Notes under the pieces: model-generated
What the model saw: the letters and a program-made list of their open reading frames with translations, nothing else
The model's database searches: none
Told to the model about the DNA's origin: nothing
Part shown: one piece after another, positions 1-64,000 of the stretch
Numbering within the stretch: position 1 is the stretch's first letter
Layout: each line of letters starts with the position of its first letter
Position numbers and translations under genes: made by a program
Assembly (NCBI RefSeq): GCF_027595985.1
Contig: NC_073302.1
Location: 10,542,966 to 10,606,965, forward strand
Length of the DNA: 64,000 nt
Direction of reading: 5' to 3'
DNA from: Sorex araneus
Taxonomy: Eukaryota > Chordata > Mammalia > Eulipotyphla > Soricidae

Positions 1-2009
1 GACCGATGTCGCTGTTGTCCAAAATTTCCAAACGGAATCAGACCACCGTCTCCTTTGTGCGAAATTCTACTTCACGACTGGGGAGAAAGGGCTACAAAGT
101 TTAAGAAGAGAACTCCCAGAATGACCATCAACTGGGAGTTCTTTAGCACTATTGCAGCAATATAGGAAGATGCTGTGGTTGACAACAAGTACAAAGAATA
201 CTATCGACTGTTTCAGCACCTCCAGGATTGTGTGAGGAACGCTGAGAGAGAGACACAAAAAGACGCCTGTCTTTGGAAATGCTCGAGCTCATTTGCCAAT
301 GTGGTTTGGCCCGAGCCTCAGACAATCTCAAGCTAATATTCGAGCTTGCAAAGCTGTGCAGAGAAGTGATAAAGGAAGACCTCAAAGAGAGAAGAGCAGC
401 AATGTTGGCCCACCTATCCTTCACCAACTATAAGACCAAGATGACTGCCCTTTGATGTCCTGATGGACCTATCACATCTTCCAGAAGGGCAATGGAAAAG
501 GTTATCCACGACTTCTACTCTGATCTCTTTGATAGCCACGTCCACCTCGCCACATACCAAATTCCTCAGGATGGATATGTTGTTCCCGGTGTTCGTTCTC
601 CCTCCCGAAATCCTACATGCCATTTTGTTGGTAAAGAAGCGTATAGCACCAGGTCCAGACAAGGTCAGACCCGAACACCTGAAGAATCTGCTGCCAGTAG
701 TCATCAATACACTGGCTCTTTACACACTACCTGTCTGAATGCAAGTTTCCATCCCAATGGAAAACCATCAGGACCATCCTGTTTGTTGTACAAGAAGGGA
801 GACATCCATGACATCAGCAACTATTGCCCAATCTGCCAGTTGTCCATCGTCTACAAGTTACTCACTCGAGTCATCCTGAATAGGATCGACAGAACACTAG
901 ACGAAGGACAAACATGCAAGCAAGTCGGGTTGCACAAAGGATTCTGCATGATTGACCATATCCACATGGTTACCAAGCTCACTGAGGTTTCGCAAGAGTT
1001 CAAGATGCCGCTCTGTCTGACGTTCATTGATTTAAAGAAGACCTTTAATTCTGTTGAAACTGAAGCAGTCATTGAAGCCCTAGCCAAACAGGGCATTCAA
1101 ACTCAGTACATCAAGATCCTCTGTGAGCCATATTACAGATTCACCACCAGGATCTCACCATTATACAAGGAAGTGATCATCAACATAAAGAGTGGGGTTC
1201 GGCAGGGTGATACCATTTCACCGAAACTCTTCAGTGCGCCCCTTGAGAATGTCATGTGATCACTGGAATGGGAAAGAATGGGAGTGAAGATAGACGGTTG
1301 GCAACTACATCACCTCCACTTCACTGATGACATCAGTCTAATAAGATCAAATATTAACCAAGTGGCATGAAGGCTGGCCGACTTCAACCATGAGTGTGGA
1401 AAGGTCAGACTGTAGCTGAATCTCAGGAAGACAATGTTCACGAGAAACGAATTAGTTCCTGACATTCTATTTGCCCTCAATGGAACAAACATCTCCGAAA
1501 TCAGTAGTTATGTGTACCTATGTTGAGAACTCAACATGACAAACAACCTGGCACCTGAACTATGCAGGCGTAAGAGAGCAGCTTGGAATGCCTTCAAGAG
1601 CATCGAAGCTGAGGATGAGAGGATGAAGAACCTCTGGCTCTGGGCACATCTTTTCAACTTCACCATTCTTCCTACACTAACATACACCTCAGAGACCTGG
1701 GCCCTACGAAAACAGGATGAGAACTCTATTTGAGTCTCCCAAAGAGGAATCGAAAAAGCTATGGTTTGAATACCACATTTCACTCAAGTGAGAGAAGGAA
1801 CCTGAAGTTTCAACCTCTGCCGATGATCAAGAATCAGGGATGCTGTCACGTTTGCCAAGGCGTCAAAAATCAGATGGCTGAACACGTAATGCAATTCAGA
1901 GACAACTACTGGACTAGAGCTGTTACCGACTGGATTCCACGGGACATCAAAAGAATGCATGGCTGCCCACCTATGAGATGGTCAGACTTCTTTGTCAAAA
2001 CCTTGAGTG
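1..2009 (+). mobile_element. RTE-clade non-LTR retrotransposon, 5' part outside window
   Basis: Decayed RTE element coding for an apurinic-type endonuclease followed by a reverse transcriptase. The window opens inside the C-terminal end of the endonuclease, where the text matches the SDHRLL motif region of the fuller copy at 19036-22310. The reverse transcriptase is readable in pieces: FIDLKKTF near 1024-1050, the GVRQGDTISPKLF block near 1195-1235 and an FTDD catalytic box near 1318-1329, in place of the more usual FADD. Further on come the RTE tail blocks with a TYTSETWALRKQDE stretch (about 1680-1730) and a WTRAVTDWIPRDIKR stretch (about 1910-1950). Stops and frameshifts break the frame at many points, so it is dead. 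By memory the protein order and wording follow Caenorhabditis RTE-1 more closely than ruminant BovB. Confidence 0.88.
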
Positions 2010-2544
2010 AGGTCCTGCTTCACTGCAAACGTTATCTTCCCCATCGGCATGGTACTTAGGCTCCACCTCGCCAATCTGAATGTTGAGGGTGTTGGAATAG
2101 AGGTGCAGGGCGGCCCGGTTACTCATCCTGACATGCAGAGACGCGTATTTGGCGTTGGAGTTCTCTCTCAGGGCCCGCGAGGCCTGGTCCATCAGCTTCT
2201 GGGCCTGGCCAGGGCGCCGGTGGGAACGCGTCATGGCCAGGGAGGTGAAGTGTCCATGGGGCACGTCTTCCAGGACCTCTTCCCACGATCTTGCCGTTCT
2301 CATCCTCAGTGGTGTAGGAGAGCTGGGGCCAGGGGAGGCCGTGGTAGAAGTAGTAATTCATCTGGTAGTTCACAGGCAGACCCAGCAGGGTACAGTGCTG
2401 CATGTTCATCAGGTCCTCGGGCCTCGCGTTTTGAAAATTCATCGCTGGTGGCAGCTCTCAGGCACTGGCAATTGCCCTGAGGCCACGCCCTGGGGCTGCA
2501 CAGGGAACGGGGTCTGACCTCCCAGCAGGGGAACAGCAGAAGAG
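2010..2544 (-). pseudogene. NAA10: NAA10/NAA11 (N-alpha-acetyltransferase catalytic subunit) retrocopy, broken
   Basis: Minus-strand copy of the catalytic subunit of the NatA N-terminal acetyltransferase. The start codon is at 2442 and reads [17 protein letters not shown], followed by YYFYHG, PWPQLSY and DENGKIVG. The frame is then lost by a short deletion and resumes as [32 protein letters not shown] and [14 protein letters not shown], ending near residue 150 of about 235. No introns are present, which is typical of a retrocopy. The GNAT acetyl-CoA loop is altered: the RRLGLA-type segment reads RRPGQA. The copy sits inside an RTE element, which resumes at 2545. No poly-A tail is visible at the truncated 3' side, so the insertion was incomplete or trimmed. 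NAA11, itself an autosomal retrogene, is an equally possible parent. Positions 2443-2544 would be 5' leader; I do not recognise them. Confidence 0.85.
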
Positions 2545-2685
2545 GCCCTCTTTGTATTCTTGGAGTGAGCAGACACCATTGGGCTACACTAGCATGCGAC
2601 AAGGATGAATCTAATGGAGATGTTACTGGCACCCTCTCGAGCAAATCGATGAACAACGGGATGACAAGTGATACACGTGATAGAT
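2545..2685 (+). mobile_element. RTE 3' end, continuation after the NAA10 insertion
   Basis: The RTE text interrupted at 2009 resumes here. It carries the GVSRHHWATLACD coding stretch seen in the minus-strand copy near 19100-19170, followed by the conserved non-coding tail that ends in GAACAACGGGATGACA and a few simple-repeat bases. RTE elements usually end in short microsatellite-like units instead of poly-A, which fits. Confidence 0.82.
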
Positions 2686-2810
2686 TCTTTGGCTTTTCTT
2701 TCATTGTCATTCACTTTGTAGATCTTTCACTTTTCACCTTTCACCTTTCACTGAGTCTATAATTGTTTATAGATATGTTTTTTGTTTATTGTAAAGAGCC
2801 TATAGCTTGC

Positions 2811-3005
2811 CTTTCTTTCTTTCTCTCTCTTTCTTTCTCACCCTCTGCCTCACTCTCTTTGGTTTTGGCACACCCAACTATGGTAAACACTTACTCCTGA
2901 CTCTTTGCTTTGGGTAATTCCAGGTAGTGCTTGGGATATTGTAGTCTGGCTGGGAATCAAACCCAGGTCAGATGCACGCAAAGAAAGGTCCACACTCACT
3001 GTAAC
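2811..3005 (-). repeat. Old degenerate SINE with a pyrimidine microsatellite
   Basis: A run of CTTT/CT units (2811-2842) is followed by a decayed tRNA-SINE-like segment: an altered GGTTTTGGCACACCC end, TACTCCTGACTC, and GGGAATCAAACCCAGG as the inverted B-box remnant near 2951-2966. The same repeat sits at 37140-37360 in unit C, so it predates the duplication. Confidence 0.6.
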
Positions 3006-3450
3006 ATTGCTCTGGACAATGAGAAACAGTTTTAAAATTGCAGTGTTTGGTGATTGTTGTGATCTTAGGAGCTCCTTTAGCTATATAGGTGTTGTTAACC
3101 TGTCATAAATATGGAATTTTTCAATGATCTGTTTTCACTCTAGACTATCTTGTATCTTTATATTAGTTACTAGTGCATATGGTATCATTACACAGTTTTG
3201 TCCCTCATATGTCCCTCAAAATTTTGTCTTCATTTATTCTTGCAGGTAAGTTAGTTTCTGTACAGCTCAGACTGGCCTTGCTAAATTATCACTAAATTAT
3301 GACCGTAGTCTAAATTATCACTCACACTTGTGCCAACTTGCATTCTTTGGAGTGATGGATTTGGAGAGGGTCTCCCTGTTAATATTTGATAGTGATGCAA
3401 GAAGAGAGAGAACTTTTGTTTCAATGACTAAGAATGAAAGCAAAACTGGA

Positions 3451-4373
3451 CAGCCGCTTGGCTGTGGAACGAGCAGGATCCAGAGGCAGGTATATGACTT
3501 GGGGTTCCAGTGAGTGCTTGCAACCAAGTATCCAGACTGTGAACTAAGCTTTTGCCCCACGCCAGCTAACGAAGGAAATATCCTTCTTCCTTGGTTTTTC
3601 TTCCCTCCAGGAGGAGGAGGTGTGGTGTCCGACATTTTATGGGACTTTTGAGCAGGTATGAACTTGGTGGCGCGGGGGGTGGGGCGGGGGAAATGTCCTT
3701 TGAACTTGAAACAGCGGGATGCCTGGGCAGTCTTGGGCCGGGGCCGGAGCTCAGGATCAGGCCCAGAATCGACCCGGGTGGCCATGCCTTTGCACAGCCG
3801 CTTGGCTGCGGAACGAGCAGGATGCAGAGCCAGCTATATGACTTGTGGTTCCAGCGAGTGCTTGCAACCATGTATCCAGACTGTGAACTAAGCTTTTGCT
3901 CCATGCTGCACCAGGAAGAGAAATGATTCAATTTGCAACTTAAATCTCCCTGGATTTAATTACTAAAATACAGAAATTGTAAACTAAGCAGTAGCGGCCG
4001 CGCAACTTTTCATCCCTTCATTCTCATCAGTGGAAAACTAATTATCAAATATTTCCTTGTCAATAGGGCTATATTCTTGGGGGATAAATTCCAACAAGAA
4101 TAGTGAGTTCTGTGTTGAAACTCCAACAACAATAGTGAGTTTTGTGTTGAAATATGGAATGTAATCAAGGTAAAGAGAAAAGGAAGTGAAATTTATCAGT
4201 TATGCGGGGAGGGGGGTAGGGGGTGTGTGATGTATACCGGGTTATTTTGGTGGTGGAATATGGGCACTGGTGAAAGGACGGGTGTTTATGCACTGTATAA
4301 CTGAGACATAAGCCTGAGAACTTTGTAACTTTCCACATGGTGATTCAATAAAATAAATTAAAAAAAAAGAAAA
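3451..4373 (+). mobile_element. Composite retroposon, about 0.92 kb, unclassified family
   Basis: The insertion is flanked by a 15-base target duplication with one mismatch (3436-3450 and 4374-4388). Unit C lacks it at the matching point (about 37770-37785), so both ends are certain. The head contains a segment of about 110 bases (3451-3560) repeated at about 3795-3905, a period near 344 bases, with a GC-rich middle. The tail (about 4210-4370) holds a G-rich tract, TGGGCACTGGTGAAAGGA, GTGATTCAATAAAATAAA and an A-rich end, closely like the 3' ends of the L1 elements here. No long ORF is evident. A non-autonomous element mobilised by L1 is the simplest reading. Two partial relatives lie at 31753-32160 and 34268-34695. 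Confidence 0.75.
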
Positions 4374-5268
4374 GAAAGCAAGACTGGAAATTATTAGAAA
4401 GGAGAGAAAAAGACTCAAGTGGATAAATTGAAACATTTGATCACCACGACAATGGGAATCATTTTTTTAATCTATGTATTAATGATATAAAGACCGTAAT
4501 TTATATCTATACATGGTTATGCATGAATATACTCATATATGTGTCTACATTTTGTGTACATTATTTTTATATCTTACAAACAAAAGTACAATATGTTTAT
4601 TGTAAAATACAAAACTTCCATTATCTATGTAATTTACATATATATGTAGATATTTCATAATAACCTTTCAATCAGAAAGTTATGGGTTGTTTTAATTCCT
4701 TCCTAATTCATCTTTATCCTGTTGTGCCAGAGCATAAAGAAAGTGCATAAACCTAAAGGCATATCATGTTCAATATCTAGACAAGTAATGCATACATTAG
4801 TCACCTGGGTCAAGACAGAAAACTTTTCTGACACCATCAGTATCTGAAATACTATAAGAACAAAAGTTTTCAAAATCGCATCCTAAAACTTATTTAATAA
4901 AAAATAAATTCATTTAAAACTATACAATTATTGTAGAGCCATTTCCAGTTTTGGGAAGCTGGGAAGTCACCGTTATTCTTGGGTGGGGATGAACTGATTC
5001 AAAAGTCATCTGACAGCGATATGGAGATTCTGAGGAAGGGTATGAATCCATACTTAAGAGGAAATGAAAAGTAAACATTAAAAATTTATGATGGGAATGT
5101 CAAAATAAAAAAAACTGAAAACATGATTTCTGTAAGCTTTTTTCCTTTAGCACTCTTTTTACTGGTCAGTCTGGTTAATAAAACCGGTTTTATGTCAGCA
5201 GAGTGAGACATGAGAATACCAACGTCTTTGAGATATGTGTGTGTAAACAGGTATATTTGTTATCTCAT

Positions 5269-6222
5269 TCAGACTAAGCTGTTTGACTTGCAGAACATCA
5301 CCTTATTAGCAAACAACTTTAGTGCTTGTTTTATATCTCTGTTTCTCAGACTGTAGATGAAAGGGTTCAGCATGGGGGTGATTATCATATACATCACAGA
5401 AGCAGCCATTTCTTTACTACTAGACATGGATGGCGAAGAAAAAAAGTACACATCTGCAATGGTCCCATAGAATAAAGCCACAACGACGAGATGGGAACCA
5501 CAGGTAGAAAGGACTTTGAAAAATTTCTTAGCAGAAGGATTTTTCAGGACAGTGGCCCATATGCAGATATATGATACCATGACAAAAGTGAATGGAATAC
5601 CTACAATCATTCCTCCCTCAATGAATATGACCAGATTAATGAGTGAAGTGTCTGAGCAGGTTAGGTCCAGCAACCTAGTTTCTTCACAGAAGAAATGGCG
5701 GATGGTAATATCACCACAGAAGGACACTTGGGACGAGAGCAGGGTGTGTATCAGTGCGTGTGAGGAACTGAAGATCCAGGACCAAGCAACTAATGAGATA
5801 CACCGTGCCTGCCTCATGATCATGGTGTAGTGGAGTGGCTGACAGATGGCTACATACCTGTCATAGGCCATCACTGCAAGAATAAAATTATCAGTACAAG
5901 CAAAAAATAGTAAAAAGTATAACTGAGAAATGCACCCTGTGTAGGGGATGGACTTGTGATTACTCTGCATGTCCACCAACATCTTGGGAACTGTGACAGT
6001 TGATAAAAATACGTCATTGAAGGCCAAGACACTGAGGAAGAAGTACATGGGGGTGTGGAGACGAGAGTCTATCCTGATGAGTAGGACGATGAGCAGGTTC
6101 CCCAGTATGGTGGTCAGGTATATGACCAGGAAGAGCATCATGAACCAGCCCTGTTGTTCTGGTGGTATAGGGAGACCTTGGAGTAGGAATTCAGAAACTC
6201 TGGTCTCATTCTGTTTCTTCAT
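5269..6222 (-). CDS. Olfactory receptor, class II, OR1-family-like (copy A)
   Basis: Intronless seven-transmembrane odorant receptor of 317 aa, expected in olfactory neuron cilia where it couples to G-olf. Visible features are an N-glycosylation site NET near residue 5, GN at 41-42 in TM1, PMYFFLS at 58-64, Cys97, MAYDRYVAIC at 118-127, Cys179 in extracellular loop 2, KVLSTCGSH near 236-244 in TM6 and PMLNPFIYSLRN near 283-294 in TM7. Length is normal for the family. I chose the ATG at 6222 over the in-frame ATG at 6282 because the paralogue at 40374 starts at the same place and a conserved splice-acceptor-like site lies between the two ATGs. Extracellular loop 2 reads FCEETRLLDLTCSD, unlike the FCELTALLEVCCSD of copy C. 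No stop or frameshift is seen. OR1 subfamily assignment is tentative. Confidence 0.95.
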   Translation of the reverse strand: MKKQNETRVSEFLLQGLPIPPEQQGWFMMLFLVIYLTTILGNLLIVLLIRIDSRLHTPMYFFLSVLAFNDVFLSTVTVPKMLVDMQSNHKSIPYTGCISQLYFLLFFACTDNFILAVMAYDRYVAICQPLHYTMIMRQARCISLVAWSWIFSSSHALIHTLLSSQVSFCGDITIRHFFCEETRLLDLTCSDTSLINLVIFIEGGMIVGIPFTFVMVSYICIWATVLKNPSAKKFFKVLSTCGSHLVVVALFYGTIADVYFFSSPSMSSSKEMAASVMYMIITPMLNPFIYSLRNRDIKQALKLFANKVMFCKSNSLV

Positions 6223-6235
6223 GATGCTCTTCTTT

Positions 6236-6262
6236 TTTCTGGGAGTCAAAAAGAAGGAAATA
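6236..6262 (-). promoter_or_regulatory. Putative 3' splice acceptor before the OR coding exon
   Basis: On the minus strand a pyrimidine tract (TTCCTTCTTTTTGACTCCC) is followed by AG at 6240-6239, 17 bases before the ATG at 6222. OR genes commonly have non-coding upstream exons spliced just before an intronless coding exon. The same acceptor position is kept in copy C (40392-40391). Inferred, not proven. Confidence 0.45.
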
Positions 6263-6678
6263 TTCAGAACCTGAATAGCCATATTATAGCAACATAATTT
6301 TTATATGAAAGAGTTGTTATTTTTTGACTAGTCTTTGGTCAAAACTTACATGTATGTATTCATGAATCACCACGTAACATTCGGGTTCTAAAAATACATA
6401 ACATTTTTCACAATTTGCAAAGTACTTTTCTTCACTGTATCAGTATATCACTGACAACACTCCACCATAGTTGAAGGAGGTAATCTTTGCTGGTTTTTGT
6501 ATTCAAGGTAAAGAGCAAGATGGCAAGTATTTCTTAGAGACTGAACTACTCAGGGACACTGGTTCGATCTCTCTGTGTTCCTTAAGGTAGATTGTGACTG
6601 ATTATGTGAGGAGACACCACAATAAACTAATTAACTACAAAAAACAGAGAACCTTGATTTTCATAGGATTTAACTTTT

Positions 6679-7418
6679 AAAAAAATTTTTTATTGATTCA
6701 CAGTGAGATATAGTTACAAGCTTTCATGTCTGAGTTACAATCACACAATGATCAAACACCCATCCCTCCACCAGTGCACATTCTCCACCACCAATATCCC
6801 CAGTATACCACCACCTTTCCCACCCTCCCACTGCTTCCATGGCAGACAATATTTCCCATACTCTCTCTCGACTATTGGGCATTATGGTTTGCAATGCAGA
6901 TATTGAGACGTCATCATGTTTGGTCTTTCATCTACTTCCGGCACATAACTCCCATCACTCCCGATCCTCCAACCATCATTTTCTAGTGATCCCTTCTCCA
7001 TTCCAGCTATCCTCTCTCTGCCCACTCACGAAACAGGCTTCAAACTATAGAGCAATCTTCCTACCCTACTGTCCGTAGGTGTTACTCTCATGTTATGTTA
7101 TTTAAACTCCACAAATGAGTGCAGTCCTTCTATATCTGTCCCTCTCTTTCCGACTCATTTCACATAGCATGATATTATTCATGTCTATCCAATATAAGCA
7201 AATTTCATGACTTCATCTCACCTAACAGCTACATAGTATTGCATTGTGTAGATGTACCAAAGTTTCTTTAACCAGTTGTCTGTTCTTGGGCACATGGGCT
7301 GTTTGTAGATTTTGGCTATTGGGAACAGTGCTGCAATGAACATATAGGTACGGATTTCATTTCTACTGTGCTTTTTTGCTCTCTGGGGATATAATACAAA
7401 AAGTGGTATTGTGAGGTC
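6679..7418 (-). mobile_element. L1, 5'-truncated, inserted in OR unit A
   Basis: The 3' portion of an L1 on the minus strand: inverted 3' terminus at the left (TTTTTTATTGATTCACAGTG), inverted 3'UTR with the CCACCACC and CCTCCCA tract, then the inverted end of ORF2 (IYKQPMCPRTDNWLKKLW on the minus strand). A perfect 14-base target duplication AGGATTTAACTTTT lies at 6665-6678 and 7419-7432. The matching points in units B (about 29810) and C (about 41425) carry no insertion. Confidence 0.9.
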
Positions 7419-8461
7419 AGGATTTAACTTTTGACAATTGTAGCCCTTCACCCAGGAAAAGAGGAACAGACCATGTTCACAAAGAGTGTGAGATACCTGT
7501 TTAGACAGGCTTATTTCATAAGACTTCTGTAAGTATTGTCCCAGAATTTGGAGATTTATGAACCTTGAAGGTTTATGACAAAAACATTTAGTTTGAGGAA
7601 AGATTATTAGAGTCCCTCTTCTAGACACAACATTGATTATTTGCCAGACACAGGGCTGAATGATTATTGATTACTTTTGAATTTAGCATCTCAATATAGC
7701 ATTGTGATTGAGACTAAGTCACCTTTTCTTTACCAGTGGAACCTAAGCAAAAGAGATAAATATAGCATTTCAGAATGTGGATTAGACCATTTCTAACCCA
7801 TTGAGATCCTGAAATCAAAGGAACAAGTCTGCATACTTACCTAGAGGAAGAAAGGCACCTGATCCTGCCTGTTCAATGCAGGAATGTGGCCATCACTGAC
7901 AGACTCCTGAGTGTCTGTAGGCATAAAGATGGGTCCCATTTACTCACAGATCCCATCAGAGAAATACTGTATTTATCAAACATCATTAATAACTAATAAA
8001 AGCAGAAAGCTTGGATGGTTTGCAGAGATAACATAGAGACATAAAAAAGAAAAGCAAATATTACACATCACCGCATCACTGAGTTAGGATTTCAAAACTC
8101 CCCCATGCTGACTATGGGGAAACTCAGGAAATTTCTCCTTCTTGCTAGTGACCATATCTATGTCTCTTCATATTCAGCAATCTCATGACTCAGTTTTGAT
8201 ACCTGTTTACAAGTTGAGAATATGGAAGAGATTGAACAAGGGCAGGCTAGATATTTGGTATGAGGGTTCAAATCACCCTAAGAGGGCTCTATATCTGCTT
8301 CCTCGGAATCCCCTGATGCTGTGTTCACTTGTCATAGAGAAAAGAATCTTTCAGTCACATGTAGTTTTAGTTATAACTTTTTAGATCTTGCCTTTGCTCT
8401 CAGGCTCTCTGGTTTTTTAAACTCGTTCTTGAGTATTCATCTCATACTATGTTATATTTCC

Positions 8462-8625
8462 CTTTTTGGGTCACACCCGGAGACACACAGGGGTTATTCC
8501 TGGCTCTGTTCTCAGAAATTAACTCCCGGTGGTGCTAAGGGGACCATATGGGATCCTGGGAATCGAACCCAGGTCAGCAGCGTGCAAGTCAAACGCCCTA
8601 CCCACTGTACTATAGCTCCAGCCCC
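8462..8625 (-). mobile_element. tRNA-derived SINE (shrew type)
   Basis: Inverted copy: TTTTTGGGTCACACCCGG at the tail side and an inverted tRNA-like head at the right with B-box GGGAATCGAACCC and the terminal CTCCAGCCCC. About 160 bases, moderately diverged. Confidence 0.85.
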
Positions 8626-8639
8626 AATACTCTGTTTTT

Positions 8640-9015
8640 TATATCCCAAAACAATTTTAGGATGCCCTGCATTTGAACTCATTTGCAGTAGGAACAGGGG
8701 TCAGGAAGTCTGGTCCCTAGTGGTACACTTGCCACATTGGAGGGAGAGGGCAGTTAGGATAAATATGTGATCACTAAGACAATGATAGTTGGAAATGATC
8801 ACTGTGGAAAGAACTGATTGCTGAAAGGTGATAAATAGGTGCAAATTATTCAGTACCTGTATTTAAAACTATAATACCCAAAAGGAAAGAAGGATAGTGA
8901 GAGAAAGAGAGAAGAATGGTATCTGCTATACATCCATACTGGGAAGTATGGGTGGCAGGATGGAAATGGGGACATCCGTGCTGTATCTCATGATGGTTCA
9001 ATGAAAACAAAGAAA
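8640..9015 (+). mobile_element. Old L1 3' end remnant
   Basis: Resembles the 3'UTR end of the old L1 at 25308-26650: AGGGCAGTTAGGAT, a tract of GGAAAGAAGGATAGTGAGAG and the ending GATGGTTCAATGAAAACAAAG. Equivalent remnants occur in unit C (42600-42960) and, inverted, in unit B (about 28380-28650), so it predates the duplications. Confidence 0.55.
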
Positions 9016-9034
9016 AACTTGTTTTTGAGCCACA

Positions 9035-9165
9035 ATCAATGGTACTAAGAGCTTATTATTGGTTCTGTGATCAGGAGTCCCTCCTGGTGGTGGCTGGGAA
9101 TGATTAGGCAGTGCTGCAGATCAAACCACATATTTGCAATACATATATCTTACCTCTTTTTCAGG
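9035..9165 (-). repeat. Degenerate old SINE
   Basis: Weak similarity to the inverted SINE layout: TCAGGAGTCCCTCCTGGTGG followed by a decayed B-box region near 9108-9125. The same piece occurs at 42985-43115 and inverted at about 28265-28360. Confidence 0.4.
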
Positions 9166-9829
9166 ACCCACTATATCTGTTTTTCAAAATGAATCCTTAG
9201 AGATATCATATAGATACAGACACCTGTTGAGGAAACACACATTTTATCATTTTATGCAAGCAAGAATCCATCACACAGCATATGCACATGGGATTCATGT
9301 ACATCCTTCTATGCACACAGTACCAGAACTTTCTGTCTTACAATTGGAAGCTCACTCTGATATCTTCACTCTTGGTAGGTCTAGAACCTTCTCATCCAGT
9401 CAGCAAGTCTTCAGCTTCTGCGGTACTTAGGAGGAATAAAACAGTGGGATGGAAACTTCTGTGAGCCCATAATCTCCTGAGCTTTCTATGTCTGTCCTTG
9501 ACCTAGAGGTCAATAAAGAAACCACTTTATAAACCTCATAGTGGACTAAGTCAAAGTCCCTGAGCTCCTGATTAAAGAAAAGAAGGTAATTGCCACAGCC
9601 CAATTTAACCTTGGAGAGGTGGTTGCGCAGAGGTGCTGTTGACCTAAGAGAGTTTTCCAGGTATCAAGGGCCCCTGGAATGGAACTACATGCTAAGTTCC
9701 TTCTGGACATAGGAATGGCTGGGATGCTTTCCAAACACCAATGAAGCCAATGCACATGTCTGACAGGGCTGGTGGTAGGTCTCTACCAGACACTCCTAGT
9801 TGACCCTAAATAGGGAAAGTAACTTCCCT

Positions 9830-10105
9830 CAAGGCAGAATCTCCTGGAGCCAAAAGCCTCCATCCCTCTTGGAGAGCCTGGCAAGCTAGGCTCTTGCCAG
9901 AGCTATCCTGCCTGCACAGCAGAGCCTGGCAAGCTACCCATGATGTATTTGATATGCCAAAACAGTACCAGTAACAACAATGTGTTCTTCCTGTTTCTTG
10001 AGTGAACAGACGCATCTGGGTTGCACTGGCATGTGGCAGGGATGAAGGAAGACGTTACTGGTGCCCGCTCGAACAATCGATGAATAACAAGATGATAGAA
10101 ATAGT
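9830..10105 (+). mobile_element. ORF-less RTE derivative (5' leader joined to 3' tail)
   Basis: The left part (AAAAGCCTCCATCCCTCTTGG, GGAGAGCCTGGCAAGCTA, TTTGATATGCCAAAACAGTA) matches the inverted 5' leader of the RTE at about 21905-22060. The right part (TTGAGTGAACAGACGCATCT to GAACAATCGATGAATAACAA) matches the RTE 3' tail. All of the endonuclease/RT coding region is missing. It ends in GATGATAGAAATAGTGATAG simple-repeat units. Confidence 0.8.
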
Positions 10106-10589
10106 GATAGAACTCTCCTCAGCCTTATTTCAGAAGGCTGAGAGAAGTGGACTTTAGGTACTGATTTCTGTCATTATAAATCTTTTATTACTGTTTTATT
10201 AGATCATGTAAGCTATGTAACATAGGCACACAATATATATACACTGTTATAATAAACTTCACATATTTTAGCAAAAGATCATTCAATAGCTTAATCACTG
10301 CTATTGATTCAGACTTGATCGTGATAAAATGGAGCTGCCAATTGATTAATTTAGTCTTCATTTGTTAGCTGCTGAGTTACTTTTGCTCTCTTCACACAAG
10401 AGCACTACTATATGATATAAACATTTGGCAAATTATCAGCACAAGAGCATCCTTCCATATTTAACAAGTATTAACACATACCTTATTGTCAGAGGCAGAT
10501 CAGGGCTTCATTCAGACTTCTCAGAAAAAGGTTCCAAGCACATAATCATTCTCAAGTTTTCCTTCAACACAATTTGCTCAATTCACCCC

Positions 10590-10930
10590 TGCCCCCAGTT
10601 ATTGTCACTGTTACTATCACTGTTACCCTGTTGTTCATCGACTTGCTCACGTGGGCGCTAGTAATGACTCCATTCATCCCTGTCGCTTGCTAGTGTAGCC
10701 CAATGGTGTATTGGGGGCTCTTTCAGGGTCAGGGGAATGAGGTCCATCATTGTTACTGTTTTTGGCATATCAAGTATGCCACAGGTAGCTGTCAGGCTCT
10801 ACCGTGTGGGCGGGATACTCTCGGTAGCTTGCTGGGCTCTCCAAGAGGGACAGAGGTTTTTGGGGAATCATCTAATCACCTTTACAGTTGTTCCCAACCT
10901 ACCAAATGTAAGCTTTTGGTTCACTGGCAT
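10590..10930 (-). mobile_element. ORF-less RTE derivative, minus strand
   Basis: Same arrangement as 9830-10105 but inverted: simple repeat (ATTGTCACTGTTACTATCAC) at the left, then the inverted RTE 3' tail (GGGCGCTAGTAATGACTCC, TAGTGTAGCCCAATGG), then the 5' leader block (GGCGGGATACTCTCGGTAGC, TTGCTGGGCTCTCC). The right end is approximate. Confidence 0.78.
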
Positions 10931-12094
10931 GTTGTAATGATCTGATTTCTTCTTTGAGAAAATTTTTGTTCATTTCCACCTCCCACCCCCATTTTCTGAT
11001 GGGGTTGGATGTTTTCTTCTTGTACAGTTTAACCAGTGCCTTGATATCAACCTTTTATCAGATGGGTATTGGGTGAATATCGTTGCCCTTTCTGTAGACT
11101 GTCTTTATATTTTGGTCACTTTTTTTTTGAGGTGTAGAAGCTGCATAATTTAAGATAGTCCCATTTGTTTTTATCTGTTTTCACTTGCTTGGCCAGTGGC
11201 ATGTCATCTTTGAAAATACCTTTAGCTCCAATATTGTGGAGGGTTTTGTCAACCTCGTCTTCCACGTACCATATGGATTCTGGTCTGATGTTGAGGTCTT
11301 TAATCCATTTTTACCTGACTTTTGTACATGGTGTTAGGTAGAGGTCTGAGCCCATTTTTTTTTTGCATGTAGCTGTCCCGTTTTCCAGCACCATTTGTTG
11401 AAGAGGCTTTAGGTTTTTTTCTTACAGTAGCCCTATTAGTCCTTCTTTTAAGTTCGGTTTTCAGACTATGAAGTACCTGAGCTGTTGTTTATCCATGAAA
11501 TAGTGTATCATTCCTTTGAGTTTGAGTGTAAGTTTAGCCAAATAAAGTATTATTGGTGAGGTGTTCATTTCACTGTTTTTTTTTTCCTTTATCCCACCAT
11601 TGTCTTCGGGCTTGGACAGTTTCCTCTGATAGGTTTTTTTGTAAATCTAAAGGGTGTGCCTTTGTATGTGATTTCCTTCTTTGACATTGCTGCTTGCAGT
11701 ATTGTGTCTATCCGTGGTATCCATCATTCCAACTAGGATATGTCTTGGAGACTTTTTATTAGGGTTTCTTTTAGCTGTCACCCTTCGAGCTCCTTGGATC
11801 TGGATGCCTGCATTCTCTGGGAACGTCTCAGCTTCTCTGAAGTTCTGGGAACTTCTCAGTGATGATATCTTATACTGTTTCTTTTTCATTGGGGTTGCCT
11901 CCCTCTTCTTCTGGTACTCCAGTGATTCTTATGTTGTTCCTCTTGAGTTCATCCCCTAGGACTGTGATTCACCCTAAGCTATTTTGAGGTCTTATCCCAA
12001 TGTTTGTTGTTTGTAAGCTTTCTGCAGCCCATCTTCAAGCTCACTGATTCTGTCTTCAGCTGTAGTCATTCTACTGTTGAGGGCACCCACTGAG

Positions 12095-12403
12095 GTTTTT
12101 TTTTTCTTTTGTTTTGTTTTTTAAGTAAACAGATTTTATTTAGAGGTTTTTGAGGGAAGGAGGAAGGGATAAGTGGGAGAGAGAATAGTAAGAATAACAC
12201 ACTCAAGAGAGAACTCGGACTTCTCCAAGGGTCGAGAGAGCCCTTACACACATCCGAGCTTTAGACACAAAAGCATGAAAGTACACATCTCAAGAGGAGA
12301 GATGCAGGCGACACAGGGTTCAGGCACTGCATGTGCTCGGCCACATGGGCACAAGCAGCACATAGGCTCAGGCAGCATATGCCCCTTTTTTAAAATTTTT
12401 TTT
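12095..12403 (-). mobile_element. Poly-A-tailed retrocopy or repeat of unknown origin
   Basis: Lies inside inverted L1 ORF1. On the minus strand it ends in AATAAAATCTGTTTACTT followed by an A-rich run (T-rich at 12095-12121), so it is a 3'-processed transcript copy. The body (CTCTCGACCCTTGGAGAAG, TCTCTCTTGAGTGTGTTATT) has no ORF and I do not recognise it. It could be an LTR-derived transcript end. Confidence 0.5.
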
Positions 12404-12566
12404 CTTTTTGGGTCACACACAGCATTGAACAGGGCTTACTCCTGGCTCTGCACTCAGGAATTACTATTGGTGATGCTCAGGGGACTATATGGAATGCTGG
12501 GAATCGAACCTGGGTCAGCCACTTGCAAGGCAAATGCCCTACCTGCTGTACTATCACTCCAGCCCC
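12404..12566 (-). mobile_element. tRNA-derived SINE (shrew type)
   Basis: Inverted copy with CTTTTTGGGTCACACAC, TACTCCTGGCTCTGCACTC, B-box GGGAATCGAACCTGG and the terminal CACTCCAGCCCC. It adjoins the unknown retrocopy inside the L1. Confidence 0.88.
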
Positions 12567-13934
12567 ACCCACTGAGTTTTTATTTCATCTACTGACTCCT
12601 TTATTTGTGACATTTCTGTTTGTAGGTTTTTATTTCTGCTCTCATTTCTTCTTGTATTTTCTTGGATGTCCGTTCCACTGTTTCTTTCATGTCCTCTTTA
12701 ATTTGCTGGATGTGTGTTCCACCATTTCTTTGAGTTCATTGATCATCTTCAACATTTCATCACTGAATACTTTTTCAGAGAGATCGGATTTGTGGGTAAC
12801 CATGTTGAAGCTTCTGGACTCTTTTTTTTCATCTTCTCCTCGTGGTGGGGATTTGTGCTATTTCTTCATGTTTTTGTGGTGATATGGAGGTGGGACCTTC
12901 CAGTTCACTATCCCTATTCCTCTCTTGCTTTGAGAAAGGATAATGGATGAACTTGGTCAATGGCGGTCATTTTTTCAGTATACTTTGATTTGACTAGGCT
13001 AGTTGTCTCTGGCTTAATGTGTTTGGGATAGTCAGGATGTCCACTTTAGAATTAGGTAATGGAGGTTGAGCTGTGAGTCCAATGTGCTGGGACAGGGGAA
13101 AATAATGCCTCTGAGGACACGCCCAGCATGCTGCTGTACCTGTCAGTGGGAGGCGCTGCTTTTGTCCGTATTGCTTCCATCTAATTTCCTCTGCCGAGCT
13201 CCTGAAGTTTCCTGGAGCCCAGAGGCCACTCCCAGCACGCAGCTGTACTGTCGGTAGAGGGGCCGCTTATGTCCATGCTGCTGCCATCTAATTCCTTTTG
13301 CTGTGCTCCTGAGGTTTCCGGGGATGGGGGGAGGGGAGGCGCTTTTGGCTGCACCCCTTGCGCGCCTCTGCTGGGGCTGGGGTCTTCTAATTTTTTCTTT
13401 TTAAACTTATGTTGGTTGCCTTCTACTTGATACCCTATAAAATGTGGTATCCTACACTTGGTACAGCAGTGGTGTGGAATATGAGAGGTTAGGCAACGGT
13501 ATTTGTGTCTATGCGCTCCAGGAATTCTAAAATTTTAAATAGGGTCATACAGCTGAGGCTAATTTAATTTAATTTAAAAAAACTGGATGTTACTTTTGGA
13601 GTCCAGAGGCATCTCTGCAGATTTTGCTCTCTTCTAAGATTTATTTGTGAATCTCTGGATCATGGCCGTTTTCAAGTTTACAGGCCACCAGAGGCAGTTT
13701 TTGGGCATGACTGTCAGGGAGATGGGGGGAGGTCACCCATTCCCAACTCTGTGTAAGCCTGGAGGTTTTGTTCGCAAAACTCGCATGCGTAAGGTTTTCT
13801 GCAGATTCACTCAGGGATGAGGCTCATGCGATCCTGTGGAGATGGGCTGTGAGCGTGGAGTTGATTGAGTTCTGGAGGTTTTCTCTTCTCCTAGCTCTTG
13901 AGGCAGATGGAAGGACTCTGGATCATGGCCATAA

Positions 13935-14500
13935 ATGAGTTTATGCCAGCTTTCATCTCTTACACGTGGTTATCCAATTCTCCCAACATCATTTGTTCAT
14001 GGACTTTCTTTATTCCAAAGTATACCTCAGCTCCTTTGCCTAAAATGGTAAGACCATCTATCTTTGGATGGGGATGTCTATGGAGATGTATTCCTAAACA
14101 ATGGTCAGAGAGTCTTTAATCTCATACCACTCTATTTGGATCACTATGGTTTTATATGTTTCAAGTAAATATTGAGAAGCCTCTCAATTTCTAATTTTTC
14201 ACTATGATTTTGGCTAATTGGGCCTTTTATATCTCCATACCAACTTTATAATGGACTTTTCAAAGTTTTTTTGAAGTTTGATAGATATCGCATTGAATAT
14301 TTATATGTATACATATAGTATTTTAGGTAGGGTGGTTATTTTTGACAATATTTATTCTTCAGTCCATGGGTATGGTATGCTTTTCCACTTATTTTGGTCT
14401 TTATTTCCGCTTCTTTCATGTGTGTTTTAAAATATTAGTTTAGTTCCTTGCCTCTTTCGTTAAGTTGGGTCTTAAGTACTTGATATTTTTACACACATTT
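13935..14500 (-). mobile_element. Old L1 ORF2 fragment
   Basis: Inverted L1 ORF2 similarity, heavily decayed: the CCCAACATCATTTGTTCATGG block matches the region around the end of the RT domain, and the GGTATGGTATGCTTTTCCAC block corresponds to the inverted [12 protein letters not shown] region. No open frame. Confidence 0.55.
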
Positions 14501-17500
14501 TATTTTATTTTTTAACTTTTTAAAATTTTGTATTTTTAAATAACTCACCATAAGGTACATTTACAGACTTACAAACTTTCATGCTTATGTTTCAGTCATA
14601 CAATGATTGAGTACACATCCCTCCAACAGTGCCCATTCTCCTCCACCAATGTTCCCAGTATCCCTCCCACAAAACACACAAAAAAAGAAAGGGGGCACCA
14701 CAATGGGCACAGGGCCGCGGCGCTCTATCTCTCTGGATGCCCATGCTTGGTAGTTTCCAGCTGCTTCCCCAACCCTGGGGAGGTTGATGGCGATGATGAG
14801 GCAGGAGAAGGAAGCAACGAGGGCCAGGCTGGTTGGTCTCAGTTGCAGTTTATTCCATTCCCATCTCCATTCTCTTCTGAGTCTCCTCCTGCTTCTTCTT
14901 CCCCCATGCTACTTTATTCTTCTTCTCCTCTGGATCTGTATCTCGATCTAGCTTCTCCAGATCTGGCACTGGAACTGGCCCCAGCCCACTATTTCAGCCT
15001 TGTTAAATCCCGAAGCATGAGAGGTTGGGGCTTACACATAGGTGTGGTCACAATCAATAGGGTTGAAGTTATTTTCCTCAGGGGATGCTGCTTCTAGGAC
15101 AGATTCTCTTTCAGCAGGACACCCACCCAAGAGCAGAATCCCATGGGTGTGTTTCTCCTCTCCTCGTCCAACTAACATATAAGGATTCATAATATCAATA
15201 TTTTGTATAGACATAGCAAGAGATGCATTAAGCTTATAGAATTGCTCTCCTGGAGTCATCTCGATCTCAGACTACAGTGCTCAGGCCAGATTAGTCTTTC
15301 CTATCCCTAGCAGGGTCCTAGTCTCGTCATTACTTTTGGATCTTGACAGAATTTGTCTATGACCAAGCTTTTAACTTATAGTTAAGCATTAGGAACTTTG
15401 GCCAGGCCCATCTCGATGCCAAGGTAGCACTTAACTCACTGCTTGTCCTGGGTCCGTCCCGTCCCTCATCGGGACCCTGCTTTTGGGGGTGCTCGGAAGT
15501 AAGGGCAGCTGAGGCTTAAGTTGAGAAGGCAGATGCCCGGGAGTGAATAATATTTGATGCCAATTAAATCCCATGTTCCAAAAGCATATTAATAACTGTC
15601 TTTATTTGTCCACAGAAAAAGGACATTGCATTAAAGAAAACTATTCAAAAGACATAAGGAGAGGAGAAAGGCAATATTAACTTACAATACAAGTTCAGTG
15701 TCCTAGAAAGGTCTGACCTTACATATTACAGAGTCTGATTAGGGGAAAAGCTGATTAACTGGCTGGGAAGAGAGCATAGAGAAGTGGTTACAGATATACA
15801 AAGGTATGGGAGTGACTGGGGAGCTCTTTGATGGGTGTGACCCGATATACCTAAGCTCCTTGTGGCAAGGAGAATAGGACATACAAATGTTGTCTTAAAA
15901 TGTTTAGAGATTATTACCAGATAAGCCTAAACTCTGTAGCAAGGGAGAAAGGACAAACCAATGATATCCTACAACGCCTACCCATCTTCCACCCTGCCTC
16001 TGTGGCAGGCACATTACCTTTTACTCTCTCTCCCTTTATGGTATTGTGGCTTTCAATAGAGGTATTAAGTGGTCATCATATTCTGTCTATAGTCTACTTT
16101 CAGCACGCATCTCTCATCCTGAGCGGATCCTCCAAACATCCTTTACTTGGTTGTCCCTTCTATATTGAGCTGCATTTTCCCCCAGAATGTGAGGTTGGAT
16201 TCTAACACGTGGAGAAATCCTCTTGGTCCTTGTCTCTACTATCCTAGATGCTACTCTCACATCATGCTAACTTATATTCCACAAATCAGTGCATTCCTTC
16301 TCTGTATGGACCTCTCCTTCTGATTCATTTCATTTACCATGATACACTCCATGTTTATCCACTTATATGCAAATTTCATGATCTCATGTTTTCCTACAGT
16401 TGCATAGTATTCCATTGTGTAGATGTATGAAAGTTTTTTAACCAGTCATCTGTTCTCGGGCACTCGGATTTTTATCCAGATTCTGGCTATTGTAAACAGT
16501 GTTGCATTGAACATATGAATACAGATTTCATTTCAACTATACTTTTTTGCGTCTCCGGGATATATTCCCAGAAGAGGTATTCTGAGTCAAATGTGAGCTC
16601 AATTTCTAATTTTTTTAGAAGCATCCATATGGTTTTCCAAACAGTCGGCATTCCTACCAGCAGTGTAGGAGAGGCCTTTTCACCCCACATCCACGCCAAC
16701 AGCGGTTGCTTTTGTTCTTTTGGATAAGTGCCAGTCTCTGTGGTATGAGATGGTATCTCATGGCTGTTTCGATCTGCATCTCTCTGATGATTAGTGATGA
16801 AGAGTATTTTTCATATGCCTTTTAGCTATTCGTATTGCTTCATTGAGAAAGTTTCTGTTCATTTAATTGCCCCATTTTCTGATGGGGTTGGATGATTTAT
16901 TCTTGCAGATTCAAACCAGTGCCTTGTATACTCTTGATATAAACCACTTATCAGATGGGTTTTGGGTGAATATTCTTTCCCATTCTGTAGATTTTCTTTG
17001 TATTTTGATCACTGTATATTTTGTGGTGCAGGAGCTTCTTAGTTTAATATAGTCTCATTTGTTTATCTGTTTCCACTTGGTTGCTCAGTGACGTGTCATG
17101 TTTGAAGATACCATTAGCTTCAATATCATGGACAGTTTTGCTGAAAACTTGTTTTCAATGTATCTTATGGATTCTGGTCTGATGTTGAGGTCTTTAATCC
17201 ATTTTGATCTTATTTTTGTGCATGGTGTTAAGTCGATGTCTAAGCACATTTTTTTTGCATGTGGTTGTCCAGTTATGCCAGTACTATTTGTTAAAGACAC
17301 TTTCTTTGCTCCACTTCACATTTCTTGCTCCTTTATCAAAGATTAGATGTTCATACATTTGGGGTTGTGTGTAGGGATATTTCACACTGTACCATTGATC
17401 TGCATGAGACACATATCTCCCTAGTACCAAAAGCAAACAAAGACACCACTAACAAGGAAAACTACAGGCAAAAATCCCTGATGAACACAGATGCAAAGAT

Positions 17501-18545
17501 CCTCAAAAAATATTAGCAAATAGAATCCAACAAGTCATCAAAAATATTATACACCACGACCAAGTGGGTTTCATCCGGGAAATGCAAGAATGATATAACA
17601 TTCACAAATCAATCAACATAATCCACATATCAACAAAAGTAAGAATAAAAACCATATGATCACATAAATAGATTCAGAGAAAGCATTTGATAAGATCCAA
17701 CACCTGTTTATGATGAAAACTCTCACTGAAATGGGTTTAGATGGAACGTTGCTCAAGATAGTCAAAGCCATCTACCACAAGCCTATGGCAAGCATTATCC
17801 TCATTGGGTAAAACTAAGGGCCTTCCCTCTAAGATCAAGGACAAAATGAGGATGTCAACTCCCACCACTTCTGTTCAATATAGTACTGGTAGTACTTGCA
17901 ATAGCAGTTAGAAAATAAGAAGACATTAAGTGCATTCAGATAGGAAAGGAAGAAATCAAGCTCTCAAATATTCACAGATTATATGATACTATATCTAAAG
18001 AATCTTAAAACTTCTACGAAGAAATTTCTAGAAACAATAGAATGTACAGTAAAGTCACAGCCTATAAAATCAATACCCTAAAATCCATAGCCTTCCTATA
18101 TGCAAGTAAAAAGACAGAGGAAAGTGACATAAAAAAAATCCCATTCACAATGGTGCCCCAGAAAATCAAGGACCTTGGAATCAGCACAACCGAGGAGGTT
18201 CTTTTCTACAAAGAAAACTACAAAATGCTACTCCATGAAATAAAAGAGGACATGAGGAAATGGAAACATATCCCCTGCTCATGGATAGGAAGAATTAGCA
18301 TTGTCAAAATGGCAATTCTCCCCAAAGCATTATACAAATTCGATGTGATCCCTATAAGGATTCCCATGATATACTTCAAATAAATGGATCAAGCAATCCT
18401 GAAATTCATATGGAACAACAAATGTCCACGAATAGCTAAAGCAATTCTTGGGAATAAGACGATGGGAGGCATCACCATCCCCAACCTCAAACTCTACTAC
18501 AAATTGGTAACAATTAAAAAAGCATGGTACTGAAACAAAAGCAGA
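14501..18545. mobile_element. L1 with inverted 5' segment (twin-priming structure)
   Basis: The left arm (14501 to about 17403) is minus strand: inverted 3' terminus (AACTCACCATAAGGTACA), 3'UTR and ORF2 C-terminus, reaching the YPYTQPQMY region near 17340-17380. At about 17404 the text flips to plus-strand ORF2, which starts at the HISLVPKANKDT region and runs through RT to about 18545, ending at the CAGAGCCACAGACC block. In the full L1 (57800-63656) these correspond to about 62040 to the 3' end for the left arm and about 60884 to 62040 for the right arm. The two arms therefore abut at one breakpoint with opposite orientation. An LTR is nested in the left arm at 14667-15973. All frames are broken. 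Confidence 0.85.
14667..15973 (-). mobile_element. Solo LTR of an endogenous retrovirus, nested in L1 3'UTR
   Basis: Inverted relative of the LTR at 50665-51807. Its 5' end reads TGTAGGATATCATTGG on the minus strand from 15973. Shared internal blocks include GGTTGGTCTCAGTTGCAGTT (about 14831-14850) and AGCAGGACACCCACCCAAG (about 15114-15132). L1 3'UTR text lies on both sides (CAGTATCCCTCCCA at the left, CCACCCTGCCTCTGTGGCA at the right), so it is an insertion. No internal viral genes remain. The left boundary is approximate. Confidence 0.75.
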
Positions 18546-19035
18546 GCCACAGACCATTTTTATGTTTTATATGTCTCATATTTCTATTGTAAAACACAAG
18601 AGTTCCATTATTCCCAGCATCCCGCGGGGCCTGCATCCTGGCTTCAGTCCCTGCCCCTCCAGCGCCTTCACCTTCCTCTCCCAGGGCAGCCAAGTTCCCT
18701 GACCAGTGATCCAGTCCCAGTTCCTGTGCCCCAGTCGGGCACCCAGACCCAAATACCTCCAGCATCCTGCGGGCCGTGCACCCTGCCCCCAGCCACAGAC
18801 CCTCCAGCGCTGTTCCGCCACCTTCCTCTCCCAGGTGTGTGAATCCCTATCATCACTGCCTCATTTGCTCATCCAGAACACCCTCTAAACCCCTAACCAC
18901 GAAACCATGCGGAAGATGATGCGCCCACGTGAAGAACTTTCTCAGGGCCTGACATTTGAGACACTAGTTATCCCAGATCTCACACAATAGCTATTAATAA
19001 ACCACCACCATTCACAAAGACAGTCTGATTGTAGG
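18546..19035. other. Gap with a GC-rich near-tandem repeat
   Basis: No gene seen. Positions about 18617-18680 and 18761-18835 hold two related GC-rich passages, each running from a CAGCATCC(C/T)GCGGG start to CACCTTCCTCTCCCAGG. They could be a decayed L1 5'UTR or an LTR piece. The rest is unassigned. Confidence 0.4.
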
Positions 19036-22000
19036 GGCCGTAAAATACAATATCACTTGTTGTCCCTTTGATCTACGAATTGCTTGAGCCGGCGCCAGTA
19101 ACGTCTTGATTTTTCCCTGTCATGTGCTAGTGCAGCCCAATGATATCTGCTTGCTCCAGGAATAGGATGAGCCTCAAATCGTTCATTCAGGGATTTGATG
19201 AAGAAATCTGACCATCTAGTTGGTGGGCGCCCACGATGTCTTTGACGTACCATGGAATCCAGTCGGTAACAGCTCTAGTCTAGTGGTCATCTCTGAATTG
19301 CATTACATGGCCGGCCCATCTGATTTTTGATGCCTTGGCAAACAAGACAGTGTCCCTGATTCTTGACCATTGACGGAGGTAATACCTGCGGATTCCTTCT
19401 CTCACTTGAGTGAGATGTGACACTCCTAGCATAGCTCCTTTGATTCCTCTTTGGGATACCCTAATAGCATTTTCATCCTGTTTGCGTAGGGCCCAGGTTT
19501 CTGAGGCATATGTTAGTGCAGGAAGAATGGTGGAATCAAAAAGATGTGCCTGGAGTCGGAGGTTCTTCGTTCTCTTAACCACTTCTTCAACGCTCTTGAA
19601 GTCATTCCACGCTGCTGTCTTCCTCCTGCACAGTTCTGGCATCAAGTCGTTCCTCATGTTGATTTCTCCACCCTGGTACACATAGATACTACATTTGGAG
19701 ATGTTTGCTCCATTGAGAGCAAATGGAGCTTCAGGGACAAGTTTGTTTTTCATGAGCATTGTCTTGTTGAGATTCAGCTGCAATCCGACATTTCCACACT
19801 CGTGGTCGAAGTCGGCCAGCATTTGTGCCGCTTGGCTAACGTTTGGTTTTTTGAGAACGATGTCATCAGTGAAGCGGAGGTGGTTTAGTTGCTGACCATC
19901 TATCTTCACTCCCATTCCTTCCCATTCCAGTCATCGCGTGATGTTCTCATGGTTGACACTGAAGAGTTTTAATGAAATGATATCACCCTGCAGCACCCCT
20001 CTCTTTGCATCAATGATCACTTCCTTGTATAATGGTGATATCCTGGTGGGGAATCCACACTACAGCTCAAGGAGGATTTTGATATACTAGTTTGAACGGC
20101 CTGTTTGGCTAGGGCTTCGATGACTGCTTCAGTCTCAACATAATCAAAGGCCTTCTTTAAGTCGATGAATGTTAGACAGAGCGGCATCTTGAACTCTCGC
20201 GAAACTTCAATGAGTTTGGTTACTGTGTGGATATGATCTATCGTGCTGAATCCCCTTCGGCAGATTGGGCGATAGTTGCCTATTTCGTGGATGTCTCCCT
20301 TCTTGTACAACAGAATAGTCCTTCTGTTTTTCGACTGAGATGAAACCTTGCATTCAGAGAGCTAGCATGTGAAGAGTCAAGCCAGTGTATTGATGAGTAC
20401 TGGTGGCAGATTCTTCAGGTGTTCAGGTCTGACCTCGTCCAGACCAGGTACTGTATGCATCTTTACCAACGAAATGGCGTGTCAGATTTCAGAAGGAAGG
20501 ATGTTGGGAATGACATATCCGTCCTGTGAAATTTGGTATGTGGGCAGGTGGACATGGCTGTCAAGGAAATCCGAGTAGAAGTCATGAATAATCCTCTCCA
20601 TCGCCTTTCTGGAAGATGTGATAGATCCATCAGGATGTCGGAGGGCAGTCATCTTGGTCTTGTAGTTGGCAAAGAACAGGCAAGCATTGCTAATACTTTT
20701 CCCGGCTTCTGCTGCATGTATAACACTGCTGCTCTTCTCTCTTTGAGGTCTTCATTTATCACATTTCTGCACAGCTTTGTGAGCTCGGATGTTAGCTTGT
20801 GGTTGCCTGAGGCTCGCACCAAACCACGTTGACGAATGAGCTCAAGAGTTTTCAAAGACAGGCGTCTGTTTGTGGCTTTCTCACTCTTGGCATTCTCCAC
20901 ACAGTCATGGAGGTGCTGAAACAGTCGATTGAATTCCTTGTTGATGTTGTCAAGGACGGCATTTTCCCACATTGCTGCAGTAGTACCAAAGGGCTCCCAG
21001 TTGGTGGTCATTGTGGGAGTTGCCTTCTTAAACTTAAATTTTGCAGACCTTTCTCCCCACTCTGTGAAGCAGAATTTTGCATGAAGGAGACGGTGGTCCG
21101 ATCCCGTTTGGAATTTTGGGACAACAGCAACATCGGTCAGACAAAACCTTTGATTGAATATGATGTGGTCAATTTTATTGTGGAACTGTCCACCGGGAGA
21201 TTCCCATGACCAGCGTTTAGATTCGGCCTTCTGGAACTGTGAGTAACCATTGATGGTCTTGGTCAACATGATGAATTCAGACAGTCTCTCACCCTGATCG
21301 TTTCATTCTAGGCCATGGGTCCCAATGTGGAGTTCTTCGGGCAACCTTCTCGGACTTATCTTGGCATCAAAATCACCAACAATGATCTTGTAGAAGGTGT
21401 GGTCTTCTTTATAGTACTTCTCCAGTTCCATGTAGAACTTCTCAATTTCTTCTTCATCGTAGTTGGAAGTTGGTGTGTAGACGATAAAGATAGAAACTGA
21501 AAGCAGTGTGCCACATCTATTTAAGTGTAATCGTCCAATTTGGGTTGTTAGGCATTTGAATGAATCAATGCTCATGGCCAAGTTCGTGTTGACAAGGACA
21601 CCAACGCCACCAATGCCTCTGTTGTTGCATGTTCCAAGGAACAATTCTTCTCCAGTGTCGAAAATTGCATGATGTGATTGATGTCTTCTTGTTTCGGTCA
21701 GACCAATGATGTCGTAGATGATCTTCTGCGCTTGTACCTCGATGGATGCTTCTGATGCCAGCATATGTGCATTGAAAGTACAGACAATCATTTTAGTCTT
21801 TCTTCATTTTGGCAGTTTAGTTTGTCCCCGAGATTTTTTCAGCCTCTCCTTGCTCATCTTTCTTAACGCTGCCATATTGGGAACTCTTTCGGTGATAGGT
21901 GATTGAGGCCAATTGTTGTTACTGTTGTTTGGCTAATCGAATATGCCACGGGTAGCTTGCTAGGCTCTGCCGTGCATGCGGGATACTCTCGGTAGCTTGC

Positions 22001-22310
22001 CAGGCTCTCCAGGAGGGTGGAGGCTTTTAGGGTGGCCTCCAATCGCCGTTAGAAGTGTTACCATTGTTCACACCAAATTTGAACCCGATCAAATATGGTG
22101 CAAGAATAGATGGTATTAAGTGTTCTATGGTGTGTCGCGTGGCCTCGAGATTGGAGGTGGCAGACAGAGGATATTGTTTCCAGGTCTCGTTGAACCTAGA
22201 GTTCAAGGTCGCAGAGTTCTGCTAACCTGGTTTTGAGGGGCTTCACTCGTGCATTAATTTCGGCCCAAGTGTCCGGAGAGAGGCCTGGAGTGTAGCAGTG
22301 GCTACATAGT
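19036..22310 (-). mobile_element. Near full-length RTE retrotransposon (nematode RTE-1-like)
   Basis: About 3.3 kb on the minus strand and the best RTE copy here. The 5' leader is about 21880-22310. A first possible start at about 21872 (MAALRKMSKERLKK) is followed by a stop; the next ATG is at 21791 (MIVCTFNAHM). The endonuclease (about 21791-21070) shows LTETRR, GGVGVLVN, YTPTSNYDEEE, VGDFDAKI, RRWSWESPGG, KIDHI and SDHRLLHAKF. A linker about 200 codons long precedes the reverse transcriptase (about 20310-19860) with LTFIDLKKAFDYVET and LRFTDDIVL; GVLQGDIISLKLF has an altered first Arg. A C-terminal block (DLMPELCRRKTAAWNDF, LPALTYASETWALRKQDE, RWAGHVMQFRDD) follows. Breaks lie between the open stretches near 21300, 20640-20320, 20016-19920 and 19270. 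About 33 codons between ICR and GFSTIDHI are missing compared with the copy at 800-960. Inactive but relatively young-looking. Confidence 0.9.
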
Positions 22311-23865
22311 GGATACATACAATAATATTACATAAAACTCCAAAACAAAAAGCCCACAGGTAAAACAACACAGATCCTCACCAAGTCTAATGATTGAAGT
22401 TGCTAGCCCAAATAAATAAAAATCGAACCCTATTACCTCTTAGATAAGGAATTTAAAATAGAACTTCTAAGAATGTATAAGGAGCTCAAAGAATCAATGG
22501 AATGCATTGATGATAAAATACAAGAATATACAAAAGCAGAGGTAAGAAAAATTTAATTTATGTGCATATATATATATATATGCAGAAGTGACAGACCTAA
22601 AAATTTGGTAGGTGAAATGAAAAACTCAGTGGAAGGTGTCAGCAACAGAGTAACAGCTGCTGAGGACAGAATCAGTGAGCTCCAAGATGAGGTGCTAAGG
22701 TTCTCCAGACAACAGCAGAAAATGGAAAGAACCTCAAAATAAATCAACAGATATCAAAAAATCTGGACGAATCCAAGAGGAATAACATAAGAATCATTGG
22801 AGTCCAAGAAGGACAGGAAGAAAAACCTGACGAAGAAGAAACTGCGAAAGACATAATTGCAAGAGATTCCCAGAGTGAAGACCACTTGCGATCAGATCCA
22901 GGAGGCGAGAAGGGTTCCAATTAAAGACGCCAAATAAAAATAAATTAATATACATCCTGATCAGAATGATGAAAACCATAGAAAGAGATAAAATTCTGGA
23001 AACAGCAAGATCAAAGAAAGAAATTTCTTATAAGGGGGCATTCTTAAGATTCCCAGCAAACCTATCCAATGAAACCCTAAGGGCCCAAAGAGAGTGGTGG
23101 GAATTAGTGAACAAACTCAATGAAATAAACGCCTTACCTAGAATACTTTCCCCAGCTAGACTCTCATTCACATCAGAAGGAACAACACAGACCTGCACAG
23201 ACAAACAAAAACTCAGGAACTTCATCGACACAAAACCATGGCTATAAGAGCAAGTAAACGGGCTACTTTAATACAAGACATGGCCCCCAAGTACACCAAA
23301 CTTTGGCAGAAACATGTGACAAAACCCCATAACAATAATCTCTCTCAATGTCAATGGGCTAAATGCACCAATGAAAAGACAGAGTGGCAGGATGGATCTG
23401 AAAACTGAACCCAACATTCTGCTGCCTGCAAGAAACACATCTGAACAGGCAGAGCGAACTCAGACTCAAAATGAAAGGATTTTTAAAAATTCTACGAGCA
23501 GACAGCTTCCTCAAAAAAGTGGAAGTGCACGGTGATTCAATAAAAGAATAAAATTAAATTTTTTTTTTTAAATAAAGAAAAAAGAATGAAAGAAAAAAAG
23601 TGGAAGTGGCCATATTGAATTCAGACCACATAGACTTCAAAGTGAAGAAGATTACAAGATACGATGAAGGATATTTCTTCATGACCAAAGGATCTGAACA
23701 CCATGAAGAACTTACTCTTCTAAATGTATATACACCCAACTAGGATCCAGCAAAATACTTAAAGCGATTCCTCATAGACTTGAAGAAAGACACTGACAGT
23801 AACACAATAATATTTGGAGACTTCAACATCGCTTTACCACCTCTTGGTAAAAATATTTAAAAAAA
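22311..23865 (+). mobile_element. Old L1: ORF1 and start of ORF2
   Basis: Parallel to 50150-52750. The ORF1 coiled-coil/RRM region (NLVGEMKNSVEGVSNRVTAAEDRISELQDEV at about 22600-22690) and C-terminal domain (KKEISYKGAFLRFPANL, REWWELVNKLNEI at about 23010-23130) are readable. The ORF2 endonuclease start (NNLSQCQWAKCTNE region in shifted frame, about 23330) and KKDTDSNTIIFGDFNI (about 23790-23835) follow. Many stops. Truncated at about 23865. Confidence 0.78.
23527..23593 (+). mobile_element. Very short L1 3'-end insertion
   Basis: A 67-base insertion consisting only of an L1-type terminus (CACGGTGATTCAATAAAAGA) and A-rich tail, flanked by a perfect 14-base duplication AAAAAAGTGGAAGT (23513-23526, 23594-23607). 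The parallel old L1 at 52497-52515 lacks it. Confidence 0.8.
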
Positions 23866-24857
23866 TATTTCTTCATCATTAATTAAAAATTAAATTTAGG
23901 TATGTACTGTGATTTATAATACTTTTAATATTAATGTTTCAGGGATACATGTTTCCACACAACAACCCAAACCAGAGTGTCATTGAACCACCAACTCTAG
24001 ACCCCTCTCTCATCCATTCTCACCAGAGCCAACTCTTAGTCAATTCACTTCTGCAGCTAGATTATCAACATCTGTTACCACTGCTTATTTTAAAATTCTG
24101 TTAGCATGTATAAATTTACTTCAAATAAGAGAGGAATCATTTGCTATTTGTCTTGCCTATGACTTACCCTTATTATGATACCCTCCATTTCCATTCAAGT
24201 ACTAAGAATCTGCAAGACTACGTTGTCCCTCATAGCTGACTAGTATTCCATCGGGTATACATAAGATAGATTCTTTTTCACTCATATATTCTCAAGACTT
24301 GAGTAGCTTCCATGTGTTGGCAACAACTATCACCAGAACACTTTCATTCCCATGCTAATATTTCAAAGTTCACTAAGATACATCCCTGTCCCCTTAAACT
24401 CAGTTCTGTGAACTATCTCTCCATTTCTGCTATTTGTTTCATTTCTGGGTATGTTATAGCGCACATGAGACAGACTAATCTGTATCCAATTTCCCCTTCT
24501 GATGGATTTTGCTCAGTATGATATCCTTCGGTTCCATCCAAGTAGGAAGTAATTGCATGATTTCATCTTTTCTTATGGCTACATAAGGTTCCATAAAGTA
24601 AATATCTCACAGCTTCTTAGTTCACTCATCTATAGATGGACATTTGGGCTGACTCCATATCTTGGCTAATGTACGAAATGCTGCAATGATTATAATGTGC
24701 ATATATCCTTTTAAAGTCGTGTGTTCATAGTTTAGGGATAGAAATCAAGAAGCGGTATTGCTCAGTTGCATGGAAGTTCTATTCTTATTTAACAAAATTA
24801 ATTTCCATATTTCTTTCCATAGAGACTGACAAACATCCCCACAACAGATAATAAGGG
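23866..24857 (-). repeat. Old L1 3' part, copy 1 of a three-copy block
   Basis: Decayed inverted L1 ORF2 C-terminus and flank. Near-identical blocks lie at about 33040-34035 and 56105-57104 (common marks TATGTACTGTGATTTATAAT and TCCTTTTAAAGTCGTGT). In the second copy the minus strand reads YIMESCAAVRKDEIMQLL, an L1 ORF2 C-terminal motif. Confidence 0.7.
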
Positions 24858-25307
24858 TTCTCTTTTTTGCTCGAGTGGGTGCCAATAACGTCTCCATTCA
24901 TCCATGCCTCATGCTAGTGTAGCCCAAAGGCATCTGCTCACTCCACGAACACAAAGAGCCTCAAACAGTCCATTCAGGGTCTTGATGAAGAAGCCTGACC
25001 TTATCATAGGTGGGCAGTCACGTGTTCTTTTGACATTCAGTGGAATCCAGTCGGTAACAGCTCTAGTCCAGCGGTCATCTCTGAATCCCATTACATGACC
25101 GGCCCATCTGATTTTCGACGCCCTGGCAAACGAGACAGCGTCCGTGATTCTTGAACATCGACGGATGTCGGAACTCCGGATTCCTTTCCTCACTTGAGTG
25201 AAACATGATATTCCAAGCATAGCTCTTTCTATTCCTCTTTGGGATACCCAAATAGCGTTCTCATCCTGTTTTTGTAGGACCCATGTCTCTGAGGCATATG
25301 TTAGTGC
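24858..25307 (-). mobile_element. RTE 3' fragment, 5'-truncated
   Basis: The minus strand reads RVSRCLWATLA, DWIPLNVKRTRDCPPM, SKIRWAGHVMGFRDDRW and HVSLRH-type tail text, equal to the C-terminal 140 or so codons of the RTE. The 3' non-coding tail is at the left (GCTCGAGTGGGTGCCAATAA). The same fragment sits at 57105-57545; the third copy of the flanking block (34035) lacks it. Confidence 0.85.
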
Positions 25308-26650
25308 AAATGAAAAAAAAAAAACACAAAAAACTCATACCTCTATATAATGCCATTCACAAAAGTTAGATCAAAATGAGTTAAAGAACTGACACCAGAC
25401 CCAAATCCATAAGGTACACACACACACAAACACTACACACACACACAAACAGCAAAAAACATAAGCAAAACCCTCCATGACATTGAAGCTAAAGGCATAT
25501 TCAAAGTTAAAACACCACTTGCCAAGCAAATAGAAGCAAAGATAAATGGGACTACATTAACATAAGAAGCCTTTAACCCTAAAAAACAATTAGTGACCAA
25601 GATACAAAGACAACCAGGGAATGAGAAAAATTATCTATGCAAAACCCATCTGATAAGGGGTTAATATCAAAGCTATATAAGACACCGGTAGAGATATATG
25701 AGCATGAAAAATGCTCTTCATCAATAATTATCAGGTAGATGCAAATCAAAGCAACAAGATACCATCTCACATCATAGAGACGGGCACACATCGTAAAGTA
25801 CAAGAATAACCAGTGCTGGTGCAGATGCGGGGAGAGAGGGACTCTTTCATTGTTGGTGAGAATGTCACCTGGTCTGACCTTTTTGGAAAACAATATGGAC
25901 ATTACTCAAATAAAGTGGAAATTGAATTCCCAATTGACCAAGCAATAACATGTTCTGGAATAGACCCTGGGGGTCCAAAAACACACAACAGACACACCAT
26001 GTGCTCTTCTATGGTCATTGCAACACTATTCGAAATAGCCAGAATATGAAAAGAACCCGAATTCCCCAAAACAGACGACTGGATAAAGAAAGAATGGTAC
26101 ATCTTCACAATGGAATTCTGTGCATTGGTTAGGAAAAATGAAGTCATGAAATTTGATTATAAATTGATAGACATGGAGAGAATCATGCTGAAAAATGAAT
26201 CAGAAAGAGATGGTCAAATAGAATGAGTGCGTTCATTTGTGGAATATAAAAAAAACAAAATAGTATGAGACTAATATCTAAAGCCTGGGAAAACTGGGGC
26301 TAGGAGGACTGGTCAATGGTAGGAAGGTTGCCACAAGAGCAGTGGAGGGGAGTGGCGGGAGAAAGGGCAGTTAGGATAGGGAAGAGGCCAGTATGACAAT
26401 AATTTTTGGTAATAATCACTCTGAACAATAATTGAGCATTGAAAGTAGTAAATTGATATAAATGATAGTCTTTCAATACTTACATTGCAAAACACAGAGC
26501 TCAAAAGGAAAGAGAGAGAAGGAAAGACAAAGAGAAGAGAGAAGAAAAGTGCCTGCTATAGAGGCATGCATGGAGGGGCGAGGGAGGAAAACTGGGGACA
26601 CTGGTGGTAGCAAATGCAATCTCCTGAAGGTATGGGGTTGGAACATTGAA
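25308..26650 (+). mobile_element. Old L1 3' half
   Basis: Plus-strand ORF2 C-terminal region: the ACCCCTCCATGACATTGAAG-like block, CCATCTGATAAGGGGTTAAT, ATACCATCTCACATCATAGA, the C-terminal zinc-knuckle region (CWCRCGERGTLSLLVRMS in a mixed frame at about 25815-25870), then the 3'UTR to about 26650. It carries the pre-insertion site of the L1 found in unit D: 25561-25573 reads CATAAGAAGCCTT uninterrupted. A CA-rich run lies at 25418-25450. The mirror copy is 44800-46510. Confidence 0.75.
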
Positions 26651-27055
26651 AACAACTAAAAAAAATGAATAATGGCACTAAGAAAGGGCATCAGTGTTGA
26701 GAACTCAGTGGACCTTCTCTCTGGACCAAACCAGCCACAATTTGGAAACTGACACCCCAATATTGTTCCAGATTATTACAACTGGTGCTACCTGATTAGA
26801 GAGTTGAGGGGGAAAATTTATTCCATAACTCCTCCTAAAGTGCATTGTTTAAGCATCTATAATAAAGACATTTATCTTACACCGAAGGAAATATTAATGT
26901 ATCATAATATCTGGTGATGGGAGTGAGTTGAACGAAGTGTGTGAGAAGAATCATGTACTTGGAACCTCTTTCTGAGACATCTGAGTGATGCTCTGATCTG
27001 CCTCGGGCAAGGAGGTGTGTGTTAATACTTGTTAAATATGGAGGGGATTTTTTTT

Positions 27056-27217
27056 CTTTTTGGGTCACAGCCGGCGATTCACAGTGGTTACTCCTGTCTC
27101 TGCACTCAGGAATTTCTCTTGGTGGTGCTCAGGGGACCATATAGGATGCTGGGAATCGAACCTGGGTCGGCCACGTGCAAGGCAAACATCCTACCCGCTG
27201 TGCTCTCACTCCAGCCC
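27056..27217 (-). mobile_element. tRNA-derived SINE (shrew type)
   Basis: Inverted copy with CTTTTTGGGTCACAGCCGGC, GGGAATCGAACCTGGG as B-box and the terminal CACTCCAGCCC. Absent from the parallel places in units A and C. Confidence 0.88.
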
Positions 27218-30200
27218 AGGAGGGGTAGTAATTGTGCTGATGATTAACTGGATGTTGTGTCACATAGTTGTGTTGTTATGTGAGGACAGAGTAAGTAACT
27301 CAGCAGTTAACAAAGGAAGACTATATTAATCAATTGGCAGCTCCATTCAAAAACTATCAATTCTGATTCAATAGCAGTGACTAAGCTATTGAATGAATCT
27401 TTTGATAAAATATGTAATGTTTATTATGACAGTGGACATATATTGTGTGCCTATGTTTCTTAGCCTGCATGATCTAATAAAACAGTAATAAAGGACTTAG
27501 AATCACAGAAATCATTATCTAAAGCATATTTGTTAGCCTTCTGAAACAGGCAGAGGGAAGTTACCTTACCTTTTAAGGGACAGCCAGGAGTGTCTGGCAG
27601 AGACCCACAACCAGCCCTGTCAGACATGTGTATTGGTTTCATTGATGTTTGGAAAACGTCTCAGCCATTCCTGTGTCCAGTAGAAACTTAGCAGGCAGTT
27701 CTGTTCCCGGGACCCTTGATACCTGGAAAACTCTCTCAGGTGGCCTGAGCAGCTCTGCCCAACCACCTCCCCAAAGTCTAATTGGACTGTGGCAATTACC
27801 TTCCTTTCTTTAACCAGGAGCTTAGGGACTTTGACTAGTCCTTTATGAGGTTTTTAATTGGTATCTTTATTGGCTTCTAAGTCAAGGACGGACAGAGAAA
27901 GGTCAAGAGATTATGGACTCACAGAAGTTTCCATCCCACTGTTTTGTTTCTCCAAAGTACTGCAGAAGCTGAAGACATACAAACTGGATGAGAAGGCTCC
28001 TGATGTACCAAGAGTGAAGATATCAGAGTGAGCTTATAATAGAAGGACAGAAAGTTCTGTCTCTCTGCTTATAGAACTATGTAGATGCATCCCATGTGCA
28101 TATGCTGTGTGATGATTTCTTGCTTGTGTAATATGATAAAGTGTATGTTTCCTCAACAGGTGTCTGTATCTATATGATATATCTGACGAAGCGGTAAGAA
28201 GAACAGACATAAAGACACTTGAAAAATAGGGTAAGAGATAAGATATTTGTCTTTCAAATGTCTTTTTTGATCCCCCCCGCATTGCCTAATGTATCCCAGC
28301 CACTACCAGGATGGACCCCTGATCACAGAGCCAGTAATAAACTCTTAGTACCATTAAGTGTGGCTCAGAAACAAGTTTTTCTTTTTTTTTTCATTGAACC
28401 ATCATGAGATAGACTACTGGGGACCCATTTCCATCCTGACACCCACACTCCCAGTGTGCCTGTACATCGGACACCTTTCTTCTCTCTTCCTCTATCTTTC
28501 TCTCACTATCCTTCTTTTCTTTGGGATATTATAGTTTGCAATACAGGTACTGAATGATTATCATGTATATATCTTCTTTGAGCAATCGGTTCTTTCCACA
28601 GTGATCATTTCCAGCTATCATTGTCCTAGGGTCACATCTCTATCCTAACTGCCCTCTCCTCCCGACTTGTGAAAAGTTTCCAAGTATTAGCCAGTCTTCC
28701 TGACCCTTGTTTCTACTGTAAATGAGTCAGAATAAAGGGGCGACAGAAAATGATTGCAATCATTTGGGGTTATACAAAACATAGTAAGAGAATAATACTC
28801 AAAAACAAGTTATAAAAAATAACAGAAAGAGACAGGATGAAAGGCAAGATCTAAAAACAATTTTGAAATAAAACTGCATGTTACATAAAGATTCTTTTCT
28901 CCCTGACCAGTGCAGAAAACATCAGGGAAGTCCCAGGAGCAAGTGCAGAGCACTCTGAGTGTGATTTGGACCCTCATTACCAAATATCTAGCCTGTCCTT
29001 CAACAATCTTTTTAACATTCTCAACTTGTAAACAAGTATCAAAGTTCAGTCATGAGAATACCGAGTCTGTGAGACATAGATTTGTTCACCAGCAAGGTAG
29101 AGAAATTTCCTGAAAATTTCCTGAGTTTACCCATGGTCAGCATGGGGGAGTTTTGAAATCCTAACTCAGTGATGTGTGATGTCCTATTTTTGCTTTCATG
29201 TCTCTTATGTTATCTCCCCATGTCATTCAATCTTTCTGTATTTATTATTTACTAATAGTAACTGATTTGTATAGTATTTCTCTGGCGGTATCTGTGAGTA
29301 AATGGGTCTCATCTTTATGCATACAGATACATAGGAGTCTGTCAATGATGGCCACATCATTGCATTGAGCAGGCAGGATCAGGTACATTTCTTCTTTCCG
29401 ATAAATGTACAAACCTGTTTCTTTGATTCCAGTATCTCAAAGGTCAGAAATGGTCTAATCCACAGTCTGGATCTACTATATTCAGATTCTAGTGGTCAAA
29501 AAAGGGTGACTTACACATGTAGTCATAATCACAATGCTTTATTGGGATTTTTAAATAGAAAAGTATTCACTAATCATTCAGCACAGTGTCTGGCAAATAA
29601 TCAATTTCAGTCTCAAGACATTATAATAATCTTTTCTCAAACTAAATGTTTTTGTTATAAATCTCCAAGGTTCCTAAATCTCCAAATTCTGGGACAATAC
29701 TTACAGAAGGCTTATCAAATAAGCCTGTCTAAACAGGTATCTCACACTCTTTGTGAACAGGGTCTGATCCTCTTTTCCTGGGTGAAGGACTACAATAATC
29801 AAAAGTAAAATCCTATGAAAATCAAGGCTCTCTGTTTGTTATAGTTTCTTAGTATACTGTTGTGTCTCCTCACACAATCAGTCACAATCCACCTTAGAGA
29901 ACACGGAGAGGTAGAAGCAGTGTCCTGAGCAGCTCAGTCTTAAGAAAACCTTGCCTTCCTGTTATTTATCTTGAACACAAAGGCCAGCAAAGATTCCCTC
30001 CTTCAACTATATTGGAGTGATGTCACTTAGCATGTCAGGAAATGTTAAAAAAGAGGAGTAAGAGAGCCAGTGTTTTGTAATTAAGAGACAGATTCTGGTT
30101 AGACAGATGTTGTCATTCCTTTGACCGGTATCTCTAGCAATGATAGAACTTCGCACACTTAGATATTATGATTTTGTACACTCTTTCAAAACTGAGACTT

Positions 30201-30410
30201 GCATTGCTTGCTTACTCATGTGTAGGGCTTTGTGCAGTTAAGTGTTGTTCAAAGTATTTTTGCTGATTTAGAAAAATATCTTATAAATTGTGAAGATGTG
30301 ATGTATTATTAGAACCCGAATGGTACATGGTGATTCATGCATACATACATGTGAGTTATGAACAAAGTCATTAAAAAAACACTTTCATGTAAAAATTTTG
30401 TTTCTATAAT

Positions 30411-30959
30411 ATGAGGCAGGCACGGTGTATCTCATTAGTAGCTTGGTCCTGGATCATCAGTTTTTCACACGCACTGATCCATACCCTGCTCTTGATCCAA
30501 GTGTCCTTCTGTGGTGACATTACCATCCCCCATTTCTTCTGTGAACTAACAGCATTGCTGGAGGTAAGCTGCTCAGACACTTCACTCAATAACCTGGTCA
30601 TATTCATTGAAGGAGTAATAATTGTATATATTCCATTCACTTTTATCATGGGATCATATATCTGCATATGGGCCACTGTCCTGAAAAATCCATCAGCTAA
30701 GAAATTCTTCAAAGTCCTTTCTACCTGTGGCTCCCATCTCCTGGTTGTGGCTTTATTCTATGGGACCATTGCAGAAGTGTACTTATTCTCCTCACCAGCC
30801 ATGTCCAGTGCTAAAGAAATAGCTGCTTCTGTGATGTATATGATAGTCACCCCCATGCTGAACCCTTTCATCTACAGTCTGAGAAACAGAGATATAAAAC
30901 AAGCCCTAATATTGTTTGCTGATAAGGTGATGTTGTTTAAGTCAAACAATGTAGTCTGA
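30411..30959 (+). pseudogene. Olfactory receptor copy B, lacking TM1-TM3
   Basis: An open frame of 182 codons corresponds to residues 136 to the end of the intact copies: TM4 onward, with CELTALLEVSCSD in loop 2, KVLSTCGSHLLVV in TM6 and PMLNPFIYSLRN in TM7. The sequence before the ATG (CACTTTCATGTAAAAATT, TTTCTATAATATG) is not OR coding text but the distal 5' flank that in copy A lies around 6280-6310. A deletion of about 465 bases therefore removed the splice acceptor, start codon and first 135 codons, and joined the two sides at a shared ATG. The MAYDRYVAIC motif is gone, so it cannot be a working receptor even though no stop interrupts the remaining frame. Confidence 0.92.
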
Positions 30960-31241
30960 ATGAGATAACAAATATATCTAGACACACACACATATACAAA
31001 TAAATAAGGAAGCTGTTATAGAAGAACCGTGGTCCTGAGAGCTCAGATAACCCTGTTTACACACACACATCTCAGAGAGCTTGGTATTTCCATGTCCCAC
31101 GCTGCTGACATAAAACAGGTTTTATTTACCGGACTGACTAGTATACATAATGTTAAAGGAAGAGAGGCTTACATAAATAATGTTTTCAATTTTATTTTTT
31201 CTAAAATTCCCATAATTAATTAATTTATTTATTTATTTTTA

Positions 31242-31405
31242 CTTTTTGGGTCACACCCAGGACTGCACAGGGGTTACTCCTCTCTCTGCACTCAGAAATT
31301 ACTCCTGGCGGTGCTTGGGTGGGCCATATGGGATGCTGGGAATCGAAACCGGCTCAGGTGCATTCTAGGCTTACGCCCTACCCTTTGTGCTATCATTCCA
31401 ACACC
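31242..31405 (-). mobile_element. tRNA-derived SINE (shrew type), diverged
   Basis: Inverted copy: CTTTTTGGGTCACACCCAGG, GGGAATCGAAACCGG B-box, TGTGCTATCATTCCAAC end. It lies downstream of OR copy B and is missing from the parallel places in A and C. Confidence 0.82.
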
Positions 31406-31752
31406 TCCCATTATAAATTTTTAATGTCTCCTTTTCATTTCCTCTTAAGTATGGATTCATACCCTTCCTCAGTATCTCTATATTGCCGTCAGATGACATT
31501 TTTTTCAGTTCATCCCCACCCAAGAATAACTGGGATTCCCCAGCTCCCCAGAGCTGGAGATAGTCCCTACAATAATTGTACAGTTTTAAATGAATTCAAT
31601 TTTTTATTAAATAAGTATCAGGTCACAAAGTTGAAAACTTTCTGTCTATAATATTTTAGTTACTTCTTCAAAATTTATTCTGAGGAGGTGTTAGAAATGT
31701 TTTCTGTCTTGATCTAGATGGCTACTTAATGTATGCATTACCTTTTTATCTT

Positions 31753-32160
31753 TTCTTTTTTTTTATTGAATCACCAAGAAAAAAGTTACAAAGCTTTCAG
31801 GTTTAAGTCTCAGTAATACAATGATCAAAGTTCCATCCCTTCACCAGTGCACATGTTCCATCACCAAGAACTCCAGTATACCTCCCATCCAACCCCCCCA
31901 CCTGTGTGGCTAATGATTTTCATTTTACTCTCTCTCTACTTTGATTACATTCAATATTTTAATAAATAACTCATATTATTATTTGGATTTCCCCCCAACA
32001 GTCAAACCTTCTAAGAAGGCATCATTTGATAAATTTATTTTCCATTGCTGAGAATGAAGAGCATATGTGGTCGTGCGGCCGCAACAGCAGCTAGGTGGTT
32101 TTGCATTTCTGGTATTTTAGTAATTAAGTCTAGAGACATTTTTCTGTAATATATTTCTGG
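31753..32160 (-). mobile_element. Composite retroposon, 5'-truncated copy
   Basis: Inverted tail (TTTTTTTTTATTGAATCACC, TTAAGTCTCAGTAATACAAT, CCTTCACCAGTGCACATG) followed by body text with GTGCGGCCGCAACAGCAG, matching the region around 3960-4370 of the complete copy. The GC-rich repeated head is absent. Confidence 0.65.
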
Positions 32161-32363
32161 CCCCTCTTAGACTATGTAAAAAGGTTTTTTTAATGTGAGT
32201 TCTTGATTTTTTGTACATTTCATGAAAGTTAGAGTTCAGTAATTTTATTAAAAGACAATACACCGTACAGTTCTTTATATATTTTGAATACAAATTCTTG
32301 ATTTCATATATTACTTAGAAGTAGCCTCTCTCCTTTTTTGACTTATTCTTTAATTTTATTTTT

Positions 32364-32530
32364 TGTTTTTTTGGTTCACAGCTGGTGTTACACAGGGGTT
32401 ACTCCTTGCTCTGCACTCAGTAATTACTCCTGGCGGTGCTCGGGGGACCACATGGGATGCTGGGAGTTGAACCCTGGTCGGCTGTGTGCAAGGCAAATGC
32501 CCTACTCGCTGTGCTATTCCTCCAGGCCCC
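32364..32530 (-). mobile_element. tRNA-derived SINE, shared by duplication
   Basis: Inverted copy with TTTTTTGGTTCACAGCTGG, GGGAGTTGAACCC in place of the usual B-box and the terminal CCTCCAGGCCCC. The orthologous copy in the parallel block is at 55335-55496, so the insertion predates that duplication. Confidence 0.85.
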
Positions 32531-34267
32531 TCTTTAAGTTTTTAACAATATTACTCAGAATTACATAATGACGATTTTACCCCATTTTCAAAATTTTCTT
32601 TTATAAATAGTGATTTCTGCATTTGGAAGATAAGAAAATATATTCCATTTTAAAGAAATTAAATGTATTTTCTTATATTAAAAATAATTTTAAAATGATT
32701 TAGACCCATGAAATAAAACTGCCCATAATAGAATTGCTGGCACACAGTTTACAATAAATCTTTAGAAATCTGTGCTTATCATGAAGTAAAGGATTCTGTG
32801 CCACGTGTCTTCTAAGTATTTTAAATTTAAATCCTGTATTTAATGATATGCCTATATTCGTTCCATTTTTATTCACTGAAAGAATTGTTTAAAATTCAAT
32901 TTGTTCCAAATAGACATTAACTTATTTAAATATTCCTACCTATTTTATTCTTTGTGCACAGTGGCAAATAATTTTCTAAATTTTTATTTCAAATGTTTAT
33001 TTTTGTGTACCTTAATGAACTATTAAAATTTTATTTCTTCATAATTAATGAAAAATTAAATTTAGGTATGTACTGTGATTTATAATACTTTTAATAGTAC
33101 TGTTCCAGGGATACTGTTTCCACACCACATCCGAAACCAGTCTCATTGAATCACCGACTCTAGATCCTCTCTCATCCATTCTCAGCAGAGCCACCTCTTT
33201 CTTAGTCAATTCACTTCTGCAGCTAGATTATCAGCATCTGTTACCACTGCTTATTTTAAAATTCTATTAGTATGTATAACTTTACTTCAAATAAGAGAGG
33301 AATCGTTTGCTATTTGTCTTGCCTATGACTTACCCTTATTATGATGCCCTCTATTTTCATTCAAGTACTAATAATATGCAAGACTTGGTTGTTTCTCATA
33401 GCTGTCTAGTATCCCATTGGGTATACATAGGATAGATTCTTTTTCAATCATATGTTCTCAGGGCTTGAGTGGCTTCCATATGTTGGCAACACCTACCACC
33501 AGAACTCCCTCATTCCCATGCTAATATTTCAAAGTTCACTCAGATACATCCCTGTCCCCTTAAACTCAGTTCTGTGAACTATCTCTCCATTTCTGCTATT
33601 TGTTTCATTTCTGGGAATATTATAACCCACATGAGACAGACTAATCTGTATCCATTCATCTCCTTCTGACGGATTTTGCTCAGTATGTTATCCTCCGGTT
33701 CCATCCAATTACTAGGAAGTAATTGCATGATTTCATCTTTTCTTACGGCTGCACAAGATTCCATAATGTAAATATCCCACAATTTCTTGATTCACTCATC
33801 TATAGTTGGACATTTGGGCTGACTCTATATCTTGGCTATTGTACGAAATGCTGCAATGATTATAATGTGCATATATCCTTTTAAAGTCGTGTTTTTATAG
33901 TTTAGGGATAGAAATCAAGAAGCGGTATTGCTCAGTTGCATGGGAGTTCTATTCTAATTTAACAAAATTAATTTCCATATTTCTTTCCATAGAGACTGAC
34001 AAGCATCCCCACAACAGAGAATAGAGGTTCTCTTTTCACCACATCCCTCTAGTCATTTCCCTTAGAGTGGAAAATGTTCATAATTTGATATATTCTCCTT
34101 TGTGGTTATTCTATTTTTTTGGACCAATAGTTTGAGTAAAGTTGTTTTGTGAGAGAGTTATAACATGTTTTCTTGGATTTGCACTCTGGATTTGAGTCAA
34201 ATATAGAGGTTTTTAGTCCATTTAAAATAAGTTCTCTGCATGGTAGAGAGAGATTCAGATTCTTTTT

Positions 34268-34695
34268 AATTTTTTTAATTGAATCACCATGTGGAAAATT
34301 ACAATGCTTTCAGGCTTAAGTCTCAGTTATATAATGCTGAAACAACCATCCCCTCACCAGTGCCCATATTCCACCGCCAAAAAAAAAATCCCAGTATACC
34401 TCTCATACCTCCCACCCTCCCCCTCTCCCCACCCAATCCCCCGCCTGGGTAACTGATAAATTTCACTTTACTTTCTCATTACTTTGGTTACAATCAACAT
34501 TTCAACAAAAAACTCACTATTATTGTTAGGAGCTCCCCATTAGAGTCAGACCTGTGGTGAAGAAATATGAGGTTGCGTGGCCACAATAGTTTTTGGATTT
34601 CTGTATTTTAGCAACTAAGTCCAGGGAAATTACTCCCAGAAATTGGATCAAGCTGCGGTGAGGCTGCACACGTGCGGCCCCGGGATCACATCTAG
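34268..34695 (-). mobile_element. Composite retroposon, 5'-truncated copy
   Basis: The inverted tail (TTTAATTGAATCACCATGTG, CCATCCCCTCACCAGTGCCC) and body (GTTGCGTGGCCACAATAG) match the 3' half of 3451-4373. The flanks GATTCTTTTTAATTTTT and GACTCTTTCTAATTTTT (about 34256 and 34699) look like a diverged target duplication. L1 text continues on both sides. Confidence 0.65.
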
Positions 34696-35129
34696 GACTC
34701 TTTCTAATTTTTTTTTAAATGCAGCCATCCTGTTGTCCCATTTGTTGAAGAGGCTCTCCTAGGTTCTTATCATGTACTAGCAAATTTTGCCAAGATATTA
34801 AGGAGATAATCCATTCACTTTCCTTTGCTTTTGCATATTTTTAATTTCTCATTGTATTTTAATCAAGTTGATACATGTTTAGGACCATGTTATATTATCT
34901 CAACTATTTTGAACCAACCTTTTTTTAACCAACCTTTTATGCTTGATTTGTGAAAATATTTGGTTTTTTGGTTTACCAAATATTCAGTACAGAAAATTTA
35001 TCAGTACAGAAAATTTATCCGATTGGATTTCACTTTTCTCATATGTATTGAGAATTGTTTTGTGTCCCATCACAGGCTTTATCTTGGTGACTATTCCATA
35101 AACCCATGAAAAGACAGTGTATTCTGTTG

Positions 35130-35495
35130 CTTAATTTTGTGCTTGTGGGATTGGCCACGCTAGGTGATGCTCCAGGCCTGCTCTTGAATCTGTGCTCTGG
35201 AGTATCTCCTGGTGGTACTTCAGAGATCATATGTGTGCCAGGGATCAAACCTGGGTCACCTGTCTGCAAAGCTAGTGCCTGTCCCCCTGTCTTATCTCTT
35301 ATGCCAATCGGTGGTTTTTATTTGTTTTCATTTGGGGGACGCACCAGTAATGTTCAGGGGTTAATCCCAGGCTGAGGGCTCAGGGAATCAGTCTTGGTGG
35401 TACCCAGTGGACCACTAGGAGTGCTGAGCATTGAACCCAGCTCAGCTGCATGAAGGCAAGCACCTAATCAGCTGTACTACCAGCTGGTCCCTAGT
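35130..35495 (-). repeat. Two old degenerate SINEs in a row
   Basis: The first (about 35135-35310) retains GGGATCAAACCTGGGTCACC as an inverted B-box region. The second (about 35330-35495) retains GTTCAGGGGTTAATCCCAGG and CATTGAACCCAGCTCAGCTG. Both are much more diverged than the copy that follows at 35711. Confidence 0.55.
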
Positions 35496-35677
35496 CTGTT
35501 GCTTTCTATATACAAACTTATTGACATAACCTTGGTAACAAGAGAATGAATTTTTATATGCTTACATGACATTATTTTAGAGAAAAGTTTGTCATGCCTT
35601 GCCCACCACCAAAGCACCAATTTTTTGATGAAATGTTCTGCCTTAATAGTCTATTCATTTAGTATATTAGTTAGATT

Positions 35678-35680
<3 letters not shown>

Positions 35681-35713
<33 letters not shown>

Positions 35714-35875
35714 TTTTGGGTCACACCCAGCGATGCTCAGGGGCTACTCCTGGCTTTGCACTCAGGAATTACTCCTGGCAGTGCTGGGGGGACCATATGG
35801 GATGCCGGGGATCGAACCCGGGTCGGCCGCGTGCAAGGCAAACGCCCTACCCGCTGTGCTATCACTCCGGCCCCC
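35681..35875 (-). mobile_element. Young tRNA-derived SINE with long poly-T (A-tail)
   Basis: A 31-base T run (35680-35710) is the inverted A-tail. The body 35711-35875 is close to consensus, with an intact inverted B-box (35808-35819). A 13-base perfect target duplication TAGTTAGATTTCT lies at 35668-35680 and 35877-35889. The head has an A-box-like TAGCACAGCGGG on the minus strand. Confidence 0.95.
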
Positions 35876-36079
35876 GTAGTTAGATTTCTTTAATGCACTA
35901 GTAAGACCATTATTTCCTTGTTAAGTTTCTTATAGATTATTCATCCATTGTTGTAAATGCGTTTAAAACTCCTATTTTTGTAATGCCATAAATATAGCCC
36001 TCAATGTAGGTCAATAATGTTTTACTTAATTTTGTGTTCCTATAACGGTTACATATATTTTATTTATTTGTTTATTTAC

Positions 36080-36310
36080 TTTTTACCTTTGTAAAAAAAA
36101 ATTTTTTTAATTAGTGAATCACCATGAGGTACCATTACAGACTTACAAACTTTTGCGCTTGCATTTCAGTTATACAGTGGTCGAGTGCCCCTGCCTCAAC
36201 CAGTGCCCATTTTCTACCACCAGTGGTCCCAGCATCCCTCCCACTATCCCCACCCTGCCGTCCCCGTGGGTGGATAGTTTTGGATGCCCACCTTGTCTAC
36301 ACTTGTGATG
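36080..36310 (-). mobile_element. L1 3' end, strongly truncated
   Basis: Inverted L1 terminus (TTTTTTTAATTAGTGAATCA) and G-rich 3'UTR tract (inverted, C-rich at about 36236-36266). Nothing of ORF2 remains. Confidence 0.8.
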
Positions 36311-37009
36311 GATTTCCTTGTTCCAAGTTAAGAAAATGTTGATTTTAGAAACTCTGAAATCATACTGACAAGATACTGTCAAGTGTGTTTACCCCCACAT
36401 TGCTTGTACGTGAAGCAAAATAATGATGAGTTTGCAGCAATACATTATATAACAGACTCTTGAACCCCTGAGCTTTGTCGAAGGTTTGCCTACTCTAGAC
36501 CCACCAGCCTGATCAACTGATGTAATATAAGCCTCTTTGTTTCCCTGCCATGGATTGTCTCAGTTGTTAAGCAAATTCCCATTGCAACATTACTACTTTA
36601 ATTTAAGTGCTGTTTAGTTTGATACAAGTGTGGCTGTCCTTTTTTTTATGGTTTACCATTCCTGTAAAATTGTTTTCCATCCTCCAATCTGAGCCTGCGT
36701 TTTATCATGAAAATTCAAGTGCCTTTTTTAAGCAGCAGACACTTAGATTTTGTTTTTCAAACTAGCCACTATGTCTTTGATCAAAAGATGAGTCCATGGA
36801 TTTAGAGATATTATTAATAGGAGGGAATTTGTTGCCATTTGTTCTATAATGGTTACATATATTTTAATAAAGTATATGTTGATGGATTTCTATACTTATA
36901 ATTATGTAAATTTTATACCTGGTTTTATAAAACTGGTTTTATTACTAGTTTTATAACTGGTTTTCATAACTTTCTCTTGCCACCATATTGTACTGAAAGT
37001 TTATCTTGT
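36311..37009. other. AT-rich stretch without recognised feature
   Basis: No coding region, RNA gene or clear repeat found. A short repeated phrase (TGGTTTTATAAAACTGGTTT, 36921-36940, and variants to about 36965) is the only local structure. Confidence 0.4.
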
Positions 37010-38274
37010 GATATAGCTTCTTTGGCTTTTCTGTCATTATCATTCACTTTGTAGATCTTTCACTTTTCACCTTTCACCTTTTACATAGTCTATAATTGTT
37101 TATAGAACTGTTGTTTGTGTATTGAAAATAGCATAGGGCTTGCCTCTCTCTCTCACTCTCTCTCTCTCTCTTTCTTTCTCACTCTGTCCCTCGCTCTGTT
37201 TACCATAGCACACCCAGCTATGGTAAAGACTTACTCCTGACTCTGTGCTTTGGGTAATTCCAGGTAGTGCTTGGGATTTTGTGGTCTGGTTGGGAATCAA
37301 ACTCAGGTCAGATGCATGCAAAGCAAACTCCCCACTCACTGTAACATTGCTCTGGACAGAGAGAAACACTTTTAAAATTGCAGTGTTTGGTGATTGTTGT
37401 GCTCTTAGGAGCTCTTTTAGAGATGTAATAGAGATGTAAGTCTTGTTAAAATGTCATAAATGTGGAATTTTTCAATGATCTATTTTCACTCTAGACTATA
37501 CTGTATCTTTATATTAGTTACAATTGCGTATAGCGTCATTACACTGTTTTGTCCCATACATGTCCCACAAAAATTTGTCTTCATTCATTCTTGCAGGTAA
37601 TTTGGATTCTGAACAGCTCAGAGCAGCCTTGGTAATTCAGGCCATTGTCTTAATTATCACTCATATTTGTGTCAACTAGAATACTTTAGAGTGATGGATT
37701 TGGAGAGGGTATCTCTGTTAATGTTTGATAGTGATGCTAGAAGAGAGAACTTTTGTTTAAATGCCTTAGAATGAAAGCGAAATCCAGAAATTATTAGAAA
37801 GGAGAGAAAAGCAATCAAGTAGGATAAATGGAAACATTTGGTCACCTTACAGTGGGATTCATTTTTTATGTATGTATAAATGTTATAGAGATCTGTTATT
37901 TATGTCTTTACATTTTATGCACAAATATACTCACATATGTGTCTACAATCTATTCGTGTGCATTATTTTATCTCTTAAGAGATAAAATAAAGGTCAGTAT
38001 TGAAATCATGGAGTCTTGGATGAAATACTATTAGTAGTACTTGGTGGAGAAATGTAGAGATGTAACTTCAATTTTTAGATATGTCTTTAGAAAGTATTTT
38101 TAGATATAACTATTTTAGTTCAATAGTACACTAAGTATAAAATACCAAATTTTTTTAAATGCATGCAGTTAAGTATGAGTTTTGGTACAGTGCTCCTCCA
38201 CTGTCTTTCCTAACTAAAAATCTTCTAATCATCTTTGATTCCATTTTGTAAAAGCTAAATTCCAGTAGCTAGGC

Positions 38275-38655
38275 GGTCACACCCAGAAATTTACCCCGGC
38301 ACCATGTTATCTCATCAATGGCTAACATTCAGAGACCATAAAGCCAAGCTTTCAGAAGCGTGCAGCATCTTATAGCCTAGTTCTCCCTCTCAGAGAACCT
38401 GGGAAGCTACCAAGAGTTTCCTGCTCATATGGGAGATCCTGACAAGCTCCCCGTGGCTTATTCATATGCCAAAACCAGTAACAATGATGGGTCTCATTCC
38501 CCTAACTCTGCAAGAGCCTCCAATGTGGCACCATGGAGAAGGACTAGTAAAGGGAGGTTTCTAAAATCTCAGGGCTAGGAAGAATGAAGATGTTACTTAG
38601 ATCGCTCGAGAAAATCGACAACCAACGGGATGATAATGATGATGATGATGGTGAT
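38275..38655 (+). mobile_element. ORF-less RTE derivative
   Basis: 5' leader text (CTCTCAGAGAACCTGGGAAG, GTGGCTTATTCATATGCCAA) joined to RTE 3' tail text (GAAGATGTTACTTAGATCGC, CAACCAACGGGATGATAATG) and ending in an ATG-repeat microsatellite (38630-38652). Missing from the parallel place in unit A (about 4500-4550). Confidence 0.78.
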
Positions 38656-39429
38656 TTTTATATTTTACATGTCACATATGTCTATCATAACATACAAAAG
38701 TTCCATTATTTATGCAATTTACATATATAGATATTTCATAATAACCTTTCAATCAGAAAGTTATGGATTGTTCTAATGCCTTCCTAATTCGTCTCTACAC
38801 TGTTGTGTCAGATTATAAAGAAAGCGCATAAACATAAAAAGCATATCATGTTTAATTTCTAGACATTTAATGCATACATTAAATTGCCACCTGTATCAAG
38901 ACAGAAAACATTTCTGACACCCCCATCAGAATTAATTTTGAAGAAGTACCTGAAATATTATAGAAACAGAAAGTTTTCAAAATTGTATCCTGAAACATAT
39001 AATAAAAAGTGAATTTATTTCAAACTGTACAATTATTGAAGGAGCAATCTCCAGTTCTGGGAAGCTGGGGAATCCCAGTTATTCGTCGGTGGGAATAAAC
39101 TGACAAAAAAGATATCTGATGAGAATATCAAGATTCTGAGGAAGAGTATAAATCCATACTTAAGAGGAAATGCAAAGTAAACATTAAACATTAATAATAG
39201 CAATTCAAAATAAAATAAATTTGAAAACAGAATTTTTGTAAGCCTCTCTTCTTTGAACATTCTCTTTACTGGTCAGTCTGGGTAATAAAACCTGTTTTAT
39301 GTCAGCAGAGTGGGACGTGAGAATACCAATCTCTCTGAGATGTGTGTGCGTGTAAACAGGTTTATCGGAGCTCTCAGAACATATATTCTTGTATAATAGC
39401 TTCCTTATTTTTTGTATGTGTATTCTACA

Positions 39430-40374
39430 TCATTTAGACTTAATGAACGTCATCTTATTAGCAAACAACATTAGTGCTTGTTTTATATCTCTGTTTCTCA
39501 GACTGTAGATGAAAGGGTTCAGCATGGGGGTGATTATCATATACATCACAGAAGCAGATATTTCTTTACTACCAGACATGGATGGCGAAGAAAAAAAGTA
39601 CACTTCTGCAATGGTCCCATAGAATAAAGCCACAACAAGGAGATGAGAACCACAGGTAGAAAGGACTTTGAAGAATTTCTTAGAAGAAGGATTTTTCAGG
39701 ACAGTGGCCCATATGCAGATATATGATCCCATGATAAAAGTGAATGGAATGCATACACTCATTCCTCCCTCAATGAATATGACCAGGTTATTGAGTGAAG
39801 TATCTGAGCAGCATACCTCCAGCAATGCAGTGAGTTCACAGAAGAAGTGTGGGATGATAATATCACCACAGAAGGAGACTCGGGTCAAGAGGAGGGTGTG
39901 CAGCAGTGCATGCGAAAAATTGATGGTCCAGGACCAAACTACTAATGAGATACATCGCTCCTGCCTCATTATCATGGTGTAGTGGAGTGGCTGACAGATG
40001 GCTACATACCTGTCATATGCCATCACTGCAAGAATAAAATTGTCAGTACAAGCAAAAAGTATTAAAAAATATACCTGAGAAATGCACCCTGAATAGGAGA
40101 TGGACTTGTGATTACTCTGCATGTCCACCAACATTTTGGGCACTGTGACAGATGATAAAAAAACATCGTTGAAGGCCAAGACACTGAGAAAGAAGTACAT
40201 GGGTGTGTGGAGGCGAGAGTCTATCCTGATGAGCAGGACGATGAGCAGGTTCCCCAGCACGGTGGTCAGGTATATGACCAGGAAGAGGGTCAAGAACCAG
40301 CCCTGTTGTTCTGGTGGTATAGGGAGACCCTGGAGGAGGAATTCAGAAACTCTGGTCTCATTTTGTCTCTTCAT
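39430..40374 (-). CDS. Olfactory receptor, class II, OR1-family-like (copy C)
   Basis: Intronless odorant receptor of 314 aa, expected in the plasma membrane of olfactory sensory cilia. It has NET near residue 5 (glycosylation), GN at 41-42, PMYFFLS at 58-64, Cys97 and Cys179 for the conserved disulfide, MAYDRYVAIC at 118-127, KVLSTCGSH at 236-244 and PMLNPFIYSLRN at 283-294. The start at 40374 (MKRQNETRVSEF) lines up with copy A and there is no alternative upstream ATG in frame as in A. About 43 of 314 residues differ from copy A by eye count, many of them between residues 147 and 189 (TM4 and loop 2). The C-terminus is three residues shorter than in A. No lesion seen; likely functional. Subfamily not assignable by eye. 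Confidence 0.95.
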   Translation of the reverse strand: MKRQNETRVSEFLLQGLPIPPEQQGWFLTLFLVIYLTTVLGNLLIVLLIRIDSRLHTPMYFFLSVLAFNDVFLSSVTVPKMLVDMQSNHKSISYSGCISQVYFLILFACTDNFILAVMAYDRYVAICQPLHYTMIMRQERCISLVVWSWTINFSHALLHTLLLTRVSFCGDIIIPHFFCELTALLEVCCSDTSLNNLVIFIEGGMSVCIPFTFIMGSYICIWATVLKNPSSKKFFKVLSTCGSHLLVVALFYGTIAEVYFFSSPSMSGSKEISASVMYMIITPMLNPFIYSLRNRDIKQALMLFANKMTFIKSK

Positions 40375-40389
40375 GCTGCTCCTCTTTCT

Positions 40390-40412
40390 TCTGGGAGTCA
40401 GAGAGAGAAATG
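40390..40412 (-). promoter_or_regulatory. Putative 3' splice acceptor before OR copy C
   Basis: The minus strand reads TTTCTCTCTCTGACTCCCAG with the AG at 40392-40391, 16 bases before the ATG. It is aligned with the acceptor of copy A at 6240-6239. Typical of the boundary between a non-coding 5' exon and the OR coding exon; inferred. Confidence 0.45.
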
Positions 40413-40569
40413 TTAAGTGCCCAAAGAACCATTCTATAATAACCCAATTTTTATATGAAAGTGTTGTTATTTTTTAACTAGATTTTGTTTACAACTCACA
40501 TGTATGTATGCATGAATCATGTACCGTTCAGGTTCTAATAATACATCACATCTTCACAGTCTATAAGAT

Positions 40570-40860
40570 ATTTTCTTTTCTTTTTTTAATTTTTTATTAG
40601 AGAATCACTGTGATGTACAGTTACACACTTACGAACCTTTGTGTTCGCATCATCATATGCATGCAACCCATCCCTCAAACAGTGCCCATTCACCTCCATT
40701 AATGATCCCAGTATCCCTTTCACCATGCCCACCCCATCCCCCACCACCCCACCCTGCCTCTCAGCAGGGCATTCCCTTTTGTTCTTTCTCCTTTTGGGTG
40801 TTGTAGCCTGCAATAGAGGTGCAGAGTGGCCTTCATGTTCGGTCTATAGTCTACTTCTAC
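40570..40860 (-). mobile_element. L1 3' end, truncated, upstream of OR copy C
   Basis: Inverted L1 terminus (TTTTTATTAGAGAATCACTG), AACAGTGCCCATTCACC and C-rich 3'UTR tract, ending at about 40860. Specific to unit C. It sits within 500 bases of the start of the OR coding region, so it could affect the promoter or a 5' exon. Confidence 0.8.
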
Positions 40861-41584
40861 ATGTTTTTTAACCTGGAAAAATACTTTGAACAGCAGCTTA
40901 ATTCCTGCTCTGTACAAAGCACTACAGAAAGTGCTATACACAGTAGTAAAGAAGCAGTGCAAAGTCTCAGTGTTGATGGAGTGTACAAAGTCAGAATATC
41001 TAAGTGTGCAAAGTTCCATCCTTGATACAGTTAACGGTGAAAGGAATGACAACATGTATTTAAACAGAATCTGTCTCTTAATTACAACATACTAGCTCTG
41101 CTATTCCTCATTTTTCAGCATGTCCTGACATGCTAAGTGACATCACTTCAACATACTTGAAGGTGGGAATCTTTGCTTTCCTTTGTATTCAAGGTCAATA
41201 GCAGGATGGCAAGTATTTCTTAGAGACTGAACTGTTCAGGGGCACTGGTGCTATCTCTCTAAATTCTCAAATGTGAATTGTGACAAGTTTTTCTTAGAGA
41301 CTGGACTGCTCAGGGACATTGTTTCTACCTCTCTGTTCTCTAAGGTGGATTGTGACTGATTATGTTAGGAGACACCACATTAAACTAATAAACTATAACT
41401 AAGAGAAGACCTTTATTTTCATAATTTAACTTTAGATTATTGTAGTTCTCCACCCAGGAAAAGAATATCAGACCATGTTCACAAAGAGTGTGAGATACCT
41501 GTTTAGACAGGATTATTTGATAAGCCTTCTATAAGATTGTCCCAGAATTTTGGAGATTTATGAACCTTGAAGATTTATAAAAAA

Positions 41585-41715
41585 AAACATTTAGTTTAAG
41601 GATTAAATTATAATGTATAATAATTTAAAATTACATTTTAATTATAAATTATAATTTATTGTTATGTATTATAATTTATATATTTATTTATTATATTATT
41701 AATAAATTATTATTC
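41585..41715. repeat. Very AT-rich low-complexity tract
   Basis: Almost pure A/T with repeated TTATAATTTA-like words (about 41600-41712). It is present in unit C only; the parallel part of A (about 7575) lacks it. Confidence 0.7.
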
Positions 41716-42589
41716 TCTGTCTTGAGACTGAACACTGATTATTTGCCAGACACTGTGCTTAATGATTAGTGAATGCTTTTAAATTTAAAAATTTCAATAT
41801 AGCATTGTGATCAAGAGTAAGTCACCCTTTCTCTACCAGTGGAAACTGAATATAAGAGATAAACATAGGAGGTCCAGACTGTGGATTAGACCACTTCTGA
41901 CCTTTGAGGGACTAAAATCAGAGGAACAAGTTTGAATTCTTACCTAGAGGAAGAAATGCACCCGATCCTGCCTGCTCAATGCAGTAATGTGGCCATTATT
42001 AACGGACTCCTAAGTGTCTGTGGGCATAAAAATGGGTCCCATTTATTCACAGATACCATCATAAATATGCCTAGATTGGACATCATTAATAACTAATAAA
42101 TACAGAAATCTTGGACGACATGCAGAGATAACATAAGAGACATAAAGGAAAGCAAAGATTACACATCACCACATCACTGAGTTAGGATTTCTAAACTGCC
42201 GCATATTGACCATGGATAAACTCGGGAAATTTCTAAACCTTGCTGGTAGGGATATCTATGTCTCTCAGACTCAGTATTCTCATGGCTGAACTTTCATACC
42301 TGTTTACAAGTTGAGAATATGGAAGAGATTGTTAAAGGGCAGGCTAGATATTTGGTAATGAGGGTCCAAATCACACTCAGAGTTCTCTTCACTGCTTCCC
42401 AGGACTTTTCTAATGCTTTGTTGCGCTGGTCTTAGAGAAACGAATCTTTATGTCACATGTAGTTTTATTTATAGCTTTTGTTTAGATCTTGCCTTTTCTC
42501 CCAGTCTCTCTGATTCTTTAAATTTTTTTTTGAATATTAGTCTCATATCCTGCTTAATATATCGCAAAATAACTGAAATCACTTTGTGT

Positions 42590-43115
42590 CTGTCCCTTCC
42601 TTCTGACTCATTTACAGTAGAAACAAGGGTCAAAAAGACTGGTCCATGGTTGGAAACTTGCCAGGCATCGGAGGAAGAGGGCAGTTAGGATAGAGAGGTG
42701 AACACTAGGACAGTGACAGTTGGAAATGATGACAATGGAAAGAACTTATTGCTGAAAGAAGGAAAAGGAATCTACATGCTAATCATTCACTCCTTATATT
42801 GCAAACTATAATACCCAAAAGGAAAGAGAAAGAAAGAGAGATAGAAAAAGAAAAGAAAGGTGTCTGCTGTAGATGCATACTGGGAGTGTGATTGGCAGAA
42901 TGGAAATGGGGAAATTGGTGCTGTATCTGATGATTGTTCAATGAAAAAATAAAGATCTCGTTTTTGAGCCACACTCAATGGAATTAAGAGATTATTATGT
43001 GTTCTGTGATTAGGGGTCCCTCCTGTGGTCCCTGGGAATCATTAGACAATGCTGGTAATTGAACCAGGTGTCTGCAGGACAAATATCTTATCTCTTATCC
43101 TATCTTTTAAGCCCC
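42590..43115. repeat. Old L1 3' remnant and degenerate SINE
   Basis: Counterpart of 8640-9165: AGAGGGCAGTTAGGATAGAG, the GAAAGAGAAAGAAAGAGAGA tract and GATTGTTCAATGAAAAAATA (L1 end, plus strand), followed by a decayed SINE (TTAGGGGTCCCTCCTGTGG, TAATTGAACCAGGTGTCTGC). Confidence 0.5.
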
Positions 43116-44456
43116 TCTATGTCTGTTTTCTCTTACTGCATTGTCAGAGATATCACATAGATACAGACACCTGTTGAGGTAACACACATTTTATCATTTC
43201 ACACAAGCAAGAAATCATCACACAGTATATGCACATGGGATGCATGTACATCCTTCTATGCACACAGAGAAGTACTTACTCTGATATCTTCACTCTTGGT
43301 AGGTCAGGAACCTTCTCATCCAGTTTGTATGTTGTCAGCGTCTGCAGTACTTAGGAGGAACAAAACAGTGGGATAGAAACTTCTGTGAGCCCATAATCTC
43401 CTGACCTTTCTGTGTCTGTCCTTGACCTACAAGTCATTAAAGAAACCATTTATAATCCTCATAGAGAACTAAGTCAAAGTCCCTGAGCTCCTGGTTAAAG
43501 AAAGGAAGGTAATTGCCACAGCCCATCTAGACCTTGGGGAGGTGGATGAGCAGAGCTGCTCAGGCCACCTTGGAGAGTTTTGCAAGTATCAAGGGTCCCT
43601 GGAATAGAACTGCCTGCTAAGTCCCTGCTGGACACAGGAATGGCTGAGATTTTTCCAAACGTCAATGAAGCCAATGCACAGGTCAGATAAGGCTGGTTGT
43701 GGGACTCTACCAGACACTCCTAGTTGATCCTAAATAAGCAAAGTAACTTCTCTCAGCCTTGTTTCTGAAGGCTGAGGGAAGTATACTTAAGATAATGATT
43801 TCTTGCATTATAAATATTTTATTACTGTTTTATTAGATCATGCAAGCTCAGAAACACAGGTGCACAATACATGTCTAATGTTCTAATAAACTTCGCATTT
43901 TTTAATAAAAGATCACTCAATTGCTTAGTCACTGCTATTGAATCAGAATTGATAGTGATTGAATGGAGCTGCCAATTGATAAAGGCAGTCTTCATTTGTT
44001 AACTGATGAGATACTTACACTCTCCTCACACAACAGCACAGCTATGTGCATGTTGTATTCAGGAAATCATCCACACGATAACATCCTCTCCCTAGTTAAC
44101 AATACAAACACACGTTATTTCTCAGAGGCAGATAGGAGCATCATCCAGACAGCTCAGAAAGGTTCTAAGGACACGATCCTTCTCAAGTTTTCCTTCAACC
44201 CACTTTCTTCAACTCACCTCTTCCATAGTTCTTATGATACATTAATATGATCTTCAGTGTAAAAGAAACTTCTTTATTATATCTACTAAAATAATGCATT
44301 TTGGCAGAAGTTTTAAAATTAATTTTCCTCTAACTCCCGCATCACGTAGCACTAGCTTGAGTCATCAGGAGCAGTATTGGGATCCCAGATTCCTAATTGT
44401 AGCTATTTGGTCCAGAGAGAAGGTCCACTGAGTTCTCACACTCATGCCTCTTTCTT

Positions 44457-44636
44457 TTTCTTTTTTTTTTTTTGCTTTTTGGGTCACACCCAGCGGTGCT
44501 CAGGGGTTACTCCTGGCTTTGCACTCAGGAATTACTCCTGGCAGTGCTTGGGGGACCATATGGGATGCCGGGGATCGAACCGGGGTGGGCCGCATGCAAG
44601 GCAAATGCCCTACCCGCTGTGCTATCTCTCCGACCC
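44457..44636 (-). mobile_element. Young tRNA-derived SINE with target duplication
   Basis: T-rich inverted tail, then a body from 44474 with TTTTTGGGTCACACCCAGCG, inverted B-box GGGATCGAACCGG and a CTCTCCGACCCC end. A perfect 16-base target duplication CTCATGCCTCTTTCTT lies at 44441-44456 and 44637-44652. Absent from the matching point in unit B (about 26690). Confidence 0.93.
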
Positions 44637-44799
44637 CTCATGCCTCTTTCTTAATGCCATTTATTTTATTTCTTTCAGTTGTTTTCATGAAAAGAGGGGG
44701 ATAATAGAAAGGATTTCACTCAGTTCAAATCTATGTTCTATTTTATTTATATAGCACAGACTGATAGTGGGGAAAATTTTGTGAAATGACTAATTATAC

Positions 44800-46510
44800 C
44801 ACATTAAATTTTTAAAAATTGAATCTCAGTGAGATACACAGTTACAAAGTTGTCTATGATTCAGTGTTACAATGTTCCTTCCCCAGACCTTCACAAGATT
44901 TCACTTTCCACCCAGATGTCCCCATCCCACCCCCTCCCTGCATGCCTCTATGGCAGGCACTTTTCTTCTCTCTTCTGTCTTTTCTTCTCTCTCTTTCCTT
45001 TTGAGCATTATGTTTTGCAATGCAGCTATTGAAAAACCATCATTTATATCCATTTACCTACTTTCAAAGTTTTGATTCTTGTTCAGAGTGATCATTTTCA
45101 ACAAATATTGTCCCACTGGTCCCTTCTCTATCCTAACTTCCCTTTGCCCCACCACCCCCTCTTTGGCAAGCTTCCAACCATAAACCAGTCCTCCTGGCCT
45201 CGGTTTGCACCTGCCTTAGGTATTAGTCTCATACTACTTTATTTTTTATATTCCACAAATCAATGCAGTCATTCTATGTTTGTTCCTCTCTTTCTGACTC
45301 ATTTTGCAGTATTATATGCTCCATGTCCATCAAGTTATAATCAAATTTCATGACTTCATTTTTCCTAACCAATTCACAGTATCCCATTGTGCAGATGTAC
45401 CACCATTGTTTCTTGATCCAGTAGTGTGTTTTGGGGAATTCGGGTTATTTCCATATTCTTGCTGTTTTGAATAGTGTTGCAATGACCATAGGTGTGCACA
45501 TGGTGTTTCTGTTGTGTGATTTTGACTTCCAGGATATATTCCCAGACATGGTATTGTTTGGTCAATTGGAAACTCAATTTCTAGTTTATTTGAGTAATGT
45601 CCATATTATTTTCCAAAAAGACCAGATCACATGGCATTCCCACCAACAATGAAAGAGTCTCTCTTTCCCCACATCTGCTCCAGCACTGGATGTTCTTGTA
45701 TCTTATGATGTGTGCCGGTCTCTATGGTGTGAGATGATATCTCACTTTGTTTTGATTTGCATCTTGCTGATAATTATTGATGGAGAGCATTTTTTCATGT
45801 TCCTTTAGTCCATTGGATTTTCTCCTTTGAGAAAATTTCTGTTTATTTCTACTCTCCATCTTTTGATGTGGTTAGATATCATTTTCTTGTAAAGTATTAT
45901 TAGTGTCTTATATATCTTTCATATTAACCCCTTATCAGAGGGTTTTCATGAGTGTAATTTTTCCCATTCCATGGGCTGTCTTTGTATTTGGTCACCATTT
46001 TTTAAGGGGTAAAGACTTTTTACCTTAATGTATTCCATTTTGGTTAATTTGTTTCCACCGTTTTGTAAGTGGTTTTTTTTATCTTTGAAGATAGTTTTAG
46101 CGTCAATGTTATGGAGAGTTTTGTCTATGTTTTCTTTCATGGAGTTTATGGATTCAGATCTGATGTTAAGGTATTTAATTAATTTTATCTGATTTTTGTG
46201 GATGGCATTATGTAGAGGTCAGAGCTCATTTTTTTCTACATGAAGCTGCCCAGTTTTCCTAGAACTACTTATTGAAGAGGATATCCTTGCTCCTTTACCA
46301 AAGATTAAATGACCATATATTTGAAGGTATGTATCAAGATATCCAATCTCTATTCCATTGGTCTATGGGTTTGTCTTTATTCTAGTAACAAGCTATTTGA
46401 ATTCTTACTGCTTTGTAATACAGTTTGAAGTTGGGGAAGGTGATGCTTCTCGTCTTCTTGGTTCAAGGATTGCTTCAGCTATTTGTAGGGATTAATTGTT
46501 ATATATAAAT
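44800..46510 (-). mobile_element. Old L1 3' half (unit C copy)
   Basis: Inverted L1: terminus TTGAATCTCAGTGAGATACA, 3'UTR, then ORF2 C-terminal region with CCCCTTATCAGAGGGTTTTC and further into the ORF2 C-terminal half. Reverse counterpart of 25308-26650, extending further toward its 5' side. No intact frame. Confidence 0.75.
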
Positions 46511-46527
46511 TTTAGAAGTAGTTGGTC

Positions 46528-49500
46528 TATTTCTTTTTAAAATTTATTTATTTTTTAATTAGTGAATCACCGTGAGGGTAAAGTTACAGATTTATACATT
46601 TTTGTGCTCATGTTTCCCTCATACAAAGTTCGAGAACCCATCCCTTTACCAGTGCCCATTCTCCATCACAAATAAACCCAGAATCCCTCCCACCCCTCCC
46701 AATCCCATCTTCCCCCACCCCACCCTGCCACTGTGGCAAGGTATTCCCTTTTGTTCTCTCTCTCTAATAAGGTGTTGTGGTTTGCAATAAAGGTGTTGAG
46801 TGCCATTGTGTTCAGTCTCTAGTCTACTTTCAGCACACATCTCCCTTCCCCCGCGTGGCCTCCAACCACATTTTACTTGCTGTTCCCTTCTCTATCTGAG
46901 TTGCCTTCTCCCCAGAATGTGAGGCCAGCTTCCAAGCCATAGAGTCAACCTCCTGGTACTTATTTCTACTATTCTTGGGTGTTAGTCTCCTATTCTGTTA
47001 TTCTATATTCCACAGATGAGTGCAATCTTTCTATGTCTGTCTCTCTTTCTAACTCATTTCACTTAGCATGATACTGTCCATGCTGATCCACTTATATGCA
47101 ATGTTCATGACCTCATTTTTTCTAACAGCTGCATAGTATTCAATTGTATATATGAACCAAAGTTTCTTCAACCAGTCATCTGTTCTAGGGCACTCAGGTT
47201 TTTTCCAGATTCTGGCTATTGTAAACAGTGCTGTGATGAACATATAACTGCAGATGTCATTTCGACTATACATTTTTGCTTCTTTGGGATATTTTCCCAG
47301 CAGTGGTATTGCTGGGTCAAATGAGGGCTCAATTTCTAATTTTTTGAGAATCATCCATATTGTTTTCCAAAAGGGCTAAACCAGTGGGCATTCCCACCAG
47401 CAGTGTAGAAGGGTCCCTTTCTCCCCACATCCTCTCCAACAGAGGTTGCTTTTGTTCTTTTGGATGTGTGCCAGTCTCTGTGGTGTGAGGTGGTATCTCA
47501 TGGTTGTTTTGATCTGAATCTCCCTTATCTGATGGGTATTGGGTAAATATCCTTTCCCATTCTGTAGATTGTCTTTGTATTCTGGTCACTGTATCTTTTG
47601 CAATGCAGAAGCTTTTTAGTTTAATGTAGTCCCATTTGTTGATCTGTTTCCACTTGGTTGGCCAGTTGCATGTCATCTTTGAAGATACCTTTATCTTCAA
47701 TATCGTGGAGGGTTTTGCCGGCCTTGTCTTCAATGTACCTTATGGTTTGTGGTCTGATATTGAGGTCTTTAATCCATTTTTATCTGATTTTTGTGCATGG
47801 TGTCAGGTCGAGGTCTAAGCCCATTCTTTTGCATGTGTTATTCCAGTTGTGCCAGCACCATTTGTTAAAGAGGCTTTCCTTGCTCCATTACACATTTCTT
47901 ACTCCCTTATCAAAGGTTAGATGATCATACATTTGGGGTTGTGTGTAGGGATACTCCACCCTGTTCCATTGGTCTGTGGTTCTGCCTTTGATGCCTCCCA
48001 TCGTCTTTTTCCCAAGAATTGTTTCAGTTATCCGTGGAAGTTTGTTGTTCCATATGAATTTTAGGATAGCTTGATCCGTTTCTTTGGAAAATGTCATGAG
48101 TATCCTTATAGGGATTGAGTTGAATCTGTATAACCTTTTGGGGAGTATTGACATTTTGACAATATTGATTCTCCCTATCCATGAGCAGGGTATATGCTTC
48201 CATTTCCTCATGTCCTCTTGTATTTCATGGAGTAGCGCTTTATAGTTTTCTTTGTAGAGGTCTTTTACTTCCTTAGTTAAGCTGATTCCGAGGTACTTGA
48301 TTTTTTGGGGCACTATTGTGAATGGGATTGCTTTTTTCATGTCCTTTCCTCTGCCTCATTGTTTGTATATAGGAAGGCCATGGATATTTGGGTATTGATT
48401 TTGCAGCCTGAAACTTTACTGTATAAGTCTATTGTTTCTAAGAGTTTCTTAGTAGAGGCTTTAGGCTTCTATAGATATAGTATCATGTCGTCTGCAAATA
48501 GTGAGAGTTAGATTTCTTCCTTTTCTATCTGGATGCTCTTAATCTCTTTTTCTTGTCTAACAGCTATCAAAGTACTTCCAGTATTATATTGAAGAGAAGT
48601 GGTGAGAGTGCGCATCCTTGTCTTGTGCCTAATCTTAGAGGAAAGGCCCTTAGTTTTTCCCCATTTAGGATAATGCTTGCCATAGGCTTGTGGTAGATGG
48701 CTTCAACTATCTTGAGAAAAGTTCTTCCAAAGCCCATTTTGGTGAGAGTTTTTATCATGAACGGATGTTGGATCTTGTCAAATGCTTTCTCTGCATCTAT
48801 TGATATGATCATATGGTTTATATCTTTACTTTTGTTGATATGATGGATTATGTTGATTGATTTCCGAATGTTAAACCATCCTTGCATCCCTGGCATGACT
48901 CCCTCTTGGTCATGGTGTATGATCTTTTTGATGAGTTGTTGGATCCTATTTGCTAATATTTTGTTGAGAATCGTCGCATCGGTGTTCATCAGGGATATTG
49001 ATCTATAATTTTCTTTCTCAGTGATGTCTGTTTGCTTTTGGTATTAGGGAGATGTGTGCTTCATCATAGAAACTGTTTGGGAGAGTTCCTGTTTTTTCAA
49101 TTTCCTGGAAAAGCTTGAGGAGAACTGGCAACAGGTCTTCTTTAAATGTTTGGAAGAATTCGCTAGTTAATCCATCTGGACCTGGGCTTTTGTTTTTGGG
49201 GAGATTTTTAATTACAGTTTCAATTTCCTTGATATTAATGGGTCTATACAGGTATTCCAAGTCTTCTTGGTTCAGTCTTTGGAGATTGTAGGAATCAAGG
49301 AATCCATCCATTTCTTTTAGGTTCTCTTGTTTTGTGGCGTATAGACCTTCAAAGTAGTCTCTGATGATCTTTTGAATCTCATTGTTTTCGGTTATGATGT
49401 CCCCCTTTTCATTTCTGATTCTGTTAATTAGGGTTCTCTCTCTCTCATGCTTTGTGAGTCTTGCTAGTGGTTTATCAATCTTATTTATTTTCTCGAAGAA

Positions 49501-50145
49501 CCAGTTATGATTCATTGATCTTTTGGATTGTTTTTTTGGTTTCCATGTCACTAATTTCTGCTCTAATTTTTATTACTTCTTTCCTTCGGTCTGGTTTGGG
49601 TTCCTTTTTCTGGTCTTTTTCTAAGGTCTTGAGCCGTGAATTCAAACTATCTATGTGGTCCCTTTCTTCCTTCCTGAGGAATGCTTGGAGAGCTATAAAT
49701 TTTCCCCTTAACACGGCTTTAGCTGTGTCCCATGTGTTTTGATAGCTCTTGATATGTCTTCTTTGATATATCTTCATTCTCATTTGTTTCTAAATATCTT
49801 TTGATTTCTTCCTTGATTTCCTTCCTGACCCACTCATTGTTCAACATTGAGTTGTTTAATTTCCAGGTGTTTGATTTAGTTCTCCGTGTCTGTGTGTGGT
49901 TAGATTCTATCTTCAGCGCATCGTGGTCTGAAAAGATGGTTGATACAATTTCTATTCTTCTGCTTCTATTTAGGTATGTTCTGGGGCCCAGTCCATGGTC
50001 TATTTTGGAAAATGTTCTGCGTGCACTGGAAAAGAATGTGTATTCTTTCTTTTTGGGGTTTAAAGCCGTGTATAGGTCTATTAGGCCTCTCTCTTCAATT
50101 TCTTCTTTCAGAGTCAGTGTTTCCTTGCTGAGTTTTGTTCCTGTA
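46528..50145 (-). mobile_element. L1, 5'-truncated, about 3.6 kb
   Basis: Minus-strand L1 of the same young family as 57800-63656. The 3' terminus is at the left (TTTTTTAATTAGTGAATCAC), then the inverted G-rich 3'UTR, then ORF2 read in pieces: [26 protein letters not shown]-like knuckle in a broken frame (about 47390-47450), [37 protein letters not shown] block [17 protein letters not shown] (about 48790) and [16 protein letters not shown], and the endonuclease end [17 protein letters not shown] (about 50100). It starts within the endonuclease domain. About 560 bases between the knuckle region and the downstream ORF2 text are missing compared with the full L1. Inactive. Confidence 0.88.
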
Positions 50146-50149
50146 ACAT

Positions 50150-53100
50150 ACAATAACATTAGATAAAACTACAAAACACAAAGCCCACTGGTAAAACAAC
50201 ACAGAAAGTCACCAAGTCTAATGATTGAACTTGCTAGCCCGATAAATCAAACAGTACCAATGAACTCTATTACCTCTCAAATAAGGAATTTAAAATAGAA
50301 CTTTTAAGGAGGTATAAGGAGCTCAAAGAAGCAATGGAATGCATTGATGATAAAATACAAGAGGATTTGAAAGCACAGGTGATAAAAATGCAATATATAT
50401 ACATATATATGAGCAGAAATGACAGACCTAAAAAACTTGGTAGGTGAAATGAAAAACTCAGTGGAAGGCCTCAGCAACAGAGAAACATCTACTGAGGACA
50501 GAATCAATGAGATCCAAGCTGAGGTGCTGAGGTTCTTCAGACAACAGCAGAAAATGGAAATAACCTCAAAATAAATTGACAGGTATCTGGAAAAAAATCT
50601 GGATGAAGTCAAGAGGAATAGCATAAGAATCACTGGAGTCCAAGTAGGACAGGAAGAAAACCCTTGTTGGATATCATTGGTTTGTCCTTTCCCCCTTGCC
50701 ACTAGGAGCTTAGGTTTATCAGTCAAACCCATCAAAGTGCTCCAAGTCACTCCCATTCCTTTGTTTATCTGTAACCATTTCTATCAGTTTATCTGCTCTT
50801 CCCTTAATCAAACTGTTAATTGGTAAGGTCAGAACTTCCTAGGACACTGAATATTATAACATTGCCTTTCTCTCCTCTTTATGCCTTTTGAATAATTTAC
50901 TTTAAAGCTATGTCTTTTTTGTATAGACACAAGAAGACAATATTATGTTTTTATAACTTAAGACTTAATTGGCCTCGATATTCCCTCCTGGGCATCTGCT
51001 TTCTCCACTTAAGCCTCAGTTGCCCTCAGTTCCTAGCACCCCAAAGTAGGGTCCCCGACGTGGGACGGGAAGGATCCAGGGCAAGCGGTGAGTTATGTGC
51101 TACCCTGGCATCGAGATGGGCCTGGCCAAAGTGCCTAATTCTTAACTATAAGTTAAGAGCTTGATCATAGACAAATGCTGTCATGATCCAATAGTAATTA
51201 TGAGACTGGGACCCTGCCAGGGATAGGAAAGACTGATCTGGCCTGAGCACTATAGTCTGAGATTGAGATGGCCCCAGGAGAGCAATTCTATAAGCTTTAA
51301 TGCATCTCTTATTGTGTCCATACAAAATGATTAATATTATGAATTCTTATATGTTTGCTGGCTGAGGAGAAGAGAAACACATTCATGGGACTCTGCCCTT
51401 GGGTGGGTCCTCCTGCTGAAAGAGAGATTCTGTCCTAGTGAAGGCATTCCCCTAAGGGATAGAACTATACCCCCTATGGATTGTAACCACACCTTTAGAT
51501 AAGCCCCAGGCTGCTGGGGGACGGGGAGATTTAAGGTAGCTGTATGAGGGGGCAGGGAGAGAGTTCCAGAGGAGAGTGTATAGAGAGAAGATTGGAATAA
51601 ACTGCAAGTGAGACCAACCATCTTGGCTCCGTTCCTTCCTTTGCCTGCCACATCTTCGCCATCAACCTCCCCGGGGTGGGGGAAGCGGCTGGAGGCTACC
51701 GAACTCGGGTGGCGGGAGAGACAGCTGCTGCCCTAGGCCCTGTGCCTGGCTCGGTGCGGTGAGGCATCCCTTTCCTCGCCCGCGCCTTTTCTTTTTATTT
51801 TTACACAACCCTGATGAGAAAGAAACTGTGAAAGACATTATTGCTAAGATATTCCCAGAGCTGAAGACAATTGGCGATAAGATCCAGGAGGTGATAAGTG
51901 TTCCAACTAAAAGAAATTCAAATAAAAATACTCTAAGACACATCCTGATCAGAATGATGAAAACCATAGGCAGAGATAAAAATCTGAAAAAATCAAGATC
52001 AAAGAAAGAAATTTCTTGTAAGGGGGCATTCTTAAGATTCACAGCAGACCTATCCGATGAAACCCTAAAGGCCCGAAGAGAGTGGTGGGATGTAGTGAAC
52101 AAACTCAATGAAATAAACGCCTTACCTAGAATACTTTCACCAGCTAGACTCTCATTAATATCATAAGGAACAACACAGAGCTTCACAGACAAAAACTCAG
52201 GAACTTCATTGCCTCAAAACCATGGCTATAAGAGCAACTAAACGGGCTACTTTAAGACAAGACAAACCCCCCAAGTACACCAAACTTTGGTAGAAAGATG
52301 TGACAAAACCACATAACAATAATCTCTCTCAATGTCAATGGGCTAAATGCACCAATGAAAAGACAGAGTGGCAGGATGGATCTGAAAACTGAACCCAACA
52401 TTCTGCTGCCTGCAAGAAACACATCTGAACAGGCAGAGCCAACTCAGACTCAAAATGAAAGGATGTAAAACAATCATATGAGCAGACTGCTCCCTCAAAA
52501 AAGTAAAAGTGGCCATATTGATATCAGACCACATAGACTTCAGACTGAAGAAGTTTATAAGATACAATGAAGGACATTTCTTAATGATCAAAGGATCTAA
52601 ACACCAGGAAGAACTCACTCTCCTAAATGTATATGCACCTAACGAGGAACCAGCAAAATACTTAAAGCTATTCCTCATAGACTTGAAGAAAGACACTGAC
52701 AGCAACACAATAATAGATGGAGACTTCAACATCACTTTATCACCTCTTGGTAGATCAACAAGACTCAAGCTCAGCAAGGATATACTGTATCTGAAGGAGA
52801 AATTGAATACAGGAGTCTAGTAGACATATATAGGACATTTAACCCCCAAAAAGCTGAATACACATTCTTCTCAAGTGCCCTTGGCACATTGTTCAAGATA
52901 GACCACCTACTGGGCTATAAAACATACCTCCATAAAATTAAGAGGATAGAAATTGTATCAAGGATCTTTTCAGATCATGATGCACTGAAAATTAAAGTAA
53001 ATCACATGCAGAAACAGAAATTCAAACCAAAAACCTTAAAATTAAACAGCTCACTACTGAATAATAAGTGGAATAGAAAGGAAATCAAAGAGGGGATCAA

Positions 53101-54335
53101 AAAGTTCTTGAAAATGAATGTGAATGAAGGCACGAGCTACCAGAACTTATAGGACACAGCAAAAGCAGTGTTCAGAGGAAAAGTTCACAGCTCTACAAAC
53201 TCAGGAAGGAAGATTGCGTCCACATAAATAATCTAACCTCACAGCTTAAGATCTTGGAGAATGACCAACAAGAGGAGCCCAAACAAGACAGGAGTAAAGA
53301 AATAATAAAAATTAAAGCAGAAATTAATGACATGAAAACCCAAAAAACAATATGAAAGATCAGTGAAACCTAGAGCTAGTTCTTTGAGAAAATAAACAAG
53401 ATTGATAAACCACTAGCAAAACTCACAAGGAATTAGAAAGAGAGACCCCTAATAAGCAGAATCAGTAATGAAAAGGATGACATCACAACAGAACCCACAA
53501 AAATTCAAAGTATAATAAGAGATTATCTCAAAAAGCTTTTATGCCACATAACTAGACAAACTTGAGGACATGGAAAAATTCCTGAACTCCTATAATCTCC
53601 CAAAGCTGACCCAGGCTTGGAATACCTTAACAGACCTATCCCTATCAAGGAAATTGAAGTAATAACCAAAAGTCTCCCAAAAAACAAAAGCCCAGGCCCA
53701 GATGGATTTACTAGTGAATTCTTCCATACCTTCAAAGAGGACCTACTCCCAATGCTGTTCAAGCTTTTCCAAGAAATTGAAAAAACAGAAACACTTCCAA
53801 ACAGTTTCTATGAGACAAATATCACCTTCCTACCAATAACAGACAGACATCACAGAAAAAGAGAATTACAGACCAATATCCCTGATGAATACAGATGCAA
53901 AGATCCTCAATAATATATTAGCAAATGGAGTCCAGTGACTGATCAAAGAGATTGTACGCCAGGACCAAATAGGATTCATCGTGGGTATGCAAGGATGGTT
54001 TAACATTCGCAAATCAATCAACATAATATCAGTAAATGTAAAGATAAAAACCATATGATCATATCAATAGATGCATAGAAGGCACTTGACAAGATCCAGT
54101 ACCCATTTATGATAAAAGCTCTCATCAAAATGGGAGTCGAAGGAACTTTCCTCAATCTAGTCAAAGCCATCTAACACAAGCCGACAGCAAGCATTATTGT
54201 CAATGGGGAAAAGCTGAGAGCCTTCCCTCTAAGATCGGGTACAAGACAAGGTTGCCCACTCTCACCACTTCTATTCAATATAGTTCTGGAAGTACTCACC
54301 ATAGCACTTAGTCAAGAAAAGGATATCAAAGGACC
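50150..54335 (+). mobile_element. Old L1: ORF1 and ORF2, split by an LTR
   Basis: Parallel to 22311-23865 but longer. ORF1: MTDLKNLVGEMKNSVEGLSNRE (about 50421) and, after the LTR, DEKETVKDIIAKIFPEL to KEISCKGAFLRFTADLSDE and REWWDVVNKLNEI (51813-52160). ORF2: MAILISDHIDFRLKKF (52509), [16 protein letters not shown], then IDHLLGYKTYLHKIKRIEIV (52892), [17 protein letters not shown] (about 53670) and RT text to about 54335. Numerous stops and frameshifts. Confidence 0.82.
50665..51807 (+). mobile_element. Solo LTR of an endogenous retrovirus
   Basis: It begins TGTTGGATATC and ends TTTTTACACA, giving TG...CA ends, 1143 bases. A direct repeat ACCCT (or AACCCT) lies at 50660-50664 and 51808-51812. 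A polyadenylation signal AATAAA is at 51596-51601. It interrupts old L1 ORF1; the parallel L1 at about 22825-22840 runs through without it, which confirms both ends. No viral genes remain. A relative in inverse orientation is at 14667-15973. Confidence 0.88.
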
Positions 54336-54535
54336 CCCAGGAGGCCCCGCCCCCTACTGTGGAGGCCACGCCTCCTGCCGCGCTGTAAATGGGTCACCCA
54401 GGGCGGGTCACACACCTGAGAGAGAGCAAGCCATAGTACTGGAGGGGCGACACTGTGGGTGGGCAAGATGCAGGTCCTAGGATGTTAGAAGGGTTCGGGT
54501 CTGGGTGGCGGGATGGGCGCAGGTACAGAGATGAT
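54336..54535. other. GC-rich patch of unknown origin
   Basis: CCCCGCCCCCTACTGTGG, GGCCACGCCTCCTGCCGC and CACCCAGGGCGGGTCAC stand out against the AT-rich surroundings. It joins old L1 RT text at the left and the L1 block at the right. It could be a piece of L1 5'UTR, because the full L1 leader also has GGCGTGGCC boxes. Not otherwise recognised. Confidence 0.4.
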
Positions 54536-55076
54536 CAGAATTTTAAAAGATTTCCCTCATTTTTCATATTCATCATATCATTCTCCATCCTTGCAAATAT
54601 CGGATAAGAATTTGAATGTTGTCAGATAAATGTTGAAGGTCACTGTTGTTGAAATCAACACTCTCATAGGTGTGATCAACCTGATTTTATGATTGTCACA
54701 TTACAGTAAGTGTGGAGTGATAGCTTGATAATTTTGCTATCATTACTCGATAACTAATGTACAGAATACCTGTCTATGCCAAAAATCTTTTCCAATCTTT
54801 TGCCTATTTAAAATTTTTATTTTTTTGGCAGCCAAAACCCAGGATGCTCAGAGCATACTCATAGCTCTGAGCTCAGGGTTTACTCATGGCAATCTCAAAG
54901 CATGGCAAGCGCCCACTCTCTGTAATGAATTTATGGTCCTTCTTAGACTGTTTAAAAACATTTTTTATTGTGAATTCTTGAATTTTTTTGTACATTTTAT
55001 GAAGGTTAGAGTTAAGTAATTTTATTAAAAGACAATACACTGTACAGTTCTTTATATATTTTGGATACAAATTCTT

Positions 55077-55253
55077 TTTTTGTTTGTTTGTTTTTTGGGT
55101 CACACCCGGCGATGCACAGGGGTTACTTCTGGCTCTTTACTCAGGAATTACCCCTGGCGGTGCTCAGGGGACCATATGGGATGCTGGGATTAGAACCAGG
55201 GTCGGCCGCATGCAAGGCAAACGCCCTACCCGCTGTGCTATCGCTCCAGCCCC
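55077..55253 (-). mobile_element. Young tRNA-derived SINE with target duplication
   Basis: Inverted copy with TTTTTTGGGTCACACCCGGC and end CGCTCCAGCCCC. A perfect 15-base target duplication TGGATACAAATTCTT lies at 55062-55076 and 55254-55268. The parallel site at about 32284-32298 (TGAATACAAATTCTT) is empty. Confidence 0.95.
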
Positions 55254-55334
55254 TGGATACAAATTCTTGATTTCATATATTACTTAGAAGTAGCCTCTCC
55301 CTTTTTTGACTTATTTAATTATTAAATTTTGTTT

Positions 55335-55496
55335 ATTTGGGTCGCACCTGGTGTTGCATGGGGGTTACTCCTTGCTCTGCACTCAGGAATTACTCCTGGC
55401 AGTGCTTGGGGGCCCACATGGGATGCTGGGAGTTGAACCCTTGTCGGTTGTGTGCAAGGCAAACGCCCTACCTGCTGTGCTGTCACTCCAGGCCCC
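55335..55496 (-). mobile_element. tRNA-derived SINE, shared by duplication
   Basis: Orthologue of 32364-32530: GGGTCGCACCTGGTGTTGC, GGGAGTTGAACCC and CACTCCAGGCCCC. Both copies have the same changed B-box (GTTGAACCC). Confidence 0.87.
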
Positions 55497-57104
55497 TCTT
55501 TAATTTTTCAACAATATTACTCAGAATGATATAATGACGATTTTATCAGCCCATTTTCAAAACTTTCTTTTATAATAGTGATTTCTGCATTTCTATAGGA
55601 AAATATATTCCATTCCATTATTTATCTATAAATAAAATAAAATATTTTATTTTATTGAATCACCGTTAGTTATAAGCTTTCATGTTTGGGTTACAATCTC
55701 ACAATTATCAATATATTTCATTTTAAAGAAATAAATGTATTTTCTTATATTAGAAATAATTAAAAATGATTTAGACCTATGAATTACAAACTGCTCATAA
55801 TAGAATTGCTAGCACACTGCTTACAATAAATCTTTAGAAATCTGTGTTTATCATGAAGTAAAGGATTCTGTAACACATATCTGCTAAGTATTTTAAACTT
55901 AAATCCTGTATTTAATTATATGTCTATATTTTTTAATATTCATTCACTGACAGAGTTGTTTAAAATTTAATTTGTTCCAAATAGACATTAAATTATTTAA
56001 ATATTCCTAGCTATTTTATTCTTTGTGCATAGTTGCAAATAAATTTTCTAAATTTTTCTTTCAAATGTTTATTTTTTGTGTACCTGAATGAACTATTAAA
56101 ATTTATTTCTTCATCATTAATTAAAAATTAAATTTAAGTATGTACTGTGATTTATAATACTTTTAATAGTAATGTTCCAGGAATACATGTTTCCACACCA
56201 CATCACAAACTAGAGTGTCATTGAACCACCAACTCTAGGTCCTCTCTCATCAATTCTCACCAGAGCCACCTCTTAGTAAATTCATTTCTGCAGCTAGATT
56301 ATCAGCATCTGTTACCACTGCTTCTTTTAAAATTCTGTTAGTATGTATAACTTTACTTCAAATAAGAGAGGAATATTTGCTATTTGTCTTGCCTATGACT
56401 TACCCTTATTATGATACCCTCTATTTCCATTCAAGTACTATGAATCTGCAAGACTTTGTTGTTCCTCATAGTTGACTATTATTCCATTGGGTATACATAA
56501 GATAGATTCTTTTTCACTCATATGTTCTCAGGGCTTGGGTGGCTTCCATATGTTGGCAATACCTACCACCAGAACACCCTCATTCCCATGCTAACATTTC
56601 AAAGTTCACTCAGATACACCCCTGTCCCTTTAAACTCAGTTCTGTGAACTATCTCTCCATTTTTGCTATTTTTTTCATTTCTGGGTATCTTATAACCCGC
56701 ATGAGACAGACTACTCCGTATCCAATTATCCCCTTCTGATGGATTTTGCTCAGTATGATATCCTCCAGTTCCATCCAAGTAGGAAGTAATTGCATGATTT
56801 CATCTTTTCTTACGACTGCACAAGATTCCATAATTTAAATATCCCAACGCTTCTTGATTCACTCATCTATAGTTGGACATTTGGGCTGACTCCATATCTT
56901 GGCTATTGGATGAAGTGCTGCAATGATTATAATGTGCATATATCCTTTTAAAGTCGTGTTTTTATAGTTTAGGGATAGAAATCAAGAAGTGGTATTGCTC
57001 AGTTGCATGGGAGTTCTATTTTTATTTAACAAAAATAATTTCCATATTTCTTTCCATAGAGACTGACAAACATATCCACAACAGAGAATAAATGTTCTCC
57101 TTTT

Positions 57105-57545
57105 TGCTCGAGTGGGCGCCAATAACGTCTCCATTCATCCCTGCTTCATGCTAGTGTAGCCTAATGGCATCTGCTCACTCCAAGCCACAAACAGCTTCAA
57201 ACAGTTCATTCAGTCTTGACGAAGAAGCCTGACCATATCGTAGGAGGGCGGTCATGCATTCTTTTGACATCCAATGGAATCCAGTGGGTAACAGCTCTAG
57301 TCCAGCGGTCGTCTCTGAATCCCATTACATGACCGGCCCATCTGATTTTCGATGCCTTGGCAAACTAGACAGCATCCCTGACTCTTGATCATTGGCGGAG
57401 GTCGGAACTCCGGATTCCTTCACTCACTTGAGTGAAACATGATATTCCAAGCATTGCTCTTTCTATTCCTCTTTGGGATACCCGAATAGCGTTCTCATCC
57501 TGTTTTCATAGGACCCAGGCCTCTGAGGCATATGTTACTGCAAAT
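57105..57545 (-). mobile_element. RTE 3' fragment, 5'-truncated (second copy)
   Basis: Same fragment and same junctions as 24858-25307: GCTCGAGTGGGCGCCAATAA at the left and GAGGCATATGTTACTGCAAA followed by an A-run at the right. Shared by duplication, not by independent insertion. Confidence 0.85.
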
Positions 57546-57799
57546 GTAAAAAAAAAAAACACGAAAAACTCATACCTCTATATAATGCCATTCACAAAAG
57601 TTAGATCAAAATGATTTAAAGAACTGACACCAGACCCAAATCCATAAGGTATGCACACACACACACACACACAAACAGCAAAATATATAGGCAAAACCCT
57701 CCATGACATTGAAGCTAAAGGCATCTTCAAAGTTAAAACACCACTTACCAAGCAAGTAGAAGCAAAGATAAACGGGACTACATTAACATAAGAAGTCTT
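57546..57799 (+). repeat. Start of OR unit D (old L1), left of the young L1
   Basis: Parallels 25308-25570, including a CA run at 57654-57673. It ends in the target duplication AAGAAGTCTT (57790-57799). The text continues after the young L1 at 63657. Confidence 0.85.
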
Positions 57800-58352
57800 G
57801 GCCGCGGCTCGGGGCTTCTCCTGAAGCCCCTGCCTGGCACCTTTCTGCCGCCGCCGTCGGATCCTGACCAATCTCCATCCTGCAGAATTCATTCCTTCAA
57901 AGAACTCCCTGAGGCCCTCCCTTTCCCCCACTTCCCGCTGCCGTCTGCGTCTCCCGAGTTTCTGAAGTCACTCCCTGCTCGCCCGGCGCACCCCGTCTCC
58001 CAAACCGGCTTGTAACTGCGCATGTCCCCCCCATCAACAGGAAGACACTGGGGGCGTGGCCTGTGTCTTAGTGGGCGTGGTCTAAAGTGGGCGTGGCCTC
58101 CTCTCAGAGCGGCCAACGCTAACGCGGCCGCAGTTATTCTTTGCTACCTCAGCTCAATCCGTACTGTGTATTCCTTTGAAAACTCACTTTTGCGATCTCA
58201 AACATTTACGCAAAATAGCCATTAGCTTAGGCTGACAGTATAAAAGCTATCAGTGAATAAGGGAAGTTTAGCACAATCGGAGCCCCTTCTTCCCAAAAAA
58301 AGGAAGAGGAATAAATAACTACAAAGTTCCAACTCTGCACTTCCGTGACAAT
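57800..58352 (+). promoter_or_regulatory. L1 5'UTR with GT/GC boxes
   Basis: Expected to hold the internal promoter of the L1. Three GGGCGTGG boxes lie at 58052-58059, 58073-58080 and 58089-58096, of the kind bound by Sp/KLF factors. CpG-rich stretches at 57800-57870 and 58110-58135 (ACGCGGCCGC) stand out in AT-rich surroundings. Promoter activity is inferred from position. Confidence 0.6.
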
Positions 58353-59315
58353 ATGAAGAAGCAGCGAAAATCCCCTCCACGAAGAGAGGGAGAAGAAAAG
58401 ATACTAGAAACCTCAAAAGAGTCTCCCAACATCTACGACCTCTCAGATAAACAATTCAGAGAGGAAATCTGGAGGAGAGTCGACCTACTCCAAGCAACTA
58501 TGGAACAGACATCCAATAAATTAAGGGAGGAGATGAATCAAGCGCTGGAACGGTCTACCAAGAAAATACAGGAATAAATGAGAGCAGAAATGAGAGCAGA
58601 AATTTCAAACCTTCGAACGGATGTCTCACAAATAAAGCAATCGGTAGATGAAATAAAAATCTCACTAGATGCCCTCAACAGCAGAATGACTACAGCCGAA
58701 GACAGAATCAGCGAGCTTGAGGATGAGCTGCAGAAAGCTTACAGACAGCAACAAATAATGGCCAAAGACCTCAAAATGGCTATAGAGCGAATCAGAGCCC
58801 TGGGGGATGACTTCAAGAGGAACAACATAAGAATCATTGGAGTACCAGAACCACAGGGAAGTAACCCCAATGAAAAAAACATAGTCAAAGACATCATCAC
58901 TAAGAAATTCCCAGAGATGGAGAAGGCAGGCGTCCAGATACAAGAAGTCCGAAGAGTGCCAGCAAAAAGAGACCCAAATAAAAAGACTCCAAGGCATATC
59001 ATAGTCAGAATGGCGGATGCTGTAGATAGAGACACAATTCTACAAGTAGCAAGGTCAAAGAGGGAAATCACATACAAAGGAGCACCCCTCAGATTTACGG
59101 CCAATCTGTCAGAAGAAACCATCCGAGCCCGAAGACAATGGTGGGACATAGTGAAAAAACTCAACGAAATGAATGCCTCACCAAGAATACTTTATCCGGC
59201 TAAACTCTCACTCAAACTCGAAGGAACCATACACTACTTCTCGGATAAAAAACAGCTCAGGTCTTTCATAGACTCAAAACCAATCTTGAAAGAAGGTCTA
59301 AAGGGGCTACTGTAA
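58353..59315 (+). pseudogene. L1 ORF1 (RNA-binding chaperone), one premature stop
   Basis: 320 codons, close to the usual ORF1p length of about 340. The start MKKQRKSPPRREGEEK is basic. A long coiled-coil region follows (about residues 40-155, heptad-like IKQSVDEIKISLDALNSRM), then the RRM-like part with NNIRIIGVPEPQGSNP, QEVRRVPAKRDPNKKTPRH, and the C-terminal domain with ITYKGAPLRFTANLSEET, RRQWWDIVKKLNEM. A single TAA at 58575-58577 falls in the coiled coil; downstream the frame is open to 59315. In live L1s the protein forms trimers that coat the element RNA. Confidence 0.92.
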
Positions 59316-59357
59316 GACAAGGAGGAGCCCCATAAGAACAACAAATCCCACAGAAAG

Positions 59358-62300
59358 ATGACACAAAACCACATCACAATAATCTCTCTCAATGTCAATG
59401 GCCTAAATGCACCTATCAAGAGACACAGAGTGGCTAAATGGATCCGGAAATTAAACCCAACATTCTGTTGCCTGCAAGAAACACACCTGAACAAACAGAG
59501 TAAACATAGACTCAAAGTCAAATGATGGAAAACAATCCTCCAAGCAAACAACCCCCTTAAAAAAGCTGGAGTGGCCATCCTGGTATCCGACAACATAGAT
59601 TTCAGGATGAAAAAGATCAAAAGGGACAGCGAAGGTCATTTTCTGTTTATCAAGGGATATGTACAACAGGAAGAAATCACACTCTTAAACGTATATGCTC
59701 CTAACGAACGACCGGCTAAATATTTAAAACAACTCCTAACAGACTTCAAAGAGGACATCACTAACAGCACAATTGTAGTCGGAGAATTCAATACGGCCTT
59801 ATCGCCTCTAGATAGATCCACAAGAACAAAACTCAACAAGGAAACACTGACTCTGAAAGAAGAAATTGAAGAGAGAGGCCTAATAGACCTATACAGGGCC
59901 TTACACCCCAAAAAGAAAGAATACACATTCTTTTCCAGTGCACATGGAACATTTTCAAAAATAGACCATGTACTGGGCCCCAGAACATACCTCAATCGAA
60001 TCGGAAAAATAGAAATTGTATCAACCATCTTTTCAGCCCACGATGCGCTGAAGATAGAAGCTAACCACCCACAAATACGGAAAATCAAATCAAACACCTG
60101 GAAATTAAACAATTCCATGTTGAACAATGAGTGGGTCAAGAAGGAAATCAAGGAAGAAATCAAAAGATACTTAGAAACAAATGAGAATGAAGACACGAGC
60201 TACCAAAACCTATGGGACGCAGCTAAAGCCGTGTTAAGGGGAAAATTTATAGCTCTCCAAGCATTCCTCAGGAAGGAAGAAAGGACCCACATAGATAGCT
60301 TGACTTCACGACTCAAGACCCTAGAAAAGGACCAGAAAAAGGACCCCAAACCAGACCGAAGGAAAGAAGTAATAAAAATTAGAGCAGAAATTAATGACAT
60401 CGAAACAAAAAAACAATCCGAAAGATCAATGAAACGAAGAGTTGGTTCGTTGAGAAAATTAATAAGATTGATAAACCGCTAGCAAGACTCACAAAGAAAG
60501 AAAGAGAGAAAACTCTAATAAATCGAATCAGAAATGAAAAGGGGGACATCATAACAGAAACCAGTGAGATTCAAAAGATCATTAGAGACTACTTTGAAAG
60601 TCTTTACGCCACAAAAAAGGAGAACCTAAAAGAAATGGATGGATTCCTTGATTCCTACCATCTCCCAAGACTGAAGAAAGAAGACCTGGAATACCTGAAT
60701 AGACCCATCAATGTTAAGGAAATTGAAACGGTAATCAAAAACCTCCCCAAAAACAAAAGCCCAGGCCCAGATGGTTTCACTGGCGAATTCTTCCAAACAT
60801 TTAAAGAAGATCTATTGCCTGTTTTCCTCAAACTTTTCCAGGAAATTGAAAAAACAGGAACTCTCTCAAACAGTTTCTATGAAGCACATATATCCCTAAT
60901 ACCAAAAGCAAACAAAGACACCACTAAGAAAGAAAATTACAGACCAATTTCCCTGATGAACACCGATACGAAGATCCTCAACAAAATACTAGCAAATAGG
61001 ATCCAACAACTCATCAAAAAGATCATACATCACGACCAAGTGGGATTCATCCCAGGGATGCAAGGATGGTTTAACATTCGGAAATCAATCAACATAATCC
61101 AGCATATCAACAAAAGGAAAGATAAAAACCATATGATCATATCAATAGATGCAGAGAAAGCATTTGACAAGATCCAACATCCTTTCATGATGAAAACGCT
61201 CGCCAAAATGGGGTTTGGAGGAACTTTCCTCAAGATAGTCGAAGCCATCTATCACAAGCCTACGGCAAGCATTATCCTCAACGGGGAAAAACTAAGGGCC
61301 TTTCCTCTGAGATCAGGCACAAGACAAGGATGCCCACTCTCACCACTCCTCTTCAATATAGTACTGGAAGTACTTGCGATAGCTATTAGACAAGAAAAAG
61401 AGATTAAGGGCATCCAGATAGGAAGGGAAGAAATCAAACTCTCACTATTTGCAGACGACATGATACTATATCTAGAGAAGCCTAAAACCTCTACTAAGAA
61501 ACTCTTAGAAACAATAGACTTATACAGTAAAGTTGCAGGCTACAAAATCAATACCCAAAAATCCATGGCCTTCATATATGCAAACAATGAGGCTGAGGAA
61601 AGGGACATGAAAAAAGCAATCCCATTCACAATCGTGCCCCAGAAAATCAGGTACCTCGGAATCAGCTTAACCAAGGAAGTAAAAGACCTTTACAAAGAAA
61701 ACTACATAACGCTACTCCATGAAATCAAAGAGGACATGAGGAAATGGAAACATATACCCTGCTCGTGGATAGGGAGAATCAATGTTGTCAAAATGGCAAT
61801 ACTCCCTAAAGCATTATACAGATTCAATGCGATCCCTATAAATATACCCATGACATTCTTCAAAGAAATGGATCAAGCAATCCTAAAATTCATATGGAAT
61901 AACAAACGTCCAAGGATAGCTAAAACAATTCTTGGGATAAAGACGATGGGAGGCATCACCATCCCCAACCTCAAACTTTACTACAAAGCAGTAACAATTA
62001 AAACAGCATGGTACTGGAACAAAGGCAGAGCCGTAGACCAATGGAACAGGGTGGAATATCCCTACACACAACCCCAAATGTATGACCATCTAATCTTTGA
62101 TAAGGGAGCAAGAGATGTGAAGTGGAGCAAGGAAAGCCTCTTTAACAAATGGTGCTGGCACAACTAGACAACCACATGCAAAAAAATGGGTTTAGACCTT
62201 GACCTGACACCATGCACAAAAGTCACATCAAAATGGATTAAAGACCTCAACATTAGACCACAATCCATAAGGTACATTGAAGACAAGTCGGCGAAACCCT

Positions 62301-63174
62301 CCACGATATTGAAGATAAAGGTATCTTCAAAGGTGACACGGAACTAAGCAATCTAGTAAAAACAGAGATCAACAAATGGGACTACATTAAACTAAAAAGC
62401 TTCTGCACCGCAAGAGATACAGTGACCAGAATACAAAGACTATCCACAGAATGGGAAAGGATATTTACACAATACCCATCAGATAAGGGGTTGATATCAA
62501 TGGTATATAAAGCACTGGTTGAGCTCTACAAGAAGAAAACATCCAACCCCATCAAAAAATGGGGCAAAGAAATGAACAGAAACTTTACCAAGGAAGAAAT
62601 ACGAATGGCCAAAAGGCACATGAAAAAGTGCTCTACATCACTAATCATCAGAGAGATGCAGATCAAAACAACCATGAGATACCACCTCACACCACAGAGA
62701 CTAGCACACATCCAAAAGAACAAAAGCAACCGCTGTTGGAGAGGATGTGGGGAGAAAGGGACCCTTCTTCACTGCTGGTGGGAATGCCGACTGGTTGAGC
62801 CCTTCTGGAAAACAATTTGAACGACTCTCAAAAAATTAGATATTGAATTCCCATTTGACCCAGCAATACCACTGCTGGGAATATATCCCAGAGAGGCAAA
62901 AAAGTACAATCGAAACAACATCTGCACATGTATGTTCATCGCAGCACTGTTTACAATAGCCAGAATCTGGAAAAAACCCGAATGCCCCAGAACGGATGAC
63001 TGGTTGAGGAAACTTTGGTACATCTATACAATGGAATACTATGCAGCTGTTAGAAAAAAGGAGGTCAAGAATTTTGTAGTTAAGTGGATGGGCATGAAAA
63101 GTTTCATGCTGAGTGAAATGAGTCAGAAAGAGAGAGACAGACATAGAAAGATTGCACTCATCTATGGTATATAG
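59358..63174 (+). pseudogene. L1 ORF2 (endonuclease and reverse transcriptase), about five lesions
   Basis: Starts 42 bases after the ORF1 stop (MTQNHITIISLNVNGLNAP). The endonuclease has [22 protein letters not shown] and [12 protein letters not shown]. The VGDFN-type motif reads VGEFN, which would alter a catalytic-site Asp. The reverse transcriptase has [63 protein letters not shown] and FADD at 61448-61459. The C-terminal knuckle [18 protein letters not shown] (62731-62790) keeps Cys/Cys/His/Cys. Lesions: TGA at 59523-59525; a one-base frameshift in the A-run at 60404-60411; TAG at 62165-62167; a frame change between 62168 and 62422; TGA at 62818-62820. The longest open stretch is 510 codons (60635-62167). 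Confidence 0.92.
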
Positions 63175-63656
63175 AATAACAGAGTGGGAGACTAACACCC
63201 AAGAACTGTAGAAATAAGTACCAGGAGGTTGACTCCATGGCTTCGAGGCTGGCCTCACGTTCCGGGGAAAGGTCAACTCAGAGAAGCGATCACCAACTAC
63301 ATTGTAGTCGAAGGCCATGTGGGGGAAGGGAGTTGCGGGCTGAATGAGGGCTAGAGACTGAGCACAGCGGCCACTCAACACCTTTATTGCAAACCACAAC
63401 AGCTAATTAGAGAGAGAAAACAGAAGGGAATGCCTTGCCACAGTGGCAGGGTGGGGTGGGGGGGAGATGGGATTGGGGAGGGTGGGAGGGACACTGGGTT
63501 TACGGGTGGTGGAGAATGGGCACTGGTGAAGGGATGGGTTCCCAAACTTTGTATGAGGGAAGTATAAGCACAAAAGTGTATTAATCTGTAACTGTACCCT
63601 CACGGTGATTCTCTAATTAAAAATAAATAAATTAAAAAATATATATATATAAAAAA
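63175..63656 (+). other. L1 3'UTR with G-rich tract and A/TA tail
   Basis: The G-rich tract at 63449-63490 (several runs of three to seven G) is typical of L1 3'UTRs and can form G-quadruplexes. The terminus CTCACGGTGATTCTCTAATT is followed by A-rich and TA-repeat tail (63617-63658). Confidence 0.8.
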
Positions 63657-64000
63657 AAGAAGTCTTTAACCCTAAAAAACAATTAGTGACCAAGATACAA
63701 AGACAACACAGGGAATGAGAAAAATTATCTATGCAAAACCCATCTGATAAGGGGTTAATATCAAAGCTATATAAGACACTGGTAGAGATATATGAGCATG
63801 AAAAATGCTCTTCATCAATAATTATCAGGAGATGCAAATCAAAGCAATGATATATCATCTCACATCATAGAGACGGGCACACATCGTAAAGTACAGGAAC
63901 AACCAGTGCTGGTGCAGATGCGGGGAGAGAGGGACTCTTTCATTGTTGGTGAGAATGTCACCTGGTCTGACCTTTTTGGAAAACAATATGGACATTACTC
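63657..64000 (+). repeat. OR unit D, continuing out of the window
   Basis: Resumes the old L1 text of 25570-25910 after the young L1, starting with the second AAGAAGTCTT and running through CCATCTGATAAGGGGTTAAT and GGGGAGAGAGGGACTCTTTC. Only part of the unit is inside the window; no gene is reached. Confidence 0.85.

Follow-up and report, generated by a model that had tools for sequence, protein, structure and literature searches.

RTE1_Sar, a LINE of the RTE type, has been described in the common shrew, Sorex araneus, and in nine parasitic nematodes; according to the text of that report, it is without significant matches in hedgehog, solenodon and star-nosed mole and is placed within nematode sequences (Dunemann and Wasmuth, 2019; PMC6542046). 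The initial annotation of the DNA analysed here had pointed to such a transfer between nematodes and the shrew, in agreement with the published account. With regard to elements that depend on RTE LINEs, BovB appears with Bov-tA and Bov-A2 in Table 1 of PMC3747384, and no shrew pair is found in that table among the RTE-dependent mammalian SINEs. AviRTE, an RTE common to birds and filarial nematodes, was accompanied by the origin of new SINEs in its hosts (PMC4844689).

The stretch of DNA examined in this work (the window, 64,000 nucleotides) corresponds to bases 10,542,966-10,606,965 of a 453-Mb contig in a shrew genome of 2.41 Gb assembled into 65 contigs, 12 of them large. In our reading, to which a probability of about 0.85 is assigned, it carries an old, dead member of a high-copy family of shrew RTE LINEs, very probably RTE1_Sar, that would have inserted into an L1 by target-primed reverse transcription (TPRT), and three further families, here called SINE A, B1 and B2, would have been copied by way of its 3' end.

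The element is a non-LTR retrotransposon copy of the RTE clade that extends from the 5'UTR to the 3' end at 19053-22316 (minus strand). Alignment with other genome copies alone placed its 3' end at about 19051 and its 5' end at about 22314; the limits were fixed by an exact 8-bp repeat, ATACAATA, the target site duplication (TSD), localized at 19045-19052 on the 3' side of the element and at 22317-22324 on the 5' side. When the two flanks were joined, keeping the TSD once, and used as an empty-site query, the joined flanks were unbroken across the junction at 36 of the 40 loci scored from 248 candidates, the best match (86% over query positions 2-308) being located on this contig at a distance of about 270 kb. 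The remaining four loci corresponded to the two flanks of the window itself, one flank of a paralogous locus (L009) and 50143-50556; the latter extends just 12 bases beyond the junction and was dropped as a local empty site, as the right flank alone matches there. This right flank belongs to an L1 (PF17490, L1 dsRBD-like domain, E 2e-15, 22879-23247), and the window contains olfactory-receptor frames at 5269-6300 (PF13853, E 1e-49) and 39430-40473 (PF13853, E 2e-50) together with a third, partial one. Since the joined flanks align without interruption at these 36 sites, the copy was truly inserted, its target being an L1 of an olfactory-receptor array. The locus was duplicated after the insertion: L009 lies 65 kb upstream, shows 91.7% identity over 2.3 kb and retains the reverse transcriptase (RT) segment that is missing from the window copy.

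Nematode reads (Trichocephalida) were present in older shrew data (PMC6542046), an observation that would favour nematode contamination or an assembly artefact as the source of the element. Against this, the copy sits at 10.56 Mb of the contig, in an L1, with a TSD and in a window with olfactory receptors, and a duplicated copy of the whole locus occurs 65 kb away. Because the empty site is continuous, contamination is refuted for the window copy, and this explanation retains practically no probability.

The anatomy of the copy was deduced from frame translations and consensus comparisons (all features on the minus strand). The 5'UTR (21876-22316) ends at an ORF predicted to start near 21875 (MAALRKMSKERLKKSRG), a start codon deduced from the 5' consensus, which was built from eight 5' regions, that of the window copy included, and reads into a frame beginning MAALRKMSKERLKKSRG. 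Within the 5'UTR lies a 105-bp segment (21913-22017) shared with a tRNA-headed SINE (SINE A), B1 and B2. The coding part comprises the N-terminal piece of an APE-type endonuclease (21303-21803; PF03372, E 0.002), the C-terminal part of the endonuclease containing SDHRLLHAKF followed by a linker (20649-21302), an N-terminal RT piece broken by a loss of about 94 bp (20017-20361; PF00078, E 2e-4), the RT portion bearing the motif FTDD, which is FADD in the consensus, with the C-terminal region (19280-19930; PF00078, E 1e-4), and a last coding piece with the stop codon and the 3' end (19053-19274), where other copies run on into (CAAGTGATA)n. The Pfam scores of these broken pieces are under the curated cut-offs; in less damaged sister copies RVT_1 (PF00078) was detected with E 7e-29 (L032) and Exo_endo_phos (PF03372) with E 1e-6 (L031). 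The RTE-type element proposed in the initial annotation is therefore present, as evidenced by its limits on the minus strand, its TSD and these domains. The annotation named no strand; five of the six peptides quoted there are letter-exact in minus-strand frames, and the sixth reads KRWSWESPGG, not RRWSWESPGG. The description as near full length also holds, as the copy measures 3,264 bp and other copies are about 94 bp longer.

Features of the RTE clade were recognized in the short length, 3,264 bp plus about 94 bp against about 3.2-3.5 kb for the clade, in a 3' end made of short tandem repeats, (CAAGTGATA)n, rather than poly(A), and in the order APE endonuclease then RT, the latter based on the domains of L031 and L032 and on partial consensus frames. 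R2 and L1 ORF2p were among the closest proteins of known structure; a PDB search with just the endonuclease piece retrieved nothing beyond chance matches, and the model predicted for the RT piece (mean pLDDT 31.8) was not used. The 3' consensus of 911 bp, derived from 30 copies with the window copy and L009 excluded, is one open frame up to the stop codon, and an uninterrupted single ORF with both domains was not seen in the copies examined. A 9-bp terminal repeat closes the element, and at 30 of 40 examined 3' ends (including two places each from L021 and L041) it is followed directly by another CAAGT(GATA) repeat. According to a loose script, the 39 of 40 loci with a 3' end consist of 29 truncated copies, nine with an inverted 5' part and one full copy, the full one being the reference copy itself and at least one of the inverted calls (L028) being doubtful.

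The idea that the copy has few breaks did not survive inspection of its frame, which falls into at least five pieces, lacks the roughly 94 bp of RT between 20259 and 20260 and accumulates two in-frame stops and one 1-bp deletion in its last 303 codons. Substitutions are distributed nearly evenly across codon positions (0.092, 0.086, and 0.076). The window copy is dead and old.

A search of the genome with the 216-residue RT frame produced 39,943 first-look candidates, which are not annotated copies, and all 150 that were scored matched, a scoring that gives a lower bound; these consisted of the window copy itself and 149 others at 78-84% identity, distributed over all 12 large contigs. RTE sequence makes up 6,390 of the 64,000 bases of the window, in the copy described above and in three other places: a second, older copy at 1-2682 (plus strand; aligned at 1-2010 and 2548-2682, non-CpG K2P 0.158) and two old minus-strand fragments, 24866-25308 and its paralogue 57103-57542, apparently related by local duplication. 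The non-CpG distance of the window copy to the 3' consensus is 0.064 (6.4%), and that of 40 copies obtained by search, which are biased toward similar, young ones, has a median of 0.029 (0.010-0.072). The three other window stretches stand at 0.131-0.158 from a consensus that is itself biased toward younger copies, and RTE stretches met by chance in L009, L020, and L021 at 0.139, 0.019, and 0.055, respectively. In the oldest window copy the codon positions differ (0.204, 0.131, and 0.178), a bias considered too weak for a claim. Pairwise comparison of 31 other copies (L009 included) gave a mean K2P of 0.098, or 0.053 with CpG columns masked, and a lowest unmasked value of 0.066; the window copy differs from them by a mean K2P of 0.121. 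No near-identical pair was found among these 31 copies or in a search with L042, the one copy so tested, whose closest relative outside itself is 95% identical. Mammalian neutral rates are 2.2-5e-9 per year; at these rates, which may not be those of the shrew, the age of the window copy would be very roughly 13-29 million years and that of the oldest window stretches 26-72 million years, the latter range including change of the source element. The RTE family is old and not a recent arrival.

These data also bear on whether the window copy could be a recent insertion from a still-active family, as the initial annotation had implied. Its almost complete length would agree with that, as would the proximity of the 40 searched-out copies to the consensus (about 3% median non-CpG distance, 1.0% for the closest). 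Its frame, however, is broken and has decayed evenly over codon positions, it stands at 0.064 from the consensus without close pairs in the family, and its locus was duplicated later into segments now only 91.7% identical. Moreover, the table in PMC3183009 lists only LTR families, and no RTE, among the common-shrew families under 1% divergence. Recent activity is consequently not upheld for this copy, and a recent insertion is considered very improbable.

The element very probably belongs to RTE1_Sar, an assignment based on host, copy number and type, that is, on a match with the published description. The high copy number expected of RTE1_Sar was found here, in terms of first-look candidates and lower-bound scoring, and we infer the nematode origin of the shrew RTE from PMC6542046. 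Protein relatives of the RTE were not found in viral, prokaryotic or phage collections; the RT piece of the window had neither protein nor DNA matches in plasmids, and L032 retrieved two distant RTs from plasmids, one of Alicyclobacillus (NZ_CP104070.1, 24.7%) and a group II intron RT of Bradyrhizobium (24.6%). Alternatively, the element could be a vertically inherited mammalian RTE of the BovB or MamRTE type. The window copies at 13-16% non-CpG distance, which denote long residence in the lineage, are compatible with this possibility; on the other hand, the reported lack of matches in three other eulipotyphlan families and the position of RTE1_Sar within nematode sequences (PMC6542046) make vertical inheritance unlikely, and a horizontally acquired RTE is preferred.

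The 105-bp segment of the 5'UTR recurs alone near many RTE copies. In SINE A (consensus of 12 copies) a tRNA-Ala-like head, recognized by ARAGORN on the consensus and with A and B boxes read by eye, is followed by a body of 108 bp of RTE 5'UTR (95.4% identity, E 4e-47) and a tail of 61 bp of the RTE 3' end (86.9%, E 1e-16; best of 100 shuffles, 26.5 bits). All 40 scored loci, from 3,431 candidates, matched SINE A, and 15 stretches of 150 bp or more in the loci examined showed a median non-CpG distance of 0.073. TSDs of 11-12 bp were observed in three of 11 copies (shuffles, at most 1 in 200), the other eight having none or short ones. Rfam (E ≤ 1) reported no tRNA for individual copies of SINE A at five loci; its miRNA and lncRNA matches in the loci searched were far under the gathering scores and were ignored.

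By itself, the 66-bp head of SINE A is found in nine SINEs of the window, all of which have an A-rich tail and no RTE parts; one of them attains the Rfam tRNA gathering score. With up to three mismatches, the copies of this SINE contain in their bodies a total of nine forward-primer and six probe sites of the Soricidae SINE primers of PMC8608897, which were designed from SINEBase motifs (the shrew SINE Sor is treated both there and in PMC8466645); shuffles contained none, and these matches identify the host as a shrew. The A-tailed SINE of the window would consequently be the shrew SINE Sor, which has the same tRNA-like head as SINE A and differs in its tail, A-rich in Sor and RTE-derived in SINE A. 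As the 66-bp head recurs in an A-tailed Soricidae SINE, SINE A combines the head of this host SINE with RTE 5'UTR and the RTE 3' end.

The B1 family (consensus of five copies) combines 197 bp of RTE 5'UTR (86%, E 9e-65), to which 92 bp of the RTE 3' end are joined (90%, E 4e-31), with a part that translates into the N-terminus of VAV-3 (PDB 2d86, E 5e-26; VAV1, 2e-17). Each of the 40 loci scored from 9,789 candidates matched B1, and the VAV3 part was present in all of them. The best genomic place for the VAV3 peptide (contig C8, 95%) is taken as the VAV3 exon 1 of the genome itself; VAV3-like sequence at 74-88% was found at 149 further places (150 scored, 2,542 candidates) on all 12 large contigs, a few of which may be VAV1 or VAV2 exons. 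Positions 876-1140 of the B1 consensus align with the VAV3 locus (86.5%, E 2e-88), and the homology stops 2 bases past the last base of the exon, where the gene goes on with GTAAGG, a splice donor. As the homology ends at the point where a spliced transcript would part from the gene, splicing is the most likely route by which VAV3 exon 1 was captured. The VAV3 and RTE parts are separated by about 90 bp of other sequence, and repeated stretches are found farther upstream. SVA_F1 is a composite retroposon that captured exon 1 of the host gene MAST2 at a splice junction and then spread; B1 resembles it as a composite with a captured host first exon at a splice junction that later spread, and differs in carrying VAV3, not MAST2, and an RTE-type 3' end, not poly(A). 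The window contains a composite B1 fragment with RTE 5'UTR and 3' end and without the VAV3 part (10615-10944, minus strand), a B1-like fragment (9850-10083, plus strand) and a B2 retroposon with an older RTE 5'UTR-like body (38305-38613, plus strand). B2 copies share a common head of another kind followed by a more diverged RTE body, and one of them (L040) ends in a 49-bp RTE-like 3' end at 84%.

The segment common to the RTE and these families could have been taken by the RTE from a pre-existing shrew repeat rather than donated by it. The common 105-108 bp do not encode protein, and SINE A is closer to the segment than the observed B1 and B2 copies (71-82%), both of which would suit a repeat that came first. 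Yet the Sor-type SINE has only the 66-bp head in common with SINE A, and, since B1 carries extra RTE 5'UTR on both sides of the segment and B2 on its 3' side, the RTE fits as the source; the reverse direction is regarded as unlikely.

With the RTE as the donor, the following mechanism can be proposed. A live RTE would encode in one ORF an endonuclease that nicks DNA and a reverse transcriptase that copies the RNA in place, and the copy described here would have entered the L1 of the olfactory-receptor array in this manner, by TPRT. The RT is predicted to recognize the 3' end of its RNA, about 60-90 bases finishing in CAAGTGATA repeats, and because it reads that end, other RNAs that gained it could be copied in trans, a model already advanced for BovB and Bov-tA. 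Such RNAs would be SINE A (Sor-type tRNA head, 108 bp of RTE 5'UTR and RTE 3' end), B1 (splice-cut VAV3 exon 1, then RTE 5'UTR and 3' end) and B2, another derivative, whose body is more diverged. As the 3' ends are shared, we infer that RTE enzymes probably mobilized the three families.

The shrew RTE itself, our core finding, is already known, as is the principle of dependence; what is new are the pairings of this RTE with SINE A, B1 and B2, and provisionally so, unless these are present in Repbase, Dfam or SINEBase. A description of shrew RTE dependents was not found among the open-access papers listed in the literature searches, and the terms SINE, SINEs and short interspersed are absent from the main text of PMC6542046. 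It seems slightly more probable than an even chance that a nematode-derived RTE became a second retrotransposition engine in a shrew ancestor, captured a SINE tRNA head and, through splicing, VAV3 exon 1, and spread both by thousands, an event so far undescribed. A copy with an empty site and a TSD in a chromosome-scale assembly shows the shrew RTE to be both endogenous and old. The RTE appears to have added a second, tail-specific retrotransposition system alongside L1, and B1 scattered VAV3 exon 1-like sequence over all 12 large contigs; these dependents make the horizontal transfer report a test case of a foreign LINE reshaping a mammalian genome, and insertions of SINE A, B1 and B2 may serve as markers for timing the arrival of the RTE in shrews.

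Compared with the known systems, the element agrees with RTE1_Sar in being an RTE LINE that is very abundant in the shrew, with independently decaying copies in the same kind of host, and differs in that PMC6542046 describes a gradual increase in copies with no ancient burst, whereas three stretches at 13-16% lie here in one window. AviRTE is likewise an RTE of vertebrates and parasitic nematodes that yielded SINEs, although its hosts are birds and filarial nematodes and its SINE heads are GC-rich or derived from 28S rRNA (PMC4844689). The set formed by BovB, Bov-tA and Bov-A2 comprises one SINE with a tRNA head and another with the LINE 5' end as its head, both LINE-tailed (PMC3747384); SINE A and the B families have the same architecture, the LINE being BovB in ruminants and the RTE described here in the shrew.

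Three olfactory-receptor frames were detected in the window (5269-6300, 30393-30959 and 39430-40473), all three being confirmed by Pfam. Large blocks of the window are repeats of one another (about 73-91%), partly because of L1 copies. Locus L009 (C1:10495600-10503500) is a duplicate of window positions 17978-20260, located 65 kb away and 91.7% identical, in which the RTE copy breaks off 5' of the reverse transcriptase (RT), at the start of other sequence.

Sequence resembling VAV3 exon 1 was found outside the presumed VAV3 gene at 149 of 150 scored places, drawn from 2,542 candidates; places with VAV3 exon-1-like or VAV3 sequence are L027:3772-4035, L049-L052 and G000 C8:57892325-57892498 (L053). 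In the copies examined, the VAV3-like stretch lies within B1, a composite retroposon carrying the RTE 5'UTR and the RTE 3' end, and terminates at the splice donor of the exon. In two B1 copies, the region on the 5' side of the VAV3 part is internally repetitive (L050:126-535 and L051:6-631), the repeats having different spacings.

An RT with 24.7% identity over 86% of the frame of L032, a less damaged RTE copy, was matched at 20217-21749 of the Alicyclobacillus plasmid record NZ_CP104070.1, which comes from cell culture and has no feature annotated at these positions; this RT possibly represents eukaryotic contamination.

The 5' part is inverted in about a fifth of the RTE copies (L015, L016, L017, L020, L030, L038, L045 and L046; 9/39 by script, counting the doubtful L028), an arrangement that resembles the outcome of twin priming in L1.
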